Origin: Dermabacter hominis NBRC 106157 | GTDB taxonomy: Bacteria > Actinomycetota > Actinomycetes > Actinomycetales > Dermabacteraceae | DNA length: 64,000 bases | Assembly (NCBI RefSeq): GCF_001570785.1 | Contig: NZ_BCSI01000001.1 | Span: 62,001 to 126,000 of the forward strand | Direction: 5' to 3' | In this document: piece after piece, positions 1 through 64,000 of the stretch | Layout of the letters: the number at the start of each line of letters is the position of its first letter | Numbering within the stretch: the stretch's first letter is position 1 | Translations under genes and position numbers: made by a program | Notes under the pieces: model-generated | What the model saw: only the letters and a program-made list of their open reading frames with translations | The model's database searches: none | What the model was told of the DNA's origin: nothing

Positions 1-965
1 CGGTGACACGCGACCTGTCGATCGCCGTCGCCGACGTGGGTCATGAGTTCGGGTTCTTCGGTGCGGCACAGATCGATCGCGGCCGGGCAACGGTCAGCGA
101 ACGGGCATCCGGGCTTGAGGTTGGCAAGGCTCGGTGGGCGACCTTCGAGCGGAACCAGGCGGTCCTTGCCAGCCGTCAGCATGTTCGGGACGGAGCGAAG
201 AAGGCCCATGGTGTACGGCATGTGCGGCTCGGCGAAAATTTCGTCAACGCCGCCTTTTTCCACGAGCTTGCCCGCGTACATCACGGCAACGCGATCCACG
301 TTACCGGCGACGACGCCGAGGTCGTGGGTAATGAGCACGACGGCGGCCCCCGTCACCTCCTTGGCCTTTTGAAGGACCTCGAGGATCTGCGCCTGAATCG
401 TCACGTCGAGAGCGGTCGTCGGCTCGTCAGCGATGATGAGCTTCGGGTCGTTCGCCATCGCGATGGCGATCATGGCGCGCTGCCGCATGCCGCCCGAGAA
501 CTCATGCGGGAACGCCTTCACACGGCGCTCGGCGGCTGGGATGCCGACGATCTTCAGAAGCTCGATCGAGCGTGCGCGCAGCGCCTGCGAACTCATATTC
601 GAGTTGTGCAGCGTGAGGGCCTCTTCGATCTGCTGGCCGATCGTATAGACCGGCGTGAGGGCACTCAGGGGATCCTGGAAGATCATCGAGATCTCGCGAC
701 CGCGGAGGTCGGAAAGCTGGCGGTCACTCTTGCGCAGGAGCGACTCTCCGCGGTAGGTGATTTCGCCCGTGATCTTCGCGGAAGAGGGAAGAAGGCCCAT
801 GACGGCCATCGAGCTGACAGACTTACCCGAGCCCGATTCACCGACGATACCGAGGAACTCGCCCTCGTTGACGTGGTAGTTCACGCCGCGTACGGCGCGA
901 ACATCGCCATTGGCGTTCGGGAAGGTGACCGTGAGGTCTTGGACGTTAAGAAGTGGTTCAGGCAC
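1..965 (-). CDS. dppD: Peptide ABC transporter ATP-binding protein (DppD/OppD-like), C-terminus cut by window edge
   Basis: This is the cytoplasmic ATPase that powers uptake of di- or oligopeptides through the DppB-DppC channel. The visible 321 codons contain the Walker A motif GESGSGKS, the signature FSGGMRQR, the Walker B motif IIADEPTTALD and the switch histidine in LITHDLG. Near the window edge is the Cys-containing stretch GCPFADRCPAA, typical of the C-terminal extension of OppD/DppD proteins. The start is GTG at 965, and it overlaps the end of the upstream permease gene by 8 bases, so translation is probably coupled. The gene runs off the left edge. A second ATPase and a substrate-binding protein are expected outside the window, since none lies upstream. 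Confidence 0.93.
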   Translation of the reverse strand, partial: MPEPLLNVQDLTVTFPNANGDVRAVRGVNYHVNEGEFLGIVGESGSGKSVSSMAVMGLLPSSAKITGEITYRGESLLRKSDRQLSDLRGREISMIFQDPLSALTPVYTIGQQIEEALTLHNSNMSSQALRARSIELLKIVGIPAAERRVKAFPHEFSGGMRQRAMIAIAMANDPKLIIADEPTTALDVTIQAQILEVLQKAKEVTGAAVVLITHDLGVVAGNVDRVAVMYAGKLVEKGGVDEIFAEPHMPYTMGLLRSVPNMLTAGKDRLVPLEGRPPSLANLKPGCPFADRCPAAIDLCRTEEPELMTHVGDGDRQVACH

Positions 966-1956
966 GGTTGACCTCGCTCGTGGGATCGATTGCGTCGCGG
1001 AGTGCGTCACCGAGCAGGTTCACCGAGGTGAGCAGGGCGACGAGGAAGGCTGCGGGAATCACGAATAGCCACCAGCGGGTAAGAACCGCGTTCTGGCCGT
1101 TCGCAATGAGCGTTCCTAGTGAGACGTCCGGGGGCTGAATGCCGAGGCCGAAGAAGCTCAGCGACGTTTCGGACAGGATTGCGCCGCTCACGCCGAGCGC
1201 CGCGTCGATGATGAGCAGGGAGGCGACGTTCGGGATGATGTGGCGCGCGAGGATCGTGGTCGTGCCAACGCCCATGTAGCGCGCAGCCTTCACGTATTCG
1301 CGATCTTTGAGGGACTTGGTCTGGTTCTTCACGATCTGCGCCATCACCATCCAGCCGAAGCCCGCGATGGCGACGACGATGACGATCCAGCTCACGTTCG
1401 ACAGGAGCGGCGAAATGATCATGAGCACGTAGAACACGGGGAGCACGAGCAGGAGGTTAATGATCCAGTTGACGACGGTCTCAAGCTTGCCGCCGATGTA
1501 ACCGGCGAGCGAGCCCACGAACGCCGCAATGAGCGTCGCGGCGGGCGCCGCAAGGAGACCGATCAAGAGCGACTTGCGAAGCGCTTCAACCATCGAGGCG
1601 TAGAGATCCACGCCAATCGAGTCTGTACCGAACCAGTGCTGCCCGCTAGGCGGGGAGTTGTAGCTGTAGGCGTCTGTCTCGCCGAGCTGATACACGTTCG
1701 GGATATTGCCGAAGAGTGCGAACAGGACGATCGCGCCAAGGACGATCGCGCCAATCCAGAAGTTTGGCTTGCGCTTGAGGCGACGCCACACGAGCGCCCA
1801 GCGCGACAGAGGCTTCTTTTGCGCTTTTTCGGCCTTGCGGCGACGCTTGCCCTTGGGATCAGTCGCCGTGCTGTCCGCGAGTTCCTCAGTAGCGGGAACG
1901 GCTTCGGGAAGCTCGGCAGCTTCGTTGACGGGGGGAATCGGGTTGCTGGAGCTCAT
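958..1956 (-). CDS. dppC: Peptide ABC transporter permease (DppC/OppC-like)
   Basis: This is one of the two membrane subunits of the peptide importer. The 332-residue protein has a Lys/Arg-rich cytoplasmic N-terminus of about 60 residues, including KGKRRRKAEKAQ, then LSRWALVWRRLKRKP and a first hydrophobic segment. This arrangement is characteristic of OppC/DppC. About five further membrane segments follow. The coupling loop that contacts the ATPase is seen as EYVKAARYMGVGTTTILARH, and a second conserved stretch is LSETSLSFFGLG. It lies 4 bases after the dppB stop and overlaps the ATPase gene, so the three form one operon. Peptide specificity cannot be read from the sequence. Confidence 0.93.
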   Translation of the reverse strand: MSSSNPIPPVNEAAELPEAVPATEELADSTATDPKGKRRRKAEKAQKKPLSRWALVWRRLKRKPNFWIGAIVLGAIVLFALFGNIPNVYQLGETDAYSYNSPPSGQHWFGTDSIGVDLYASMVEALRKSLLIGLLAAPAATLIAAFVGSLAGYIGGKLETVVNWIINLLLVLPVFYVLMIISPLLSNVSWIVIVVAIAGFGWMVMAQIVKNQTKSLKDREYVKAARYMGVGTTTILARHIIPNVASLLIIDAALGVSGAILSETSLSFFGLGIQPPDVSLGTLIANGQNAVLTRWWLFVIPAAFLVALLTSVNLLGDALRDAIDPTSEVNRA

Positions 1957-1960
1957 GGCG

Positions 1961-2956
1961 TCACACCCTCACTCGCGGATCAAGCGCCGCGTAAAGAACT
2001 TCGGAAAGCATCGAGGAGAACAGAATCACGATCGACGTGAAGCACACGTTGCCCGCGAGGGCGTTGACGTCGGATTGCTGAACCGCGTTGATGCCGTACT
2101 GGCCCATGCCAGCCCACGAGAAGATCATCTCGAGGAACGCGGCGCCCGCGACGAGCGTGCCGAAGGAGTAGGCGAAGTACGTCGACATGGGGATGAGCGC
2201 TACGCGCACACCGTGCTTGACAAGAGCGTGATTACGGGTTGCTCCCTTCGAGCGGGCCGTGCGAATGAAGTCGCTTCCGAGGACGTCAAGCATGATCGAG
2301 CGCTGGTAGCGCGAGTACCCGGCTGCACCGAAGGCAGCGAGGACGATGGTGGGAAGGATCAGGTGGTTGACGCTGTCGAGGAAAGCGGTCATTCCACCCT
2401 GCGCGTGATACGTGGGGGTATACGAGCCGCTGAAGCGGATGAGCTGCGTGCCGAGTGATTGGTTAAGCTTCGTGGCCACAACCATGAGCAGGAGGCCGCC
2501 CACGAAGGTCGGGGTCGAGATCAACACGTACGAGGCATACGAGACAACCTGGTCTGAAAGCTTGTACTGGCGAACAGCGCCCCACACGCCGAGGATGACG
2601 CCAATAATGGCCCCGAGGATTGCGCCGGCGATCAGGAGGCGCAGCGAAACGCCGGCGCGCATGGCCATCTGATCGATGACCCACTGTCCCGAGATGTCCT
2701 TGCCGAGCTTCTGGCTCCACGGCTTTACAACGATGTTCGAGAGCCACGTCCAGGTGCGCTGAAGGATCGGCACCTTGTCATTCATGTTCAGCTCGTTGAG
2801 CGCAGCGTCGATTGAGGCCTCAGGAATCGGGGGGTTCTGGTTGAGCCAACGTCGGCGCGGATAGAAGAAGCTTCCGGCAGCGATGTAGGCGAACACGGTT
2901 GCCACAACGGTGAGGAACGCGTAGTTCACGAAACGGCGAAGGAGATACTTTGTCAC
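1961..2956 (-). CDS. dppB: Peptide ABC transporter permease (DppB/OppB-like)
   Basis: This is the second membrane subunit of the importer. It begins TKYLLRRFVNYAF, the usual OppB/DppB N-terminus, followed by a membrane segment, a periplasmic-type loop of about 100 residues and five more membrane segments. The coupling loop appears as DFIRTARSKGATRN. I chose GTG at 2956 because a GGAG sequence lies seven bases upstream and family members start at this point. An in-frame start at 3001 would add 15 residues unlike the family. It is the first gene of the visible operon, and no binding-protein gene precedes it. Confidence 0.9.
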   Translation of the reverse strand: MTKYLLRRFVNYAFLTVVATVFAYIAAGSFFYPRRRWLNQNPPIPEASIDAALNELNMNDKVPILQRTWTWLSNIVVKPWSQKLGKDISGQWVIDQMAMRAGVSLRLLIAGAILGAIIGVILGVWGAVRQYKLSDQVVSYASYVLISTPTFVGGLLLMVVATKLNQSLGTQLIRFSGSYTPTYHAQGGMTAFLDSVNHLILPTIVLAAFGAAGYSRYQRSIMLDVLGSDFIRTARSKGATRNHALVKHGVRVALIPMSTYFAYSFGTLVAGAAFLEMIFSWAGMGQYGINAVQQSDVNALAGNVCFTSIVILFSSMLSEVLYAALDPRVRV

Positions 2957-3314
2957 GAGAGTGCTCCGATCAGAGCGGTGAAACGCTCGCTGACTTCCCA
3001 TGCACTCTGTGCGCGGCGCGAGGGGGCTGCGACGCGGCAGGCGCTGAGGGGGGTGGACATAAGGGTCACGCGTGCTTTCCTTATTTGCAGTCGGCGCCCG
3101 GGGGGCGACGGGATCGGGTGCGTCCGGGGTGGGCGCGGGGATGCTCCAGAATAGAGCAGTTCAACGACCGTGGAGACGCTGACCGTATTGTGAACAGCGG
3201 CGTCACGGAAAGGTCATGAACTATTCACGGAACGGTTGAACTGTACCTCATGTGAGGTGGTTCACCGACCCATTGTGAAGGATTTTTCTACGCCTCCCTC
3301 GTTCAGGTCAAACT
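2957..3314. other. Divergent intergenic region between dppB and moeZ
   Basis: These 358 bases separate two divergent genes and must hold both promoters. No protein is evident. The clearest element is a palindrome at 3245-3258. The stretch 3205-3300 is richer in A+T than its surroundings, as expected of promoter DNA, but no convincing -35/-10 pair could be fixed by eye. Confidence 0.6.
3245..3258. promoter_or_regulatory. 14-bp perfect palindrome upstream of moeZ, candidate operator
   Basis: The sequence ACCTCATGTGAGGT is a perfect inverted repeat about 57 bases before the moeZ start. Its size and position fit a binding site for a dimeric regulator. Which regulator is unknown. Confidence 0.4.
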
Positions 3315-4496
3315 GTGAGACTAAAAAACATGGATAATTATGCAGCCGGTGATTCGCCTCGAGAGCTTAGTGGTGCCGATTATAGGCGCTACTCCCGGCA
3401 CCTCAATCTTCCGGGTTTCACGCCAGAGACGCAGCAAAAGCTGAGGCAGGCCCAGGTTGCGGTCGTTGGAGCGGGGGGTCTTGGAGCGCCCATCCTGCAA
3501 TATCTAGCTGCCGCTGGCGTTGGTCGCATTACCGTCGCGGATCCTGATCGAGTGGATATTTCCAACCTGCAGCGGCAGGTTATACATCCGGAGTCCGCCG
3601 TCGGAACGCTGAAGACTTCTTCTGCAGCAGCGGCCGTCCGCGCACTCAACCCCGCCGTTGAGGTGCGGGAAGTGCCCGAAGCGCTGACGCCTCTCAACGT
3701 GCTTCAGGTTCTCGAAGGCCACGATCTTGTTCTTGACGGCACCGACAATTTCCCTACTCGCTACCTCGTGTCCGACGCCTGCGAAATCCTCAACCTGCCC
3801 CTGATCTGGGGATCAATCCTCGCGTTCGACGGGCAAGTGGCTGCGTTCTATGGCGATTCAGGCCGTGGCGTCACCTATCGGGACGTCCACCCGCGCCCCC
3901 CGAAGCCTGGCGAGGTGCCAAGCTGCAGTGAAGCGGGGGTGCTGGGTCCGCTCGTGGGCGTCATCGGTTCAACAATGGCGATGGAGGCCCTCAAGGTCCT
4001 CACCGGGATCGGGACCCCGCTCTACGGACGCATTCAGCTCTATAGCGCACTCACCGGCGATTGGACGCGCATCGACGTTGCCCGTCGGCCGGGCCGCGCA
4101 CCCGTCACCGAACTCGAAGATCTCGTTGCGACGTGCGGTTTTCCCGCGGTCGAGTCGCCTGGGGCGGCGCCGGTGCACGGAGAAGTCCTCTCGCCAGCTC
4201 AGGCGCGGCGCGCGGCTGCCTCCGGTCGGCTCCTCATCGACATCCGCGAAGAATCGGAAGCTGCGGCGGGCATGCTGCCCCATGCCGTCAATATCCCGCG
4301 GGCCGAACTCATGGAATTTGCGCGAGGGAAGCGGGCGGCCGTCGGGCCCTTTCGAAGCGTAGATGAGCTGCGCGGTGCGATTGTGTACTGCGCGGGAGGG
4401 GCGCGTTCGGCGGCGGCGCAGGCCGAGCTTGCGGCGCTTGGGATCGAGGTGGCGGACATGGCGGGCGGCTACCTTGCCGCAACCCTGGATGATTAG
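3315..4496 (+). CDS. moeZ: MoeZ-type adenylyltransferase/sulfurtransferase (ThiF/MoeB domain plus rhodanese domain)
   Basis: This enzyme adenylates the C-terminal glycine of a ubiquitin-like sulfur carrier (MoaD or ThiS type) and passes sulfur to it as a thiocarboxylate. Residues about 20-260 form the ThiF/MoeB domain, with the nucleotide loop GAGGLG at 52-57, NLQRQVIHP and LDGTDNFPTRYLV. Residues about 285-393 form a rhodanese domain with the loop CAGGARS and catalytic Cys359. The zinc cysteine pairs of Escherichia coli MoeB are absent, and only PSCSEAGVLG remains, as in mycobacterial MoeZ. The start is GTG at 3315 with AGG seven bases upstream; ATG at 3330 is an alternative. Its neighbours make MoaD at 6020-6304 a likely partner, although MoeZ proteins can serve other sulfur carriers too. 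Confidence 0.9.
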   Translation: MRLKNMDNYAAGDSPRELSGADYRRYSRHLNLPGFTPETQQKLRQAQVAVVGAGGLGAPILQYLAAAGVGRITVADPDRVDISNLQRQVIHPESAVGTLKTSSAAAAVRALNPAVEVREVPEALTPLNVLQVLEGHDLVLDGTDNFPTRYLVSDACEILNLPLIWGSILAFDGQVAAFYGDSGRGVTYRDVHPRPPKPGEVPSCSEAGVLGPLVGVIGSTMAMEALKVLTGIGTPLYGRIQLYSALTGDWTRIDVARRPGRAPVTELEDLVATCGFPAVESPGAAPVHGEVLSPAQARRAAASGRLLIDIREESEAAAGMLPHAVNIPRAELMEFARGKRAAVGPFRSVDELRGAIVYCAGGARSAAAQAELAALGIEVADMAGGYLAATLDD

Positions 4497-4592
4497 TGGT
4501 GTTGCGGCTGTGGGGGTGAGGGGTGCTGGCGTGGCTCGTGCTCCCCATCCGTTCGCTGCTCCGGTTCTGCCCACCCCCTTTTGTTCGGCCTA

Positions 4593-4659
4593 GAAAACTA
4601 ACCCCAACGTTTGTGGGGGTATTCGCCGCGATACCGCCACAAACGTTGGGTGTAGTTTC
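4593..4659. repeat. Intergenic palindrome, family R1, copy a
   Basis: The arms read about GAAAACTAACCCCAACG and, at the far end, the reverse complement of GAAACTACACCCAACG. Both continue into TTTGTGG and an inner GGTAT/ATACC pair around an 8-base centre. The same element recurs at 5805-5869, 41313-41378 and 43819-43884. There is no run of T after it, so it is not a standard terminator. Confidence 0.85.
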
Positions 4660-4754
4660 GGGGCCTTGGGCCGCGGCGACCTGAACCACGGAAGTTATCC
4701 ACAATTTGGCAGGGGGCGCTTTTTCGCAAGGCCGGCGGCGGCAAGACTTGCCGT

Positions 4755-5769
4755 ATGAATCGACCTCCCTCGCCGCTGCCAAAGAAGCTTCCTCCGGTGT
4801 TTGTCTCGCGTGACCTCGCTGATCACGGGATCAGTCGAGACCGGCTTCGACGAAGCGACATCGCGACCCTCGGCCCTGGCTTATATGCCGATAGGAGCCG
4901 GGACTTCACCGAGCCTGAACTTGCCCGGGCGCTTTGCGCGAAGTACTCGCACCTTGTGCTTTCGGGGGTGAATGCGGCGCGGGTACATGAGATGCCGCTT
5001 CCGCCCCAGCTCTCGACGTGGGACCCCGCGGCGCCCATGAGCTTCACGACGTCGCTGAAGGACGCGCGGCCGCATCCCATGATTGACCTGCATTTTTCAC
5101 GGGTTGAACCGCACGAAGTGCGCACTCTCCGGCGCGGAAACCACACGCTGCAAATCCTGTCTCGCGTGCGCACCTGGCTCGATCTCGCGTCGATCGTTCC
5201 GCTCGATTACCTCGTGGCCGCAGGCGACGCGCTTGTACGCGTGCCTCGCCCGAACCTCGAGATCGGGCGAACCGGCGCCTACGCAACCCTCGCGGAATTG
5301 GAGGCAGCAGTCGCCGCCTAACCCCGGCCTTCCAGGAATTTGCCGCGCGCGAAAGGCACTCGAACTTATCAGGGCGGGATCCGATTCCGCACAGGAGAGT
5401 CGCGCACGGCTCGCGATGGTCTTTGCGGGGCTCAAAGAGCCGCGTCTCAATGTCCCGATTCTCGACGAACGTGGACGCATCGTGTGCTCGCCGGATTTTC
5501 TTTGGGAAAGGGAGCGGGTTGTGGGCGAGTACGACGGTGACTACCACCGCACGCTCGACGCGGTCGAGCGGGATCGGGCAAAGGACTTCGTGTACGCGGA
5601 TCGCGGTCTCGAGGTGTTCCGCCTCCATATCCGTGACCTGCCGCTACTTCCGCTCAACGTCCCCGATGATGTGGTGATGAGGGCGCTTGGGAATTCTCGT
5701 GCGGCAGCGGTTGCGCAGAGAGCGCTGAGGCGCAGGACGAGAATTGCGTGCGGCCCGACGCGGTCGTAG
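4755..5769 (+). pseudogene. Frameshifted DUF559/Vsr-like endonuclease-domain protein
   Basis: Two overlapping reading frames together make one recognisable protein of about 337 residues. The first frame (4755-5321) encodes an N-terminal DNA-binding-like region similar to AbiEi-type proteins, including HGISRDRLRRSDI, and ends at TAA. The next frame continues without a gap as PGLPGICRARKALELI, then SRARLAMVFAGL, PVLDERG-like PILDERGRIVCSPDF and EYDGDYHR. Those are features of the DUF559/Vsr-like fold, found in many actinobacterial proteins of unknown function. Removing the single T that creates the TAA near 5319 restores the whole frame as AANPGLPG. So there is a one-base insertion, either a real mutation or a sequencing error. 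R1 repeats lie on both sides. Confidence 0.8.
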
Positions 5770-5804
5770 CAGCGGCCAAGCGAGACGGGCAGGGGTTGGA
5801 TAGG

Positions 5805-5869
5805 GATCTGTACCCAACGTTTGTGGTGGTATGGCGCCGAAAAGCGCCACAAACGTTGGGTTTAGTTTC
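5805..5869. repeat. Intergenic palindrome, family R1, copy b
   Basis: Its arms are GTACCCAACGTTTGTGG on the left and the matching CCACAAACGTTGGGT on the right, with an inner GGCGCC/GGCGC-like centre. It matches copy a, including the outer TAGTTTC on the right. It is 36 bases after the frameshifted gene. Confidence 0.85.
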
Positions 5870-6019
5870 CTAGGGCAAGGAGGGGTGCTCGGAGTCGCTG
5901 CGGAAGAGACAGAGGGGCTGCGAAGACCCGCCCGGAGTGGGGGCGGAGGGGCCAGGGGAGCTGCAGAGGTCCTGCCCGAAGGGGCTGCGGTTCGGGGGAA
6001 GCCACGAACGGGCTAACCC

Positions 6020-6304
6020 TCAGCCGCCCGCGAACGGCGGCAGCACGTCCACCCTGATGGTGCCGCTCTCGCCCGCGACGAGGCGCGCCTTCGGATCGTT
6101 CTCGCTCACCGCATTAACAAGGAAGCTGCAGCGGCCAAGTACCGCTTCGGCGTCGGGCCCCGCCTCCGAAATGGCGCCGGACCGCAGTGCTTCGAGCAGG
6201 TCCCCGAGGGTCGTCCCTTCGAACTCGACCCGTTGCTCACTCGTGCCGAAGGCATGGGCCGCGCCGGCAAAAAAGCGAACGTCGGCGGTGGTTTTTTCAG
6301 TCAT
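6020..6304 (-). CDS. moaD: MoaD/ThiS-family sulfur carrier
   Basis: This 94-residue protein is the small subunit of molybdopterin synthase, which carries sulfur as a C-terminal thiocarboxylate. It has the beta-grasp pattern VRFFAGAAHAFG at the N-terminus, LVNAV in the middle and ends in VDVLPPFAGG. The final double glycine is the modified site. The start is ATG at 6304, four bases after the moaA stop, with GGAGG inside the last codons of moaA as the ribosome site; a start at 6319 would sit upstream of that site and is less likely. It partners MoaE (9973-10461) and probably MoeZ. Confidence 0.9.
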   Translation of the reverse strand: MTEKTTADVRFFAGAAHAFGTSEQRVEFEGTTLGDLLEALRSGAISEAGPDAEAVLGRCSFLVNAVSENDPKARLVAGESGTIRVDVLPPFAGG

Positions 6305-6308
6305 GCGT

Positions 6309-7538
6309 CTATCCTCCAATGGCGCTCATGGGCCGCTCGGGTTGAACAAAGTCGCTGCGTTCCATGCCGTGGCCAGCCTGCTTCCCCCATTGGGCGGCGC
6401 GCCATCGATCGGCGATGGCCTCGTCGCTCGCGCCGGAGCGCATGAGGCCGAGGAGGTCCGTCTCGGTGTGCGAGAACAGGCACGTGCGCACGCGGCCCTC
6501 GGCGGTAAGGCGCGTGCGGGTGCAGTCCGCGCAGAACGAGCGGGTAACGGAGGCGATAATTCCGACGGTTCCGAGCGCCTCGGCGCCCGGCCGGTCGCAC
6601 GTTTCGACGAACGGCTCGCCGGGCGGTGGCGGTAGGATCCGCGACACCGCGCGCGTGTCGGCGGGGTCGATGCCACGCTCCTTGAGCGCCCTGGCGATCG
6701 TGCCCGGCGCTCCCGGGCCCGCGACGCCTTCTCGCGGCCATACATCGAATTTTTCGGCGGGTGCCCCGCCGCGAACCTCGCGCACGGGGTGCAGAACGTA
6801 GTAGGGGCTGAGCAGCTGCCACACGTCGTCGGCGGTTACCATGCGCTCGCGGTTCCAGCGGCCGGCGCCATCGAGCGGCATGTATTCGATGAAGCGCAGT
6901 TCGAGGCCGCGCTCGAGGCACCACGCGAGGAGCTCGGCCGCTTCGTGCTCGTTCGCGCCGGGTTGGAGAACGGCGTTGATTTTGATGGGACTCAGCCCGG
7001 CTGCGCGTGCGGCCTCGATGCCCTCGAGGACGCGGTGGAGGAATGGGCGGCGAGTCATTGCCTCAAACGTTTCGGAGTGCGCCGAATCGAGCGAAATGTT
7101 GATGCGGTCAAGGCCCGCAGCTACGAGTCCTTCGGCGCGTTTTTCGAGGCCGATTGCGTTGGTCGTGAGCGAGATGTCGGGCGGGGGGTCGAGGGTGGCG
7201 ACTTCGGCGATGATGTCGGCGAGGTCGTTTCGCGTGAGCGGCTCGCCGCCCGTGAACCGCACTTCCCGGATTCCGAGCTCCTCCACGCCGATGCGGACGA
7301 ACCGCGCGACCTCCTCGACGCTCATGAGCTGCGGTTTCTTTAGGAATTGGAGGCCGGCCTCGGGCATGCAGTAGGTGCAGCGGAGGTTGCAGAAGTCCGT
7401 GAGGGAGATGCGCAGGTCGCGTGCCGTACGCCCGAAGGTGTCGATGAGCGCGCCCGTTGCGGGGCGTCCCTCGGTCGAGGGCGCTTCCTCGATGGGGTCC
7501 ATGGCGCGGGGCTTCGGCATCCCGAGATCGATCGACAT
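6309..7538 (-). CDS. moaA: GTP 3',8-cyclase, molybdopterin biosynthesis
   Basis: This radical SAM enzyme starts molybdenum cofactor synthesis by rearranging GTP to 3',8-cyclo-GTP. The protein is 409 residues. The N-terminal 4Fe-4S cluster motif is CNLRCTYC, followed by RFTGGEPL. The second cluster near the C-terminus is CADC followed about 14 residues later by another Cys in RVRTCLF. The chain ends in IGG, the conserved double glycine that binds in the active site. The start at 7538 has AAAGGAGA just upstream; the much longer open frame reaching 8936 is not coding. moaD follows directly. It diverges from moeA over 100 bases. Confidence 0.95.
   Translation of the reverse strand: MSIDLGMPKPRAMDPIEEAPSTEGRPATGALIDTFGRTARDLRISLTDFCNLRCTYCMPEAGLQFLKKPQLMSVEEVARFVRIGVEELGIREVRFTGGEPLTRNDLADIIAEVATLDPPPDISLTTNAIGLEKRAEGLVAAGLDRINISLDSAHSETFEAMTRRPFLHRVLEGIEAARAAGLSPIKINAVLQPGANEHEAAELLAWCLERGLELRFIEYMPLDGAGRWNRERMVTADDVWQLLSPYYVLHPVREVRGGAPAEKFDVWPREGVAGPGAPGTIARALKERGIDPADTRAVSRILPPPPGEPFVETCDRPGAEALGTVGIIASVTRSFCADCTRTRLTAEGRVRTCLFSHTETDLLGLMRSGASDEAIADRWRAAQWGKQAGHGMERSDFVQPERPMSAIGG
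6561..6569 (+). repeat. First of 19 copies of the over-represented 9-mer TCCGACGGT
   Basis: Copies in the plus orientation begin at 6561, 9006, 10423, 18455, 26492, 33600, 41035, 43495, 47213, 47873, 49654, 53307 and 62516. Copies in the minus orientation (ACCGTCGGA) begin at 8085, 26378, 33618, 40813, 47891 and 48297. Eleven of the 19 extend to TCCGACGGTT, and nearly all have G or T in front. Function unknown; it resembles a DNA uptake sequence in behaviour. Confidence 0.75.
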
Positions 7539-7638
7539 GCTCTCCTTTACGGGGAACGGCAAAGAGGTGTCACACCAGCTTAGGGGACTTTCGCGCGCTA
7601 CCCTAGAGGCCCTGGCCACACGAGGAAGGAACACCACC
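7539..7638. promoter_or_regulatory. Divergent promoter region of moaA and moeA
   Basis: This 100-base gap separates moaA (minus) and moeA (plus) and must carry both start signals. Ribosome sites are plain at each end (AGGAG before moaA, GGAAGGA before moeA). No molybdenum riboswitch-like structure was recognised, although so short a gap would hardly hold one. Confidence 0.5.
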
Positions 7639-8961
7639 GTGGAGCAAGACTCGCACCTCGCGCCTGGTCGCATCCCTCTCGCCGAGCACCGGCGGAGCCT
7701 TCGCGAGCTCGTGGGCGCCGTGCTGGATTCGCCACACGCCCCGGGCGTGGCAACCGTCGGCCTTGAACGTGCCCGAGGCCGCACCCTCTCCCGCGACGTG
7801 ACCTCGCCCGTGAATGTGCCTCCCGTCGCAAACTCGCAGATGGACGGCTTCGCACTCAACGTCGAAAGCCTCGCCTCAACCACCGATGGAGCCCCGATCA
7901 CACTCCCGCTCGGCCCTCTCATTGCGGCGGGCGAAGAGCCCTCGATGCTCGAGCTGGGAACGGCCCGTCCCATCATGACGGGCGCCCCCATCCCCGCGGG
8001 TGCGAACGCCGTGATCCCCGTCGAAGAGACCGCGGTCGGTCGCTTCTCCCAGCGGACGAAGGAAGAATCCGACGTCGGCCAGCAACCGTCGGACCTCAAG
8101 TTTACCCTTGTCCCCGAGCACCGCACCGAGGGGCGTTTCGTGCGCCCCGCGGGAAGCGACACCGAACGCGGCGACGTGGTCGCGCGGGCGGGCCAGGTGC
8201 TGACTGCGCGCCTGATCGGGCACCTCGCTTCCGTTGGCGTGGCCGAAGTGGAGGTGCGCGAGCGGCTGCGCGCCGTTGTGGTCTCGACGGGCAGTGAATT
8301 GCGTGAGCCGGGGGAGCCGGAGCCGGGCGACTGGCGCATTTTTGATGCGAACTCCTTCCTCGTGGCCGCGGCGCTTGAAGACGCGGGGATCGAGGTGTGC
8401 GCCAGGCTTCGTGTGCCGGATGATCCGCTTGCGCTTCTCGATGACGTGGGTGCGGCATGCGCGCGTGCCCGGGCGCATCTTGTCGTGTCGACCGGCGGGG
8501 TGAGTGCGGGGGCCGTCGAACCGATTCGCCAGGCGGCCCAGATGGCAGCCTCGCCGCTGCGCCTCGCGTTCGACAAGGTTGCGATGCAGCCGGGAGGGCC
8601 GCAGGGCCTCGGTATTCTCGCGGCGGAGCATGGCGAGGTCGCGTGGATCGCGCTACCCGGCAACCCGGTTTCGGCGTACGTGAGCCTCGAGATGTTCGTT
8701 CGCGATGCCCTCGCAGCTCCGTCGCGCGCGCGTGTGCACCTGCCGGTGCGCACGCAAACCGGCACGAGCGAGCCTTCCCCGGAGGGGCTCGTGCAGGTGC
8801 GGCGTGCTCGGCTCAACTCTGACTCGACCGTGAAGCTCGTGGGCGGCCCTGGTTCGCATCTCGTGGGCGCTCTCGCCCTGAGCGATGCGCTCGTGCTTAT
8901 TCCCCCGGAGGTCACGCGCGTGGCCGACGGTGACATTCATGAGGTGATGATTCTTCGATGA
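7639..8961 (+). CDS. moeA: Molybdopterin molybdotransferase
   Basis: This enzyme inserts molybdate into adenylated molybdopterin. The 440-residue protein shows the MoeA pattern: QMDGFAL, then GAPIPAGANAVIP, VVSTGSEL, VVSTGGVSAG and ALPGNPVSAYV, with the MoaB/Mog-like domain in the second half. Between about residues 133 and 165 there is a divergent stretch (QRTKEESDVGQQPSDL) that contains one copy of the over-represented 9-mer at 8085-8093. The start is GTG at 7639 with GGAAGGA eight bases upstream. The stop overlaps the moaC start by 4 bases (ATGA), so the genes are coupled. Confidence 0.93.
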   Translation: MEQDSHLAPGRIPLAEHRRSLRELVGAVLDSPHAPGVATVGLERARGRTLSRDVTSPVNVPPVANSQMDGFALNVESLASTTDGAPITLPLGPLIAAGEEPSMLELGTARPIMTGAPIPAGANAVIPVEETAVGRFSQRTKEESDVGQQPSDLKFTLVPEHRTEGRFVRPAGSDTERGDVVARAGQVLTARLIGHLASVGVAEVEVRERLRAVVVSTGSELREPGEPEPGDWRIFDANSFLVAAALEDAGIEVCARLRVPDDPLALLDDVGAACARARAHLVVSTGGVSAGAVEPIRQAAQMAASPLRLAFDKVAMQPGGPQGLGILAAEHGEVAWIALPGNPVSAYVSLEMFVRDALAAPSRARVHLPVRTQTGTSEPSPEGLVQVRRARLNSDSTVKLVGGPGSHLVGALALSDALVLIPPEVTRVADGDIHEVMILR

Positions 8962-9485
8962 CCAGTGTCAACAGTGGCGATAGCAGCCCTCTTACGCACG
9001 TGCGCTCCGACGGTTCGAGCCACATGGTCGATGTGTCGGGCAAAGCCGTCACGACCCGCGAGGCTGTCGCGAGTGCGACCCTGACGAGCCGCGCTGACGT
9101 GATCGACCGGGTTCTCGCAGGCGAGCTGCCCAAGGGGGAGGCGCTCAGCGTCGCCCGAGTTGCGGGCATCATGGCGGCCAAACGCACACACGAGCTGATC
9201 CCGCTGTGCCACCCGCTTCCCATTACCAAGGTCACCGTGGACTTCGCGCGGATCGCTCTCGAGGTGATCGAGGTTCGCGCGCGCGTCAAGACCGAGGGGA
9301 AGACGGGTGTCGAAATGGAGGCGCTCACGGCGGCGAGCGTTGCGGCGCTCACGGTGTACGACATGGTGAAGGCCGTCGATCACCTCGCGGTAATCGGCGA
9401 CGTCAAGGTTCTCGCGAAGTCCGGGGGTAAGAGCGGCGATTGGGACCGTGCCGTCGCGCGCGGCGACAAGGGCGGTGCGCGGTGA
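8958..9485 (+). CDS. moaC: Cyclic pyranopterin monophosphate synthase
   Basis: MoaC converts the product of MoaA to cyclic pyranopterin monophosphate. The 175-residue protein has the family blocks MVDVSGKAVTTREA, KRTHELIPLCHPLPI with the catalytic Lys/His region, EGKTGVEMEALT and YDMVKAVD. Length is normal. It overlaps moeA by 4 bases and mog by 4 bases. The N-terminal segment before the conserved core (residues 1-22) contains a copy of the 9-mer at 9006-9014, read as Ser-Asp-Gly. Confidence 0.95.
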   Translation: MTSVNSGDSSPLTHVRSDGSSHMVDVSGKAVTTREAVASATLTSRADVIDRVLAGELPKGEALSVARVAGIMAAKRTHELIPLCHPLPITKVTVDFARIALEVIEVRARVKTEGKTGVEMEALTAASVAALTVYDMVKAVDHLAVIGDVKVLAKSGGKSGDWDRAVARGDKGGAR

Positions 9486-9976
9486 ATTGTGTGGGGGAGC
9501 GCGGCTGGTCAGCGCGCGTGATCGTCGCCTCGACGCGTGCGGCTCGCGGCGAATACGAGGACCTCACGGGACCCGTGCTCTCCGCGTGGCTTGAACGGTG
9601 CGGGTTTCGCGGGTGTGGCGTCACGGTGGTTCCGGATGGGCCCGACGTTGGCTGCGCCCTTGCAGACGCCATCTCCTCGGGTGTGGATCTCGCGATCACG
9701 ACGGGAGGCACCGGCCTCACGCCGAGCGATGTCACGCCGGAACAAACGCGCCCCCACCTCACGCGAGAGATCCCCGGGATTGCGGAAGCTTTGCGACTCA
9801 AGGGACGAGAATCGACGCCGTACGCGGTAGTGAGCAGGGGGCTTGCCGGTTTCGCCGGTCGCACTCTCGTGGTGAATCTGCCCGGCTCCCGCGGTGGAGT
9901 GAAGGACGGTATGGCGGTGCTCGAGCCCATTGTCGAGCACGTGCTGCGCCAGCGCGATGGGGGAGGTCACGAATGA
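9482..9976 (+). CDS. mog: MogA/MoaB-family molybdopterin adenylyltransferase
   Basis: This protein adenylates molybdopterin before molybdate insertion by MoeA. The 164-residue product shows ARVIVASTRAARG at the N-terminus, ITTGGTGLTPSDVTPE as the ligand-binding core and VVNLPGSRGGVKD near the C-terminus. All three are MoaB/Mog signatures. The GTG start at 9482 overlaps the moaC stop (GTGA). Whether to call it mog or moaB is a matter of convention, because the families cannot be separated by eye. Confidence 0.9.
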   Translation: MNCVGERGWSARVIVASTRAARGEYEDLTGPVLSAWLERCGFRGCGVTVVPDGPDVGCALADAISSGVDLAITTGGTGLTPSDVTPEQTRPHLTREIPGIAEALRLKGRESTPYAVVSRGLAGFAGRTLVVNLPGSRGGVKDGMAVLEPIVEHVLRQRDGGGHE

Positions 9977-10461
9977 GCGACGGGAAAGACGTGAAAGCAG
10001 TGCAGGATGAGCGCGACCCGCACCTCGGCGGCGTCGAGGACCGCGTGCGTCACGCGAGCGTGAGTGGCGAGGCGGTCGCCGTCGCTGACATGGTCCGTTG
10101 TGTCGAGGATCGGCGCTGCGGCGCGCTCGTGACCTTCGACGGGCTCGTGCGCGACCACGATGAGGGACGCGGGGTTGTGCGTCTCGCCTACGAAGCACAC
10201 CCGAGCGCGAGCGAGGTCATGGCCGATGTGGTGCGCACGATCGCCGAGCGCTACGCGGATGTTCTCGTCGCCGCAAGCCACCGCCACGGTGCTCTTGAGG
10301 TGGGCGATTCGGCGCTCGTTGCTGCAGTCGCAGCTCCCCACCGGGCGCGCGCGTTCGAGGCGTGTGCGGATCTCGTGGATGAGGTGAAGGCGCGCGTTCC
10401 GATTTGGAAGGACCAGTATTTTTCCGACGGTACCCACGAGTGGGTTGCCGCGATCGGCTGA
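9973..10461 (+). CDS. moaE: Molybdopterin synthase catalytic subunit
   Basis: MoaE binds two thiocarboxylated MoaD subunits and makes the dithiolene of molybdopterin. The 162-residue protein carries GALVTFDGLVRDHDEG, LAYEAHPSASEVM, ASHRHGALEVGD and the lysine-containing VPIWKDQYF with the terminal THEWV. The first 30 residues are a family-atypical extension. The start overlaps the mog stop by ATGA. The conserved YFSDGTHEW block contains a copy of the 9-mer (10423-10431), one of the few in strongly conserved protein sequence. Confidence 0.94.
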   Translation: MSDGKDVKAVQDERDPHLGGVEDRVRHASVSGEAVAVADMVRCVEDRRCGALVTFDGLVRDHDEGRGVVRLAYEAHPSASEVMADVVRTIAERYADVLVAASHRHGALEVGDSALVAAVAAPHRARAFEACADLVDEVKARVPIWKDQYFSDGTHEWVAAIG

Positions 10462-10496
10462 GGAGCGTCCCGACCTTCGGTTTTTGGGCATGAATA

Positions 10497-10541
10497 AACG
10501 CCCGGCGCTGCTGCGCTCGTAGGAGCGGCGCGCGGGGCGTT
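10497..10541. terminator. Hairpin between convergent moaE and the small 57-residue gene
   Basis: The arms AACGCCCGGCGC and GCGCGCGGGGCGTT pair with small bulges around a GC-rich loop. It lies 35 bases after moaE and 20 bases after the end of the opposing small gene, so it may serve both. No long T run follows. Confidence 0.55.
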
Positions 10542-10562
10542 CGGTAGGTGAGGTTGGGGGAT

Positions 10563-10736
10563 TTAGCGGCCGAGACCGAGGGTTGTCGAGCCCTGGCTGC
10601 TTCGGGCCTGTGCGATTGCCGCAAAGTCGCCGCCAAGTCGGTTCTTGTGAACCGTGTTGTGTCTTTCGACGTCCTGTCCAACCATGTGATCGGCGAGGTT
10701 TTCGAAGGTCTTGAAGATTGAGCGGATGATGGTCAT
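10563..10736 (-). CDS. Small protein of unknown function, 57 residues
   Basis: I do not recognise this family. The predicted protein begins MTIIRSIFKTFENLADH and ends SSQGSTTLGLGR. It is mildly basic, has no membrane segment or Cys, and its N-terminal half looks helical and amphipathic. The start is ATG at 10736 with GAGGA ten bases upstream. A longer open frame to 10973 has no ribosome site. Reasons to think it real are the ribosome site, the hairpin after its stop and the 448-base gap upstream. It is divergent from groES. It could instead be a chance frame. Confidence 0.5.
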   Translation of the reverse strand: MTIIRSIFKTFENLADHMVGQDVERHNTVHKNRLGGDFAAIAQARSSQGSTTLGLGR

Positions 10737-10974
10737 TTTGGGTGTGTCCTCACTACCGGTGGTACCTAATTTGTGCGCGAAAAGTGGCGGTAGAGCGCTC
10801 TCCACCGCTGGTTTCTCACGTGCTTCAATCTTATGAAGTGGACACAAAATCGCGCTAGAGCAGCTCGTGTGATACGGAACCCGGGTTCCGGTATGCCGGA
10901 TATGTGACGTAAAAGCCACGGGCTTATGGGACCTAGGCCCCATTTTGACCCGAATCCCACCCACCTGAATCACC

Positions 10975-11001
10975 TGAATTGCATAGGAGTTGTGGGGGTT
11001 T
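10975..11001. repeat. Half copy of palindrome family R2 (copy a)
   Basis: The stretch TGAATTGCATAGGAGTTGTG followed by GGGGTTT matches the left arm of the full R2 elements at 54211 and 56921. The right arm is missing. It lies just upstream of the groES promoter. The rest of the gap 10737-11016 shows nothing else definite, although GGTACC-containing inverted sequence lies near 10755. Confidence 0.7.
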
Positions 11002-11016
11002 GCGCTCCGCGTAAAG

Positions 11017-11043
11017 CTGGCACTCAGCTTTGACGAGTGCTAA
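11017..11043. promoter_or_regulatory. CIRCE operator 1 of groES (HrcA site)
   Basis: CTGGCACTC, nine bases, then GAGTGCTAA. This matches the consensus TTAGCACTC-N9-GAGTGCTAA with two differences, both in the first half. It overlaps the -35 box, so HrcA binding would block RNA polymerase. Confidence 0.92.
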
Positions 11044-11058
11044 CGGGCACACTAGTCT
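11030..11058 (+). promoter_or_regulatory. Housekeeping-type promoter of groES-groEL
   Basis: A -35 box TTGACG (11030-11035) and a -10 box TAGTCT (11053-11058) are separated by 17 bases. The position between the two CIRCE boxes, about 127 bases before groES, supports it. Confidence 0.75.
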
Positions 11059-11065
11059 TGATCCG

Positions 11066-11092
11066 TTGGCAGTCTCAGCGTGAGAGTGCCAA
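11066..11092. promoter_or_regulatory. CIRCE operator 2 of groES
   Basis: TTGGCAGTC, nine bases, then GAGTGCCAA, which differs from the consensus at two positions on the left and one on the right. It lies just after the -10 box, near the expected transcription start. Confidence 0.85.
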
Positions 11093-11184
11093 AGGTGCGC
11101 CGGGTTGCTCGGCACCGCGACGACGAGCATCCCACCGTGGCACACCCGTCAACTTCACATTGATTAAAGAAGGAGTGAGGTCGC

Positions 11185-13078
<1,894 letters not shown>

Positions 13079-13102
13079 TCAATCGTCGGCCCCCATCTCA
13101 TG

Positions 13103-13146
13103 CGCCCCGCTCCTTGAGGTTTCTCGAGAAGCGGGGCGTATTCTTA
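13103..13146 (+). terminator. Terminator after groEL
   Basis: The perfect 9-bp stem CGCCCCGCT/AGCGGGGCG encloses an 18-base loop and is followed by TATTCTTA. It starts 25 bases after the groEL stop. Confidence 0.8.
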
Positions 13147-13231
13147 GCGGAGTGCACCCAAAACGCGCCACGCGCGCCCACGCACACCGAAGCCCGAACT
13201 GCCGAGACTCGCGAGAGGGAGAGGGGGCCGC

Positions 13232-13975
13232 ATGAGCGCAGCGTTCCACTCACCATCGCGCAGCACGCCCAGGGGTGAGCGCCCCACGCAGGATGTGACG
13301 ACGAGACACAACGGCAAGCCGCACAAGATTGTCATGCGGCCGAGCCCCGCGGCCATGAGCGCCTCGCTCCTTGCGGCGATCGTGTTCACGGTTCTTCTTG
13401 AATTTCTCGTGGGCATCAGTTTCATCGGCCAGGGCCTCTGGAGTGATCCGCGACTGTTTCGCGATCACTGGTTCACCCTGCCGCTTTACGTGTGGTTCGG
13501 CGTCGTGGCTCTTGCGCTCATCGGGGTGCTGCGTATCGTCAGCCAGTGCGTGATCCTTCATGACGATCGGATCAAGGTTCGAGGGCTCTTCCGCATCCCG
13601 CGTTCGGCGCGCTGGAGTGCGCTTTCGGGAATTTGGCTCGTGCGCGACATCTACCGCGGGAAAGAACCCCGTGACCCCGTGGAATCCGAGGTCGATGCCT
13701 TCGATGCCGCCCTCATTATGCGCTCGAGTACGAGCCGCGTTGCGAACCTCTCGGGCGCGTTTTACGGCACGCGGGCGCAGTCAATTCTCGTGCGCGAAGC
13801 CGAGGCTCACGGCGTCAAAATCGACCATATTGATCATGCGCGCCCCGGTGAGCTTGCCCGCATGATGCCCGGCTCGCTGACGGTCATCGATCGTCACCCG
13901 AACATGTTCGTGCTCGCGATTGTCGCGTTCTACGCCGCGCACAATGTGCTGACCTTCATGATCTGGGGGATCTGA
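13232..13975 (+). CDS. Membrane protein of unknown function
   Basis: The 247-residue protein has about 40 polar residues, then two membrane segments (SLLAAIVFTVLLEFLVGI and LYVWFGVVALALIGVL). A soluble region of about 120 residues follows, and one more membrane segment lies at the C-terminus (VLAIVAFYAAHNVLTFMIW). The soluble region, with VILHDDRIKVRGLFRIPRS, resembles a bacterial PH-like domain, but this is a weak impression. Start ATG at 13232 with GAGAGGGGG upstream. It lies alone between the groEL terminator and an RluA-type gene. Function unknown. Confidence 0.75.
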   Translation: MSAAFHSPSRSTPRGERPTQDVTTRHNGKPHKIVMRPSPAAMSASLLAAIVFTVLLEFLVGISFIGQGLWSDPRLFRDHWFTLPLYVWFGVVALALIGVLRIVSQCVILHDDRIKVRGLFRIPRSARWSALSGIWLVRDIYRGKEPRDPVESEVDAFDAALIMRSSTSRVANLSGAFYGTRAQSILVREAEAHGVKIDHIDHARPGELARMMPGSLTVIDRHPNMFVLAIVAFYAAHNVLTFMIWGI

Positions 13976-14004
13976 AGCCACCGGTTCCTTGGCACAATGG
14001 AGCC

Positions 14005-14982
14005 ATGCCTGCCCGCCGTACGAAGCGTTTTGCCCGCCCGCCTTTGCCGCAGAGGGCTGGGCTCGATGCCGTGAGGGTGGTGGCGGCGCCACGCGAGGTG
14101 GGCCGTCCGGTAGGCGAGGTGCTGCTGGAACGATTCCCTGCGCTCGGTTCGCCTGAGGCGCGTGACCTCGGTGCGCGTTTCGCCGAGGGCGAGGTCGTGG
14201 ACCAGCATGGCGCCGCATGGTCAGCCCAGGAGCCGATGGAGCGTGCGCGCGAAGTATTTTTCCACCGGGAGCTCGCGCCGGAACCTTTCGAGCCGGCCGA
14301 GATTCCGATCGTGTACGAGGACGAGCATCTGCTCGTGGTCGCGAAGCCGCGCACGATGGCGAGCATTCCGCGCGGCGAGCACATTCGCCGCAGTGCCCTT
14401 GTGCGGCTGCGAGTCGCGCATAGGCTTCCCGATCTCTCGCCGATTCACCGGCTTGATAAGCAGACCGGCGGGATCCTCGTGCTCTCGAAGATTCCGCAGG
14501 AGCGGGGCGCCTACCAGCAGCTCTTCGCGCGCGGGGAAGTGCAAAAGCGGTACGTGGCGTGGGTGTCGGGGGAGGGGCCGACGCTTGCCGAACTCGAGCG
14601 CGGCCCGATCGAGATCCGCGAACCCATCGCGAAACGGCACGGTGATCTCTGGGCGCACATTGACCCGCATGGGAAAGAGGCGTGGACGAGCGTGCGGATG
14701 ATGCGGCGTGAGGCGGAGAGCCGTCGGAGTCTCGTGAGCCTGGTACCGCATACTGGCCGCACCCACCAGCTGCGCGTGCACCTTGCACACGTGGGCTTGC
14801 CGATTGTGGGGGACGAACTGTATCCCGCGCCCCCGCCCGATCCCGCGACGGGGGAGCGGTCACGACGGGACGTGAGTGAGCCTCTCGCCCTGTGGAGCGT
14901 GCTCATGGCGTTCACTGATCCGGTGACGGGCAAGGAGCGTCGGTTCGAGTGGTGGCCGCCGGAGGTGCCGGGAGATGACTGA
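14005..14982 (+). CDS. RluA-family RNA pseudouridine synthase
   Basis: The enzyme isomerises specific uridines in rRNA or tRNA to pseudouridine. The 325-residue protein has the family core: IVYEDEHLLVVAKP, then PIHRLDKQTGGILVLS with the catalytic aspartate, KRYVAWVSG and TGRTHQLRVHLAHVGLPIVGD. The N-terminal 90 residues might be a degenerate S4-like RNA-binding region. The target uridine cannot be inferred. It overlaps the next gene by 8 bases. Confidence 0.9.
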   Translation: MPARRTKRFARPPLPQRAGLDAVRVVAAPREVGRPVGEVLLERFPALGSPEARDLGARFAEGEVVDQHGAAWSAQEPMERAREVFFHRELAPEPFEPAEIPIVYEDEHLLVVAKPRTMASIPRGEHIRRSALVRLRVAHRLPDLSPIHRLDKQTGGILVLSKIPQERGAYQQLFARGEVQKRYVAWVSGEGPTLAELERGPIEIREPIAKRHGDLWAHIDPHGKEAWTSVRMMRREAESRRSLVSLVPHTGRTHQLRVHLAHVGLPIVGDELYPAPPPDPATGERSRRDVSEPLALWSVLMAFTDPVTGKERRFEWWPPEVPGDD

Positions 14983-15616
14983 GCGCATTGAGCCGCGTGT
15001 GAAAGGTGGCCGGATCGCGCTCGGCCCGACCTTCGTCGCGCGCCTAGTGCCGTGGCTCAAGTGGGGAGCGCCGCTCCTTGCCGCGCTGTTCCTTCCGGTC
15101 ACGGGCCTGTATGTGGGGCGTATCAGCGGTTGGCCATGGTTTGTGTCGCTCCCGCTCGCGTGGTGTGCGGGCTGGGCCCTGCTCGCGCTGCTCATGCTCG
15201 CCGTGCTCGCGTGCGTGCACAGAACTACCTGGTGGGACCCGGTTGCGGGCGAGGTCCGCCGGGGCCGGCAGCATCTTGCGGTCGCGCACGTCCAGGCGGT
15301 GGTTCCGGACTTTCGGCCTCAGGGTGTCACGGCGCTGGAGGCGGGGGAGGGGGCCCGACGCTTGCTCATCCCCTATAGCGGCTGGGACGACCGCAGTTAC
15401 GAGGGAATCGCCGAATTCGAGGGGAGTGTATTTGCGGGGGAGGGGGTATCTCGCCCGCAGTTGCTCGCACGTGACCGAGCCGCGCGAAAGTCCTGGGAGA
15501 ACCGCGCTCTTGCGAAGAAGTACGGGATGGCGTGGCGCGGCGAATTCGAGGATCCGCACGTGTTTCTTGAAGCATTTGATGCGCGCAGGAAGCAACTGGC
15601 AAGGAGGCGGCGCTAA
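14975..15616 (+). CDS. Membrane protein of unknown function
   Basis: The 213-residue protein has two membrane segments between residues about 30 and 80 (LLAALFLPVTGLYVG and WALLALLMLAVLACV), then a soluble domain rich in charged residues with a basic tail, QLARRRR. No known family is recognised. The ATG at 14975 has GGAGG nine bases upstream and lies inside the end of the pseudouridine synthase gene, so the two are probably translated together. guaB follows after 9 bases. Confidence 0.75.
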   Translation: MTERIEPRVKGGRIALGPTFVARLVPWLKWGAPLLAALFLPVTGLYVGRISGWPWFVSLPLAWCAGWALLALLMLAVLACVHRTTWWDPVAGEVRRGRQHLAVAHVQAVVPDFRPQGVTALEAGEGARRLLIPYSGWDDRSYEGIAEFEGSVFAGEGVSRPQLLARDRAARKSWENRALAKKYGMAWRGEFEDPHVFLEAFDARRKQLARRRR

Positions 15617-17122
<1,506 letters not shown>

Positions 17123-17131
17123 AGCCTGGGG

Positions 17132-20100
17132 CTATTCGGCGCGCAGGGCCTCGACCGGGTCCTGTCGCGCCGCCCTCCCCGAGGGGATCACGCCCGCCAG
17201 TACGGTGAGCAGCACCGAGATTCCCACGAGGATCACTCCCGCTAGTGGCGGGAGGCTCGCAATATTCTCGACGTCGAATTTCTGCTCAACGATGATGTTC
17301 GCTGGAATGCACAGCAGAAGCGTGATGCCCACACCAATAAGGCCCGCGAGAAGCCCCTCGATGACCGTTTCCGCATTGAACACGTGGCGGACGTCGGCCT
17401 TTGACGCCCCTACCGCACGCAGGATGCCAATTTCCTTACGCCGCTCAAGCACGGAAATGTAGGTGATGATCGCGATCATGATCGACGAGACCACGAGCGA
17501 GATCGACACGAAGGCGATGAGCATCCACGTGATCACGTTGATAATGCTCGTCACCGAGCTCATGAGCATCCCCACCATGTCGGTGTAGACGATCTCCTTC
17601 TTCTTCTCGCCCCGCGCCTTGGCCTGCGCGTTGTAGGAGTCGAGAATGGCCTTGACCTTGTCCTTGTCCTTGAAACTCGCCGGGTAAATATCGACTTGAT
17701 CGGGACTCGTGCGGTCTGCCCAGCCGAGCTTTTCGAGATTGTCCTCGTAGCTTGCCGCGCGCGTCGACACCATCGTCGACATGAACGCAGCGAGCTCTTC
17801 CTTGTCCATGTTCATTTCGAACGCATCGGCGAATTTCTCCGGATCGACACTCATGGCATTCGCGAAATTCTCGCCCATCGTGGACATCGCGTCATTGATC
17901 TGGCGTTCAATCTCGCCCTGGAGTGCGCTCATGTATTCCTGCATCATGGAGCCGATCGCGTTCGTCAAATACCCGCCGATGGCCTGTTGAATTTGGCTTG
18001 CGAGGGCGCCGCCTAGCTGGGTGGAGAGCTGCTCGGCGATGGCGCTCGAGAGATCGTTGCTGACCGCGGAGGAAACGTCCTTGAGGGCCGGATCGTCGCC
18101 GAGGGCCTCGAAAAGTTGCTGTTCAAGTAGCGCGCGATCGACCACCTTGTCGGAGTTCGAAATCTCGTCTAGTTTCCCTTTGACCTCGTCGGTCTGCATG
18201 TACTCAAGCACGACCTCGGCCGTGTCCCGATCGGGAATCTGGTCGCCGTCGGAATCCGCATGCGCCGCGTAGTACTCCTGAAAGCCCTGGATGAGCGCGC
18301 CCGCCTCGCCGCTGAGGTACGCGCCGGCACCGGGCCGGATCACGTCGCCCTCAAGCGCCTTCGCGAGCGCGCCCTGGAGGTCGATATCGGCGAGCTGGGG
18401 GTAGCGCGCGGTGAGGCCGGCAAGGTCGAGGTCCTGGGGTTTCACGGTTGGGGGTCCGACGGTTGCCGCGCCCGGGTCGAGGCTCGAAAGATCAAGGTCG
18501 CTCATATCGAGTGCGCCCGGATCGAAGTTCGGTGCAGGCATCGAGCTGAGATCGAGACCGCTGAGGTCCATCTGGAGTTTCGACTCGTCGATCTGGAATG
18601 CGCCGCGGATCTTCTCCTGGTCGACCGTAAACAGGGAGCTCATGTCAAAGTCGTCGCCCTGATCGTCGTTTTTGAGTTCGTCGAATGTCTTTCCAGTGAA
18701 AACGTCGACATCGGGATGCGCCCGCTGCTCGTGGACGATCTCCGACTGGGCAGCTTCGGTGATGACCTGGTCCGTGAGGGCGGGGAGGTAGGAGATGCCC
18801 TGCTGGAGCGCGCCCATGTCCTCGCCTTCGTTGGGGCGCACGATGCCGACGATCGTGAGGCGCTCGCCTTTTTCGATCTTCTCGCGCATGAAGTCGGCAT
18901 CGCCGCTGCGGTCGATCCACGTGCCGGTGTCGTCGTTGTGGGTGTAGGTCTCGAAGGCGTTGACGCGCGAGAACTCGGTGCCGATGATCTGGTCGTAGGT
19001 GTACTCGCCGGGTTTTGTGGAGTTCTTGTCTCCCGAGGTGCGGTCGGAATCTCCCGATGCTCGGCCAGCCTGCGTGTTCTCCATCATTTCGTCGAGTTTC
19101 GCGTGGTCCTTGAGGCCGAGTGTGTACTCGTATAGATCGGGCATTCGGCCATTTTCGTCGAGAACGAGCACGAGTTCGTGCGCGTTTGTTGGCCAGCGGC
19201 CGTCGAGGACCCGGTATTTCGAGGTGTAGAGCGCGGTGTTTTCGGGAAGCTGACGGAAGGCGTCCATCGAGAACATTGCGCTCGCGGGGCTGAGCGAGAA
19301 GCCTCCCGAGTATTGAGAAAACGCCTGTTCAGGGTGGACTTGCACGGGTTTGTCGGTGCCGAGCGCGTAGATCTGGGGTTCGGCTGCATACGAGTATTCG
19401 ATCGCCTTGACGTAGGAGTTGATTCCTCCTCCGTTGGCGTCGAAATACTTCTTGAGGGAGGCGAGATCGTTGGTGCTCGTCGAGTTCATGGAGCGCGTGT
19501 ACATCTCAACGGCGCGCACCGTGTTCGCTTTTTCTTCGCCTTTGGGCTTGGCGTTCGCGAGTCCCGATTCCATCGAGACCCCCGTTTTTTGGATACTGAG
19601 CGGGTAGTTCGCGAGAGCGTTTTCCTCGGTTTTGGCGATGTAGCTGTTGACGCCGTTCGCGAGCGCGAGAATCGCGGCGATACCGATGATGCCGATCGAG
19701 CCCGCGAACGAGGTCATGATCGTGCGGCCTTTTTTCGTCATGAGGTTGTTGAAGCTGAGCATGAGTGCCGTGAGCGGCCCCATGCGGGTGTTGCGCGTGG
19801 GTTTCGCTTCGCGCGTCTCCTCGAGGGCCGGGTCGAAGGGATCGGAATCACCGACGACGTGGCCGTCGGCAAACTCGACGACGCGGGTTGCGTATTCGTG
19901 GGCGAGCTCGGGGTTGTGAGTGACCATGATGACGAGGCGATCGCTCGCGACCTCGCGAAGAAGGTCCATGACCTGCACGGACGTGGCGGAGTCGAGGGCA
20001 CCCGTGGGCTCGTCGGCGAGAAGAATCTCGGGGTCGTTGATGAGGGCGCGTGCAATAGCGACTCGCTGCATTTGCCCGCCGGAAAGCTGGCTCGGTTTCT

Positions 20101-20509
20101 TGTGCACGTGTTCGCCAAGGCCCACTTTGGCGAGGGCATCGAGAGCGCGTTCACGGCGCTCGGACCGTCCGACGCCCGAGAGTGTGAGAGCGAGCTCAAC
20201 GTTCGCAAGGACACTTTGGTGGGGGATGAGGTTGTAGCTCTGGAAAACGAAACCGATGCGGTTGTTGCGGTAGCGATCCCAGTCGCGGTCCTTGAAGTTT
20301 TTCGTCGAGATACCGTCGATCACGAGGTCGCCGGAGTCGAAGTGGTCGAGGCCGCCAATCACGTTGAGCATCGTGGTTTTGCCAGATCCGGATTGGCCGA
20401 GGATCGCGACGAACTCGTTGTCACGAAACGCGACGCTCACGCCGGCAAGCGCGACCTGGGTAAAGGTGCCCGTCGTGTAGGACTTGGTGATGTTGTGCAG
20501 TTCGAGCAC
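17132..20509 (-). CDS. Large ABC transporter with fused ATPase and FtsX-type permease (MacB-like)
   Basis: The 1125-residue protein joins an ATPase (about 1-235) to an FtsX/MacB-type membrane part. The ATPase shows GQSGSGKTT at 38-46, [27 protein letters not shown] and VTHNPELA. The first membrane segment is near 265-290. A very large extracellular domain follows (about 290-985), and the last 130 residues hold three membrane segments with [18 protein letters not shown] and [12 protein letters not shown]. MacB-type proteins do mechanical work on the outer surface or export peptides or lipoproteins; the substrate here is unknown. The extracellular part includes Asp-Leu-Ser repeats and long helical stretches. 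GTG start at 20509 with GGAGA upstream. It faces guaB with only 9 bases between. Confidence 0.88.
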
Positions 20510-20599
20510 GGCTCTCCATGGTTGCTCGCGCGGAGGGGGTCTTTCCTCATCCTACGGCCGGCCACGTTTAAATGTCCCACCCCGACGTAGGCTTGTGAC

Positions 20600-21304
20600 A
20601 TGAGTTGGATTGACGGCCCGATGCTGGGCTTTGATACGGAAACCACCGGCACGGATACCGCGAATGATCGCATCGTGACCGCAGCCCTCGTGTTCTCCAC
20701 GGGGCCGGGTCGCGAAGGCGAAACTGTCGCGACGTGGCTCATCAACCCGGGCGTGGAGATTCCCGAGCAGGCCTCGCGCGTGCACGGCATCTCCACGGAA
20801 CACGCGTGCGCCTACGGCATGGAGCCCGCGCCCGCTCTTGAGGAAATAGCGGTGCGCATCGTTGAGTGCCTTGAGCAGGGCGCGCCGATCGTCGCGTTTA
20901 ACGGCGGCTTCGATCTTTCGATCATCGAAGCGGAGCTGAGCCGCAACGGCCTGCCCACGATCGAGGATCGCCTCGGCCGCGCCATCGCGCCTGTCGTCGA
21001 TCCGCTCGTGCTCGATCGCGGGCTGGATCGCTACCGCAAGGGTAAGCGCAACCTGTCGACCCTCATGGAGGTGTACGGGATCGAGGAGCCCGAGGGGAAC
21101 ATGCACACGGCAGATGTCGATGTATCCATGACCCTCGATGTTCTGCGCGCCATGGCCAAGAAGCACACGGTCATTGCCGAAAGCGAACTCGCCGAGCTCC
21201 ATAAGAAGCAAATCGAGCTTCACCGCGCATGGGCCGAAAACTTCATCGACTATCTCAAGCGGCAGGGCAAAACACCAGACGTCAATCCCGTATGGCCTCT
21301 GTAG
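20600..21304 (+). CDS. DEDDh 3'-5' exonuclease (DnaQ-like)
   Basis: The 234-residue protein has the four metal-binding motifs of the DEDDh class: FDTETTG (Asp, Glu), HGIS with FNGGFDLSI (Asp), and HTADVD (His, Asp). It probably trims DNA 3' ends, acting in repair, or as a stand-alone proofreader. It is not fused to a polymerase or to a UvrC-like nuclease. It is not necessarily the replicative epsilon subunit, because actinobacteria carry several such proteins. The guaB3 start follows 10 bases after its stop, so they may be co-transcribed. Confidence 0.88.
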   Translation: MSWIDGPMLGFDTETTGTDTANDRIVTAALVFSTGPGREGETVATWLINPGVEIPEQASRVHGISTEHACAYGMEPAPALEEIAVRIVECLEQGAPIVAFNGGFDLSIIEAELSRNGLPTIEDRLGRAIAPVVDPLVLDRGLDRYRKGKRNLSTLMEVYGIEEPEGNMHTADVDVSMTLDVLRAMAKKHTVIAESELAELHKKQIELHRAWAENFIDYLKRQGKTPDVNPVWPL

Positions 21305-21314
21305 ACTGGAAACC

Positions 21315-22427
21315 GTGCAGAACGAAATCGAAATTGGACGCAATAAGCGAGGCCGTCGCACCTACGGCCTCGACGATGTAGCCGTGGTGCCCTCCCGCCG
21401 CACGCGGGATCCGGAGGATGTCTCAACCTCGTGGCAGGTCGATGCCTACCACTTCGACATCCCGATCTTCGCGGCCCCCATGGATTCCGTGATGAGCCCC
21501 GAAACGGCGATCCAACTCGGCCAGTTCGGCGGGCTCGGCGTGCTCGATCTCGAGGGCCTGTGGACTCGCTACGAGAACCCCACGCCGCTCTTGGAGGAGA
21601 TTGCGCGCCTCGACCCGAAGGATGTTCACCACCGCATCCGCGAGATCTACTCGGAGTCGATCAAGCCGGGCCTCATCCGTGAGCGCATCACGCAGCTACG
21701 CGAGGCCGGCGTGGTCGCGGCTGGTTCCCTTTCGCCGCAGCGCACGCAGGAACACTGGAAGAGCGTTGTCGATGCGGGCGTCGACATCTTCTTCATTCGC
21801 GGCACCACCGTGAGCGCCGAGCACGTCTCGGGCAACCGCGAACCGCTCAACCTCAAGCGCTTCATCTACGAGCTCGACGTCCCCGTCATCGTGGGCGGCT
21901 GCGCAACCTACACAGCGGCCCTCCACCTCATGCGCACGGGTGCGGCGGGCGTTCTCGTGGGCTTCGGCGGTGGAGCAAGCCAGACGACGTGGGAAACCCT
22001 CGGCATTTCGGTGCCGCTCGCCTCCGCCGTCGCGGACGTCGCCGCGGCCCGCAGGGACTACATGGACGAATCGGGCGGCCGCTACGTGCACGTGATCGCC
22101 GACGGTGGCCTCGGCCGTAGCGGTGACATCGTGAAGGCTATCGCGTGCGGGGCCGACGGTCTCATGGTCGGTGCCGCGCTCGCACGAGCCACGGAAGCCC
22201 CCGGCGGCGGCTTCCACTGGGGCAGCGAGGCACACCACCCCACGATGCCGCGCGGTCACCGCGTGGAGGTCGGTCAGGTCGCGCCGCTCGAGCAGATCCT
22301 GTTCGGCCCCGGCCTTTCTGCCGATGGCACCACGAACCTCGTCGGCGCGCTTCGCCACGCGATGGCGACGACCGGCTACACGGACCTCAAGGAATTCCAG
22401 AGGGTTGAGGTCGTGACGACCCGCTAA
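21315..22427 (+). CDS. guaB3: GuaB3-family IMP dehydrogenase-related protein
   Basis: The 370-residue protein belongs to the IMP dehydrogenase/GMP reductase barrel family and lacks CBS domains. It shows IEIGRNKRGRRTYGLDDV at the N-terminus, IPIFAAPMDSVM, and VIADGGLGRSGDIVKAIACGADG for phosphate binding. Where IMP dehydrogenase has its catalytic Cys loop, this protein has GFGGGASQTTW, with no Cys. That is typical of actinobacterial GuaB3. GTG start at 21315. Some GuaB3 proteins from other phyla have been reported as active dehydrogenases, so activity is uncertain here. Confidence 0.9.
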   Translation: MQNEIEIGRNKRGRRTYGLDDVAVVPSRRTRDPEDVSTSWQVDAYHFDIPIFAAPMDSVMSPETAIQLGQFGGLGVLDLEGLWTRYENPTPLLEEIARLDPKDVHHRIREIYSESIKPGLIRERITQLREAGVVAAGSLSPQRTQEHWKSVVDAGVDIFFIRGTTVSAEHVSGNREPLNLKRFIYELDVPVIVGGCATYTAALHLMRTGAAGVLVGFGGGASQTTWETLGISVPLASAVADVAAARRDYMDESGGRYVHVIADGGLGRSGDIVKAIACGADGLMVGAALARATEAPGGGFHWGSEAHHPTMPRGHRVEVGQVAPLEQILFGPGLSADGTTNLVGALRHAMATTGYTDLKEFQRVEVVTTR

Positions 22428-22437
22428 TCTTCGAAAG

Positions 22438-22475
22438 AAAAATGGGGCTCGCCTTTGGTGGCGAGCCCCATTTTT
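22438..22475. terminator. Two-way terminator between guaB3 and ackA
   Basis: A stem of about 16 bp, AAAAATGGGGCTCGCC paired with GGCGAGCCCCATTTTT, has the 6-base loop TTTGGT. A-rich and T-rich flanks allow it to work in both directions for the convergent genes. Confidence 0.95.
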
Positions 22476-22504
22476 GTACGGCAATGTGAGCCGTGTGGAG
22501 GCTG

Positions 22505-23701
22505 TTAGCCGCGCGCAACCGCGAGGGTCTGCTGCGCGATCGCGAGCTCCTCGTTCGTGGGGTACACGAGCACGGTGACCTTCGATTCGGGCGCCGAGAT
22601 GATCCACGGCTCCTTCTTGCGCTGCGCGTTCGCTTCTTCGTCAAGAATGATGCCGAACTCCTCGAGGCCTTCGAGGGCGCTCGAGCGGGCAAGCGAAGCA
22701 TTCTCGCCGATGCCCGCGGTGAACGTGATGACGTCGAGACCACCGAGGATGAAAGCGTAGGCACCCACGTACTTCTTGACGCGGTGGGCCCACATGCCGA
22801 GCGTGAGCTTCGCGTTCTCGTCGCCGGATTCCACGGCGGCGGTGATGTCGCGGAAGTCGCTCATTCCGAGCTGGCCCATGAGGCCCGACTTCTTGTTGAG
22901 CAGCGTGTCGACCTCGGCGGGATCCATGCCGGCCTGGCGGCTGAGGAGCGCATACACCGACGGGTCGATGTCGCCCGAGCGGGTGCCCATGACGAGGCCC
23001 TCGAGCGGGGTGAGTCCCATCGAGGTATCAACGGGCTTGCCGTTCTTGACGGCGGAGGCAGAAGCGCCGTTGCCGAGGTGCAGGACGATCTGGCGGAGAT
23101 CCTCGCCTTCGCGGCCGAGGAATCCCGGCACGCGAGAGGAAATGAACTCGTGGGAGGTGCCGTGTGCACCATAGCGGCGAATCTTGTACTGCTCGGCGAT
23201 CTCCTTGTTGATCGCATACGTGTATGCCTCGGGCGGAAGCTGCGTGAAGAACGACGTGTCGAAAACGACGACGTGGGGAAGGTTCGGCAGGAGCGCGCGT
23301 GCACCGTTGATGCCGTCCACCGCCGCGTAGTTGTGCAGGGGAGCGAGGGCACCGAGTTCGTGGATCTGGTCGCGGACCTCGTCAGTGACGAGGGTGGCTT
23401 CGGGGAACACCGCGCCGCCCTGGACAACGCGGTGGCCAACGGCGCTCACGGTCTCCTCGGTCAGCTCAACGCCAACCTTCGCGAAGAGCTCCTCGACGAC
23501 CTGCATGCCCTTAACGTGGTCGGGAATCGCGCCTTCCCACGTTTCTTCCTTGTCTCCGGCCTCGATCGACGCGTTGCCCGTGGGCAGCGTGATGCGCTCG
23601 ACGATGCCGGACGCGGTCACGTGATTCGAGGTCGGGTCGATGAGCTGGAATTTAATCGAACTCGAACCCGAGTTGATCACGAGAACGTTGCTGTTGGTCA
23701 C
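22505..23701 (-). CDS. ackA: Acetate kinase
   Basis: This enzyme interconverts acetyl phosphate plus ADP and acetate plus ATP, giving ATP in fermentation. The 398-residue protein has VLVINSGSSSIKFQL, GHRVVQGG, VFDTSFF, RRYGAHGTSHEF, HLGNGASASAV and MGTRSGDIDPSV, all standard. The start is GTG at 23701 with GGAGA four bases upstream. It follows pta after 38 bases on the same strand. Confidence 0.97.
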   Translation of the reverse strand: MTNSNVLVINSGSSSIKFQLIDPTSNHVTASGIVERITLPTGNASIEAGDKEETWEGAIPDHVKGMQVVEELFAKVGVELTEETVSAVGHRVVQGGAVFPEATLVTDEVRDQIHELGALAPLHNYAAVDGINGARALLPNLPHVVVFDTSFFTQLPPEAYTYAINKEIAEQYKIRRYGAHGTSHEFISSRVPGFLGREGEDLRQIVLHLGNGASASAVKNGKPVDTSMGLTPLEGLVMGTRSGDIDPSVYALLSRQAGMDPAEVDTLLNKKSGLMGQLGMSDFRDITAAVESGDENAKLTLGMWAHRVKKYVGAYAFILGGLDVITFTAGIGENASLARSSALEGLEEFGIILDEEANAQRKKEPWIISAPESKVTVLVYPTNEELAIAQQTLAVARG

Positions 23702-23739
23702 GGTTTCTCCGTTCGTAGTCAGGTGGGGCGTCTCGCCCG

Positions 23740-25800
23740 TCAGTTCTGGTTCTGCGCCTGGATCGCGGTGATCACGACGGTGTTGATGATGTCCTCGACG
23801 AGCGCGCCGCGCGAAAGGTCGTTGACAGGCTTGTTGAGTCCCTGCAGGACGGGGCCGATCGCGATCGCTCCGGCGGAGCGCTGCACTGCCTTGTACGTGT
23901 TGTTACCGGTGTTGAGATCGGGGAACACGAACACGGTCGCGCGGCCAGCAACGGCCGAATCGGGAAGCTTGGTCTTCGCGACCGAGGCGTCCACGGCGGC
24001 GTCGTACTGGATGGGGCCCTCGACGTTCAGGTCGGGGTGGTTTTCCTTCACGAGCGCGGTCGCCTCACGAACCTTGTCGACGTCGGCCCCCGAACCGCTT
24101 GTGCCCGTCGAGTACGAGAGCATCGCAATCCGCGGATCCACGCCGAACTGGTCTGCCGTTGCGGCGGACTGAGCGGCGATGTCGGCGAGCTGCTCGGCGG
24201 TCGGGTCAGGGTTCACGGCGCAGTCGCCGTACACGAGAACGCGATCCTCGAGCGCCATGAGGAACACGGAGGAGACGACCTTCGCGCCCGGCTTCGTCTT
24301 GATGATCTGAAGCGCGGGGCGGATCGTGTGGGCAGTCGAGTTGACCGCGCCGGAGACCATGCCGTCGGCGTAGCCCATGTGGACCATCATCGTCCCGAAG
24401 TAGGAGACGTCCTGAACGGTGTCTCGCGCCTGATCGAGGGTCACGCCCTTCTTTGCGCGAAGACGCGCAAACTCTTCGGCAAACTTCTCGACGAGCTCTT
24501 CATCGTGCGGGGACACGATGCGGGCTTCGGCGATGTCGTGGCCGAGCTGTGCAGCCTTCTGACGGATCGCGGTCTCGTCTCCAAGAAGCACGAGGTTTGC
24601 AACGCCGCGGCTGAGGATCGCCTCGGCGGCTGCGATGATGCGCGGCTCATCGCCCTCGGGAAGCACGATCGTCTTCTTTTCACCCTGCGCGCGGGCAATG
24701 AGGTCGAACTGGAACATCATCGGTGTCACGACGTCGCTCTTTGCGAGGTTGAGCGCCGAAATGAGTTCGGTCATCGCGAAATTTTCGGCGACGAGACGGC
24801 GGGCCGCATCGATCTTTTGCGGCGTCGAGGTGAGCTTGCCGTCGATGTTGCTCGCGGCAACGGCGGCCTCGAAGGTATTCTCCTCCGTCACGATGATCGG
24901 CAGGTCACCCGTGCCGAGGGCCTTGATTTCCTCGGGAAGGTCGTAACCGCCCGTGAGCACGAGCGAGCTGAGCGACGGGAACGTGCCCGACTGCTGCGAC
25001 ATGAGGATGCCCTGGATGAGATCGTAGCGATCGCCGGGGGCGATCACGGTGCTCGACTCGTGGAGGTTCTTGAGCACATTCGGAAGGCCCATCGCGGCCA
25101 CGACGATGTCGAGCGCAACGCGCTCGAGAAGCTCCGGCGCACCCTGGACGACCGTGCCGTTTACGGCGTCCTTGATAGCGTTCACGCTCGGCGAGTACAC
25201 GATGTCCGATTCGGGAAGGGCAGCGGTGATCACGCCTTCGGGAAGAACCTTCGCGATCTCTTCGCGGCTTGCGGGCAGGTCCTCGTCCGCGGCGCGGTTG
25301 ATGACGACGGCGACGGGGGTCGCGTGGTTCTGGGCGAACTCGTGGAAGGCGATCTGGGCGACCGTTGCGGCCTGCTGCGGATCGCGGCGGCGGGCGCTGA
25401 CGACCAGCACAACCGGCGCGCCGATATTCGCGGCCACGGAAGCGTTGAAGGCGAGCTCGGTGGGGTTTGCGAGACCGTTGTAGTCAGAGCCGAGAACGAG
25501 CACCGCTTGGTACTTCTCGCGCAGCTCCTGATAGCGGCGCATGATCTCTTCCTGCGCCTTTTCGGGATTGGAGTTCACGAGGTCGTAGGTGACGCCGAGT
25601 GCTTCGTCGTAGCCCTGGCTAATGCCCGGGTGCGAAGTAAGGAGTTCAACGGCGGCGTCACGCTCGTGGCGCGAATCGATGATCGGCCGGAACACGGCGA
25701 CGTTCTCTGACGTAGCGACGAGGGCTTCAAGGAGGCCGAGGGCAACGGTGGACTTGCCGGAGCGTCCTTCTGACGAGGTTACATACACACTGTGAGACAC
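23740..25800 (-). CDS. pta: Phosphate acetyltransferase, long two-domain form
   Basis: The enzyme converts acetyl-CoA plus phosphate to acetyl phosphate. The 686-residue protein has a BioD-like P-loop domain first (TSSEGRSGKSTVALGL), then a DRTGG-like middle domain (about 210-330), and a C-terminal catalytic domain with LPEGDEPRI, MVHMGYADGMVSGAV, LSYSTGTSGSG and GPIQYDAAVD. This is the long form also found in E. coli. I chose GTG at 25800 because SHSVYVTSSEG is the usual N-terminus. A TTG at 25845 would add 15 residues without support. It is the first gene of pta-ackA. Confidence 0.94.
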   Translation of the reverse strand: MSHSVYVTSSEGRSGKSTVALGLLEALVATSENVAVFRPIIDSRHERDAAVELLTSHPGISQGYDEALGVTYDLVNSNPEKAQEEIMRRYQELREKYQAVLVLGSDYNGLANPTELAFNASVAANIGAPVVLVVSARRRDPQQAATVAQIAFHEFAQNHATPVAVVINRAADEDLPASREEIAKVLPEGVITAALPESDIVYSPSVNAIKDAVNGTVVQGAPELLERVALDIVVAAMGLPNVLKNLHESSTVIAPGDRYDLIQGILMSQQSGTFPSLSSLVLTGGYDLPEEIKALGTGDLPIIVTEENTFEAAVAASNIDGKLTSTPQKIDAARRLVAENFAMTELISALNLAKSDVVTPMMFQFDLIARAQGEKKTIVLPEGDEPRIIAAAEAILSRGVANLVLLGDETAIRQKAAQLGHDIAEARIVSPHDEELVEKFAEEFARLRAKKGVTLDQARDTVQDVSYFGTMMVHMGYADGMVSGAVNSTAHTIRPALQIIKTKPGAKVVSSVFLMALEDRVLVYGDCAVNPDPTAEQLADIAAQSAATADQFGVDPRIAMLSYSTGTSGSGADVDKVREATALVKENHPDLNVEGPIQYDAAVDASVAKTKLPDSAVAGRATVFVFPDLNTGNNTYKAVQRSAGAIAIGPVLQGLNKPVNDLSRGALVEDIINTVVITAIQAQNQN

Positions 25801-25882
25801 GCTTTCTAGGATAGGGCGAGCAGTTGGACGCTGCCCGGGAACCAAGGGCCCACTCGTTCAATCTCACGCCTACACTTAAGGA

Positions 25883-26734
25883 ATGCTTCGCGTCGCTCTC
25901 CGCCCCAAGTTCCTGGGCCTACTCGCCCTCATGGCAACAGCGACCCTCGTGTGCGGTCTCCTCGCGAACTGGCAGTTCGAGCGAGCAACGCGAGCCCTCG
26001 ACGCCCGCGATGAAACGCAATCCGCCGCGCCCGTCCCGATCGAGGAGCTCATGGACGCGCACGCACCCGTCACAAACGCGGTCCAGGGGCGTCTCGCGTC
26101 ATTCACGGGGGAGTTCGTGCCCTCGGAGCAAGTGCTCGTGCCCGGCCGCGAGATCGACGGCCACGACGCCGCCGTCGTCGTCACAAACGCACGCATCACC
26201 AAAGGGCCGCTTCGCGGCACATCCATCCCCGTCGCGCGCGGTTACACGACCGCCCCCTCGAGCGAATGGGGTACCCTTCCCGAGCCGCCCACCGGCTCGC
26301 ATGAAATAGTCGTGCGCCTCGAGGCCTCCGAGGAGGCGAGCGGCACCGTGCGCCACGAGGGCGATGGGGGCGTGGCGACCGTCGGAACGCTTTCCTCCAC
26401 CCTGCTCGTGAACGTGTGGGAGGGGCCCATGCTCGCCGGGTACGGGGCCCTCACGAACGAGGCGCGTCAGTACATGGCCGGGCCGGGGGAGTCCGACGGT
26501 GCGAGCGCAACCGCTGCGGACGCGTGGCGCGACCTCGGGCCGCTTCCCGCCGCACAGTCGAGCTTCACTAGTGGCCTCAACCTCCAAAACTTCGGATACA
26601 TGCTCCAGTGGATCCTCTTCGGCGTGTTTTTCCTCTACATCTGGTGGCGAAGCGTGCGCTCCACCTACCTTGATGAGCAGGCTGAGCGTAGGCTCGAACT
26701 CGAATCGCGGCTCGCCGGCGAAACCTCGGACTAG
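25883..26734 (+). CDS. SURF1-family protein
   Basis: SURF1 proteins help to assemble cytochrome c oxidase. The 283-residue protein has the family layout: an N-terminal membrane segment (LGLLALMATATLVCGLLANW) followed by a QFERA-type motif, an extracytoplasmic domain of about 200 residues with LVPGREIDG and a PVARGYT block, and a second membrane segment (FGYMLQWILFGVFFLYIWW). Two copies of the 9-mer (26378 and 26492) lie in the extracytoplasmic domain, one in the Gly/Ser/Ala-rich segment GPGESDGASATAAD. The AAGGA upstream nearly touches the ATG. Confidence 0.85.
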   Translation: MLRVALRPKFLGLLALMATATLVCGLLANWQFERATRALDARDETQSAAPVPIEELMDAHAPVTNAVQGRLASFTGEFVPSEQVLVPGREIDGHDAAVVVTNARITKGPLRGTSIPVARGYTTAPSSEWGTLPEPPTGSHEIVVRLEASEEASGTVRHEGDGGVATVGTLSSTLLVNVWEGPMLAGYGALTNEARQYMAGPGESDGASATAADAWRDLGPLPAAQSSFTSGLNLQNFGYMLQWILFGVFFLYIWWRSVRSTYLDEQAERRLELESRLAGETSD

Positions 26735-26769
26735 CCGCCACCGCCCCAACCATGCCGCAAGGAGGCCCC

Positions 26770-27150
26770 GTGGCTCGCAAGCCGCTCAATGACACTCAAA
26801 TCCGCACGTCGATGGCCCGCTTCCGGGTCGCCTCGATCGTGGAAGGTATCGCGCTGCTCGTGCTCGTCGCGATCATGATCATGCGCTACCTCGTGTACGG
26901 GGGCCAGAGCGATCTGTGGGCGACGATTTCAAAGACGTGGAGCCCCATCCACGGCCTCATCTACATGATCTACGTCGTGCTCGCCTTCGACCTGTGGAGC
27001 AAAATGCGCTGGGGCCTCGAACGGATGCTCCTGCTCATGTTCTTCGGCGTGATTCCCGTGCTGAGCTTCTTCGGCGAGCGCTGGACCCACGCCAAAGTCG
27101 AGCGCGATCTCGCCGAGCGCCCCACACTCGGCGATGCGGCGGACCAGTAG
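26770..27150 (+). CDS. DUF3817-family membrane protein
   Basis: The 126-residue protein has three membrane segments ([32 protein letters not shown] and [18 protein letters not shown]) and the conserved pattern FRVASIVEG at the start. This matches the actinobacterial DUF3817 family, whose function is unknown. I chose GTG at 26770 because AAGGAGG lies four bases upstream; an ATG at 26752 precedes that site. It lies between the SURF1 gene and guaA, all on the plus strand. Confidence 0.85.
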
Positions 27151-27175
27151 TACGCGCATTAGGATGGAGAGCGTG

Positions 27176-28780
27176 ATGAACGACAACCAGCTCAGCACCC
27201 AGCAAGACCCGGTCCTCGTCGTCGATTTTGGTGCGCAATACGCGCAGCTCATCGCGCGCCGGGTCCGCGAAGCGAACATTTACTCCGAGGTCGTCCCGAA
27301 CTCGATGAGCGCGAGCGAAATCCTCGCGAAGAACCCCAAAGCGCTCATCCTCTCCGGCGGCCCCAGCTCCGTGTATGCCGACGGCGCTCCGAAGCTCGAC
27401 CCCGCGCTCCTCGAGGCGGGTATTCCGGTACTCGGCCTGTGCTACGGCTTCCAGGCGATCGCGCAGGCCCTCGGCGGGACGGTCGCCCCTACGGGCACCC
27501 GCGAGTACGGCGCGACCCTGCTCACTGAAATTCAGGGCGATTCCGTTCTGCTTGCCGATCAAGACCTCAACCAGAACGTGTGGATGAGCCACGGCGACAG
27601 CGTTCACGAAGCGCCCGAAGGCTTCGACGTGATCGCCGTTTCGGCGGGCTCGCCCGTTGCCGCATTCGAGAATCGCGAACGGCGCATCTTCGGCGTCCAG
27701 TGGCACCCCGAAGTCAAGCACTCCGAGCGCGGCCAAGAAATCCTCGAGAACTTCCTCTACCGCGGCGCCGGCATCAAGCCCGAATGGACGATGTCCAACG
27801 TCATCGACGAACAGGTCGAGCTGATCCGCGCCCAGATCGGTGAAGACGGCACCGCCATCTGCGCCCTGAGCGGCGGCGTCGACTCCGCCGTTGCCGCGGC
27901 CCTCGTCCAGCGTGCGATCGGCGATCGCCTCACGTGCGTGTACGTCAACCACGGCCTCATGCGCCTTCGCGAATCCGAAGAAATTGAGCGCGCCTTCAGC
28001 GGCTCAACGGGCGGCGCGAAACTCGTCGTGGTCGACGCCGAAGAACGCTTCCTCACCGCGCTCGCGGGCGTCACCGACCCCGAGCAAAAACGCAAGATCA
28101 TCGGCCGTGAGTTCATCCGTGTATTCGAGCAGGCGCAGGAAGACATTCTGCGCGAGCAGGGTGTTGTTGACGGCGACCAGGCTCGCCGCAAAGCCTTCCT
28201 CGTGCAGGGCACGCTCTATCCCGACGTTGTGGAGTCGGGCGGCGGCGACGGCACGTCCAACATCAAGAGCCACCACAACGTCGGTGGGCTTCCCGACGAT
28301 TTGACCTTCGAACTTGTGGAGCCGCTTCGCCAGCTGTTCAAGGATGAAGTGCGCACCGTCGGCACCCAGCTCGGCCTGCCCGACGAAATCGTGTGGCGCC
28401 AGCCGTTCCCCGGCCCGGGCCTCGGCATTCGCATCATCGGCGAGATCACGAAGGAGCGACTCGATACCCTCCGCGCCGCCGACGCTATCGCCCGCGAAGA
28501 GATGACCCTCGCTGGCCTCGACCGCGACATTTGGCAGTGCCCCGTCGTGCTCCTCGCCGACGTGCGCTCCGTTGGCGTGCAGGGCGACCACCGCACGTAC
28601 GGCCACCCCATTGTTCTTCGACCGGTGACGTCGGACGACGCAATGACCGCCGACTGGGCGAAGGTTCCCTACGATGTTCTGTCGAAAATCTCGACGCGCA
28701 TCACGAACGAGGTTGATGGCATTAACCGCGTAACCCTCGATGTGACGAGCAAGCCGCCGGGCACGATCGAGTGGGAGTGA
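27176..28780 (+). CDS. guaA: GMP synthase (glutamine-hydrolysing)
   Basis: The enzyme aminates XMP to GMP using glutamine and ATP. The 534-residue protein has three parts: a class I glutamine amidotransferase domain ([22 protein letters not shown] with the nucleophile Cys, and VQWHPEV), an ATP-pyrophosphatase domain ([14 protein letters not shown]), and the dimerisation domain ([12 protein letters not shown] and the end KPPGTIEWE). ATG at 27176 has GGAGA seven bases upstream; GTG at 27173 is close and also possible. Confidence 0.97.
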
Positions 28781-28795
28781 TCCCGTGGTAGTAGA

Positions 28796-28825
28796 GGGCC
28801 CGCTCCTATGGGGAGCGGGCCCTTT
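28796..28825 (+). terminator. Terminator after guaA
   Basis: A perfect 11-bp stem GGGCCCGCTCC/GGAGCGGGCCC with a 5-base loop, followed by TTT, starts 15 bases after the guaA stop. Confidence 0.88.
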
Positions 28826-28948
28826 GCCATGCCCAGGGGGAGTTTCCCCGACCAGCGCATTGGGGAGCCTTGTAGTCGACTTTCCTTGGCTCCGGGTCCC
28901 TGGGCTACCGGGGGTCGCCTCGTTGCCCACTTTCCGCCGTCTCTTCTC

Positions 28949-29015
28949 GAAGGTGGTGAAAAATCGCCACCTCACGTTGATATCTGGACCTCCGACGCCG
29001 TTTTTCACCACTTCC
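28949..29015. repeat. Intergenic palindrome, family R3, copy a
   Basis: The left arm GAAGGTGGTGAAAAATCGCC pairs imperfectly with a right arm that reads GGAAGTGGTGAAAAACGGCG on the other strand; about 28 unpaired bases lie between. The same ends recur at 38229-38295. It lies between the guaA terminator and the convergent acetyltransferase gene. Confidence 0.7.
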
Positions 29016-29087
29016 GCAGGGAAGAAGACGGCCGCGGGGTGAGGGAAGAAGGAGCCCGCAGGGTGAGGGGTGGGGCGGTGCGAGGGG

Positions 29088-30077
29088 CTAGAGAGTGATT
29101 TCCTTGTGCCACGTCTCCTTGAGGAAATCCTGGCGCCAATTCATCTTCTCGTAGGCGAGATTTGCCCCCGTGGGAGAATCGGCGTCCACAAAGAGCTCCC
29201 CCCGGCCATAGCCATGTTCCATGGCAAGCAGGTAGAACGCATCGAGCAGCGCGTGCGCCGCTCCCTTGCCGCGGCCCTCGCGCGTCACGCCGAGATACTC
29301 CACGTGGGCCGTCTTCGACTCGGGAAGCCACGACGTCATGAGCGTGCCGATCACCATCGGTGCCGAACCATCCGCGGGAACGAGCTCAGCCAAAAGGTCG
29401 CGGTCCCACTCGTGATGCGCATACAGATCTGTGCGCTCGCACCACTCGTCGAAGCTCTCCTCGAAATGATTGAAGTGATCCTCAAAAGCATGCTCAAGAG
29501 CAGCGTGGGCAGCGCGGCGATCCTCAACGTCGGCAAGGGTGCGAACGCGAACATTTGCAGCCACGCGGGGAGCCAGGGAAGCGTCGGACTCCCGATCGTG
29601 AATTTCCTGCACACGCGCGGGGATGTCCTGGTCCATCACCACCCAGGTGCGCGCTTTCGTAAAGCCGGCGTCAGCGAGAGCCTCCGCGCGGATAAAATCA
29701 CCCGGGCCGACCTCCGTGACGATCACGAAGCCCTCCTCGCCGCGCTTCTCGCCAAGCATGCGGGCCTGCTTCTCGATCCACTCCAGGCAGCGCGCGGCAT
29801 GCGCGATATAGAGTTCATCGCCACGACGCACAGCCCACTTCGCATCGATGCGACCCCGAGCGTGATCGTGCACCATCGCGTACGCCACAACCGGTGCCGG
29901 TTCCTCGCCAGAATCGCGTGATTCGCGAACCACCATTGCAGGGTGTCCCGCCTCAATAGTGTTGATGAGGTCGGTGCCGTCGAACACCTCGGAAGGATCA
30001 GAGGCGCGCAAAAGATCCCTAGCAATAAGGGCGATAGCGGGGTAATCGGCGGGGGTGGGAGTATCGACGAAAGCCAT
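29088..30077 (-). CDS. GNAT-family N-acetyltransferase with two GNAT-like halves
   Basis: The 329-residue protein looks like a tandem GNAT. The second half has the acetyl-CoA-binding pattern VEYLGVTREGRGKGAAHALL, and the first half is degenerate. Mycothiol synthase (MshD) has the same tandem layout and similar size, but the match is too general to assign that role. The substrate is unknown. The gene is single and convergent with guaA. Confidence 0.8.
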   Translation of the reverse strand: MAFVDTPTPADYPAIALIARDLLRASDPSEVFDGTDLINTIEAGHPAMVVRESRDSGEEPAPVVAYAMVHDHARGRIDAKWAVRRGDELYIAHAARCLEWIEKQARMLGEKRGEEGFVIVTEVGPGDFIRAEALADAGFTKARTWVVMDQDIPARVQEIHDRESDASLAPRVAANVRVRTLADVEDRRAAHAALEHAFEDHFNHFEESFDEWCERTDLYAHHEWDRDLLAELVPADGSAPMVIGTLMTSWLPESKTAHVEYLGVTREGRGKGAAHALLDAFYLLAMEHGYGRGELFVDADSPTGANLAYEKMNWRQDFLKETWHKEITL

Positions 30078-30127
30078 GGCTTCAGCCTAGAGCAAAGACC
30101 TGCACCAAAACTGTGTTGAAAAGTCCA

Positions 30128-31681
30128 TTACTGCAGGTCAGGGGACTCCTGCGGGGGTTTTGCGCCGAGCTTGTCCTGAAGCCTCAAATGCAGTTCGGCG
30201 CGCATGCCACGCAGCGCAATAATGGTCGCGGCAAAGGCCGCAATGCCAGCGAGATACATCGCGGCATTCTGCCCATCAACGAACGACGCCTTTGCAAGAT
30301 TCCAAGCCATATCCGGGTTCGCAGAATTGCCCGGCTCGGCCAGGACCGTCGCTGACCCGATCGTCTGCTTAGCCTCCTCAAGCACCTGATCCGAAACACC
30401 GAGGCCAACTTCGCGCGAGGACAGGGAGAGGCGATAAGCGAGCATCCCCACGCCACCAAGAACCGCAGTGCCCAGCGCCCCGCCAAGCTCGTACGCCGTT
30501 TCGGAAATCGCCGAAACGGAGCCGGCCTCCTTGTCCGGGGCCGACGACAGAATCGTGTCGTTCGTGAGCGGCTCCGAGAACCCGATACCAAGACCGATGA
30601 GGAACGTGCACAGGAAGTAGAAGAACGGGTTGAAGTGGACGGTCACGAGCAGCGGCACCGAAAGGCAGCCCATGCCGCACGTGAAAAGGCCGAGAGCCAC
30701 GAGCTGGTTCGACCGGAACTTTCGAGCAAAGATCGGGGAAATGAGCGCGCCAAGAATCGTCGCCACGACCATCGGAAGCGCCCACAGACCCGCCTCGATC
30801 GGCGACAGTCCCGAAACGACCATGAGGTATTGCGGGAAGAAGAACAGCGTGCCAATCGTGATGAAATACGCGATGCCATTAATGAGTGTTGCCGAGCGGA
30901 ACGTCGGCTCCGAGACCACATCCACGTCGAGAATCGGGTTCGCGACAACGTACTGGCGACGCCAAAAGAGCGCAAGACCCGCCGCACCAGCGACCAAGAG
31001 CCCTACCTGCCAGATCGCGAAATCGTCAATGAGAAGCTTGAAGCTCAGCACGAGCGCAAAGATCGACGCGATCAGCAGCACGGGGGAGAGAAGGTCGATG
31101 CGCTCGGCCTCCTCGAGGTCTGACTCGGGAACGTAAAGCCTCGCGAGGATCACGAAGACGATCACGATCGGCACGTTAATAAAGAACACGTACCGCCAGT
31201 TCGCGACCTCGAGCAAGATGCCGCCGAGAAGCGGGCCAATCGCACTACCGCTAGAAAATGCTGCCGACCACAGTGCAAGCGCGAGACGCCTCTCCGAACG
31301 CTTCTGGAAAATGTGGCGGATCATGCCGAGCGTCGACGGCATGAGAGTCGCGCCACCGAGTCCCTGGAGGGAACGGCCCACGATCAGCATGAGCGACGAG
31401 GTGCTAAAGCCCGACAATATAGAGGCCGCGCCGAAGAGGGCAGAGCCCCACATCAAAAGACGAAGCCGCCCGAAACTGTCACCAAACTTGCCCATCACAA
31501 TGAGCAGACACGCGAGCACAAACGAGTACGAATCGACGATCCACAGAAGTTCGTTTGCCGACGGATGGAGATCCTGCGAGATGCCCGGGAGCGAGATGCT
31601 CAGAACCGTGACATCGATACTGATCAGGAAAACTGGCAACAGAACGACGACTAGGGCAGCCCAGCGCGCTCTCCACGACAT
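30128..31681 (-). CDS. DHA2-family drug/proton antiporter (EmrB/QacA type)
   Basis: The 517-residue protein has 14 predicted membrane segments, the DHA2 layout. It starts with LPVFLISIDVTVLSISLPGI, including the motif D1-type Asp, followed by the loop GKFGDSFGRLRLL and GRSLQGLGGATLMPSTL (motif C region). Such proteins export lipophilic cations, biocides or antibiotics with proton exchange. No regulator gene is adjacent. It diverges from lysS over 260 bases, and the first 60 bases upstream are A+T-rich. Confidence 0.88.
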   Translation of the reverse strand: MSWRARWAALVVVLLPVFLISIDVTVLSISLPGISQDLHPSANELLWIVDSYSFVLACLLIVMGKFGDSFGRLRLLMWGSALFGAASILSGFSTSSLMLIVGRSLQGLGGATLMPSTLGMIRHIFQKRSERRLALALWSAAFSSGSAIGPLLGGILLEVANWRYVFFINVPIVIVFVILARLYVPESDLEEAERIDLLSPVLLIASIFALVLSFKLLIDDFAIWQVGLLVAGAAGLALFWRRQYVVANPILDVDVVSEPTFRSATLINGIAYFITIGTLFFFPQYLMVVSGLSPIEAGLWALPMVVATILGALISPIFARKFRSNQLVALGLFTCGMGCLSVPLLVTVHFNPFFYFLCTFLIGLGIGFSEPLTNDTILSSAPDKEAGSVSAISETAYELGGALGTAVLGGVGMLAYRLSLSSREVGLGVSDQVLEEAKQTIGSATVLAEPGNSANPDMAWNLAKASFVDGQNAAMYLAGIAAFAATIIALRGMRAELHLRLQDKLGAKPPQESPDLQ

Positions 31682-31941
31682 TTCTATACACCGTCTTTAA
31701 ATCTTTAGTTTATGGATCCAGTATATCTGAACGAGTGACCGTGCGGCCCGTCGATGTGGGGAACATCGTTTCGCAGGCATCCGTCGGACTCCCAAGACCC
31801 GGCCTGCTCACGCCCATTCCAGCCCGTGGTGGGCCCGCTTCCCAGGCTCACCCGAGTGATAAAATCGCGGTACTCACCGGCGGCATAAACCCCGGTGTCA
31901 CACGACTAAAACGCAGTACACGTGAAAAGGAAACGATCGTT
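31682..31941. promoter_or_regulatory. Divergent region between the DHA2 pump and lysS
   Basis: An A+T-rich block at 31682-31730 (CTTTAAATCTTTAGTTTATG) probably holds the pump promoter, and a partly symmetric GGATCC-centred sequence near 31713 could be an operator. The remaining part before lysS is G+C-rich and open in the lysS frame, but it has no ribosome site. A T-box leader was looked for and not seen. Confidence 0.45.
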
Positions 31942-33468
31942 GTGCCTGAACTGAATGGTGGCCAAACAGACGGGGCTCAGATGCCCAGCTCGGATCAGCG
32001 TGCGGTTCGAATGCGCAAGCGTTCGGAAATGCTCGAGGGCAACGCACGCCACCCCTACCCGGTGAGTGTGGAACTTACGACCACGATTCCCGAAGTCGTG
32101 AAGGAATTTGGTGGTCTCGAAGCCGGCGAGATGACCGACCGAACCGTTGGCCTCGCTGGCCGCGTGCTTCACATCCGTGAAACCGGCAAGCTTATCTTCG
32201 TTGCTCTCCAGGCTGGCGACCACACCCGCCTCCAGGCCATGCTGAACTTCAAGGCCATCGGTGAAGAGGCGTTCAACGACTTCCGCTCACTCGTGGACAT
32301 CGGTGACCACCTCTTCGTTCACGGCACCGTTGGCACCTCTCGCCGCGGTGAACTGTCGGTTTTCGCCGACCGTTGGGAGATGGCCTCCAAGGCTGTTCGC
32401 CCCCTGCCGAACCTTCACGGCGATCTCAGCGAAGAGGTGCGCGTGCGCCGCCGCTACGTCGACCTCATTACCAACCCCGAAGCGCAGCGCATCGCGCGTC
32501 TTCGTATGCGCGTCCTGCAGTCCATCCGTCAAACGCTCCACGGACACGACTTCCTCGAAGCCGAAACCCCGATGCTGCAGACTATCCCTTCGGGCGCCTC
32601 GGCTCGCCCCTTCTCGACGCACATGAACGCGTTCGACATGGAGCTGTTCCTTCGCATCGCACCCGAGCTATTCCTCAAGCGCGCTGTCGTGGGTGGCCTT
32701 GACCGCGTCTTCGAAATCAACCGCAACTTCCGTAACGAGGGCGCCGACTCTACCCACTCGCCTGAGTTCACGATGCTCGAGTGCTATCAGGCCTACTCTG
32801 ACTACAACGGCATGGCCGAACTCGCACGCGAAATCATCCAAAACGCTGCAATTGCCGCGACTGGCTCCACGCTCGTCACGCTCGCCGACGGAACCGAATT
32901 CGATCTCGGTGGCGAATGGAAGCGCATCGACCTGTACGAGAGCCTGTCCACGCATGCCGGCGAGGAAATCACGCCCGAAACCTCCGTCGAGCACCTTCGA
33001 GAGCTTGCCCGCAAGTTCGAGGTTGAGGTCGAGGAAGAAAAGCTCGGGCACGGCAAGCTTGTCGAGGAAATTTGGGAGCACCTCATCCCCGACGAAGAGC
33101 TCTACGCGCCAGTGTTCGTCATGAACTACCCGGTTGAGACCAGCCCGCTCACCCGTGACCATCGCGAACGCAAAGGCGTCGTCGAGAAGTGGGATCTCTA
33201 CATCCGTGGTTCGGAAATCGGCACTGCGTACTCCGAGCTCGCCGATCCGGTGATCCAGCGCGAGCGCTTCGTGCAGCAGGCGCAGCTCGCCGCTGGCGGC
33301 GACGAGGACGCAATGCGTTACGACGAAGACTTCTGCGATGCCATGGAGTACGGCTTCCCGCCGTCAGGCGGAATGGGCATGGGGATCGACCGTGTCCTGC
33401 AGACCATCACCGGCCTCGGTATCCGCGACACGATTCTGTTCCCGCTCGTGAAGCCGATTACGGAATAA
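31942..33468 (+). CDS. lysS: Lysyl-tRNA synthetase, class II
   Basis: The enzyme charges tRNA-Lys in the cytoplasm. The 508-residue protein has an OB-fold anticodon domain in the first 150 residues (TVGLAGRVLHIRETGKLIF) and a class II catalytic domain with motif 2 FRNEGADSTHSPEFTMLE and motif 3 GMGMGIDRVLQ. I chose GTG at 31942, since AAAGGAA lies nine bases upstream. A frame extending to 31735 has no conserved sequence. A bidirectional hairpin zone follows. Confidence 0.94.
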   Translation: MPELNGGQTDGAQMPSSDQRAVRMRKRSEMLEGNARHPYPVSVELTTTIPEVVKEFGGLEAGEMTDRTVGLAGRVLHIRETGKLIFVALQAGDHTRLQAMLNFKAIGEEAFNDFRSLVDIGDHLFVHGTVGTSRRGELSVFADRWEMASKAVRPLPNLHGDLSEEVRVRRRYVDLITNPEAQRIARLRMRVLQSIRQTLHGHDFLEAETPMLQTIPSGASARPFSTHMNAFDMELFLRIAPELFLKRAVVGGLDRVFEINRNFRNEGADSTHSPEFTMLECYQAYSDYNGMAELAREIIQNAAIAATGSTLVTLADGTEFDLGGEWKRIDLYESLSTHAGEEITPETSVEHLRELARKFEVEVEEEKLGHGKLVEEIWEHLIPDEELYAPVFVMNYPVETSPLTRDHRERKGVVEKWDLYIRGSEIGTAYSELADPVIQRERFVQQAQLAAGGDEDAMRYDEDFCDAMEYGFPPSGGMGMGIDRVLQTITGLGIRDTILFPLVKPITE

Positions 33469-33490
33469 GAGAGCGTAAGCAGCAAACGTT

Positions 33491-33530
33491 AGGCGGCCGC
33501 TTCGGGATTCGTCCCGGGGCGGTCGCCTTT
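33491..33530 (+). terminator. Terminator after lysS
   Basis: The stem AGGCGGCCGC/GCGGTCGCCT, with one wobble pair, encloses an inner GGGA/TCCC-type loop and is followed by TTTCG. It begins 23 bases after the lysS stop. Confidence 0.75.
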
Positions 33531-33595
33531 CGTGTGTTTGTTGGGCCGGGCTATTGGTGCCTGGGAAATATAGGCTAGGGCCGGCGATGGGGGTT

Positions 33596-33630
33596 AGGGT
33601 CCGACGGTTGCTCAGCAACCGTCGGACCCT
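33596..33630. repeat. Perfect hairpin built from two inverted copies of the 9-mer
   Basis: The 16-bp arms AGGGTCCGACGGTTGC and GCAACCGTCGGACCCT are perfectly complementary around the 3-base loop TCA. Each arm carries one 9-mer. It lies 128 bases after lysS and 313 bases beyond the end of potE. It has no T run, and both genes have other terminators nearer to them. The rest of the gap (33631-33871) shows nothing definite. Confidence 0.9.
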
Positions 33631-33871
33631 CCTGCTTCATGGGCACCCCACGCCGCCCCAAACTTGGCGTTGCCCTACTGGCGAGCCCCGTGGCCGCCTG
33701 TCCTGCTGCTCTTTGTCCCTCCTTTCGCTCTTCCCACTCGAACCCTGTTAGTGGTCCTCGCGACGTGGCGAATCGGAGTGCTGGGGGCATGTGAGTGATC
33801 TCCAGTCGCCACGACATTTGCACCTCGGCGCGGCGAGCGGGCAAAGCAAATCGCAAGTGGCTGTACGCAAA

Positions 33872-33910
33872 GAAGCGCTCCCGCCCCTTGGAGGGGAGCG
33901 GGAGCGCTTC
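33872..33910 (-). terminator. Terminator after potE
   Basis: A perfect 13-bp stem, GAAGCGCTCCCGC/GCGGGAGCGCTTC, with a 13-base loop that can pair further, is followed on the minus strand by TTTGCG. It starts 33 bases after the potE stop. Confidence 0.88.
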
Positions 33911-33943
33911 GAGTGAAAGTGAGCTAAGCCAGCTCGATGCCAA

Positions 33944-35344
33944 TCAGGCCTGTGCAGCCTCGGCCTCGGAAGCGGCGAGCGCCTCCGGGTCGGTGCCAAT
34001 GGGCTCGAGGTGCATCTCGCCCTGCTTGATGAGCTTCGGAACGATGAGGCCGAAGAAGCCCCAACCGAGGAAGGTCACGAGGCAGCCACCGACGAACGCT
34101 TCCGCACCAGCGGCGTAGAGAGCGTAGAGGCTGTAGAGGAGCGAGATGAAGGCGACGATGACGGTCGTGCGACGCGTCTTCGCGGGAACCTTCTCGGCGA
34201 ACATCATCGCGGCAAGCGCAGCCATCGAGAGGATGTACGGCATCACGTTTGTGACCACTGCGAGGTTCACGAGTACCTCGAACTGCTTCGAGAGCTCGGG
34301 GCTCATGGTCATGAAGGTGATGAGGGTCTGAACAGCGGTAATGATGACCATACCGAGGATCGGAGCACCGTTCTTCGAGAGCTTCGTGAACCACTTCGGG
34401 AACATACGCACGAGAGCCATCGAGCGGGCAACCTCGGCGATGGTGAACTGCCAACCGAGCAGCGAACCGAAGCAGGAGATAACCATGAGGCCAAGAACGA
34501 TGCGGCCGATGAGCGGGTTGAACATCTGCGAGAACACGAGGCCGAACGGGCCGTCGGAGGACGCAAGAGCAGCGTTGTCGACGATACCGGCGATGACGTT
34601 GGTCGACACGATGTAGAGGACAGCGGCGCCGATGGTGCCGAAGAGCACCGCGCGGGGAACGTTCTTCTCGGGGTTCTCAACAGCGTCGGAGTTCGCCGAG
34701 GCGGACTCGAGACCGAGGAACGCCCAGAGGGTCATCGAGATCGACATGCTGATGGCCTCGAACATGTTGTACGAGTGCGGGTTCCATGAGGCTGCCCAGA
34801 GGCTGCCATCGAACCAGAACCAACCGAAGATACACATGAAGAACACCGGGATGATAACGCCCCAGATGGTGACCGAGGAGATCTTACCGGTGATGGAGGC
34901 GCCACCGAAGTTGAGGACGGTTGCGAGCCAGAGGGTTGCGATGGTGAGGAGGCCGACGATGACGGGGCCATTGGCCATCTTCGAGCTGTCGATCTGCATG
35001 AACGAAAGTGCGTAACCAACAGCCGAAATCGCGATCGCGATGTTCGCGATCACGAGCGAAATAAAGTAAGTGAAGTTTGCGGTGAAGTTGCCGGCCTTAC
35101 CGAAGGCGTATTCAGCGTAGCCGCCCATGCCGCCGGGGCGCTTCGAGTAGCGGCCTGCCATAGCGAAGGCGTAAGCAAGAAGGGTAGCGCCGGTCGCGGT
35201 GACGAGCCAGGAAAGGATGGAGACGGTGCCGACTTCGGCGAGCTTCGTGGGAAGCATGATGATGCCGGAGCCCATCATGTTCACCATCGTGAGGATGGTG
35301 AGCTGGACAACGCCCATCTTCTTGCGTTGAGGAGTCTGTGACAT
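33944..35344 (-). CDS. potE: Ornithine-putrescine antiporter PotE
   Basis: PotE exchanges external ornithine for internal putrescine and, with SpeF, raises pH and builds a proton gradient. The 466-residue protein has 12 predicted membrane segments and follows enterobacterial PotE closely: KMGVVQLTILTMVNMMGSG, MLPTKLAEVG, GGMGGYAEYAFGK, AIAISAVGYAL, LWAFLGLESA, VSTNVIAGIV, SLLGWQFTIAEV and VLVNLAVVTN. This is far closer than members of this antiporter family in different phyla usually are. CadB-like lysine-cadaverine exchange is less likely given the strong PotE match. It follows speF after 76 bases. Confidence 0.93.
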   Translation of the reverse strand: MSQTPQRKKMGVVQLTILTMVNMMGSGIIMLPTKLAEVGTVSILSWLVTATGATLLAYAFAMAGRYSKRPGGMGGYAEYAFGKAGNFTANFTYFISLVIANIAIAISAVGYALSFMQIDSSKMANGPVIVGLLTIATLWLATVLNFGGASITGKISSVTIWGVIIPVFFMCIFGWFWFDGSLWAASWNPHSYNMFEAISMSISMTLWAFLGLESASANSDAVENPEKNVPRAVLFGTIGAAVLYIVSTNVIAGIVDNAALASSDGPFGLVFSQMFNPLIGRIVLGLMVISCFGSLLGWQFTIAEVARSMALVRMFPKWFTKLSKNGAPILGMVIITAVQTLITFMTMSPELSKQFEVLVNLAVVTNVMPYILSMAALAAMMFAEKVPAKTRRTTVIVAFISLLYSLYALYAAGAEAFVGGCLVTFLGWGFFGLIVPKLIKQGEMHLEPIGTDPEALAASEAEAAQA

Positions 35345-35376
35345 GTGATGTGACCTTTAGATCGTGTCAGGGGGAA

Positions 35377-35405
35377 GGGGTGGGAGAGCGGGACTCTCCC
35401 ACCCC
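35377..35405 (-). promoter_or_regulatory. Strong hairpin between speF and potE
   Basis: A perfect 12-bp stem GGGGTGGGAGAG/CTCTCCCACCCC with a 5-base loop lies in the 76-base gap, 16 bases after the speF stop. On the minus strand it is followed by CTTCCCC, not a T run. It could limit read-through into potE or stabilise the 3' end of speF mRNA. Confidence 0.7.
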
Positions 35406-35420
35406 AACCGTGCACTGAAA

Positions 35421-37601
35421 TTACTTGTTGCGGATGACGTACCCGTAGGCACGCTGGCGACCGTCGTCTTCGGTCACCATGTGGACGCCCTGGAGCTCAG
35501 GAGCGAAGCCGGGGAGCTGGTTGATGCCCTCTTCGAGTGCCATGAAGTAGTCGTACTGCGGGCCGCCCCAGACCTCACCGGGGACAACCACGACGACACC
35601 CGGGGGGTAGGGAAGAGCGCCCTCGGCCGCAACGCGGCCCTTGCACTCTTCGATCGGCAGGTAGTCGACGTTGCCGCGGATGAACTCGACGTTTGCTTCC
35701 TGGGGGGTCATTTCGACCTTCGGGAAGTTCTCCTCGCGGAACATGTCCTTCTGGAGCTGAGCAACCGTGCGGTTCTTGTAGAAGTCGTGCATCTCCTGGC
35801 AGAGCTGGCGGATCGTGTAACCGCGGTAGCGGTCCTCGTGCGCAGCGTAAATTTCCGGGAGAACTTCCTGAAGCGGAACGTCCTTCTCGACGGCCTCTTC
35901 GAAGCGGCGGAGCGCAGCGACGAGGTTCGAGTACTTCTGGATCGTGTCCGCCGGGGTGAGGAGGAACAGGATCGAGTTGAGGTCGCACTTCTCGGGAACG
36001 ATGCCCTGCGTACGCAGGTAGTTCGCGAGAATGTTCGCCGGGATGCCGAAGTCCTCGTACTCGAAGCCACCGGTCTTGTTGATGAGGCCCGGCGTGGTGA
36101 GCAGGAGCTTCATCGGGTCGACGAAGTACTGGCCCTCAACGTAGCTGTCGAAGCCGTGCCACTGCTCGCCCGGGTGGAACTCGAAGAACTTACGGTTCGA
36201 AGCGATGGTCTCGGTGTCGTACGACTCCCAAGGCTTGCCGTCGACCTCGGTGGGAACGAACGGCTTGAGCATCTTGAGGTTGCCGAGGATGAGCTTACGA
36301 GCCTCAATCGAGTTCTTGAGGGCTTCGTGCCACAGCTTCTCGCCGGCGCCGTTCTCGTGCATCTTGGCGTTGATGTCGAGCGAGGCGAACAGCGGGTAGT
36401 AGGGGCTCGTCGAGGCGTGCATCATGTACGAGTTGTTGAACTGGTCAAAGTTCACGTACCGATCCTGGCCCTTGATGTGCGAGTCCTTCTTGTGGATCTG
36501 CGAGGCCTGCGAGAAGCCAGCCTGCTGCTTGTGCACCGACTGGGTCACGAGGATACCGGGGTCGTTCTCGTCGAGCTCGAGGAGCATCGGCGAGCCTTCC
36601 TTCATGATGTCGATCCACTGCTCGTAGCCAACCCATGCGGAGTCGAACAGGATGTAGTCACAGAGGTGACCGATCTTGTCGACAACCTGGCGGGCGTTGT
36701 AGATCGTGCCATCGTAGGTGCCGAGCTGGATGATGGCGAGGCGGAACGGGCGCTCGTCCTTCGCACGCTCGGGGGCAACCTTCTCGAGGCGCTCACGGAT
36801 GTAGTCCTCTTCGAAGCAGTGCTCGTCGATACCACCGATGAGGCCGAACGCGTTACGAGCAGTCTCGAGGTAGACGGGCTTGCCACCGGCCATGATGAGG
36901 CCACCGTGGATGTTCGACTTGTGGTTGTTGCGGTCGAACAGCACGAGATCGTCCGGGCCCACAACGGCGTTGATAGCAACCTTGTTCGAGGACGAGGTGC
37001 CGTTGAGGATGAACCAGGTGTTGTCGGCGTTGAAGATGCGTGCAGCAGCTTCAGTGGCCTGGACGGGCGGGCCGTCGTGGATGAGGAGGTCACCCATGGC
37101 GACGTCCGCGTTACAAAGGTCGGTGCGGAAGAGCTCTTCGCCGTAGAAGTCGAAGAAGCGACGGCCGGCCGGGTGCTGGCGGAAGAACTGGCCGCCCTGG
37201 TGGCCGGGGCAGTCGAACGGCGAGAAGCCACGGTTGTAGTACTTCGTGAGCGCGCCGAAGAACGGGGGGAGAACCTCGTCCTCGAACTTGTCAGCAGCGG
37301 CAGCGATCTGGCGAGCGAAGTAGTCGCCCTGGAGGTCGTCGAGGGCGATAACGCCGTGGAGGCCCTCGAGGTTAGTGGTGTCCTTGGTGCTCTTAACAGC
37401 GGCGAAAACGGGAATACCGAAACCGTATTCGTTGATCTCGGCAACCTTACCCGCGTCGATGTCATCCTGGTCGAGGATGATCGCGGAGATGTTCGCGAGG
37501 TCGCCGCCCTGGAGTGCGGTCAGTTCGTAGCCGGGAATCGGATGGATCGTTGTGTCAGAGCCGAGAAGAGCGGCGCTGACTCCAATAGTCCTGCGGAGCA
37601 T
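35421..37601 (-). CDS. speF: Ornithine decarboxylase, inducible SpeF type
   Basis: This PLP enzyme turns ornithine into putrescine and CO2 and consumes a proton. The 726-residue protein has the N-terminal response-regulator-like wing domain, then FDCPGHQGGQFFRQHPAG, LCNADVAMGDLLIHDG, LNGTSSSNKVA, LFDRNNHKSN, QLGTYDGTIYNARQVVDK and the PLP lysine in SVHKQQAGFSQ. All are nearly the same as in E. coli SpeF, as are EKCDLNSILFLLTPA and EGALPYPPGV. ATG at 37601 has AAGGAAA six bases upstream. The gene order speF-potE is that of Enterobacteria. A lysine or arginine decarboxylase of the same fold is a less likely reading. Confidence 0.94.
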   Translation of the reverse strand: MLRRTIGVSAALLGSDTTIHPIPGYELTALQGGDLANISAIILDQDDIDAGKVAEINEYGFGIPVFAAVKSTKDTTNLEGLHGVIALDDLQGDYFARQIAAAADKFEDEVLPPFFGALTKYYNRGFSPFDCPGHQGGQFFRQHPAGRRFFDFYGEELFRTDLCNADVAMGDLLIHDGPPVQATEAAARIFNADNTWFILNGTSSSNKVAINAVVGPDDLVLFDRNNHKSNIHGGLIMAGGKPVYLETARNAFGLIGGIDEHCFEEDYIRERLEKVAPERAKDERPFRLAIIQLGTYDGTIYNARQVVDKIGHLCDYILFDSAWVGYEQWIDIMKEGSPMLLELDENDPGILVTQSVHKQQAGFSQASQIHKKDSHIKGQDRYVNFDQFNNSYMMHASTSPYYPLFASLDINAKMHENGAGEKLWHEALKNSIEARKLILGNLKMLKPFVPTEVDGKPWESYDTETIASNRKFFEFHPGEQWHGFDSYVEGQYFVDPMKLLLTTPGLINKTGGFEYEDFGIPANILANYLRTQGIVPEKCDLNSILFLLTPADTIQKYSNLVAALRRFEEAVEKDVPLQEVLPEIYAAHEDRYRGYTIRQLCQEMHDFYKNRTVAQLQKDMFREENFPKVEMTPQEANVEFIRGNVDYLPIEECKGRVAAEGALPYPPGVVVVVPGEVWGGPQYDYFMALEEGINQLPGFAPELQGVHMVTEDDGRQRAYGYVIRNK

Positions 37602-37957
37602 TTTCACTTTCCTTGCATTGGAGAAAATCTCGTCGGCACAGCTTTGTCCGACAACTCGAAGCTACACCCATCCCCGCGCGCATTTCTAGGGAGTTAAGTC
37701 CCTTCGTTTGCTGTTGTAACGGGATGTTTACGTCGAGCGCGTCTGCGATTTGCGTGGGGCCGGATTTTGTGCAACGTTGCGCGCACTCGTTCAAATTCGT
37801 CCAAATAGTGATCTAGCTCCTTTTATGGATGGGCGCGCTCCCAGTTTCGCGGCCTGCAGTTTTGGTTTTTGGGGCCCGATGGTGGCATGCGCGACATCGT
37901 GACTAGGGGCACAGTGCGGTGCCTGCCTCGCCTGCGGATGGTTGGGTGCCGGCGTCT

Positions 37958-38001
37958 CAGTGGTGCGACACCTTTAAGTCAGTGGTGTGACACCTTTGAA
38001 A
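37958..38001. repeat. Two tandem 22-base direct repeats
   Basis: The units CAGTGGTGCGACACCTTTAAGT and CAGTGGTGTGACACCTTTGAAA share CAGTGGTG and GACACCTTT and adjoin exactly. They could be a double operator or the relic of an insertion-sequence end. Confidence 0.65.
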
Positions 38002-38228
38002 CTGCACGGTGAGACTGAAAGTGGGCAGTCTTCGCCGATATCTGTCGCTCGTAGTTCTCTTAATCGAGCGCTTTTCTGGATATTTAAACTTCTCGGTGTA
38101 TTGCCTACGTGTTGGGAGTTGAGCGGTGTGCACGCTCTTTTGCCCGGGGCGCTGAAGGTGGGGGCGAAGGTGCTGGAGCGGTTGGTCTCTGGATGGGGAC
38201 TGGTTGGTTAGTCGATGGCCTCTTGCTT

Positions 38229-38295
38229 GAAAGTAGTGAAAAGTTGCCTTACGAAGCGGGAATCCGCGGGTTTGGGGGCGTTTTTCACCACTTTC
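38229..38295. repeat. Intergenic palindrome, family R3, copy b
   Basis: The left arm GAAAGTAGTGAAAAGTTGCC and a right arm that reads GAAAGTGGTGAAAAACGCC on the other strand match the ends of the copy at 28949-29015. The middle differs. Confidence 0.7.
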
Positions 38296-38377
38296 GGTAG
38301 GCGTCGGCAGGAGTCGCCCCGGGCGCCCGCCAACCGGGACGCTCGTCCCGATCTGTGCCGCTCACACCGTCACGGAA

Positions 38378-38424
38378 CCACTACATGTTGTGGTCTCCGC
38401 GTGTCGCGCCACAAGATATGCGGC
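38378..38424. promoter_or_regulatory. Pair of NrdR boxes upstream of nrdDG
   Basis: Box 1 CCACTACATGTTGTGG (38378-38393) is nearly palindromic. Box 2 CCACAAGATATGCGGC (38409-38424) is a weaker match. Their centres are 31 bases apart, which is the spacing of paired NrdR boxes (three helical turns). The nrdD start lies 94 bases downstream. NrdR represses ribonucleotide reductase genes in response to dATP/ATP. Confidence 0.8.
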
Positions 38425-38518
38425 TCGCGAGTGAATCTAGGTGGGCAGCCGAAAGCTCCGCACACGCGGCCCATCGGCACATCGAAACACACCACCCCAT
38501 TTGCGATAGGAGCGCACC

Positions 38519-40378
38519 ATGCCCGCACGCCACCACGCCGAGCGCACCCTTGTGGACCCGATTTCGACGATCAATGATTATCTTGGCCGCGCCGATTGGC
38601 GCGTGAATGCGAACGCGAACCAGGGCTACAGCGTTGGCGGGCTCGTGCTCAACTCTGCGGGCAAGCTGGTCGCGAATTACTGGCTTGATGAGGTCTTCAG
38701 TGCGGAGGCTGGCCAGGCCCACCGCGAAGGCGACCTCTATATCCATGACCTCGACATGCTCACGGGGTACTGCGCAGGCTGGTCGCTGCGCACGCTCTTG
38801 CAGGAGGGCTTCAACGGCGTACCGGGCGCGATTGCCTCCGCGCCGCCAAAGCATTTTTCCAGTGCCTGCGGGCAGATCGTGAACTTCCTCGGGACGCTGC
38901 AAAATGAGTGGGCGGGCGCGCAAGCGTTCAGCTCATTCGATACCTACATGGCGCCGTTTGTGAGGCTCGATGCGATGAGCTACGAAGAGGTGCGCCAAAA
39001 CATGCAGGAGCTCATCTATAACCTGAACGTCCCGAGTCGCTGGGGAAGCCAGTGCCCGTTTACAAACCTGACGTTTGACTGGAACTGCCCGGACGACCTC
39101 AAGGATCAGTATCCGCTTATCGGCTCAGAGGTGTGCGACTTTACGTACGGCGAGCTGCAAGAGGAAATGGACCTGATTAATCGCGCGTACATCGACGTGA
39201 TGACGGAGGGGGACGCGAATGGTCGCGTGTTCACCTTCCCAATCCCGACGTACAACATCACGCGAGACTTTGATTGGGATTCGCCGAACTCAGAGCGTCT
39301 TTTCCGGATGACCGCGAAGTATGGCCTGCCGTATTTCCAAAACTTCATCAACTCGGAGCTTGATCCCGGGCAGATCCGCTCGATGTGCTGCCGCCTCCAG
39401 CTCGATCTTCGAGAGCTCCTCAAGCGCGGAAACGGTCTTTTTGGAAGCGCTGAGCTCACGGGCTCGATTGGTGTGGTCACGATCAATATGGCGCGCCTGG
39501 GCTACCTCCACAAGGGTGATGAAGCAGCACTTATGGACGCACTCGATCACCTCCTTGACCTGGGTAAAGACACTCTCGAGAGGCGGCGCGCGACGGTGCA
39601 GGAGCTCATTGATCGCGGACTATACCCGTACACGAAGCGCTACATGGGCCACCTCGGCAACCACTTCTCGACGCTCGGGGTTAATGGCATGAACGAAATG
39701 GTGCGGAACTTTACGGGTGATGCCCAGAACCTCGTGACGGATGAGGGGCGCGCGATGTGCGTGCGGATTCTCGACCATATTCGCGGGAAAATGGTCGAAT
39801 TCCAGGAAGAAACCGGGAATCTCTACAACCTTGAGGCGACCCCCGCCGAGGGTGCCACCTATCGCCTCGCGAAAGCGGATCGCGAGCGCTATCCCGAGAT
39901 CCTTCAAGCGGGTACCGCCGAAAACCCGTACTATACGAACTCCTCGCAAATTCCCGTGGGTGCGACCGACGATCCGTTTGAAGCATTGGAATGGCAAGAT
40001 GAGCTGCAGACGAAATACACGGGCGGCACGGTTTTGCACCTGTACATGAATGAACAGATGAGTTCGCCCGAGGCGGCGAAACAACTCGTCAAGCGGGCCC
40101 TGACGCGTTTTCACTTGCCGTACCTCACGATCACTCCGACGTTTTCAATCTGCGCGAGCCACGGCTACCTCAAGGGCGAACACCACGTGTGCCCTACGTG
40201 CGGCGAAAGCTGCGAGGTGTGGACGCGCGTAATGGGCTACCACCGCCCCGTAAGCTCGTTCAACATTGGCAAAAAGGGGGAGTTCGAAGAGCGAAAGTTC
40301 TTCACGGAAGAGGCGGCCGGGCAGCACGCAAACCTCGGGGTGTCCGACGCCGGCTCGGCAACCGTCGTACCTGCATGA
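38519..40378 (+). CDS. nrdD: Anaerobic (class III) ribonucleoside-triphosphate reductase
   Basis: This glycyl-radical enzyme makes deoxyribonucleotides without oxygen. The 619-residue protein shows HFSSACGQIVNFLG, the active-site RSMCCRLQLDLREL, LGNHFSTLGVNGMNE, and the C-terminal TITPTFSIC with CPTCGESC (metal-binding Cys) followed by RVMGYHRPVSSFN, where Gly573 is the expected radical site. It starts directly with the catalytic domain (DPISTINDYL), so the N-terminal ATP-cone present in E. coli NrdD is missing. AGGAG lies seven bases before the ATG. The stop overlaps nrdG. Confidence 0.95.
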   Translation: MPARHHAERTLVDPISTINDYLGRADWRVNANANQGYSVGGLVLNSAGKLVANYWLDEVFSAEAGQAHREGDLYIHDLDMLTGYCAGWSLRTLLQEGFNGVPGAIASAPPKHFSSACGQIVNFLGTLQNEWAGAQAFSSFDTYMAPFVRLDAMSYEEVRQNMQELIYNLNVPSRWGSQCPFTNLTFDWNCPDDLKDQYPLIGSEVCDFTYGELQEEMDLINRAYIDVMTEGDANGRVFTFPIPTYNITRDFDWDSPNSERLFRMTAKYGLPYFQNFINSELDPGQIRSMCCRLQLDLRELLKRGNGLFGSAELTGSIGVVTINMARLGYLHKGDEAALMDALDHLLDLGKDTLERRRATVQELIDRGLYPYTKRYMGHLGNHFSTLGVNGMNEMVRNFTGDAQNLVTDEGRAMCVRILDHIRGKMVEFQEETGNLYNLEATPAEGATYRLAKADRERYPEILQAGTAENPYYTNSSQIPVGATDDPFEALEWQDELQTKYTGGTVLHLYMNEQMSSPEAAKQLVKRALTRFHLPYLTITPTFSICASHGYLKGEHHVCPTCGESCEVWTRVMGYHRPVSSFNIGKKGEFEERKFFTEEAAGQHANLGVSDAGSATVVPA

Positions 40379-41169
40379 ATGCGCGTACGTCCCCGCTCAC
40401 GGCCAAGGATCTGCAGATCGCGGGCCTCGTGCCACTTTCGACCGTGGACTGGCCGGGTCAACTCGCCGCGACCCTGTTCGTACAGGGGTGCCCGTGGCGG
40501 TGCCACTACTGCCACAATCGGGCGATTCTCGATCCGCGCACGCCGGGCGCGGTGTCATGGTTTGAGGTTCGCGATCTGCTTGAAAGGCGTCGGGGTCTCC
40601 TTGATGCCGTCGTGTTTTCCGGCGGTGAGGCAACAATGCAGCATGCGCTCGTTCCGGCGCTTGAGGAAGTGCGTGACCTCGGCTTTCATGCGGGCCTACA
40701 CACGGGCGGGGCGTTTCCTGCGCGTATCGACACGATAGTGCAGGCTGCGCAGGGTCCCCTCGTTGACTGGGTGGGCTTCGACTTGAAGGCGCCGCCCGAG
40801 GTGTTCGAAGAAACCGTCGGACTTCCCGCCACCCGGGGCGCCGCACGCGTGTGGGAGAACTCGCGGCGGTCGTTCCTCGCGCTTGCACGCGCCGGGGTAG
40901 AGATTGAGCTGCGCACGACCCTCACCCCGGTGCTCGCCCCGTACGCCCCGCGCATCGTCGAGGTCGCCTCCGATCTCTGGCGTGAGGCTGGGGTGGAGAG
41001 GGGAGCGCGAACGCTGATTTTTCAGCAGGCGAGGTCCGACGGTACGTCCGATACCTTTGCGCGCACGCTTCCCGAGCGCCCCCGCTGGAATCGAATGTTC
41101 GAGGCGGTGCTCGACAGCGCACGGACGACGGGCGACGTGGTGGGTGTTCGGGTTGAGGCGCGTGCCTAG
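40375..41169 (+). CDS. nrdG: Anaerobic ribonucleotide reductase activating protein (radical SAM)
   Basis: NrdG generates the glycyl radical in NrdD using S-adenosylmethionine and a 4Fe-4S cluster. The 264-residue protein has the cluster motif CPWRCHYCHN, FSGGEATMQ for SAM binding, and GLHTGGAFP. It begins LQIAGLVPLSTVDWPG, typical of the longer NrdG-like proteins; E. coli NrdG is only about 150 residues. ATG at 40375 overlaps the nrdD stop (ATGA). Two 9-mers lie in the second half (40813, 41035). Confidence 0.92.
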   Translation: MNARTSPLTAKDLQIAGLVPLSTVDWPGQLAATLFVQGCPWRCHYCHNRAILDPRTPGAVSWFEVRDLLERRRGLLDAVVFSGGEATMQHALVPALEEVRDLGFHAGLHTGGAFPARIDTIVQAAQGPLVDWVGFDLKAPPEVFEETVGLPATRGAARVWENSRRSFLALARAGVEIELRTTLTPVLAPYAPRIVEVASDLWREAGVERGARTLIFQQARSDGTSDTFARTLPERPRWNRMFEAVLDSARTTGDVVGVRVEARA

Positions 41170-41312
41170 GTTCGACCTTCCGCCGTGCCTTCGGGAGTGG
41201 GTTGCGGGGAATCGGTTTTGGGCTAGAGCACTGATCAAGATGGCCCCTGTACGCCGCCTGGGGCCGCGGGTCTGCAAGGTCGCGAGGTCGCTGAGCTGCA
41301 TCCGAGCGGGCT

Positions 41313-41378
41313 AGGAATCTAAACCCTACGTTTGTGGCGGAATAGCCCGGCATACCGCCGCAAACGTTGGGTACAGAA
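41313..41378. repeat. Intergenic palindrome, family R1, copy c
   Basis: GAATCTAAACCCTACGTTTG at the left and GCAAACGTTGGGTACAGAATC-type sequence at the right form the arms, with inner GCGG/CCGC. It is nearly identical to copy d, and the match extends about 19 bases further left (CTGCATCCGAG...CTAG). The rest of the gap 41170-41559 holds one near copy of the 9-mer (41419) and a GTTCACC sequence at 41461. Confidence 0.85.
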
Positions 41379-41559
41379 TCGAAGCGGAGGCCCTGGGGCT
41401 GCGATCTTATGCGTAGCAGCCGTCGGACCCTTACCCCTGCAGATCCAGCAAACTGCACTCGTTCACCAAGTCGTAACCGTGTCCACCCCGCGGCGCAAAT
41501 TTCTCGGCGTAGCCTCGAGGCGCTTCCCTCTCCCTAGCTGCCACCTGTGAGGATTCTTC

Positions 41560-43710
41560 ATGCGCACGTTTTCCCTCCGCTCTCTGCTTGCCACCGCAAG
41601 CCTGGCCGCCGCAAGCGCGCTGGCCCTCTCCCCGATAGCGCCCGCAGCCGCGGTCGCGAACGACGACGGTTCGAAGACCGTCACCGTCGCAACGTTCACC
41701 GACCTCCACGGGCACCTCGAACGAGTCCCGAACCTCGCCTACCAGATCGAGCAGATCAAGGCGGAGAACCCAGGCGACACGATCGTCGCGTCCAACGGCG
41801 ACTCGGTGGGCGGCAGCGCCTACATTTCGTCGGTCCAGAAGGACGAGCCCACCATCGAAGCGCTCAACGCGATGGGCCTTCAGGTGTCCTCGGCCGGCAA
41901 TCACGAGTTCGACAAGGGGTACAAAGAAGACATGGCGGCAGGTGCCCGCTTGAATAAGGAATCGAATTTCCCGTACCTCGCAGCGAACCTCACCGGGGCC
42001 GATCCCGAAGCGATCCCGCCGTACACGATCATCGACACGGAATCAGGCGTGAAGGTCGGTTTCATCGGTACCGCGCCCATTTCCTCGCCGAAGGACATTT
42101 CGGTGGACTCCTTCACGAACCAGGGGCTAGCGGTCACTGACCCCGTTGCCGCTGTCGACAAGTACGCGGCGCAGCTCAAGGATGGCGACGAGTCCAACGG
42201 CGAAGCCGACGTCGTCATTGCCCTCGTGCACGATGATGCCGACATTGCGGCGAAGGTCGGCAAGAACGTAGATGCTGCGGTGGGTGGCCACAGTCACCGC
42301 AAGGCTGAGCTCGCCACGGCGAGCGGGGCTCCCGTGATTCAACCGGCAAACTTCGGCCAGCTTCTCGGCCGCTTCGACATTACCGTTGCCGCCGATGGCA
42401 AGGTGAGCGTGAAGGCGTCGATGAGCGAGGTCGCCGACATCGAGCAAACTCCCGATGCCCCTACGGAGCCTAAGGCGATGGACATCTACTCCAAAGCCGC
42501 TGCCTACGCCGAAAAGACAAACAAGACCCTCGCCGAAATCGAGGGCAAGGCACTCACCGCCCGCTCCTCGGGTGCCGAGTCCACGGCCGTCAACATGATT
42601 GCCGACGGTTTCCTTGCGTGGGGTAAGGGCCAGAAGCAGGGCGTCGACCTCGGCTACCAGAACGCCGGCGGTACCCGCGCTGACCTCGATCCGAACCAGG
42701 ACGGCAAGATCACCGTTGTCGAGTCGGGAACGGTGCAGCCATTCGGCAACACGCTCGGCACCGTTGAGATCACCGGTGCGCAGCTGATCGGTCTCGTCGA
42801 ATCGCAGTTTGGTGTTGACGATGCCGGCAAGCCCCGCGTGAAGAATGCTGGCTTCAGCCGGAACCTTTCCTACACCTACGATCCCACGGCCCCCGAGGGA
42901 TCGAAGGTGATGGACGTGCGTCTCGACGGTAAGCCGGTCGATCCGAAGGCGACGTACACGGTCGCCACGACGTCGTACCTCCTTTCAAGCGTGTTCGGTG
43001 ACGGTAAGAACCGCATCGACTCGACCGAGGTTGATCTCGATGCGTTCAATGCATGGCTAAAGAAGGTTTCCCCCTACAAGGTTGATCAGGGCCAGCGCGG
43101 TATCGGCTTCACGTCCTCCGCCAAATCGTTCAAGGCCGGCGACAAAGTCGAGGTGAGCCTGAGTTCACTGTCCATGACGGCCGACGAAGACAAGCCGACC
43201 GAAGCGGTGATGTACGACGACAAGGGCAATGAGATTGGCCGCGGCCCCGTAGACAACACGCTTGACGGCAATGAGACAGGCAAGGCCACGTTCACCATTA
43301 CGATCCCGAACTACACGGAATCCGGTACCTACGTCTACACCATCAAGGCTGGCGCGACGACCGGTTACGTGGCCCTTGTGTTCGAGCGGGACGGTGTAGC
43401 GCCGGGTACCGGCAACGGCTCCGAGGACACCCCGGCGGATGATTCGGAAGGCGCGGGAGGCTCGGCCGGTGAGGAAGAACCGGGCGTGGGCGATTCCGAC
43501 GGTACCCCCGCTGATGGCGAGGGCTCGGATGTTCCAGCGTCGGCGGGCGATGGAAGCGAGGGGGTTTCCGGTTCGACCGGTGCGCGCGGTACGGGGGCGT
43601 CGGCGCTTCCACGTACGGGTGCTGAGTCGCTCGGTGTTGCGGGTGTTGCCTTCGTGGCTATCGCTGCGGGTGGTGTGCTCGTATCGCGGCGACGTGCAAG
43701 CCGCGCGTAG
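41560..43710 (+). CDS. Cell-wall-anchored 5'-nucleotidase/UshA-like metallophosphatase
   Basis: This surface enzyme probably removes phosphate from nucleotides or related esters outside the cell. The 716-residue protein has a signal peptide (MRTFSLRSLLATASLAAASA, cut near APAAAVAND), a calcineurin-like metallophosphatase domain (TFTDLHGHLERV, SNGDSVGGS, SAGNHEFD, and GGHSHRK), and a 5'-nucleotidase C-terminal domain (residues about 330-510). An Asp/Gly/Ser-rich linker and a sortase signal LPRTG at 683-687 with membrane segment and RRRASRA follow. Substrate is not certain. GAGGA lies six bases before the ATG. R1 repeats lie on both sides. Confidence 0.92.
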   Translation: MRTFSLRSLLATASLAAASALALSPIAPAAAVANDDGSKTVTVATFTDLHGHLERVPNLAYQIEQIKAENPGDTIVASNGDSVGGSAYISSVQKDEPTIEALNAMGLQVSSAGNHEFDKGYKEDMAAGARLNKESNFPYLAANLTGADPEAIPPYTIIDTESGVKVGFIGTAPISSPKDISVDSFTNQGLAVTDPVAAVDKYAAQLKDGDESNGEADVVIALVHDDADIAAKVGKNVDAAVGGHSHRKAELATASGAPVIQPANFGQLLGRFDITVAADGKVSVKASMSEVADIEQTPDAPTEPKAMDIYSKAAAYAEKTNKTLAEIEGKALTARSSGAESTAVNMIADGFLAWGKGQKQGVDLGYQNAGGTRADLDPNQDGKITVVESGTVQPFGNTLGTVEITGAQLIGLVESQFGVDDAGKPRVKNAGFSRNLSYTYDPTAPEGSKVMDVRLDGKPVDPKATYTVATTSYLLSSVFGDGKNRIDSTEVDLDAFNAWLKKVSPYKVDQGQRGIGFTSSAKSFKAGDKVEVSLSSLSMTADEDKPTEAVMYDDKGNEIGRGPVDNTLDGNETGKATFTITIPNYTESGTYVYTIKAGATTGYVALVFERDGVAPGTGNGSEDTPADDSEGAGGSAGEEEPGVGDSDGTPADGEGSDVPASAGDGSEGVSGSTGARGTGASALPRTGAESLGVAGVAFVAIAAGGVLVSRRRASRA

Positions 43711-43818
43711 CTTGAGCTGACCTCTGATTTCGGGACTCGGATCCGGGCCTATGTGGCTTGGGTCCGGGTCTCGCGTTTTAAGCTGCCCGGGGCTGCGGGG
43801 CTGCATCCGAGGGGCTAG

Positions 43819-43884
43819 GAATCTAAACCCTACGTTTGTGGCGGAATGGGGCCGCATACCGCCGCAAATGTTGGGTCCAGAATC
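43819..43884. repeat. Intergenic palindrome, family R1, copy d
   Basis: It matches copy c almost base for base on the left arm (GAATCTAAACCCTACGTTTG) and in the right arm ends with GTCCAGAATC. It lies 109 bases after the nucleotidase gene, in the same orientation as copy c. Confidence 0.85.
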
Positions 43885-44005
43885 GAGGAGGGGAGGGGGG
43901 AGGAGGGGAGACGAGAGTGCGAGGGGAGACACGGCGAGGGGAGGGAGGCGATGGGGGACAAGGCGATGGGTGACGAGACGCGGGGAGGCGCGGCGAGGGG
44001 TGTGT
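43885..44005 (+). other. Purine-rich, G-run tract upstream of a DHA2 pump
   Basis: About 120 bases are mostly G and A on the plus strand, with runs such as GGGGAGGGGGGAGGAGGGG. Open frames through it are low-complexity and not believable. Such DNA can form G-quadruplex or triplex structures. It precedes the pump start by about 170 bases. Confidence 0.7.
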
Positions 44006-44170
44006 CGAGGCTGGGCCCCGTATCGCCGCAAACGCACCGCCGTGCTCCGTCTGTCACGTTCCGCCGCGCAGCCCTTGGTGGGGGCAGGCAGGAGGCGATA
44101 ATCTCCCACACGTTAAGGATTTTGCAGTCGCTGCATAATTTTGTGGCGGTGCACGGACGAAAAGGGGACC

Positions 44171-45736
44171 ATGTCTACATCACTTCAGACTCACGTGGCG
44201 CGCGGCGACGCACCCGTGGAATTCACCGGCCTCGACCGGGACGGCAAGCTCGTGTTCCTCGGCCTCATGCTCGGTATGTTCGTCGCGTCGATCTCGCAGA
44301 CGATCGTCGGCCCCGCCATGCCGCGCATCGTCGCCGAACTCGGCGGCATGGAGCACTACAGCTGGATCGCGACCGCGGCCATGCTCGTTTCGGCGGTCGC
44401 GGTGCCGGTCGTCGGCAAGCTCTCCGACATGTACGGCCGCAAGACGTTCTATATCGCGGGCCTCGTCGTGTTCATGATCGGTTCGGCCCTGTCCGGCATG
44501 GCCACAAACTTCTGGTTCCTTGTGTTCTCGCGTGCCGTCCAGGGCCTCGGTATGGGCACGATCATGCCGCTCAGCCAGACGATCATCGGCGACATCATCC
44601 CGCCGCGCCAGCGCGGAAAGTATCAGGGCATCATGGGTGCCGTGTTCGGCGTGTCCTCGATCGCTGGTCCGCTTTTCGGAGGCTGGGTGACCGACAACTT
44701 CGGTTGGCGCTACCTGTTCTATCTCGCCCTTCCGCTCGGTGTCGCTGCCCTCGTGTTCCTCACAAAGTTCATGCGCCTGCCGCACACGGCAAGCGCTGGA
44801 AAGTTCGACCTCGTTGGCGCGCTGACTCTCACGCCCGGCCTTGTCATCGGCCTGCTCGCCGTGTCGTGGGGCGGCAATACCTACGACTGGGACTCCTCGG
44901 TCATCATCACCATGTTCGTGGCCGCGGCAATCCTCCTTGCGCTTTTCGTGGTCGTCGAGATGCGAGCGGAGAACCCGCTCGTCCCGCTCCACATGCTCGC
45001 TGACTCGCGCATCTCCCTATCGATCCTCGCGAGCTTCGCGATCGCCGTCGCAATGTTTGGCGGAATCATCTACATCCCCGTGTTCGCACAAGGTGTCCTC
45101 GGGGTATCCGCAACGAATTCGGGCGCGATCCTCATTCCGCTCAACGTCGCCATGATCGTGACGTCGATTCTCATGGGCATCATGATCACCAAGTGGGGCC
45201 GCTACAAGGGGCTCCTCGTTCTCGGCGGTATCGTCATGAGCGTCGGATACATCCTTCTTGCGGGCCTCGACTGGCAATCCTCGCAACTGCATCTCACGCT
45301 CGTCATGATCGTGATCGGCACGGGGCTCGGCATGTGTATGCAGACCTACACCCTCATTGTCCAAAACGCCGTCGCTCGTGAGGATCTCGGTGTTGCGACG
45401 TCTGCCGTGCAGTTCTTCCGTAACGTCGGTTCGACGATCGGCACCGCCGTTCTCGGCTCCGTCATGTCGGCGAATCTCATGCCAAAGATCCAGGCGCAGC
45501 TTCCGCCGCAGGTCGCTGCCGCAATGGGAAAGGTCGGCGGCGAGTCCGGCGGTAGTGCAGCGGCGATTCTTGACCCCTCGAAGCTCGAGGGCATTCCCGC
45601 CCCGATCGTTGAGGCCATTCGCCACGGCATGGGAGACGCCATGCAGGTTGTCTTCACGACGGCGGCCCCGTTCGCGGTTGTTGCCCTCGTGCTTTCCCTG
45701 TTCATCCGCCACACCGAGCTGCGCAGCACCAACTAG
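44171..45736 (+). CDS. DHA2-family multidrug efflux pump
   Basis: The 521-residue protein has about 14 membrane segments, with FVASISQTIVGPAMPRI near the start, the loop GKLSDMYGRKTFY and the motif C-like GVSSIAGPLFGGWV. It belongs to the same broad family as the pump at 30128-31681 but is clearly a different branch (QacA/LfrA-like proteins with ISQTIVGPAMP). Start ATG at 44171 with AAGGGGA upstream. The TetR gene just downstream probably controls it. Confidence 0.9.
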   Translation: MSTSLQTHVARGDAPVEFTGLDRDGKLVFLGLMLGMFVASISQTIVGPAMPRIVAELGGMEHYSWIATAAMLVSAVAVPVVGKLSDMYGRKTFYIAGLVVFMIGSALSGMATNFWFLVFSRAVQGLGMGTIMPLSQTIIGDIIPPRQRGKYQGIMGAVFGVSSIAGPLFGGWVTDNFGWRYLFYLALPLGVAALVFLTKFMRLPHTASAGKFDLVGALTLTPGLVIGLLAVSWGGNTYDWDSSVIITMFVAAAILLALFVVVEMRAENPLVPLHMLADSRISLSILASFAIAVAMFGGIIYIPVFAQGVLGVSATNSGAILIPLNVAMIVTSILMGIMITKWGRYKGLLVLGGIVMSVGYILLAGLDWQSSQLHLTLVMIVIGTGLGMCMQTYTLIVQNAVAREDLGVATSAVQFFRNVGSTIGTAVLGSVMSANLMPKIQAQLPPQVAAAMGKVGGESGGSAAAILDPSKLEGIPAPIVEAIRHGMGDAMQVVFTTAAPFAVVALVLSLFIRHTELRSTN

Positions 45737-45822
45737 CGCCCGGCGATGGTGAGAGGGACCGCTTGACGGTCACCTCGAACGCGAAAATGCACCGCACGTC
45801 GATACGAGGAGGCGTGATTGAC

Positions 45823-46470
45823 ATGAGCGACACAGCCGCAACGGAGAAAGAGCAGGCGTCGGATTTGGCCGCCGGCCACGAGGGCCTGCGCGAGCGAAAG
45901 AAACGCGAATCGCGCGAAGCGATGCATCTTTCGGCGCTCGAACTCGTGGCCGAGCACGGCCTTGCCCAGGTGACGGTCGATCAGATCGCGGAGAGGGCGG
46001 GGGTGTGCTCGCGCACGTTCTTCAACTACTGGGGTTCCAAGGAAGCGGCCGTGCTGGGCGTTGATCCCGAACAGAGCAGTCGTTTTGTGGACATTCTTGC
46101 CTCTCGCCCCGCGCAGGAGCCCGTTCGCGACTCCATTCGTGCGCTCCTTCGCATCCACGCGGATGACGCTTCTCGTCGCAGTGACACCCGCGAGCTCACA
46201 CACCGCGTGCTCTCTCGCGAGCCGCAGCTGCTGCAAATCCTCGCCGACCGCAATAGGGGAGTGAGCCGCGAACTCAGCGCGGTCATCGCCGAGCGCCTCA
46301 CCCCTAGCATGGGGGCGGACGACGCGCGCGATGCAGCGGCGATTCACGTTGCCTGGGGATTCGCCATGGCGCGCAGCGTTTACGCTATTGCTGTGCGCCG
46401 CGATCTCTCGCTCGCGGACGCTCTGCCGATCGTTCTCGACTTTCTTGACTCAGGTCGCGTTCGCCTCTGA
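45823..46470 (+). CDS. TetR-family transcriptional regulator
   Basis: The 215-residue protein has a TetR-type helix-turn-helix in residues about 25-75 (ALELVAEHGLAQVTVDQIAERAGVCSRTFFNYW in outline, shown here as VTVDQIAERAGV and FFNYWGSKEAA) and a ligand domain after it. I chose ATG at 45823, with AGGAGG ten bases upstream; an earlier TTG at 45763 lacks a site. It begins 86 bases after the pump, in the same direction, so it probably represses that pump and itself. Confidence 0.88.
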   Translation: MSDTAATEKEQASDLAAGHEGLRERKKRESREAMHLSALELVAEHGLAQVTVDQIAERAGVCSRTFFNYWGSKEAAVLGVDPEQSSRFVDILASRPAQEPVRDSIRALLRIHADDASRRSDTRELTHRVLSREPQLLQILADRNRGVSRELSAVIAERLTPSMGADDARDAAAIHVAWGFAMARSVYAIAVRRDLSLADALPIVLDFLDSGRVRL

Positions 46471-46498
46471 CTGACCACCGCGAAGGAGCTCCTACCTC

Positions 46499-48085
46499 AT
46501 GGCCGACATCTCTCAGCCCGACACGAACGACCTCGTTGCCGCCTACGCGTTTGCGGAGCCGCGGATCCATCTCGGCGCGGTCGTCGATGGCGGCGAGCCG
46601 AACCCCGAAGCGCCGCTCTATATGCCGCTCGGAATGCTCAATAGGCACGGTTTGATTGCCGGCGCTACCGGCACCGGCAAAACAAAAACTTTGCAGCTCA
46701 TCGCGGAGCAAATCGCGGCCGCCGGTACCTCCGTTTTCGTCGCGGATATGAAGGGTGACCTTTCCGGCATTGCCGTTCCCGGGCAGGCGTCGGAAAAACT
46801 CACCGAACGTGCGAAGGCTCGCGCTCAAGAATGGGTATCTCGCGCTGGCACCACCGAATTCTTTTCGCTGGGTGGACACGGCAAGGGCGTGCCGATTCGC
46901 ACGACGGTTACCGAATTCGGACCGGTTCTCCTCTCCAAGGTGCTGGGTCTCAACGAGACCCAAGAATCCTCCCTTTCGCTTATCTTCCACTACGCTGACC
47001 AGAGCGGCCTTGCCCTCCTCGACCTCAAGGATCTGCGCGCCCTCATCCAATACCTCACGACCGATGGCAAGGATGAGCTCAAGAGCATCGGCGGTATTTC
47101 TACCGCGACCGCCGGTGTTATTTTGCGCAACCTCACCCAGTTCGAAAACTCCGGCGCAGACGTGTTTTTTGGAGAGCCGGCGTTCAACGTCGAGCATTTC
47201 CTCCGGAAAGATTCCGACGGTCGCGGGATCATCTCGTGTCTCGAACTTCCCGGCGTTGCCGAGCGGCCGGAAGTGTTTTCAACCTTCATGATGTGGATGC
47301 TCGCTGAGCTCTACCAGGTGCTGCCGGAAGTGGGCGATCTTCCCCAGCCGAAACTCGTGTTCTTCCTCGACGAGGCGCATCTGCTTTTCAAGGGCGCATC
47401 CAGTGCCTTTATCGACCAAGTCATCCAAACCGTGAGGCTTATTCGCTCCAAGGGCGTCGGCGTATTCTTCATTACCCAATCGCCCAAGGACATTCCCGCC
47501 GACGTTCTCGCGCAGCTCGGCAACCGCGTCCAGCACGCCTTGCGCGCTTTCACGCCCGATGACGCAAAGGCCATCAAGAAAGCAGTCGCCACCTACCCCA
47601 CAACCGAGTACGACCTCGAAAAGCTCCTGACCTCCCTCGGCACGGGCGAAGCGGTCGTCACCGTCATGAACGAGAAGGGCGCGCCGAGCCCCGTGGCCTA
47701 CGCCGCGATGCGCGCCCCCGAATCCTCGATGGAGCCCGCGCCGGAAGCCGAGATCGATCGGATTATCGCGTCCAGCCAGATCGCGGACCAGTACAGCACT
47801 GTTGTGGATCGCGAAAGCGCGTACGAGATCCTCAAGGCGCGTGCGGAGGGTAGCCAGGTCGGTCAGGGGGAGTCCGACGGTTCCTCGACGACCGTCGGAA
47901 CCGAAAAGCCCGATGCGGGCGCAGCCCCCGCCGCGAAGGCGAAGCCCGCGAAGGAAGAGCCCGGATTCGTGGAGAAGATCGCGGGCAACAGCGCGGTCAA
48001 GAGTTTCTTCCGTTCGGCGGGGACGGTGCTCGGGCGTGAGATTACGCGTTCGCTGTTCGGGACGACTCGCAAGCGTCGCCGATAG
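46499..48085 (+). CDS. HerA-like ATPase (DUF853 family)
   Basis: The 528-residue protein is a hexameric-type P-loop ATPase. It has Walker A GATGTGKTKT at 55-64, VADMKGDLSG, and Walker B LVFFLDEAHLLF, followed by VFFITQSPKDIP. The role of DUF853 proteins is not settled; they resemble the HerA/FtsK translocases. Residues about 440-490 are a Gly/Ser/Pro/Ala/Lys linker (GQGESDGSSTTVGTEK) that holds two inverted 9-mers, then a short conserved tail. AAGGAG precedes the ATG. Confidence 0.88.
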   Translation: MADISQPDTNDLVAAYAFAEPRIHLGAVVDGGEPNPEAPLYMPLGMLNRHGLIAGATGTGKTKTLQLIAEQIAAAGTSVFVADMKGDLSGIAVPGQASEKLTERAKARAQEWVSRAGTTEFFSLGGHGKGVPIRTTVTEFGPVLLSKVLGLNETQESSLSLIFHYADQSGLALLDLKDLRALIQYLTTDGKDELKSIGGISTATAGVILRNLTQFENSGADVFFGEPAFNVEHFLRKDSDGRGIISCLELPGVAERPEVFSTFMMWMLAELYQVLPEVGDLPQPKLVFFLDEAHLLFKGASSAFIDQVIQTVRLIRSKGVGVFFITQSPKDIPADVLAQLGNRVQHALRAFTPDDAKAIKKAVATYPTTEYDLEKLLTSLGTGEAVVTVMNEKGAPSPVAYAAMRAPESSMEPAPEAEIDRIIASSQIADQYSTVVDRESAYEILKARAEGSQVGQGESDGSSTTVGTEKPDAGAAPAAKAKPAKEEPGFVEKIAGNSAVKSFFRSAGTVLGREITRSLFGTTRKRRR

Positions 48086-48206
48086 GGGGTAACTGGAGAG
48101 CGCCGGTGCCTACGAACGATTCGGCAGGGTTGGCGCTATTGAATGCCCCGGAAGGGCCGGCGCTCACGCCTCACCCGCGCTGAGTCGGCAGGGCTGGATC
48201 GGCACT

Positions 48207-48233
48207 AAACCCCCATAACCCCTATGCAATTCG
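48207..48233. repeat. Half copy of palindrome family R2 (copy b)
   Basis: AAACCCCCATAACCCCTATG followed by CAATTCG matches the right arm of the full R2 elements. Together with copy c it brackets the hairpin at 48250-48285. Confidence 0.75.
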
Positions 48234-48249
48234 AAAAGAGAGGGAAGCG

Positions 48250-48285
48250 AAGGCCCCGGCGATCCGAGAGGATCTCCGGGGCCTC
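48250..48285. terminator. Hairpin between convergent HerA-like gene and gpmA
   Basis: The 9-bp stem AGGCCCCGG/CCGGGGCCT has an inner GATCC/GGATC stem. It can act for either strand, although it is more than 160 bases after the HerA-like gene and about 94 after gpmA. Confidence 0.65.
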
Positions 48286-48337
48286 GTGTGTGGGCAACCG
48301 TCGGAACCCGAGAGGTTACGGGGCGGGCGTGAGCCCG

Positions 48338-48363
48338 AAACCCCCACAACCCCTATGCAATCC
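48338..48363. repeat. Half copy of palindrome family R2 (copy c)
   Basis: AAACCCCCACAACCCCTATG followed by CAATCC is a direct repeat of copy b, 131 bases away, just after the gpmA stop. Confidence 0.75.
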
Positions 48364-48378
48364 GAGGGGGGAGAGAGT

Positions 48379-49119
48379 TTACTTCTTGCCCTGGTTGGCG
48401 ACGGCCTCTGCCGCCTTACGCGCGGCCTCCTCATCGAGGTAGCGGCCGCCCTTCGTGACAGGCTTGAAGTTTTCGTCGAGCTCGTAAACGAGCGGCTGGC
48501 CGGTCGGGATGTTGAGGCCGACGATGTCTTCGTCAGAGATGTCGTCGAGGTACTTCACGAGGGCGCGAAGCGAGTTGCCGTGCGCAGCCACGAGAACGGT
48601 CTTGCCGGCGGCGAGGTCAGGCTTGATGCCCTCTTCCCAGTAGGGGAGGAAGCGCGCGATGACGTCCTTGAGGCACTCGGCCTTCGGAACCTCGGTGCCC
48701 TCGTAGCGGGGGTCGCCATCCTGGCTGAACTCGCTGCCTTCCTCGATGGCGGGCGGCGGAACGTCGAACGAGCGGCGCCACAGCATGAACTGCTCGTCGC
48801 CGTACTTGTCGCGGGTCTCGGCCTTGTCGAGGCCCTGGAGCGCGCCGTAGTGGCGCTCGTTGAGGCGCCAGTCGCGCTTCACGGGGATCCAGTGGCGATC
48901 AGCGGCATCGAGCGCGAGGTTCGCGGTCATGATGGCGCGGCGCAGGAGCGACGTGTGCACAACGTCGGGAAGAATGCCCGATTCCTTGATGAGTTCGCCG
49001 CCATGAGTGGCTTCGCCGCGGCCCTTCTCCGAAAGAGGAACGTCGACCCAACCGGTGAACAGGTTCTTTTGATTCCATTCGCTCTCGCCGTGGCGGAGCA
49101 GTACCAGTGTGTATGTCAT
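48379..49119 (-). CDS. gpmA: 2,3-bisphosphoglycerate-dependent phosphoglycerate mutase
   Basis: The glycolytic enzyme interconverts 3- and 2-phosphoglycerate. The 246-residue protein has the phosphohistidine motif [10 protein letters not shown] with His10, then [33 protein letters not shown] and [12 protein letters not shown]. Length and features are standard for the dPGM family. A Lys-rich tail ends in ANQGKK. It starts 9 bases after the dtd stop on the same strand. Confidence 0.96.
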
Positions 49120-49128
49120 GCTTCCACC

Positions 49129-49575
49129 CTACTCGGTCTCGATGAGTATCGTCATGGGACCATCGTTCGTGATACTGACCTGCATGTGTGCGCCGAACTC
49201 GCCCTCGTGCACGGTGAGGCCACGCTCGCGCACCCTGTCAATGACCTGCTGCACGAGTGGCTCCGCGACGGGCCCGGGGGCGGCTTTATTCCAGCTCGGG
49301 CGGCGCCCCTTGCGCACGTCCGCATACAGCGTGAACTGGGAAATGATCATGACGGGCGCGTTCTTATCGAGCGCGGATTTTTCATCGTCGAGAATGCGCA
49401 GTTCGCAGATCTTCCGCGCCATCGTTTCGACCGCGCTCTCGCCGTCGTCGTGGGTGATGCCCAGCAGCACGACGAGGCCCTCGCCCTCGAACTCGCCTGT
49501 TGTGCGTCGGGGGCTGTCGTGAGCGTCGAGCACCTCGACCTTCGCTCCGTTCACCTTCTGAACGATCGCGCGCAT
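49129..49575 (-). CDS. dtd: D-aminoacyl-tRNA deacylase
   Basis: The enzyme removes D-amino acids (and glycine mischarged on tRNA-Ala) from tRNA. The 148-residue protein begins MRAIVQKVNGAKVEV and contains SQFTLYADVRKGRRPSW, and NDGPMTILIET, the two motifs of the active site. The gene starts in TGATG overlap with the stop of the upstream phosphotransferase-fold gene. Confidence 0.95.
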   Translation of the reverse strand: MRAIVQKVNGAKVEVLDAHDSPRRTTGEFEGEGLVVLLGITHDDGESAVETMARKICELRILDDEKSALDKNAPVMIISQFTLYADVRKGRRPSWNKAAPGPVAEPLVQQVIDRVRERGLTVHEGEFGAHMQVSITNDGPMTILIETE

Positions 49576-51377
49576 CAGCTCTCTCCTTCCTCGTTGGCCT
49601 TTGCTGGAGGATCCTCGTGCGCATCGGCGCGGTGAGTATTACGCCGCACGGGTTCCGACGGTTGCGCCGCCTCCATCGACTTCAGGAACGTGTGGCGTGC
49701 GGGGCGCACGTGAGGGCGTCGCCGCATTCCCGGCACGTAGACGGGGGTGGGCGGGGACATCGTGATGCCCGCGCGCCCGAAGTGTTCGTGGGGCTGTTCG
49801 TTGGCGCCACCGAGCGCGAGTTCCATTTGCTGACCGGACAGCTCGGGAATCGGCGGGAGCGGAATCGTTGGATCCTGCTCGAAGTGGGCGGCGCCGTGGG
49901 CGAACGAGGTGTCGGCGCTTGGAACGGACGGCACGATGATCGGCGACGGCGAGGAGTCCTGTGCCGGTTGTTCGGCTGGCGTGCCATCGGCGTCGCCCGC
50001 CGGAGCACTCGTCGCCTCGGCATTCGTCGTGGCATCCGTACGGGACCGGGTGGCGTCGGATCCGGAAATGAGCCCGCCCGGCATGGGCCCCACGTAGTGC
50101 GGCCCATACTCGGCGACCTGCACCCACGTTTCGGCAACGCGAACCATCGCTTCCGTGGCGCGCTCCCAATCGGGCTCCTGCTGGCGATGCGGGCCCGTTG
50201 CGAGGGAAAGGACCACGCCGGCGGCGCGCAGCGCGAGTTCTTGCGGATCAACGCGGTTCGCGAAAACGGGATACCACGTGCGAATCGCCTCCGCGACCCG
50301 TTCGTGAATGTCGAGAGTCAGGCGGCCCTGATTCGCGTAGTCGCCAAGCACGGAGAGGTGGGCGCACAGGCACGCGAGGTCGTCGGCGCGGCGGCCTGGA
50401 CCAACCCCGTCAATGTCGAGGACGCCAACGACGCGGGAATTGTCCACGAACACTTGCGCCTCGTAAAAGTCGCCGTGGACGACTTCGGTGGGCTCGAGGC
50501 CAATGCGACGCTCGACGTCGGCGAGGCCCAGCTCGATGCGGTACACGAGGACATCGAGGCGGTCTTTGAGGGAGGGGAGGCTCGAGGCGACAACGCCAGC
50601 GTAAAACTCGGCGGAATCGGTCCACGGCGGGCGCACGGGCTGATCCATGAGGGAGACGGGGAGGCGGTCGAGCATCGCGACGAGATCCTCGGCGTGGCAC
50701 GCGCGCTCGCCCTCTTCGATCACCGCCTTCGCGAGAACCGTGCCGGGCAACTCGGCGAGCACGACGAGGCCGTCCGTCGAGCCGAGAACGGCGGGGACCG
50801 GAACGCCTGCCTCGAGCAGGCTGTGGTGGAGGTTGACGACGCTCGAGGTCGTGTGCGGTTGGAACACCTTGAGGAACACGTTGCGGTCGGCGAGGGTGGC
50901 CTTGAGCACGGCGCGGCGGCCGGGGCGGTAGCTCACAACCTCAACCGGCACGGGGGTGCCCTCCGCAAAGCCCGTGGCAACACCGAGACGGCCGAGGGTT
51001 TCGTGGAGGACATCCGGGTAGCACACCTGCGGGAGCATCGGCAGCCACGGGTCGTGGGGGTAGCGCCATACGCGCACGTTCATGTCGCCGTCGGTCATCA
51101 CGAGGGACTGCTCGGGGGCGAGCACGTTCTTTTCCTGCTCACCGATGTGGGCGCTCACGCCGAAGAGCTCATCGCGAGGTTCAGCCTCGGCGCCGTCAAG
51201 CTCCACCCAGCGCACCTTCGTGCGGAACATTGCTTTCGTGGAGCGTGAAGGGCGGTGGTCGACGTGGTCGAGCGTCCATTCGACGAGCTCGCCGCCCGCG
51301 TTGGTGACGGCCGCCTCGAGCACACCTCCGGCCTGGGGCCCCGTGAGAAGCTCGGAACCGTCAAGGGTCTCTGTCAT
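49575..51377 (-). CDS. APH/choline-kinase-fold phosphotransferase, C-terminal low-complexity tail
   Basis: The 600-residue protein holds an aminoglycoside phosphotransferase-like kinase fold in residues about 130-400: RRAVLKATLADRNVFLKVF, the Brenner motif VVHGDFYEAQVFV and LDIDGVGPGRRADDLA. Before it is a domain with VRVWRYPHDPWLP. The last 200 residues are rich in Ala, Pro, Gln and Thr and probably unfolded. The substrate is unknown; similar actinobacterial proteins are not shown to inactivate drugs. ATG at 51377 has a weak ribosome site. The tail carries a 9-mer at 49654. Confidence 0.82.
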   Translation of the reverse strand: MTETLDGSELLTGPQAGGVLEAAVTNAGGELVEWTLDHVDHRPSRSTKAMFRTKVRWVELDGAEAEPRDELFGVSAHIGEQEKNVLAPEQSLVMTDGDMNVRVWRYPHDPWLPMLPQVCYPDVLHETLGRLGVATGFAEGTPVPVEVVSYRPGRRAVLKATLADRNVFLKVFQPHTTSSVVNLHHSLLEAGVPVPAVLGSTDGLVVLAELPGTVLAKAVIEEGERACHAEDLVAMLDRLPVSLMDQPVRPPWTDSAEFYAGVVASSLPSLKDRLDVLVYRIELGLADVERRIGLEPTEVVHGDFYEAQVFVDNSRVVGVLDIDGVGPGRRADDLACLCAHLSVLGDYANQGRLTLDIHERVAEAIRTWYPVFANRVDPQELALRAAGVVLSLATGPHRQQEPDWERATEAMVRVAETWVQVAEYGPHYVGPMPGGLISGSDATRSRTDATTNAEATSAPAGDADGTPAEQPAQDSSPSPIIVPSVPSADTSFAHGAAHFEQDPTIPLPPIPELSGQQMELALGGANEQPHEHFGRAGITMSPPTPVYVPGMRRRPHVRPARHTFLKSMEAAQPSEPVRRNTHRADAHEDPPAKANEEGES

Positions 51378-51464
51378 GCTCTCATTGTTGCAGGTTGTGG
51401 CCGGGCCCTTCTGAACGGCCGTGCACGCAGGGTGTATGGCGCAGACACTTTGTAGGGTGGGTGT

Positions 51465-51914
51465 ATGAGTGAAAACACGACTTCCCGCCCTCGCCCCGAG
51501 CTTGGCGGCAACCTGCTCGGCCCGAAGCCGACCTTCCTGCCCGACGAGCTCGATCGCCCCGTTCGCGAGCGCGAAGGTGACGACCCGAAGAAGGTCGCTG
51601 CTGACCACCCCACCTCCCCGCTCGCCTGGGCGCTCCTCGCCCAGGAGTCAAGTGCCGACGGCGACACGATCGAGGCCTACGCATTCGCGCGCGTTGGCTA
51701 CCACCGCGGTCTCGACGCGCTGCGCCGCGCCGGCTGGCGAGGCCAGGGTGAAGTCCCCGCCTCCCACGAACCAAACCGCGGTTTTCTTCTGTGCCTCCTG
51801 CACCTTGCGCGTGCCGCAGAAGCGATCGGCGAGACCGGCGAGGTAGAACGCCTGAGGGATTTCATCGCCGAATCTGACCCGAGCCTGAGCGACGCCACAA
51901 CGCTCGCCCCTTAA
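51465..51914 (+). CDS. DUF3151-family protein
   Basis: The 149-residue protein matches the actinobacterial DUF3151 pattern, with LLGPKPTFLPDEL, HPTSPLAWALLAQES, AYAFARVGYHRGLDALRRAGW and HEPNRGFLLCLLHLARAAEAIG. It resembles a tetratricopeptide-like helical fold. The function is unknown. It precedes purA by 81 bases on the same strand. The 87-base region between it and the divergent kinase-fold gene holds both promoters. Confidence 0.88.
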   Translation: MSENTTSRPRPELGGNLLGPKPTFLPDELDRPVREREGDDPKKVAADHPTSPLAWALLAQESSADGDTIEAYAFARVGYHRGLDALRRAGWRGQGEVPASHEPNRGFLLCLLHLARAAEAIGETGEVERLRDFIAESDPSLSDATTLAP

Positions 51915-51995
51915 CGTCGGCAATCACTCCGCGTAAAATAGGCCTTTGCTGTTTCGTTACCGCGCGCACCAGGACGCCGCGCACAAGGAGATGTC

Positions 51996-53327
51996 ATGCC
52001 CGCGATCGTGATCGTTGGAGCCCAGTGGGGCGATGAAGGAAAGGGAAAGGCAACCGATCTTCTCGGCGATCGCGTCGACTACGTTGTCAAGCCCAACGGC
52101 GGCAACAATGCGGGGCACACGGTCGTCGTCCACGGCGAAAAGTTCGAGCTTAAACTCCTCCCCGCGGGGATTCTGTCGCCGAACGCGACGCCCGTGATCG
52201 GCAACGGCGTGGTCGTGAACCTCGATGCGCTCTTCGAGGAAATCGACACTCTTGAATCGCGCGGCGTCGACACCTCGCACTTGCGCATTTCCGCGAACGC
52301 GCACATCGTTGCCCCCTTCCACCAAACGATGGACCGCGTCACCGAGCGCTTCCTCGGCAAGCGCGCAATCGGTACAACCGGCCGCGGCATCGGGCCTGCC
52401 TACATGGACAAGGTGGGGCGCCTCGGCATCCGCGTGCAGGACCTGTTCGACGAGTCGATCCTGCGCCAAAAGGTTGAAGGCTCGCTTCGCCAGAAGAATG
52501 GCGTGCTCGTGAAGCTCTACAACCGTCGGGCCGTAGAGGTTGAGGAGATCGTGGCAGGCCTTCTCCAGTACGCGGAGCGGATCCGCCCCATGGTCGTGGA
52601 CACGACCGAGATGCTGAACTCGGCGCTCGACCGGGGGGAACTCGTGCTCATGGAGGGCGGCCAAGCGACCTACCTCGACGTGGACCACGGCACGTACCCG
52701 TTCGTGACGAGCTCGAACCCCACCGCGGGTGGCGCGTGCACGGGTTCCGGTATCGGTCCGACGCGCATCGATCGCGCGATCGGCATCGTCAAGGCGTACA
52801 CGACGCGCGTGGGCGCTGGCCCGTTCCCCACGGAACTCTTCGATAAATGGGGCGAATACCTTCAGCAGAAGGGCCACGAAGTGGGCGTCAATACGGGGCG
52901 CCCGCGCCGTTGCGGCTGGTACGACGCCCTCATGATTCGCCACGCCGTGCGCATCAATGGCTTTACCGATCTGGTGCTCACGAAGCTCGACATTCTCACG
53001 GGTCTCGACGAGGTGCCGATCTGCACCGCCTACGAGATCGATGGCGAAATCCACCGAGACATGCCCATGACGCAAACTGAGTTCCACCACGCGAAGCCCG
53101 TATACGAGACGATGCCCGGGTGGAGCGAGGACATCTCGAAGGCTCGCACGTTCGAGCAGCTGCCAATCGAGGCACAAAACTACGTGCGCCGGCTCGAGGA
53201 CCTTGCCGGCTGCCGCATTTCGGCGATCGGCGTTGGTCCGGACCGCGATGACACTATCGCGGTGCACTCGCTCATTCCCAGCGAGGAACGCCTCGCGGGT
53301 GAAGGGTCCGACGGTGCCGGCGCGTAA
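51996..53327 (+). CDS. purA: Adenylosuccinate synthase
   Basis: The enzyme joins IMP and aspartate using GTP, the first step to AMP. The 443-residue protein has [12 protein letters not shown] (P-loop), [42 protein letters not shown] and DRDDTI near the end. After the normal end of the family it has a short extra tail, [13 protein letters not shown]. This tail carries a 9-mer (53307), and the last 14 bases overlap the next gene. Confidence 0.97.
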
Positions 53328-53739
53328 GCCGATCCCGATCTCCGACGGCACGGCCGCGATCCGTTCGTGGTGCGAGAACGGCAAAGACACGGCGAGACCT
53401 ACCCTCGCGCTTGCGGTGCGATTCACTCTCCAGGTTCTCGCCGAGGAATATCCGGGCGGCGCCGTCGAACTGCGCGTTCCACCGTTCGGTGCCGTGCAGA
53501 GCATCGAGGGCACGAGCCACACGCGCGGAACCCCGCCGGCAGTCGTGGAGATGGATGCAGCAACCTGGATGCGCCTTGCGACGGGTGAGCTGACGTGGGC
53601 CGAGGGCCGCGCGAAAGGTGGCGGCGTGAGCGCATCCGGCGAACGCAGCGACCTGTCTGACATTCTGCCCGTGCCGATCGCCCGGAGGATCGCCGCTGAA
53701 GAAGCGCCCGCCCGCCCCACTACGACCGAGGAGAATTAA
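53314..53739 (+). CDS. Sterol-carrier-like (SCP2-fold) family protein
   Basis: The 141-residue protein matches the bacterial SCP-like family often found in actinobacteria ([50 protein letters not shown]). These proteins have a lipid-binding fold; the ligand is unknown. The start is GTG at 53314, inside the purA tail, overlapping it by 14 bases. No strong ribosome site is seen, so it is probably coupled to purA. Confidence 0.82.
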
Positions 53740-53742
53740 CAC

Positions 53743-54162
53743 GTGACGAGCGAGAACACGCCCGAAGCCGGCTCCCTCCCCGCCGATGCCTCCGACGCAC
53801 ACGTCGAGCATCACGGACAGGACGATAGCCAGGCGAATGTTGAGGCCGCTGCGCCAGCTGAGGTCGACTCCGACGATGAGGGTGCCGCGGGCACGGATCC
53901 TCACGCGACGCCGATGCCAACGGCGCTCTTTGTGAGGCGCGAGCGCCGCATGAATCTCGGCGGGTGGGTCGTGCTCGCCCTCGTGCTCGGTGCCCTCTCG
54001 GGGCTCGTGTGGGGCATGTTCCGGGGTGTTTTCGATGTTGCACCGCTCGTGATCGCTGCGCTTTACGGGGTTCTCTTTATCGGGGGTCCCCTCGCCCTTC
54101 TCGCCGTGATCGTTGACTGGGTGCTTGAGCGCAATCGCGCTCAAGCCCGCGCCAAGAAGTGA
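53743..54162 (+). CDS. Small membrane protein of unknown function
   Basis: The 139-residue protein has an acidic, low-complexity N-terminal 60 residues (AEVDSDDEGAAG), then two membrane segments (WVVLALVLGALSGLVWGMF and LVIAALYGVLFIGGPLALLA) and a basic end RAQARAKK. No family is recognised. GAGGAG lies nine bases before the GTG. It is 3 bases after the SCP-like gene, so it forms the end of the purA group. Confidence 0.75.
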   Translation: MTSENTPEAGSLPADASDAHVEHHGQDDSQANVEAAAPAEVDSDDEGAAGTDPHATPMPTALFVRRERRMNLGGWVVLALVLGALSGLVWGMFRGVFDVAPLVIAALYGVLFIGGPLALLAVIVDWVLERNRAQARAKK

Positions 54163-54210
54163 GTCGGGCGGCGACGTTTCAGAAGGAAGCCGTAGGAAAG
54201 AGGGCACGTC

Positions 54211-54276
54211 TGAATTGCATAGGGGTTGTGGGGGTTTCGGAGGCGGATCAAACCCCCACAGTCTCTATGCAATTCA
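54211..54276. repeat. Intergenic palindrome, family R2, full copy d
   Basis: TGAATTGCATAGGGGTTGTG followed by GGGGTTT pairs with AAACCCCCACAGTCTCTATG followed by CAATTCA, around a 12-base centre. It lies between the purA group and purF, 32 bases before the purF start. Confidence 0.9.
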
Positions 54277-54307
54277 CGAGGGGCGTGTGCCGTATTAGAC
54301 TGGATTA

Positions 54308-55783
54308 GTGCTACCCGCAGACGGACGACTTACCCACGACCTCCTTCCCGACGATCGCCAACCGAAAGACGAATGCGGCGTTTTTGGCGTGTTCGCGCCA
54401 GGAGAAGACGTCGCCACCCTCACCTACTTCGGGCTCTACGCGCTTCAGCACCGCGGCCAGGAGTCGGCGGGCATCGCGACCTCAAATGGCGAACAGATCC
54501 TCGTCTACAAGGACATGGGTCTCGTCTCGCAAGTGTTCGACGAAGGCAATCTCAAGACTCTCCAGGGTCACATGGCCGTGGGCCACACGCGCTATTCCAC
54601 GACCGGGGCAAGCCACTGGGTGAACGCCCAGCCGACGCTCGGCCCTCGACCCGACGGCACGATCGCCCTCGCCCATAATGGCAACCTCGTGAACACCCTC
54701 GAGCTCCTCGAGCTTCTCCACGAGCGCCAGGGCAGCGCGAAAATCGGTGAGCTCAAGCAGGGCAACACGACCGACACGGCGATCGTGACGGCCCTTCTCA
54801 ATCACGACGGAAGCCTCGAGGAGAACCTCAAGGACCTCATGGGCCGTATCCGCGGTGCCTACTGCTTCGTGCTCATGAATGAAAAGACCCTGTACGCGGC
54901 GCGCGACCCGCGAGGCATCCGCCCTCTCGTGCTCGGCAGGCTGTCGAACGGGTGGGTTGTGGCCTCCGAGACCGCCGCCCTCGATATTTGTGGCGCGAGC
55001 TTCGTGCGCGAAGTTGCGCCTGGCGAGCTCATCGCGATCGACGAAGACGGCCTGCGTTGCGAGCAGGTCCTCGAACCCGCGCGCAAGAGCTGCGTGTTTG
55101 AATACGTCTACCTCTCGCGCCCCGACACGAACCTCAACGGGCGGAGCGTGAACGAGTCGCGCATCGAGATGGGGCGTGAGCTTGCGCGCGAACACCCCGT
55201 CGACGCTGACCTCGTGATCCCCACGCCGGAATCGGGCACACCCGCCGCGATCGGGTACGCCCAAGAATCCGGCATCCCCTACGGGCAGGGCATGGTCAAG
55301 AACGCCTACGTAGGTCGCACGTTCATCCAGCCCACGCAAACACTTCGCCAGCTCGGTATTCGCCTCAAGCTCAACCCGCTTCGCGAAGTTATCGAGGGCA
55401 AGCGCCTCGTCGTCATCGACGATTCAATCGTGCGCGGCAACACGCAGCGAGCCGTGGTTCGCATGCTCCGCGAGGCAGGCGCGAGCGAGGTGCACGTACG
55501 GATCAGCTCACCGCCTGTGAAGTGGCCCTGCTATTACGGCATCGACTTTGCGGATCGCGCCCAACTCATTGCCAACGGTCTTGATACCGAAGAAATCTGC
55601 CGCTCGATCGGTGCCGACTCCCTCGGATACATCAGCTTTGACGGCATGGTGCGCGCGACCGCGCAACAACCGAACCAGCTGTGCTCTGCATGCTTCACCG
55701 GGGAATATCCCATCCCACTGCCCGCTCCCGATTCCGAGGGCCGCGAACTGCTTGGCATGGCCGACAAGGAGATCCAGAAATGA
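54308..55783 (+). CDS. purF: Amidophosphoribosyltransferase
   Basis: The enzyme starts purine synthesis by converting PRPP and glutamine to phosphoribosylamine. The 491-residue protein has a 22-residue N-terminal segment to be removed, exposing Cys23 in CGVFGVFAPGE, the glutamine amidotransferase nucleophile. It continues with LQHRGQESAGIA and VGHTRYSTTG, and the PRPP loop VVIDDSIVRGNTQ. Four Cys positions, including NQLCSACFTGEYP, suggest the Fe-S-containing Bacillus type. GTG start at 54308. The stop overlaps purM (ATGA). Confidence 0.96.
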   Translation: MLPADGRLTHDLLPDDRQPKDECGVFGVFAPGEDVATLTYFGLYALQHRGQESAGIATSNGEQILVYKDMGLVSQVFDEGNLKTLQGHMAVGHTRYSTTGASHWVNAQPTLGPRPDGTIALAHNGNLVNTLELLELLHERQGSAKIGELKQGNTTDTAIVTALLNHDGSLEENLKDLMGRIRGAYCFVLMNEKTLYAARDPRGIRPLVLGRLSNGWVVASETAALDICGASFVREVAPGELIAIDEDGLRCEQVLEPARKSCVFEYVYLSRPDTNLNGRSVNESRIEMGRELAREHPVDADLVIPTPESGTPAAIGYAQESGIPYGQGMVKNAYVGRTFIQPTQTLRQLGIRLKLNPLREVIEGKRLVVIDDSIVRGNTQRAVVRMLREAGASEVHVRISSPPVKWPCYYGIDFADRAQLIANGLDTEEICRSIGADSLGYISFDGMVRATAQQPNQLCSACFTGEYPIPLPAPDSEGRELLGMADKEIQK

Positions 55784-56904
55784 CTAACGCACCGAAAGGC
55801 GAGGGCCTCACTTACGCCGCTGCCGGCGTCGACACGCACGCGGGGGACCGCGCCGTCGAACTCATGAAGACCGCCGTTAAAAAGACCCACGGCGCGAGCG
55901 TCGTGGACGGTGTTGGTGGCTTCGCCGGTCTCATCGACGTGAGTGCCCTCAAAAACTACGAGCGGCCCTTGCTCGCCTCGAGCACCGACGGCGTGGGGAC
56001 GAAAATCGCGATCGCCCAGGCGCTCGATGTGCACGACACGATCGGTCACGACCTCGTGGCCATGGTCGTCGACGACATCGTCGTGAGCGGTGCGAAACCG
56101 CTCGCCATGACCGACTACATCGCGTGCGGAAAGGTTCACCCGGAGCGGATCGCCAACATCGTGCGCGGCATCGCCGAGGGCTGCATCCTTGCCGAAACCG
56201 CACTCGTCGGCGGCGAAACGGCCGAACACCCCGGCCTCATGGGCGAGCACGATTACGACGTGGCGGGCGCAGCCGTCGGCGTCGTCGAAGCCTCCCAGAT
56301 GCTCGGCGCCGAGCGTGTGAAAGCCGGCGACGTACTCATCGGCATGGACTCCAGCGGCCTGCACTCCAATGGCTATTCCCTCGTGCGCGCCGTCGTCGAC
56401 CACGCAGGGCTGAGCCTCGACCAACACATCGACGATTTCGGCACAACCCTCGGCGAGGAACTCCTTACCCCGACCCACATCTACAGCGCACAGATCCTGC
56501 GCGTACTCGAGAAAGCGGGCGTCGGAAATCTCCACGCACTCTCCCACGTGACGGGCGGTGGCCTTGCCGCGAATCTTGCCCGTGTGATTCCCACCGATTG
56601 CGGCGCTCACGTTCGCCGTGGCTCTTGGGAGCCCGGTGCGGTGTTCCGCGCGATCGGCGAGTGGGGAAATGTGCCGCTTGCGGACCTCGAGGCGACTCTC
56701 AACATGGGTATTGGCATGGTCGCGGTTGTGAGCGAAGAAAGCGCCGACGCGATTGTGCGGCATTTCGAGGACGAGGGCGTGCGCTCGCGAGTGATCGGCG
56801 AAGTCACCCGGCGCGACGAGCTTGCGCAGCCGCGCGGCGAAAACGATGTGCTCGTGCAGGGGGCGAAGGGGGCGCACGGCGGCCCCGTCCTCGTCACCGC
56901 GTAA
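55780..56904 (+). CDS. purM: Phosphoribosylformylglycinamidine cyclo-ligase
   Basis: The enzyme makes 5-aminoimidazole ribonucleotide, with ATP. The 374-residue protein has LTYAAAGVDTHAGDRAVE, LASSTDGVGTK, VDDIVVSGAKPLAMTDYI, GGETAEHPGLM, and HVTGGGLAANLARV. These are standard for PurM. ATG at 55780 overlaps the purF stop, so both are made from one message. R2 copy e follows and may serve as the end of the transcript. Confidence 0.96.
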   Translation: MTNAPKGEGLTYAAAGVDTHAGDRAVELMKTAVKKTHGASVVDGVGGFAGLIDVSALKNYERPLLASSTDGVGTKIAIAQALDVHDTIGHDLVAMVVDDIVVSGAKPLAMTDYIACGKVHPERIANIVRGIAEGCILAETALVGGETAEHPGLMGEHDYDVAGAAVGVVEASQMLGAERVKAGDVLIGMDSSGLHSNGYSLVRAVVDHAGLSLDQHIDDFGTTLGEELLTPTHIYSAQILRVLEKAGVGNLHALSHVTGGGLAANLARVIPTDCGAHVRRGSWEPGAVFRAIGEWGNVPLADLEATLNMGIGMVAVVSEESADAIVRHFEDEGVRSRVIGEVTRRDELAQPRGENDVLVQGAKGAHGGPVLVTA

Positions 56905-56920
56905 CCGTCCCCCAAAAATC

Positions 56921-56985
56921 TGAATTGCATAGGCGCTGCGGGGGTTTGGTTCGCGCCCAAAACCCCCACAAACCCTATGCAATTC
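56921..56985. repeat. Intergenic palindrome, family R2, full copy e
   Basis: TGAATTGCATAGGCGCTGCG followed by GGGGTTT pairs with AAACCCCCACAAACCCTATG followed by CAATTC; the centre GGTTCGCGCCCA is unlike that of copy d. It starts 16 bases after purM. Confidence 0.9.
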
Positions 56986-57025
56986 GAGGGGGCGGGGACC
57001 GGGGGCGGGCTTCACCGCATAAAAA

Positions 57026-57079
57026 TGACGCCCCCAAACGGCTGTAGTTCTCGCGAATTACCTTCGTTTGGCGGCGTCA
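57026..57079. repeat. Palindrome with 15-bp arms between purM and the DUF3073 gene
   Basis: TGACGCCCCCAAACG (57026-57040) and CGTTTGGCGGCGTCA (57065-57079) pair with one mismatch. A second, inner pair surrounds TTCTCGCGAA. No other copy was seen in the window. It may be a terminator for the minus-strand DUF3073 gene, which ends at 57099. Confidence 0.75.
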
Positions 57080-57098
57080 GTTCACAATGAAGGGGCGG

Positions 57099-57302
57099 TC
57101 AGGACTCCTCGTCCTCGTCAGCCCAGTCGTCGTACTCGCTTGCCCACTTGTCTTCGTAGCGGTCATCTTCGTCCCACGAAGCGGACTCGTTCTTTTTCCC
57201 GCTCAGCTCACGCTGAAGAGCGTTGAGATCCGTGGGCGGGCTGTAGTACTTGAGGTCCCGAGCAATCTTGGCCTGCTTGGCTTTCTGACGGCCACGACCC
57301 AT
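57099..57302 (-). CDS. DUF3073-family small protein
   Basis: The 67-residue protein begins MGRGRQKAKQAKIARDLKYY, followed by PPTDLNALQREL, and has an acidic end rich in Asp, Glu and Trp. This is the signature of the actinobacterial DUF3073 family, whose function is unknown. I chose ATG at 57302 because the family begins MGRGR; a start at 57329 would add nine unrelated residues. In other actinobacteria it is often near purM, as here. Confidence 0.9.
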   Translation of the reverse strand: MGRGRQKAKQAKIARDLKYYSPPTDLNALQRELSGKKNESASWDEDDRYEDKWASEYDDWADEDEES

Positions 57303-57503
57303 AGGTACGACCCCCTGTGCGTCGAACATGCGGGCGTCTTTCGCCCTGGAGAGTAAGTTTCGGACTCTAGGTTACACTGCGGCGCCTGGGACTTAAAGTA
57401 GAAGCAGGCCCGCGCGGGGCCACGTCACACCCGACGGCGGCTCCGTCACCGGGAAAAATGCCCTGCTACCGAGTGCGAATAGCGACGAAAGAAAGCCCCA
57501 GCC

Positions 57504-58499
57504 ATGTCCGCCGAACACGACCGCACCTATCCGCCCGTTGACGATTCAGCTCTCGTCGCGCATGGTTTCGACATCAGCCACCACGACGGCGGCGAGGACG
57601 CACTCGGGCCGTGGGGATTCACGACGATCGCGCGGCCCGCACCGAAAGAGCGAGCGACGGGCGCCATCGCGTTGTACCTCCACGGCTGGAGCGACTACTT
57701 CTTTCACCCGCACGTCGCGAACTTCTTTAACGACCGCGGCTACGATTTTTGGGCGATCGACCTGCGCCGAAACGGTCGTTCGCTGCGCGAGGGAGATGTG
57801 GCGACCGCGATTGGCGACCTAAGCGACTACGCAGAGGAGATCAGCCGCACGATCGACATGGCGAGCACGGCCGCCCGCGAGCGTGGCCTCACCCCAAAGA
57901 AACCGGTCATCTATGCCCACTCGACGGGAGGGATCACGACGGTCACTTGGGCGGCGAGGAACCCGGGGCAAGCGTCGGCCCTTCTGCTCAATTCGCCGTG
58001 GCTCGAACTGCATGGCGGGCCGCTCGTGCGCCGAGCCCTCCTTCCTATGCTCGAGGCGCTCGCGCGCACGCGGCCCCTAAGCTCGGTAATTCCGGGCACG
58101 CCCGATTTTTATGCCCGGACGCTTCACACCCACTTTGGGGGGCATTGGGATTGGCATGTGCCGTACAAGCCGTTCGAGTCGTTCCCGATGCCGGCATGCA
58201 CACTCGCTGCCGTTGCACGGGCCCAGAATCAGCTCGCGAGCGGGCTCAATATCCGCGAGCCTATTTTCATGACGGCCTCGACGCGATCCGCTCTCGAACC
58301 GTTTTTCACGCGCCGTGCCTACACGAGTGATGCGATTTTGAACGTCGAGGATCAGGTGAAGAACGCCCGACATGCGGGCCCTGATCTCACCGTTGCCCGA
58401 ATCCCGGGAGCGACGCACGACATGGCGCTCGCGCTCGAGGCGCCGCGCAAGCTGTTTTTCCTTGAGCTTGCGGCGTACATGGATAGCCGCGGGCTTTAG
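57504..58499 (+). CDS. Alpha/beta hydrolase (serine aminopeptidase S33/lysophospholipase-like)
   Basis: The 331-residue protein has the alpha/beta-hydrolase pattern: ALYLHGWSDYFF (oxyanion region), IDLRRNGRSL, the nucleophile elbow YAHSTGGIT with Ser140, and a late His305 in PGATHDMALA. No signal peptide is seen, so it is cytoplasmic. Substrate unknown; monoacylglycerol or small esters are typical for this family. A 200-base region before it (57303-57503) holds the two divergent promoters. The stop overlaps that of the facing gene by three bases. Confidence 0.87.
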   Translation: MSAEHDRTYPPVDDSALVAHGFDISHHDGGEDALGPWGFTTIARPAPKERATGAIALYLHGWSDYFFHPHVANFFNDRGYDFWAIDLRRNGRSLREGDVATAIGDLSDYAEEISRTIDMASTAARERGLTPKKPVIYAHSTGGITTVTWAARNPGQASALLLNSPWLELHGGPLVRRALLPMLEALARTRPLSSVIPGTPDFYARTLHTHFGGHWDWHVPYKPFESFPMPACTLAAVARAQNQLASGLNIREPIFMTASTRSALEPFFTRRAYTSDAILNVEDQVKNARHAGPDLTVARIPGATHDMALALEAPRKLFFLELAAYMDSRGL

Positions 58500-59557
58500 G
58501 AGCTGCGCCGCGCGATGTCCGCGCGGGAGTCGTGGACACTCACGGGGATAGCGAGCGCGCCAACGACGACCGGGGTGAGGACCTGACTGAGGGTGAAGGT
58601 GAGGGCGCACGATACGGCCGCGGCGTTGGGTGCGCCGCATTGCACGAGGGCCCACGCGACGCCGACGTCGATCACGCCGATGCCTCCCGGCGTGAGAGGG
58701 ATGAGGGCAACTAGTCGGCTGAGGGCATAGATGCCAAAGAGGAGTAGCGGGCTGATGGTGAAGCCGTAGCCGAACGTGCACCAGGCAATGAACGCGAGGC
58801 CCTGCACGATCCGCGCAACGGTGGGGGCGCCGAGGATGATGGCGCGCGAGCCTTGGGCGTCGGCGATCGCCATGTCGCGCGTGGCGAGTGCGGGCGTGAC
58901 GATGTCGCGGCTTTGCCCGCCGTAGCCTTCGTGGAAGGCGTCGGTGATCGTTTGCACGCGCTCGAGGAGTGTGCGCAGCAGTGTTTCGCTCGAGGCTAGT
59001 CCGAGCGCCGTGCTCGTGAGGGCGAGGCCGAGCGCAGCGGCAACGATGAGGGCGATGCGGACCCACAGCGGAATGTCGAGCGGGGCGAGAGCGAGGAGGG
59101 TAACGGCGAGGATCGGCAGGAGGATCTGCGCGAGGATGTCGGCGATCGAAGCCAGGAGGGTGCCCGAGGCGATCGTTTTCGCGCTCGCCCCGGCGCGTTT
59201 GAGTCGAGCGTAGATAAGGCCGAGGGAGATGGTCGATCCCATTGGGATTGCGACGGTGATGGCTTGGGCGACAGCATTCGTTTCGGCGCTGGCCCTGAGG
59301 CTCACGCCGCGAAAGCAGGCGGAAAAACCGATTGAGTCGATCGCGAGGACGACAAGCGCGACAGCGAGGAGCGCGAGGACCCACCACACGCTGATCCCGG
59401 TGAAGGACGCGAGAATGTGTGTCCACGATGTGTCGAGAGCGCGGGGGATGAGCCACACGATCAGAATTGCTGCGAGGGCAATGGAGCCGACGGCGAGCAG
59501 GGCGCGCGTAAGTTTTTGCTCGCGTGTGAGGGGCGTAGGGCTGGAGGAGTCGTTCAT
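58496..59557 (-). CDS. YbhN/MprF-transmembrane-like integral membrane protein
   Basis: The 353-residue protein has about eight membrane segments and the patterns of the lysylphosphatidylglycerol synthetase membrane-region family: AVAQAITVAIPMGSTIS near residue 90 and ALIPLTPGGIGVIDVG near residue 280. Members act in lipid flipping or transport or are unassigned, and this one lacks the aminoacyl-transfer domain of MprF. ATG at 59557 was chosen, since the longer frame to 60073 is overlapped by another gene. Convergent with the hydrolase. Confidence 0.85.
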   Translation of the reverse strand: MNDSSSPTPLTREQKLTRALLAVGSIALAAILIVWLIPRALDTSWTHILASFTGISVWWVLALLAVALVVLAIDSIGFSACFRGVSLRASAETNAVAQAITVAIPMGSTISLGLIYARLKRAGASAKTIASGTLLASIADILAQILLPILAVTLLALAPLDIPLWVRIALIVAAALGLALTSTALGLASSETLLRTLLERVQTITDAFHEGYGGQSRDIVTPALATRDMAIADAQGSRAIILGAPTVARIVQGLAFIAWCTFGYGFTISPLLLFGIYALSRLVALIPLTPGGIGVIDVGVAWALVQCGAPNAAAVSCALTFTLSQVLTPVVVGALAIPVSVHDSRADIARRSS

Positions 59558-59660
59558 CGCGGACCATTCTCGCAGAAACGCGAGCGGTCTCGACGTGATG
59601 CGAGCGACCCCGTCGGGGCCCCTGAGTTTAAATGTCTCACCCCTTTCGTAGAGTGGAGTC

Positions 59661-59999
59661 ATGCATACGTTCATGATGATTTTTGTTTTCCTCCACATCC
59701 TCTGCTGGGCCGGCGCCTTCGGCATGTGGATTGCCGCTGCCAAGAACCGCCAGCCTCTTCCCGGCATGGCGCACATGGCCGCTGCCGCACCCGTGTTTGG
59801 CCTGATCGCCGCCCTCATTGCGATCGCCGCAGGCATGGGTATCAACCACATGGTGATCGGTATCAAGCTTGTGCTGTCGATCATCGTTGCGGTGTGTGCG
59901 TTCATCGCGATCAAGAAGCGTGAAGCTACCCCCGCGCCGGTCTGGTTCGTGATTCCTACGGGCATCGTCGTGAATATCGCGGTTGCGCTGTTCATGTGA
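59661..59999 (+). CDS. Small membrane protein of unknown function
   Basis: The 112-residue protein has four hydrophobic segments (MMIFVFLHILCWAGAFG, PVFGLIAALIAIAAGMG, VLSIIVAVCAFIAI and IPTGIVVNIAVALFM) and few charged residues. It looks like actinobacterial integral membrane proteins of the DUF2269-like size class but I cannot assign a family. It is divergent from the YbhN-like gene. Confidence 0.75.
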   Translation: MHTFMMIFVFLHILCWAGAFGMWIAAAKNRQPLPGMAHMAAAAPVFGLIAALIAIAAGMGINHMVIGIKLVLSIIVAVCAFIAIKKREATPAPVWFVIPTGIVVNIAVALFM

Positions 60000-60127
60000 G
60001 AGCGCGTGTAAGCACCCCCGTGCACGGGCATACCGCCGCACGGGGTAGGCCCGCTGCGCACGAACCTGTGCATGCGCGCCCACGCATCCGTTAACTATCC
60101 GCCCTATCCGTACGTGAAGGTGCCTCT

Positions 60128-62809
60128 ATGTCCTCGCTTTTTGACGATTTTCCACTTCCCGAATCCTTCCGCGCGCTCGGCGAGGCCGGGAAGGGAAGCA
60201 AAGGCGAGGGTGGCACGGGTGCGCGCGCACAGAGCGGGAGTGCGCGAGGGGAGTCCGACGCTTGCCCGCCTCCCGACGAATGGGATTTTTCCGAGGATGC
60301 CCCACCCGAGGATTGGGAAACCGCGTTTGATGAGCAGATGTCGGAATCGCCCAATCCCGAGGCGGGGGTGAGCTTTGAGCCGGTTCCGGATGAGCCCGAG
60401 CCCGTGCGTCATGAGAGTTTTGCGGCCTGGGGCGGGCGCGATGAGGCTGCTCTCGAGGAGATCGTCGAGGGGCTCAACCCGCCCCAGCGCGATGCGGTCG
60501 AACATCGCGGCTCCCCGCTGTTGATCGTTGCCGGGGCAGGCTCCGGCAAGACCCGCGTGCTGACCCGCCGCATCGCTCACCTTTTGCGAAGTGGAGAGGC
60601 TCTTCCGGGCGAAATTCTCGCGATCACCTTCACGAACAAGGCCGCCTCCGAGATGAAGGAGAGGGTTGAGGCGCTCATTGGGCCCGCGGCCCGGTACATG
60701 TGGGTGTCGACCTTCCACTCGGCGTGCGTGCGTATTTTGCGGCGAGATGCAGCTGCAGCCGGGCTCAAGTCCACGTTCTCGATCTACGACTCGTCAGACT
60801 CTAAGCGTCTCATCACGAACATCGCGAAGGACATGGGGCTCGACTCGAAAAGGCACTCGCCCCGAGCGTTCCAGGCAAAGATTTCCTCTCTTAAGAACGA
60901 GCTCGTGACGCCCGAGGAATACGCTGCCCAGGCGGAGAACGCGAAGAACCCCGCCGAACGGACGATCGCGCAGATCTACACCCAATACCAGGAGCGGCTG
61001 CGCACGGCGAACGCCGTGGACTTCGACGACTTGATCGCGCTGACTGTGCGCCTGCTCGCCGAGAATCCGGGGATTCGCGAAGGCTATCGCCGTCGGTTCC
61101 GGCACGTGCTCGTGGATGAGTATCAGGACACGAACACCGCGCAGTACAGGCTCGTGCGCGAGCTCGTGGGCGATGATCCTCGCGCGGACCTCACGGTCGT
61201 GGGCGACTCAGACCAGTCGATCTATGCTTTCCGCGGCGCGACGATCCGCAACATCATCGAGTTCGAGCAGGATTTCCCGAGCGCCCGCACGATCGTGCTT
61301 GAGCAAAACTATCGCTCGACCCAAACGATCCTCAGCGCCGCGAACGCGGTCATCAAGGAAAACCAGGGCAGGCGGCCCAAGAAGCTGTGGACCGACCAGG
61401 GCGACGGCCAGCAGATCACGCTGTACGTGGCCGACGATGAGCAGGGCGAGGCGCGGTACATCACCCGCCAGATTGACGCTCTCATCGATGAGGGGGCGAA
61501 GGCTGGCGACATCGCCGTGTTTTATCGGGCAAATGCCCAGTCCCGCGCGCTTGAGGATCAGCTCATTCGCGTGGGCCTCCCGTACAAGGTTGTGGGCGGA
61601 ACGCGCTTTTACGAGCGGCGGGAAATTAAGGACGCGATCGCGTATCTTCGGGTGCTGACGAACCCCGTCGATGAAATCAATCTGCGACGCATCCTCAATA
61701 CGCCTAAGCGTGGAATCGGCGAGAGGGCTGAGGCCGCCGTGTCAGTGCTCGCGGAACAGGAGCGGATCAGCTTCGGCGAGGCGCTCGAGCGCGCGAGCGA
61801 AGCCCCCGGCATTGCGACGCGCTCTCTGGGCGCGATTGAGAAGTTCGTGTCACTCATGTCGCGCGTGCGCGAAAAGGTCGAAAAGGGCGAGGGCCCGAGC
61901 GACGTTCTCGAAGAGATCCTGAGCGAGAGCGGGTATTACGCCTCCCTCCAGAGCAGCGATGATCCCCAGGATGAATCCCGCCTCGAGAACCTCGCGGAGC
62001 TCGTGAGTGTCGCCGCTGACTTCGAGGCGGATCTCGCGGCTGCGGAAGCCGCGGCCTCCGAGTTCGAGGACGAGCAGGGTGGCCCCGAAGCCCCGAGTGG
62101 TTCGCTCGTCGATCAGTTCCTCGAAAAGGTTTCACTGGTCGCCGACTCCGATCAGATCCCCGAGGGCGAGGATCAGTTCGTGACCCTCATGACCCTCCAT
62201 ACCGCTAAGGGCCTCGAGTTCCCGATCGTGTTCCTCACGGGGATGGAAGACGGCACCTTCCCGCACCAGCGGACCCTCGCCGATCCGAAAGAACTCGAGG
62301 AGGAGCGCCGCCTCGCCTACGTGGGGATTACCCGAGCGCGCGAGCGGCTGTTCATTACGCGTGCGAGCGTGCGCGCCGCGTGGGGCACGCCGCAGTTCTT
62401 CCCCGCGTCCCGGTTCCTTGAGGAGATCCCCGAGGCCCTCGTGCACGTAGCGCGCGCAGGAAACGCGCGTGCGTACGCTGATTTCGGCGGTGGCGTTGGT
62501 GGCGGCTTCGGCGGTTCCGACGGTTGGGGTACTTCGAGCAGGCGTGGCCCATCTGTCACCGGCGTAGGCGTCGGTGGCGGCCGCCGCGACGTGTCGAGGC
62601 CGAGTTTCGGTTCAGGCAAGAAGGCGAAGACGGCGAGCGAAATCCCGAACCTCGAGGTTGGCGACCGCGTGACGCACGATAGCTTCGGCATGGGTACCGT
62701 CGTCTCCGCGTCCGGGGCGGGGGAGAAGCTCCAGGTCGAGGTCCAGTTCCGGGAGCCGCACGGGAAAAAGCGCCTCCTGGTGCGCTACGCGCCAATCACG
62801 AAGCTCTGA
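60128..62809 (+). CDS. pcrA: ATP-dependent DNA helicase PcrA/UvrD
   Basis: This superfamily 1 helicase unwinds DNA in repair and plasmid or replication-restart roles. The 893-residue protein has an acidic, Pro/Gly-rich N-terminal extension of about 115 residues, then LNPPQRDAVEH, Walker A AGAGSGKT at 135-142, AITFTNKAASEMKER, VDEYQDTN, VGDSDQSIYAFRGA, EQNYRSTQTI, LHTAKGLEFP and YVGITRARERL. A linker GGGFGGSDGWG with one 9-mer precedes the terminal Tudor-like region (LEVGDRVTHDSFGMGTVV). AAGG lies about ten bases before the ATG. Confidence 0.95.
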   Translation: MSSLFDDFPLPESFRALGEAGKGSKGEGGTGARAQSGSARGESDACPPPDEWDFSEDAPPEDWETAFDEQMSESPNPEAGVSFEPVPDEPEPVRHESFAAWGGRDEAALEEIVEGLNPPQRDAVEHRGSPLLIVAGAGSGKTRVLTRRIAHLLRSGEALPGEILAITFTNKAASEMKERVEALIGPAARYMWVSTFHSACVRILRRDAAAAGLKSTFSIYDSSDSKRLITNIAKDMGLDSKRHSPRAFQAKISSLKNELVTPEEYAAQAENAKNPAERTIAQIYTQYQERLRTANAVDFDDLIALTVRLLAENPGIREGYRRRFRHVLVDEYQDTNTAQYRLVRELVGDDPRADLTVVGDSDQSIYAFRGATIRNIIEFEQDFPSARTIVLEQNYRSTQTILSAANAVIKENQGRRPKKLWTDQGDGQQITLYVADDEQGEARYITRQIDALIDEGAKAGDIAVFYRANAQSRALEDQLIRVGLPYKVVGGTRFYERREIKDAIAYLRVLTNPVDEINLRRILNTPKRGIGERAEAAVSVLAEQERISFGEALERASEAPGIATRSLGAIEKFVSLMSRVREKVEKGEGPSDVLEEILSESGYYASLQSSDDPQDESRLENLAELVSVAADFEADLAAAEAAASEFEDEQGGPEAPSGSLVDQFLEKVSLVADSDQIPEGEDQFVTLMTLHTAKGLEFPIVFLTGMEDGTFPHQRTLADPKELEEERRLAYVGITRARERLFITRASVRAAWGTPQFFPASRFLEEIPEALVHVARAGNARAYADFGGGVGGGFGGSDGWGTSSRRGPSVTGVGVGGGRRDVSRPSFGSGKKAKTASEIPNLEVGDRVTHDSFGMGTVVSASGAGEKLQVEVQFREPHGKKRLLVRYAPITKL

Positions 62810-62969
62810 GCGAGAGCAGCCGGCGCGACCCGTCCGGGCATCCTTCTCTCAGGCGTGAGACGCAGTTTTTCTCGACCCTCATGAGTTTCGGGCTGTACGT
62901 CTCGCACGCACGCGGTAGATTCGTAGCAGGTCCCATGCGCACATGGGCATCTCGCACTAAGGAGTGACA

Positions 62970-64000
62970 TTGCGAATCGGAATCCCGAGAGAAACACTCG
63001 AGGATCAGCCGCTCGTCGCCGCCACGCCCGACACCGTACGCAAGCTCCGGAAGCTTGGCTACGACGTCGCGGTTGAGCGCGGTGCTGGGGAGCGCGCCTC
63101 ATACCTCGATGCCGCCTACGCCGAAGCCGGCGCCGAGATCGTGGGGGAGGAGGTGTGGCAGTCCGATATCGTGACGACGCTCGATACGCCCCCGCGCGAG
63201 ATGCGCGAGAGGATGCTCGCTGGTGCCGTGCTCATTTCTCGCATGGCGCCGGGTCGTAACCCGGAGCTCATTGACGAACTGAAAGAACATCGACTCACGG
63301 CGCTCGCGATGGATGCGGTGCCGCGTATTTCGCGCGCGCAATCGATGGACGTGCTCAGTTCGATGGCGAACATCGCCGGCTATCGCGCGGTCATCGAGGC
63401 CGCGAGCAATTTTGGGCGTCTCTTCACGGGCCAGGTGACGGCAGCCGGCAAGGTGCCGCCCGCGAACGTGTACGTGATCGGGGCTGGCGTTGCGGGCCTC
63501 GCCGCTATTGGAACGGCGAATTCGATGGGCGCGATCGTGAAGGCTACCGATCTTCGCCCCGAGGCTGCCGAGCAGGTTGAGTCGATGGGAGCGGAATTCG
63601 TCCCGATCGAGGCGAAGACGGAGAAGTCTGAGGATGGCTACGCGAAGGAGATGACGGCGGACCAAGCGAAGGCGGCCGCGGAGCTCTATTCGCGGCAGTC
63701 GGCCGAGGCGGACATCGTCATTACGACCGCAAATATCCCGGGCCGCAAGGCGCCGGTGCTTCTCACCGCCGCTGATGTTCAGAACATGAAGCCCGGCTCG
63801 GTGATCGTGGATATGGCTGCCGCGAACGGCGGCAACTGTGAGTTGACGAGGCCTGGCGAGGTCTACCAGACCGAGAATGGCGTGACGATCGTGGGCCACA
63901 CCGACCTCGCGGGCCGGCTCCCCGGTCAGGCGAGCCAGCTGTACGGGCAGAACATCGTGAACCTCATGAAGCTCGTGACGCCTCAGAAGAATGGCGTGAT
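62970..64000 (+). CDS. pntA: NAD(P) transhydrogenase alpha subunit, cut at window edge
   Basis: The enzyme moves hydride between NADH and NADP, driven by the proton gradient. The visible 343 residues have RIGIPRETLEDQPLVAATPD at the start, SSMANIAGYRAVIEA, the NAD-binding VIGAGVAGLAAIGTA and VDMAAANGGNCELT. The start is TTG at 62970, with AAGGAGT four bases before it. I did not find another in-frame start that fits the family. The gene runs off the right edge; the beta subunit is expected outside. Confidence 0.92.
   Translation, partial: MRIGIPRETLEDQPLVAATPDTVRKLRKLGYDVAVERGAGERASYLDAAYAEAGAEIVGEEVWQSDIVTTLDTPPREMRERMLAGAVLISRMAPGRNPELIDELKEHRLTALAMDAVPRISRAQSMDVLSSMANIAGYRAVIEAASNFGRLFTGQVTAAGKVPPANVYVIGAGVAGLAAIGTANSMGAIVKATDLRPEAAEQVESMGAEFVPIEAKTEKSEDGYAKEMTADQAKAAAELYSRQSAEADIVITTANIPGRKAPVLLTAADVQNMKPGSVIVDMAAANGGNCELTRPGEVYQTENGVTIVGHTDLAGRLPGQASQLYGQNIVNLMKLVTPQKNGV

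Follow-up and report, generated by a model that had tools for sequence, protein, structure and literature searches.

Sequence-specific DNA uptake through a short word dispersed in the genome has, to our knowledge, been established only in the Neisseriaceae and the Pasteurellaceae. ComN has been proposed as the receptor for the uptake sequence of the Pasteurellaceae. In Neisseria, the DNA uptake sequence (DUS) occurs about 1900 times per 2.2-2.3 Mb, and its receptor in the Neisseriaceae is ComP (PMC3630211). The DUS is very abundant both within and between genes, exists in dialects with an invariant core, and forms inverted pairs that have been linked to terminators; for the overlapping DUS dyads of Simonsiella and Kingella, the authors hinted at dimer-based recognition (PMC3630211). 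The USS of the Pasteurellaceae is AAGTGCGGT, with a 9-base core; it is present in approximately 1300 copies in H. influenzae, where opposed copies often form terminator stems (PMC5217627). Natural transformation of Micrococcus luteus requires Flp/Tad pili and involves ComEA and ComEC (PMC6370729).

The locus that we compared with these systems lies in a stretch of DNA of 64,000 nucleotides, hereafter the window, which spans C1:62001-126000 in a genome of 2.16 Mb that comprises 28 contigs. The genome was taken to belong to the Dermabacteraceae, the family in which the B. faecium genome paper places Brachybacterium. As in the Neisseriaceae, we found an abundant short repeat in and outside genes, dialects with a shared core, inverted pairs and overlapping dyads. 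Unlike the DUS, the repeat has the core CCGACG rather than CTG, resides in an actinobacterial host with Tad-type genes, is less dense in the genus of the window, and has a putative function. The weak downstream preferences flanking its consensus, GGKTCCGACGSYTGC, such as a T near +34, recall the extra signals outside the core of the USS, whereas the word itself is unrelated to the USS, its dyads are rigidly spaced, and predicted genes contain nearly half of the pairs whose context is known. The kinds of genes used for transformation by M. luteus are present in all 47 genomes of the family, whereas the parts of the M. luteus report that we cite describe no uptake sequence (PMC6370729).

The hairpin between lysS and the potE-like gene

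The LysS ORF (31735-33468, plus strand, Pfam tRNA-synt_2, start uncertain) and a potE-like permease ORF (33944-35344, minus strand) are convergent, and a hairpin at 33596-33630 occupies the gap between them. The initial annotation, from which the name potE is kept, had described in this convergent setting a perfect 16-bp hairpin formed by two inverted 9-mers and followed by no T run, and our results agreed with that description. The structure is a perfect 16-pair stem with a 3-nt loop, AGGGTCCGACGGTTGC-TCA-GCAACCGTCGGACCCT. Its left arm, as read from the sequence (33596-33611, plus strand, AGGGTCCGACGGTTGC), contains the extended word GGGTCCGACGGTTGC; the TCA loop (33612-33614, plus strand) forms the centre of the dyad; and the right arm (33615-33630, minus strand) is the reverse complement of the left. 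The hairpin is built from two facing copies of the 9-mer TCCGACGGT, located at 33600-33608 on the plus strand and at 33618-33626 on the minus strand, with starts 18 bases apart and a spacer of 9. The RNA fold of 33590-33636 reached -34.9 kcal/mol (z -6.5), and none of 200 shuffles was as good. An intrinsic terminator consists of a GC-rich hairpin and then a T run; the hairpin is present here and the T run is not, since the bases that directly follow are CCTGCTTC.

It had also been stated that each of the two genes has its own nearer terminator. Nearer hairpins exist on both flanks: one of 17 pairs with a T-rich tail after lysS (33491-33528, plus strand, by folding and terminator scan) and one of 11 pairs after the potE-like ORF (33877-33905, minus strand, by folding). 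The terminator scan flagged the inner part of the former, with its T-rich tail, and did not flag the latter; the former is probably lysS's own terminator. The possibility that the hairpin at 33596-33630 is a known Rfam RNA was considered and dropped, because the whole 64-kb window gave no Rfam match at the gathering score.

Abundance, specificity and dialects of the word

Ranked by excess score, TCCGACGGT leads the 9-mers of the window, with 19 copies against 1.31 expected by dinucleotide shuffle and a maximum of 5 in 100 shuffles. Besides the hairpin, these include a second exact inverted pair of the same spacing at 47873-47899, inside the predicted ORF 46499-48085. Single copies are located on the plus strand at 6561-6569, 9006-9014, 10423-10431, 18455-18463, 26492-26500, 41035-41043, 43495-43503, 47213-47221, 49654-49662, 53307-53315 and 62516-62524, and on the minus strand at 8085-8093, 26378-26386, 40813-40821 and 48297-48305. 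The whole genome carries 285 copies (139 on the plus and 146 on the minus strand) versus 17 for the reversed word, which is an imperfect control, given the weak excesses over it in other families. Most word statistics were taken from genome samples rather than full genomes. A 464-kb sample of the genome of the window (the own sample) holds 65 copies, compared with 5.4 expected under a chain model; the expectation is model-dependent, being 1.3 per window by dinucleotide shuffle and 5.4 or 10.6 per 464 kb under two chain models. In the genus of the window, the exact 9-mer occurs once per 7.6 kb, and the form with two variable positions approximately once per 2.5 kb. The word thus recurs throughout the genome far above chance, which is one of the properties expected of an uptake sequence. 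An uptake sequence would also be expected to outnumber all other repeats of its length, and here the picture varied: by raw count, the word ranks 26th among the 9-mers of the own sample, 16th in G041, first in G040 and second in G002, where it stands behind an overlapping word; by z-score in the own sample, it is outranked by ATTGCATAG, an unrelated intergenic element.

Changes inside CCGACG occurred at counts near or below background, at most 1.6 times, and the last two places of the 9-mer were tolerant, with both G->C (65 vs 7.4) and T->C (82 vs 16.1) enriched. When two samples were summed, single-mismatch forms numbered 364 versus 122 exact copies. Leave-one-out logos of the G040 and G002 dialects revealed little flank signal. 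The intergenic density of the word was about twice its genic density, although counts in coding and intergenic DNA are approximate, since the gene calls came from a crude codon-score caller. Within predicted coding sequences, the own sample contained 42 copies compared with 4.1 +- 1.8 in 30 synonymous shuffles (maximum 9), an excess of approximately 10-fold; the corresponding values were 209 vs 21.9 +- 4.7 in G002 and 28 vs 4.6 +- 2.0 in G040. The genic copies of the own sample lay in both orientations and in more than one frame, with 33 of 42 in frame 0. Thus, the word has the distribution expected of an uptake sequence, on both strands, within and between genes, and independent of codons.

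To assess conservation, the own sample was aligned to that of G039, which appears to be a Helcobacillus massiliensis assembly, over 164 kb at 86.8% identity; most of the unaligned DNA was one 44-kb stretch at the end, perhaps a synteny break. TCCGACG was unchanged in 58 of 79 aligned copies, compared with a mean fraction of 0.44 over the 1097 7-mers that had 40 or more aligned copies, and ranked fourth. Exact 9-mers were identical at 13 of 24 aligned positions, and 50 of 66 aligned sites with the two variable positions still fitted this form in G039, the commonest changes being mostly the tolerated ones.

H. massiliensis (an assembly labelled 'Dermabacter indicis') is the nearest named relative, with a LysS that is 98% identical, followed by Brachybacterium squillarum at 65%. 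Two sister species contain 294 and 257 copies of TCCGACGGT. G040, which was assigned to the same genus, shows no excess (23 copies vs 22 for the control), and its dispersed words are led by GGGGCCGACGG and related words, apart from a C run that scores higher. The dialect of G002 is CGGCCGACGGGG and that of G043 is GGCCGACGGGTYC; the dialects GGKTCCGACGSYTGC, GGGGCCGACGGG, CGGCCGACGGGG and GGCCGACGGGTYC all retain CCGACG, so that species dialects with a conserved core, another property of uptake sequences, were found. The form GGCCGACGGG is present in 1536 copies in G002, 1044 in G043 and 381 in G040, and in 101-844 copies in the other 37 genomes of a genus (g2) that we infer to be Brachybacterium. 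It reached at least three times its reversed control in 40 of the 47 family genomes, and 8.3 times in 27. G000, G039 and G041 use the other dialect, and G042, G044, G045 and G046 remained below threefold for GGCCGACGGG. In the other families of the order, about 18 of 361 genomes, counted by eye, reached threefold, the highest values belonging to G354 (115 vs 14) and to a genome of 0.8 Mb (12 vs 1). G354, from family f10, shows the clearest excess over the reversed word in a normal-sized genome outside the family. These results lent support to the analogy with uptake-sequence pairs drawn in the initial annotation, as the 9-mer proved to be genome-wide, strand-symmetric and divided into species dialects.

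Neither the known Neisseria DUS nor the Pasteurellaceae USS word was among the dispersed words found, which were CCGACG-based. The reverse-strand form ACCGTCGGAA (25 in the own sample) matches the DUS GCCGTCTGAA at 8 of 10 places, a likeness that is probably due to chance; at 33617-33626 of the window, ACCGTCGGA is followed by C. In addition, a 25-kb region of G002 (C1:70-95 kb) contains no GGCCGACGG, has a lower GC content, encodes a sugar epimerase and a Mutator-family transposase, and looks acquired. A desert in the own genome, at sample offset 245-275 kb, was also considered as foreign DNA; it is not clearly so, since ordinary genes including nrdEF are found there.

Geometry and context of the inverted pairs

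The pair at 33596-33630 is not the sole inverted pair: the genome contains 9 exact inverted pairs of TCCGACGGT and, when two variable positions are allowed, 26 pairs. Under the latter definition, G039 has 28, G041 has 22 and G040 has none. In a search range of 0-30, the spacer was 7-9 in all 75 pairs listed of the 76 found, the remaining one being from G041, with spacers of 7, 8 and 9 in 1, 7 and 67 pairs, respectively. A spacer of 9 places the 7-base cores 20 bp apart, centre to centre, or approximately two helical turns. Only 2 of the 26 own pairs, 33600-33626 being one of these, match at all of the outer 11-12 positions when Watson-Crick pairs are counted and G-U pairs are not. In G002 the geometry is different, with overlapping pairs that face outward at a start distance of 5, which make up 15 of the 20 divergent pairs within 60 bases. 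Dyads accounted for 14 of 177 sites in the own sample (approximately 8%), roughly 92% of the sites being single. Because degenerate second half-sites beside the singles showed only marginal enrichment once strong pairs were removed, the single copies look like real singles.

It had been suggested that such pairs, like those of Haemophilus and Neisseria, tend to follow genes, and the outcome was mixed. Context was available for 15 pairs drawn from 18 exact pairs in three genomes, some of which are orthologous and thus not all independent. Eight of these were intergenic and had a stop codon no more than 132 bases away, but the other 7 lay inside predicted genes. Of the 7 intergenic pairs in two samples, 6 were found at most 200 bases after a stop codon, versus 33 of 76 intergenic singles and 32% of intergenic bases; for the intergenic share of pairs versus singles, Fisher's test gave p 0.05. 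The measurement of distances to stop codons therefore went in the direction proposed, but on small numbers, and dyads seem to favour gene ends.

In H. massiliensis, the lysS-potE gap retains an inverted pair, TCCGACGGTTGC TGG GCAAGCGTCGGA, with one arm in an alternative spelling, even though the blastn alignments end at the edges of this gap on either side. Since the pair was kept although alignment was lost, and since most stems are mismatched, what is conserved is the word pair in a fixed geometry and not a perfect RNA stem. The fixed spacing of the half-sites, combined with the mostly imperfect stems, points to recognition at the level of DNA rather than of an RNA hairpin.

Competence-type genes, candidate function and competing explanations

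Competence-type genes were present, and it is their presence alone that was scored. Matches to ComEC, HHH_3 (as in ComEA) and the T2SSE ATPase were obtained in 47 of 47 family genomes, and also in 10, 11 and 14 of 14 controls, respectively. Because they are also matched in most controls, these three discriminate little, and as predicted genes they would permit competence without proving it. TadE was matched in 47 of 47 family genomes, 46 of them above the cut-off, and among the 14 controls only in Caulobacter, while DprA-family matches were found in 45 of 47 family genomes. In the own genome, a ComEA-type HHH_3 protein adjoins ComEC, ATPase and TadE matches occur together at C2:181-184 kb, and an ATPase occurs with a TadE match below the cut-off at C6:82-86 kb. 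G042 and G044 possess the same kinds of competence genes and have no such word. A by-eye alignment of ComEA across dialects (7 genomes) revealed no obvious specificity switch.

Some observations concern DprA. In G042, which lacks the word, the DprA match is split within one frame (C1:2799396-2800178 and C1:568778-569149 are the positions given for G042), and the second DprA copy has an internal stop; no DprA-family match was found in G045 (96% complete) or G033 (84% complete). It is possible that damage to or absence of predicted DprA is linked to loss of transformation, but G044, which is also without the word, has a full DprA match and is a counter-case.

Because the pattern matches that of the Neisseria DUS, we favour, as on balance probable, the reading that the word belongs to a candidate DNA-uptake-sequence system in Actinobacteria that would work like the Neisseria DUS. 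In such a system, DNA bearing the word would be preferred by a cell-surface receptor that belongs to the competence machinery. The receptor could be ComEA or a minor pilin, from a Tad/Flp filament or another of type IV; ComEA or a Tad-type minor pilin is proposed as the reader because M. luteus transformation needs Flp/Tad pili. Recombination of imported fragments would spread and preserve the word on both strands, in and between genes. Related genera have dialects of their own that share the CCGACG core. The two half-sites of a dyad, which lie on the same helical face at a distance of about 20 bp, would be suited to a dimeric receptor. The hairpin at 33596-33630 is one of the genome's two most symmetrical rigid dyads of the putative 'self' word GGKTCCGACGSYTGC, and some dyads after genes may also serve as transcript ends, as a side effect. 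Several observations weigh against this reading: three of the competence-type gene families are matched in most controls, G042 and G044 have the genes and lack the word, the raw-count ranks are modest in the own sample and in G041, an unrelated element has a higher z-score in the own sample, the density falls short of that of the Neisseria DUS, the ComEA alignment shows no obvious switch, and the spread in G002 is uneven.

A broader proposal, to which we give about an even chance, is that the Dermabacteraceae independently evolved a dialect-bearing uptake-sequence system, which would have no precedent in Actinobacteria or in single-membrane bacteria, with a Tad/Flp-type filament or ComEA as a dimeric reader that would also read rigid 25-27-bp dyads such as 33600-33626. 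No such word was reported in the titles and openings of abstracts of the literature on uptake sequences in Brachybacterium, Actinomycetales, Actinobacteria and Gram-positives/Micrococcus, a literature in which few subscription journals were represented. By title, only food papers connected Brachybacterium with natural competence, and in a word search of the B. faecium genome paper the words competence, transformation and uptake were absent. If true, the proposal would add a third independent case, an indication that 'self' tags arise again and again in evolution; the reader could then be sought in a system that has no outer membrane, and it could be predicted between which species of Brachybacterium and Helcobacillus genes are exchanged.

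The main rival to the uptake sequence is a site for a dimeric chromosomal protein acting in the nucleoid, segregation or replication control, in which the singles would be half-sites and each dyad, its half-sites separated by about 20 bp, would be bound by a dimer. We consider this explanation unlikely. It would account for the spacer of 7-9 on the same helical face in 75 of 75 pairs listed and for the dyads inside predicted genes, and it agrees with the fairly even spread of the word in the Helcobacillus group, where the variance/mean over 10-kb bins was 0.86 and 1.31. However, a chromosomal protein would have to be reconciled with hundreds to 1500 copies, with dialects that differ between related species, with the low share of sites in dyads (14 of 177, approximately 8%), and with G002, in which the pairs are overlapping palindromes and the spread is uneven (variance/mean 3.39). 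Thus, the rigid dyad fits a chromosomal protein, while the change of dialect and the excess of singles fit it less well.

HIP1 of cyanobacteria is a highly iterated word, and a word of this kind, kept through methylation or a repair bias, would likewise show a strand-symmetric, genic and intergenic, lineage-specific excess. We regard this origin as improbable here, since the word is not a full palindrome, the rigid dyads would be left unexplained, and variants inside the core are not enriched.

Slightly less credible still is the idea that a standard stem serves as an intrinsic terminator or as a hairpin at mRNA 3' ends. The perfect stem at 33596-33630 and the stop codon within 132 bases of all 8 intergenic exact pairs with context speak for it, and terminators consisting of hairpins without a U run have been proposed in actinobacteria. 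Nevertheless, the hairpin has no T run, and lysS and the potE-like gene have nearer hairpins of their own. In addition, the stems of 24 of the 26 dyads contain Watson-Crick mismatches (G-U uncounted), predicted genes contain 7 of the 15 exact pairs, and roughly 92% of copies, being single, would be left unexplained. Because nearly half of the pairs with known context are in genes and most pairs do not match perfectly, termination is not the main reading.

A Chi-like recombination hotspot or an FtsK-orienting (KOPS-like) sequence would also be short, GC-rich and very frequent, but we find it very doubtful, because facing pairs are over-represented and the expected strand polarity was not observed. 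Where the samples of two species have an almost wholly positive GC skew, strand counts were 38/27 and 23/34, summing to 61/61, and KOPS-like polarity was dropped on account of these equal counts. Finally, the idea that the excess arises from a common peptide or codon usage, which the predominance of frame 0 among genic copies (33 of 42 in the own sample) might suggest, can practically be dismissed, given 4.1 copies in synonymous shuffles versus 42 observed, copies in both orientations and a higher density between genes.

REP and other palindromic intergenic repeats are inverted repeats between genes. The dyads resemble them in this respect, whereas the word considered here mostly occurs singly, with unrelated flanks, and in many cases inside predicted genes. 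The genome also contains other repeats. A second element of 27 bases, AAACCCCCACAACCCCTATGCAATTCA, arranged around CTATGCAAT, is found in the window at 10978, 48222, 48353, 54214, 54265, 56924 and 56975. The 464-kb own sample contains 16 copies of CTATGCAAT, and 400 kb from G041 contain 11. None of these falls within a predicted gene; many are located 20-80 bases past a predicted stop codon, and four facing pairs are exactly 51 bases apart. A third repeat, the palindromic intergenic CCCAACGTTTG, has facing copies 37 bases apart at 4603/4640 and 5813/5850 of the window and at own-sample offset 165271/165308, three places in all, and is absent from the G041 sample.
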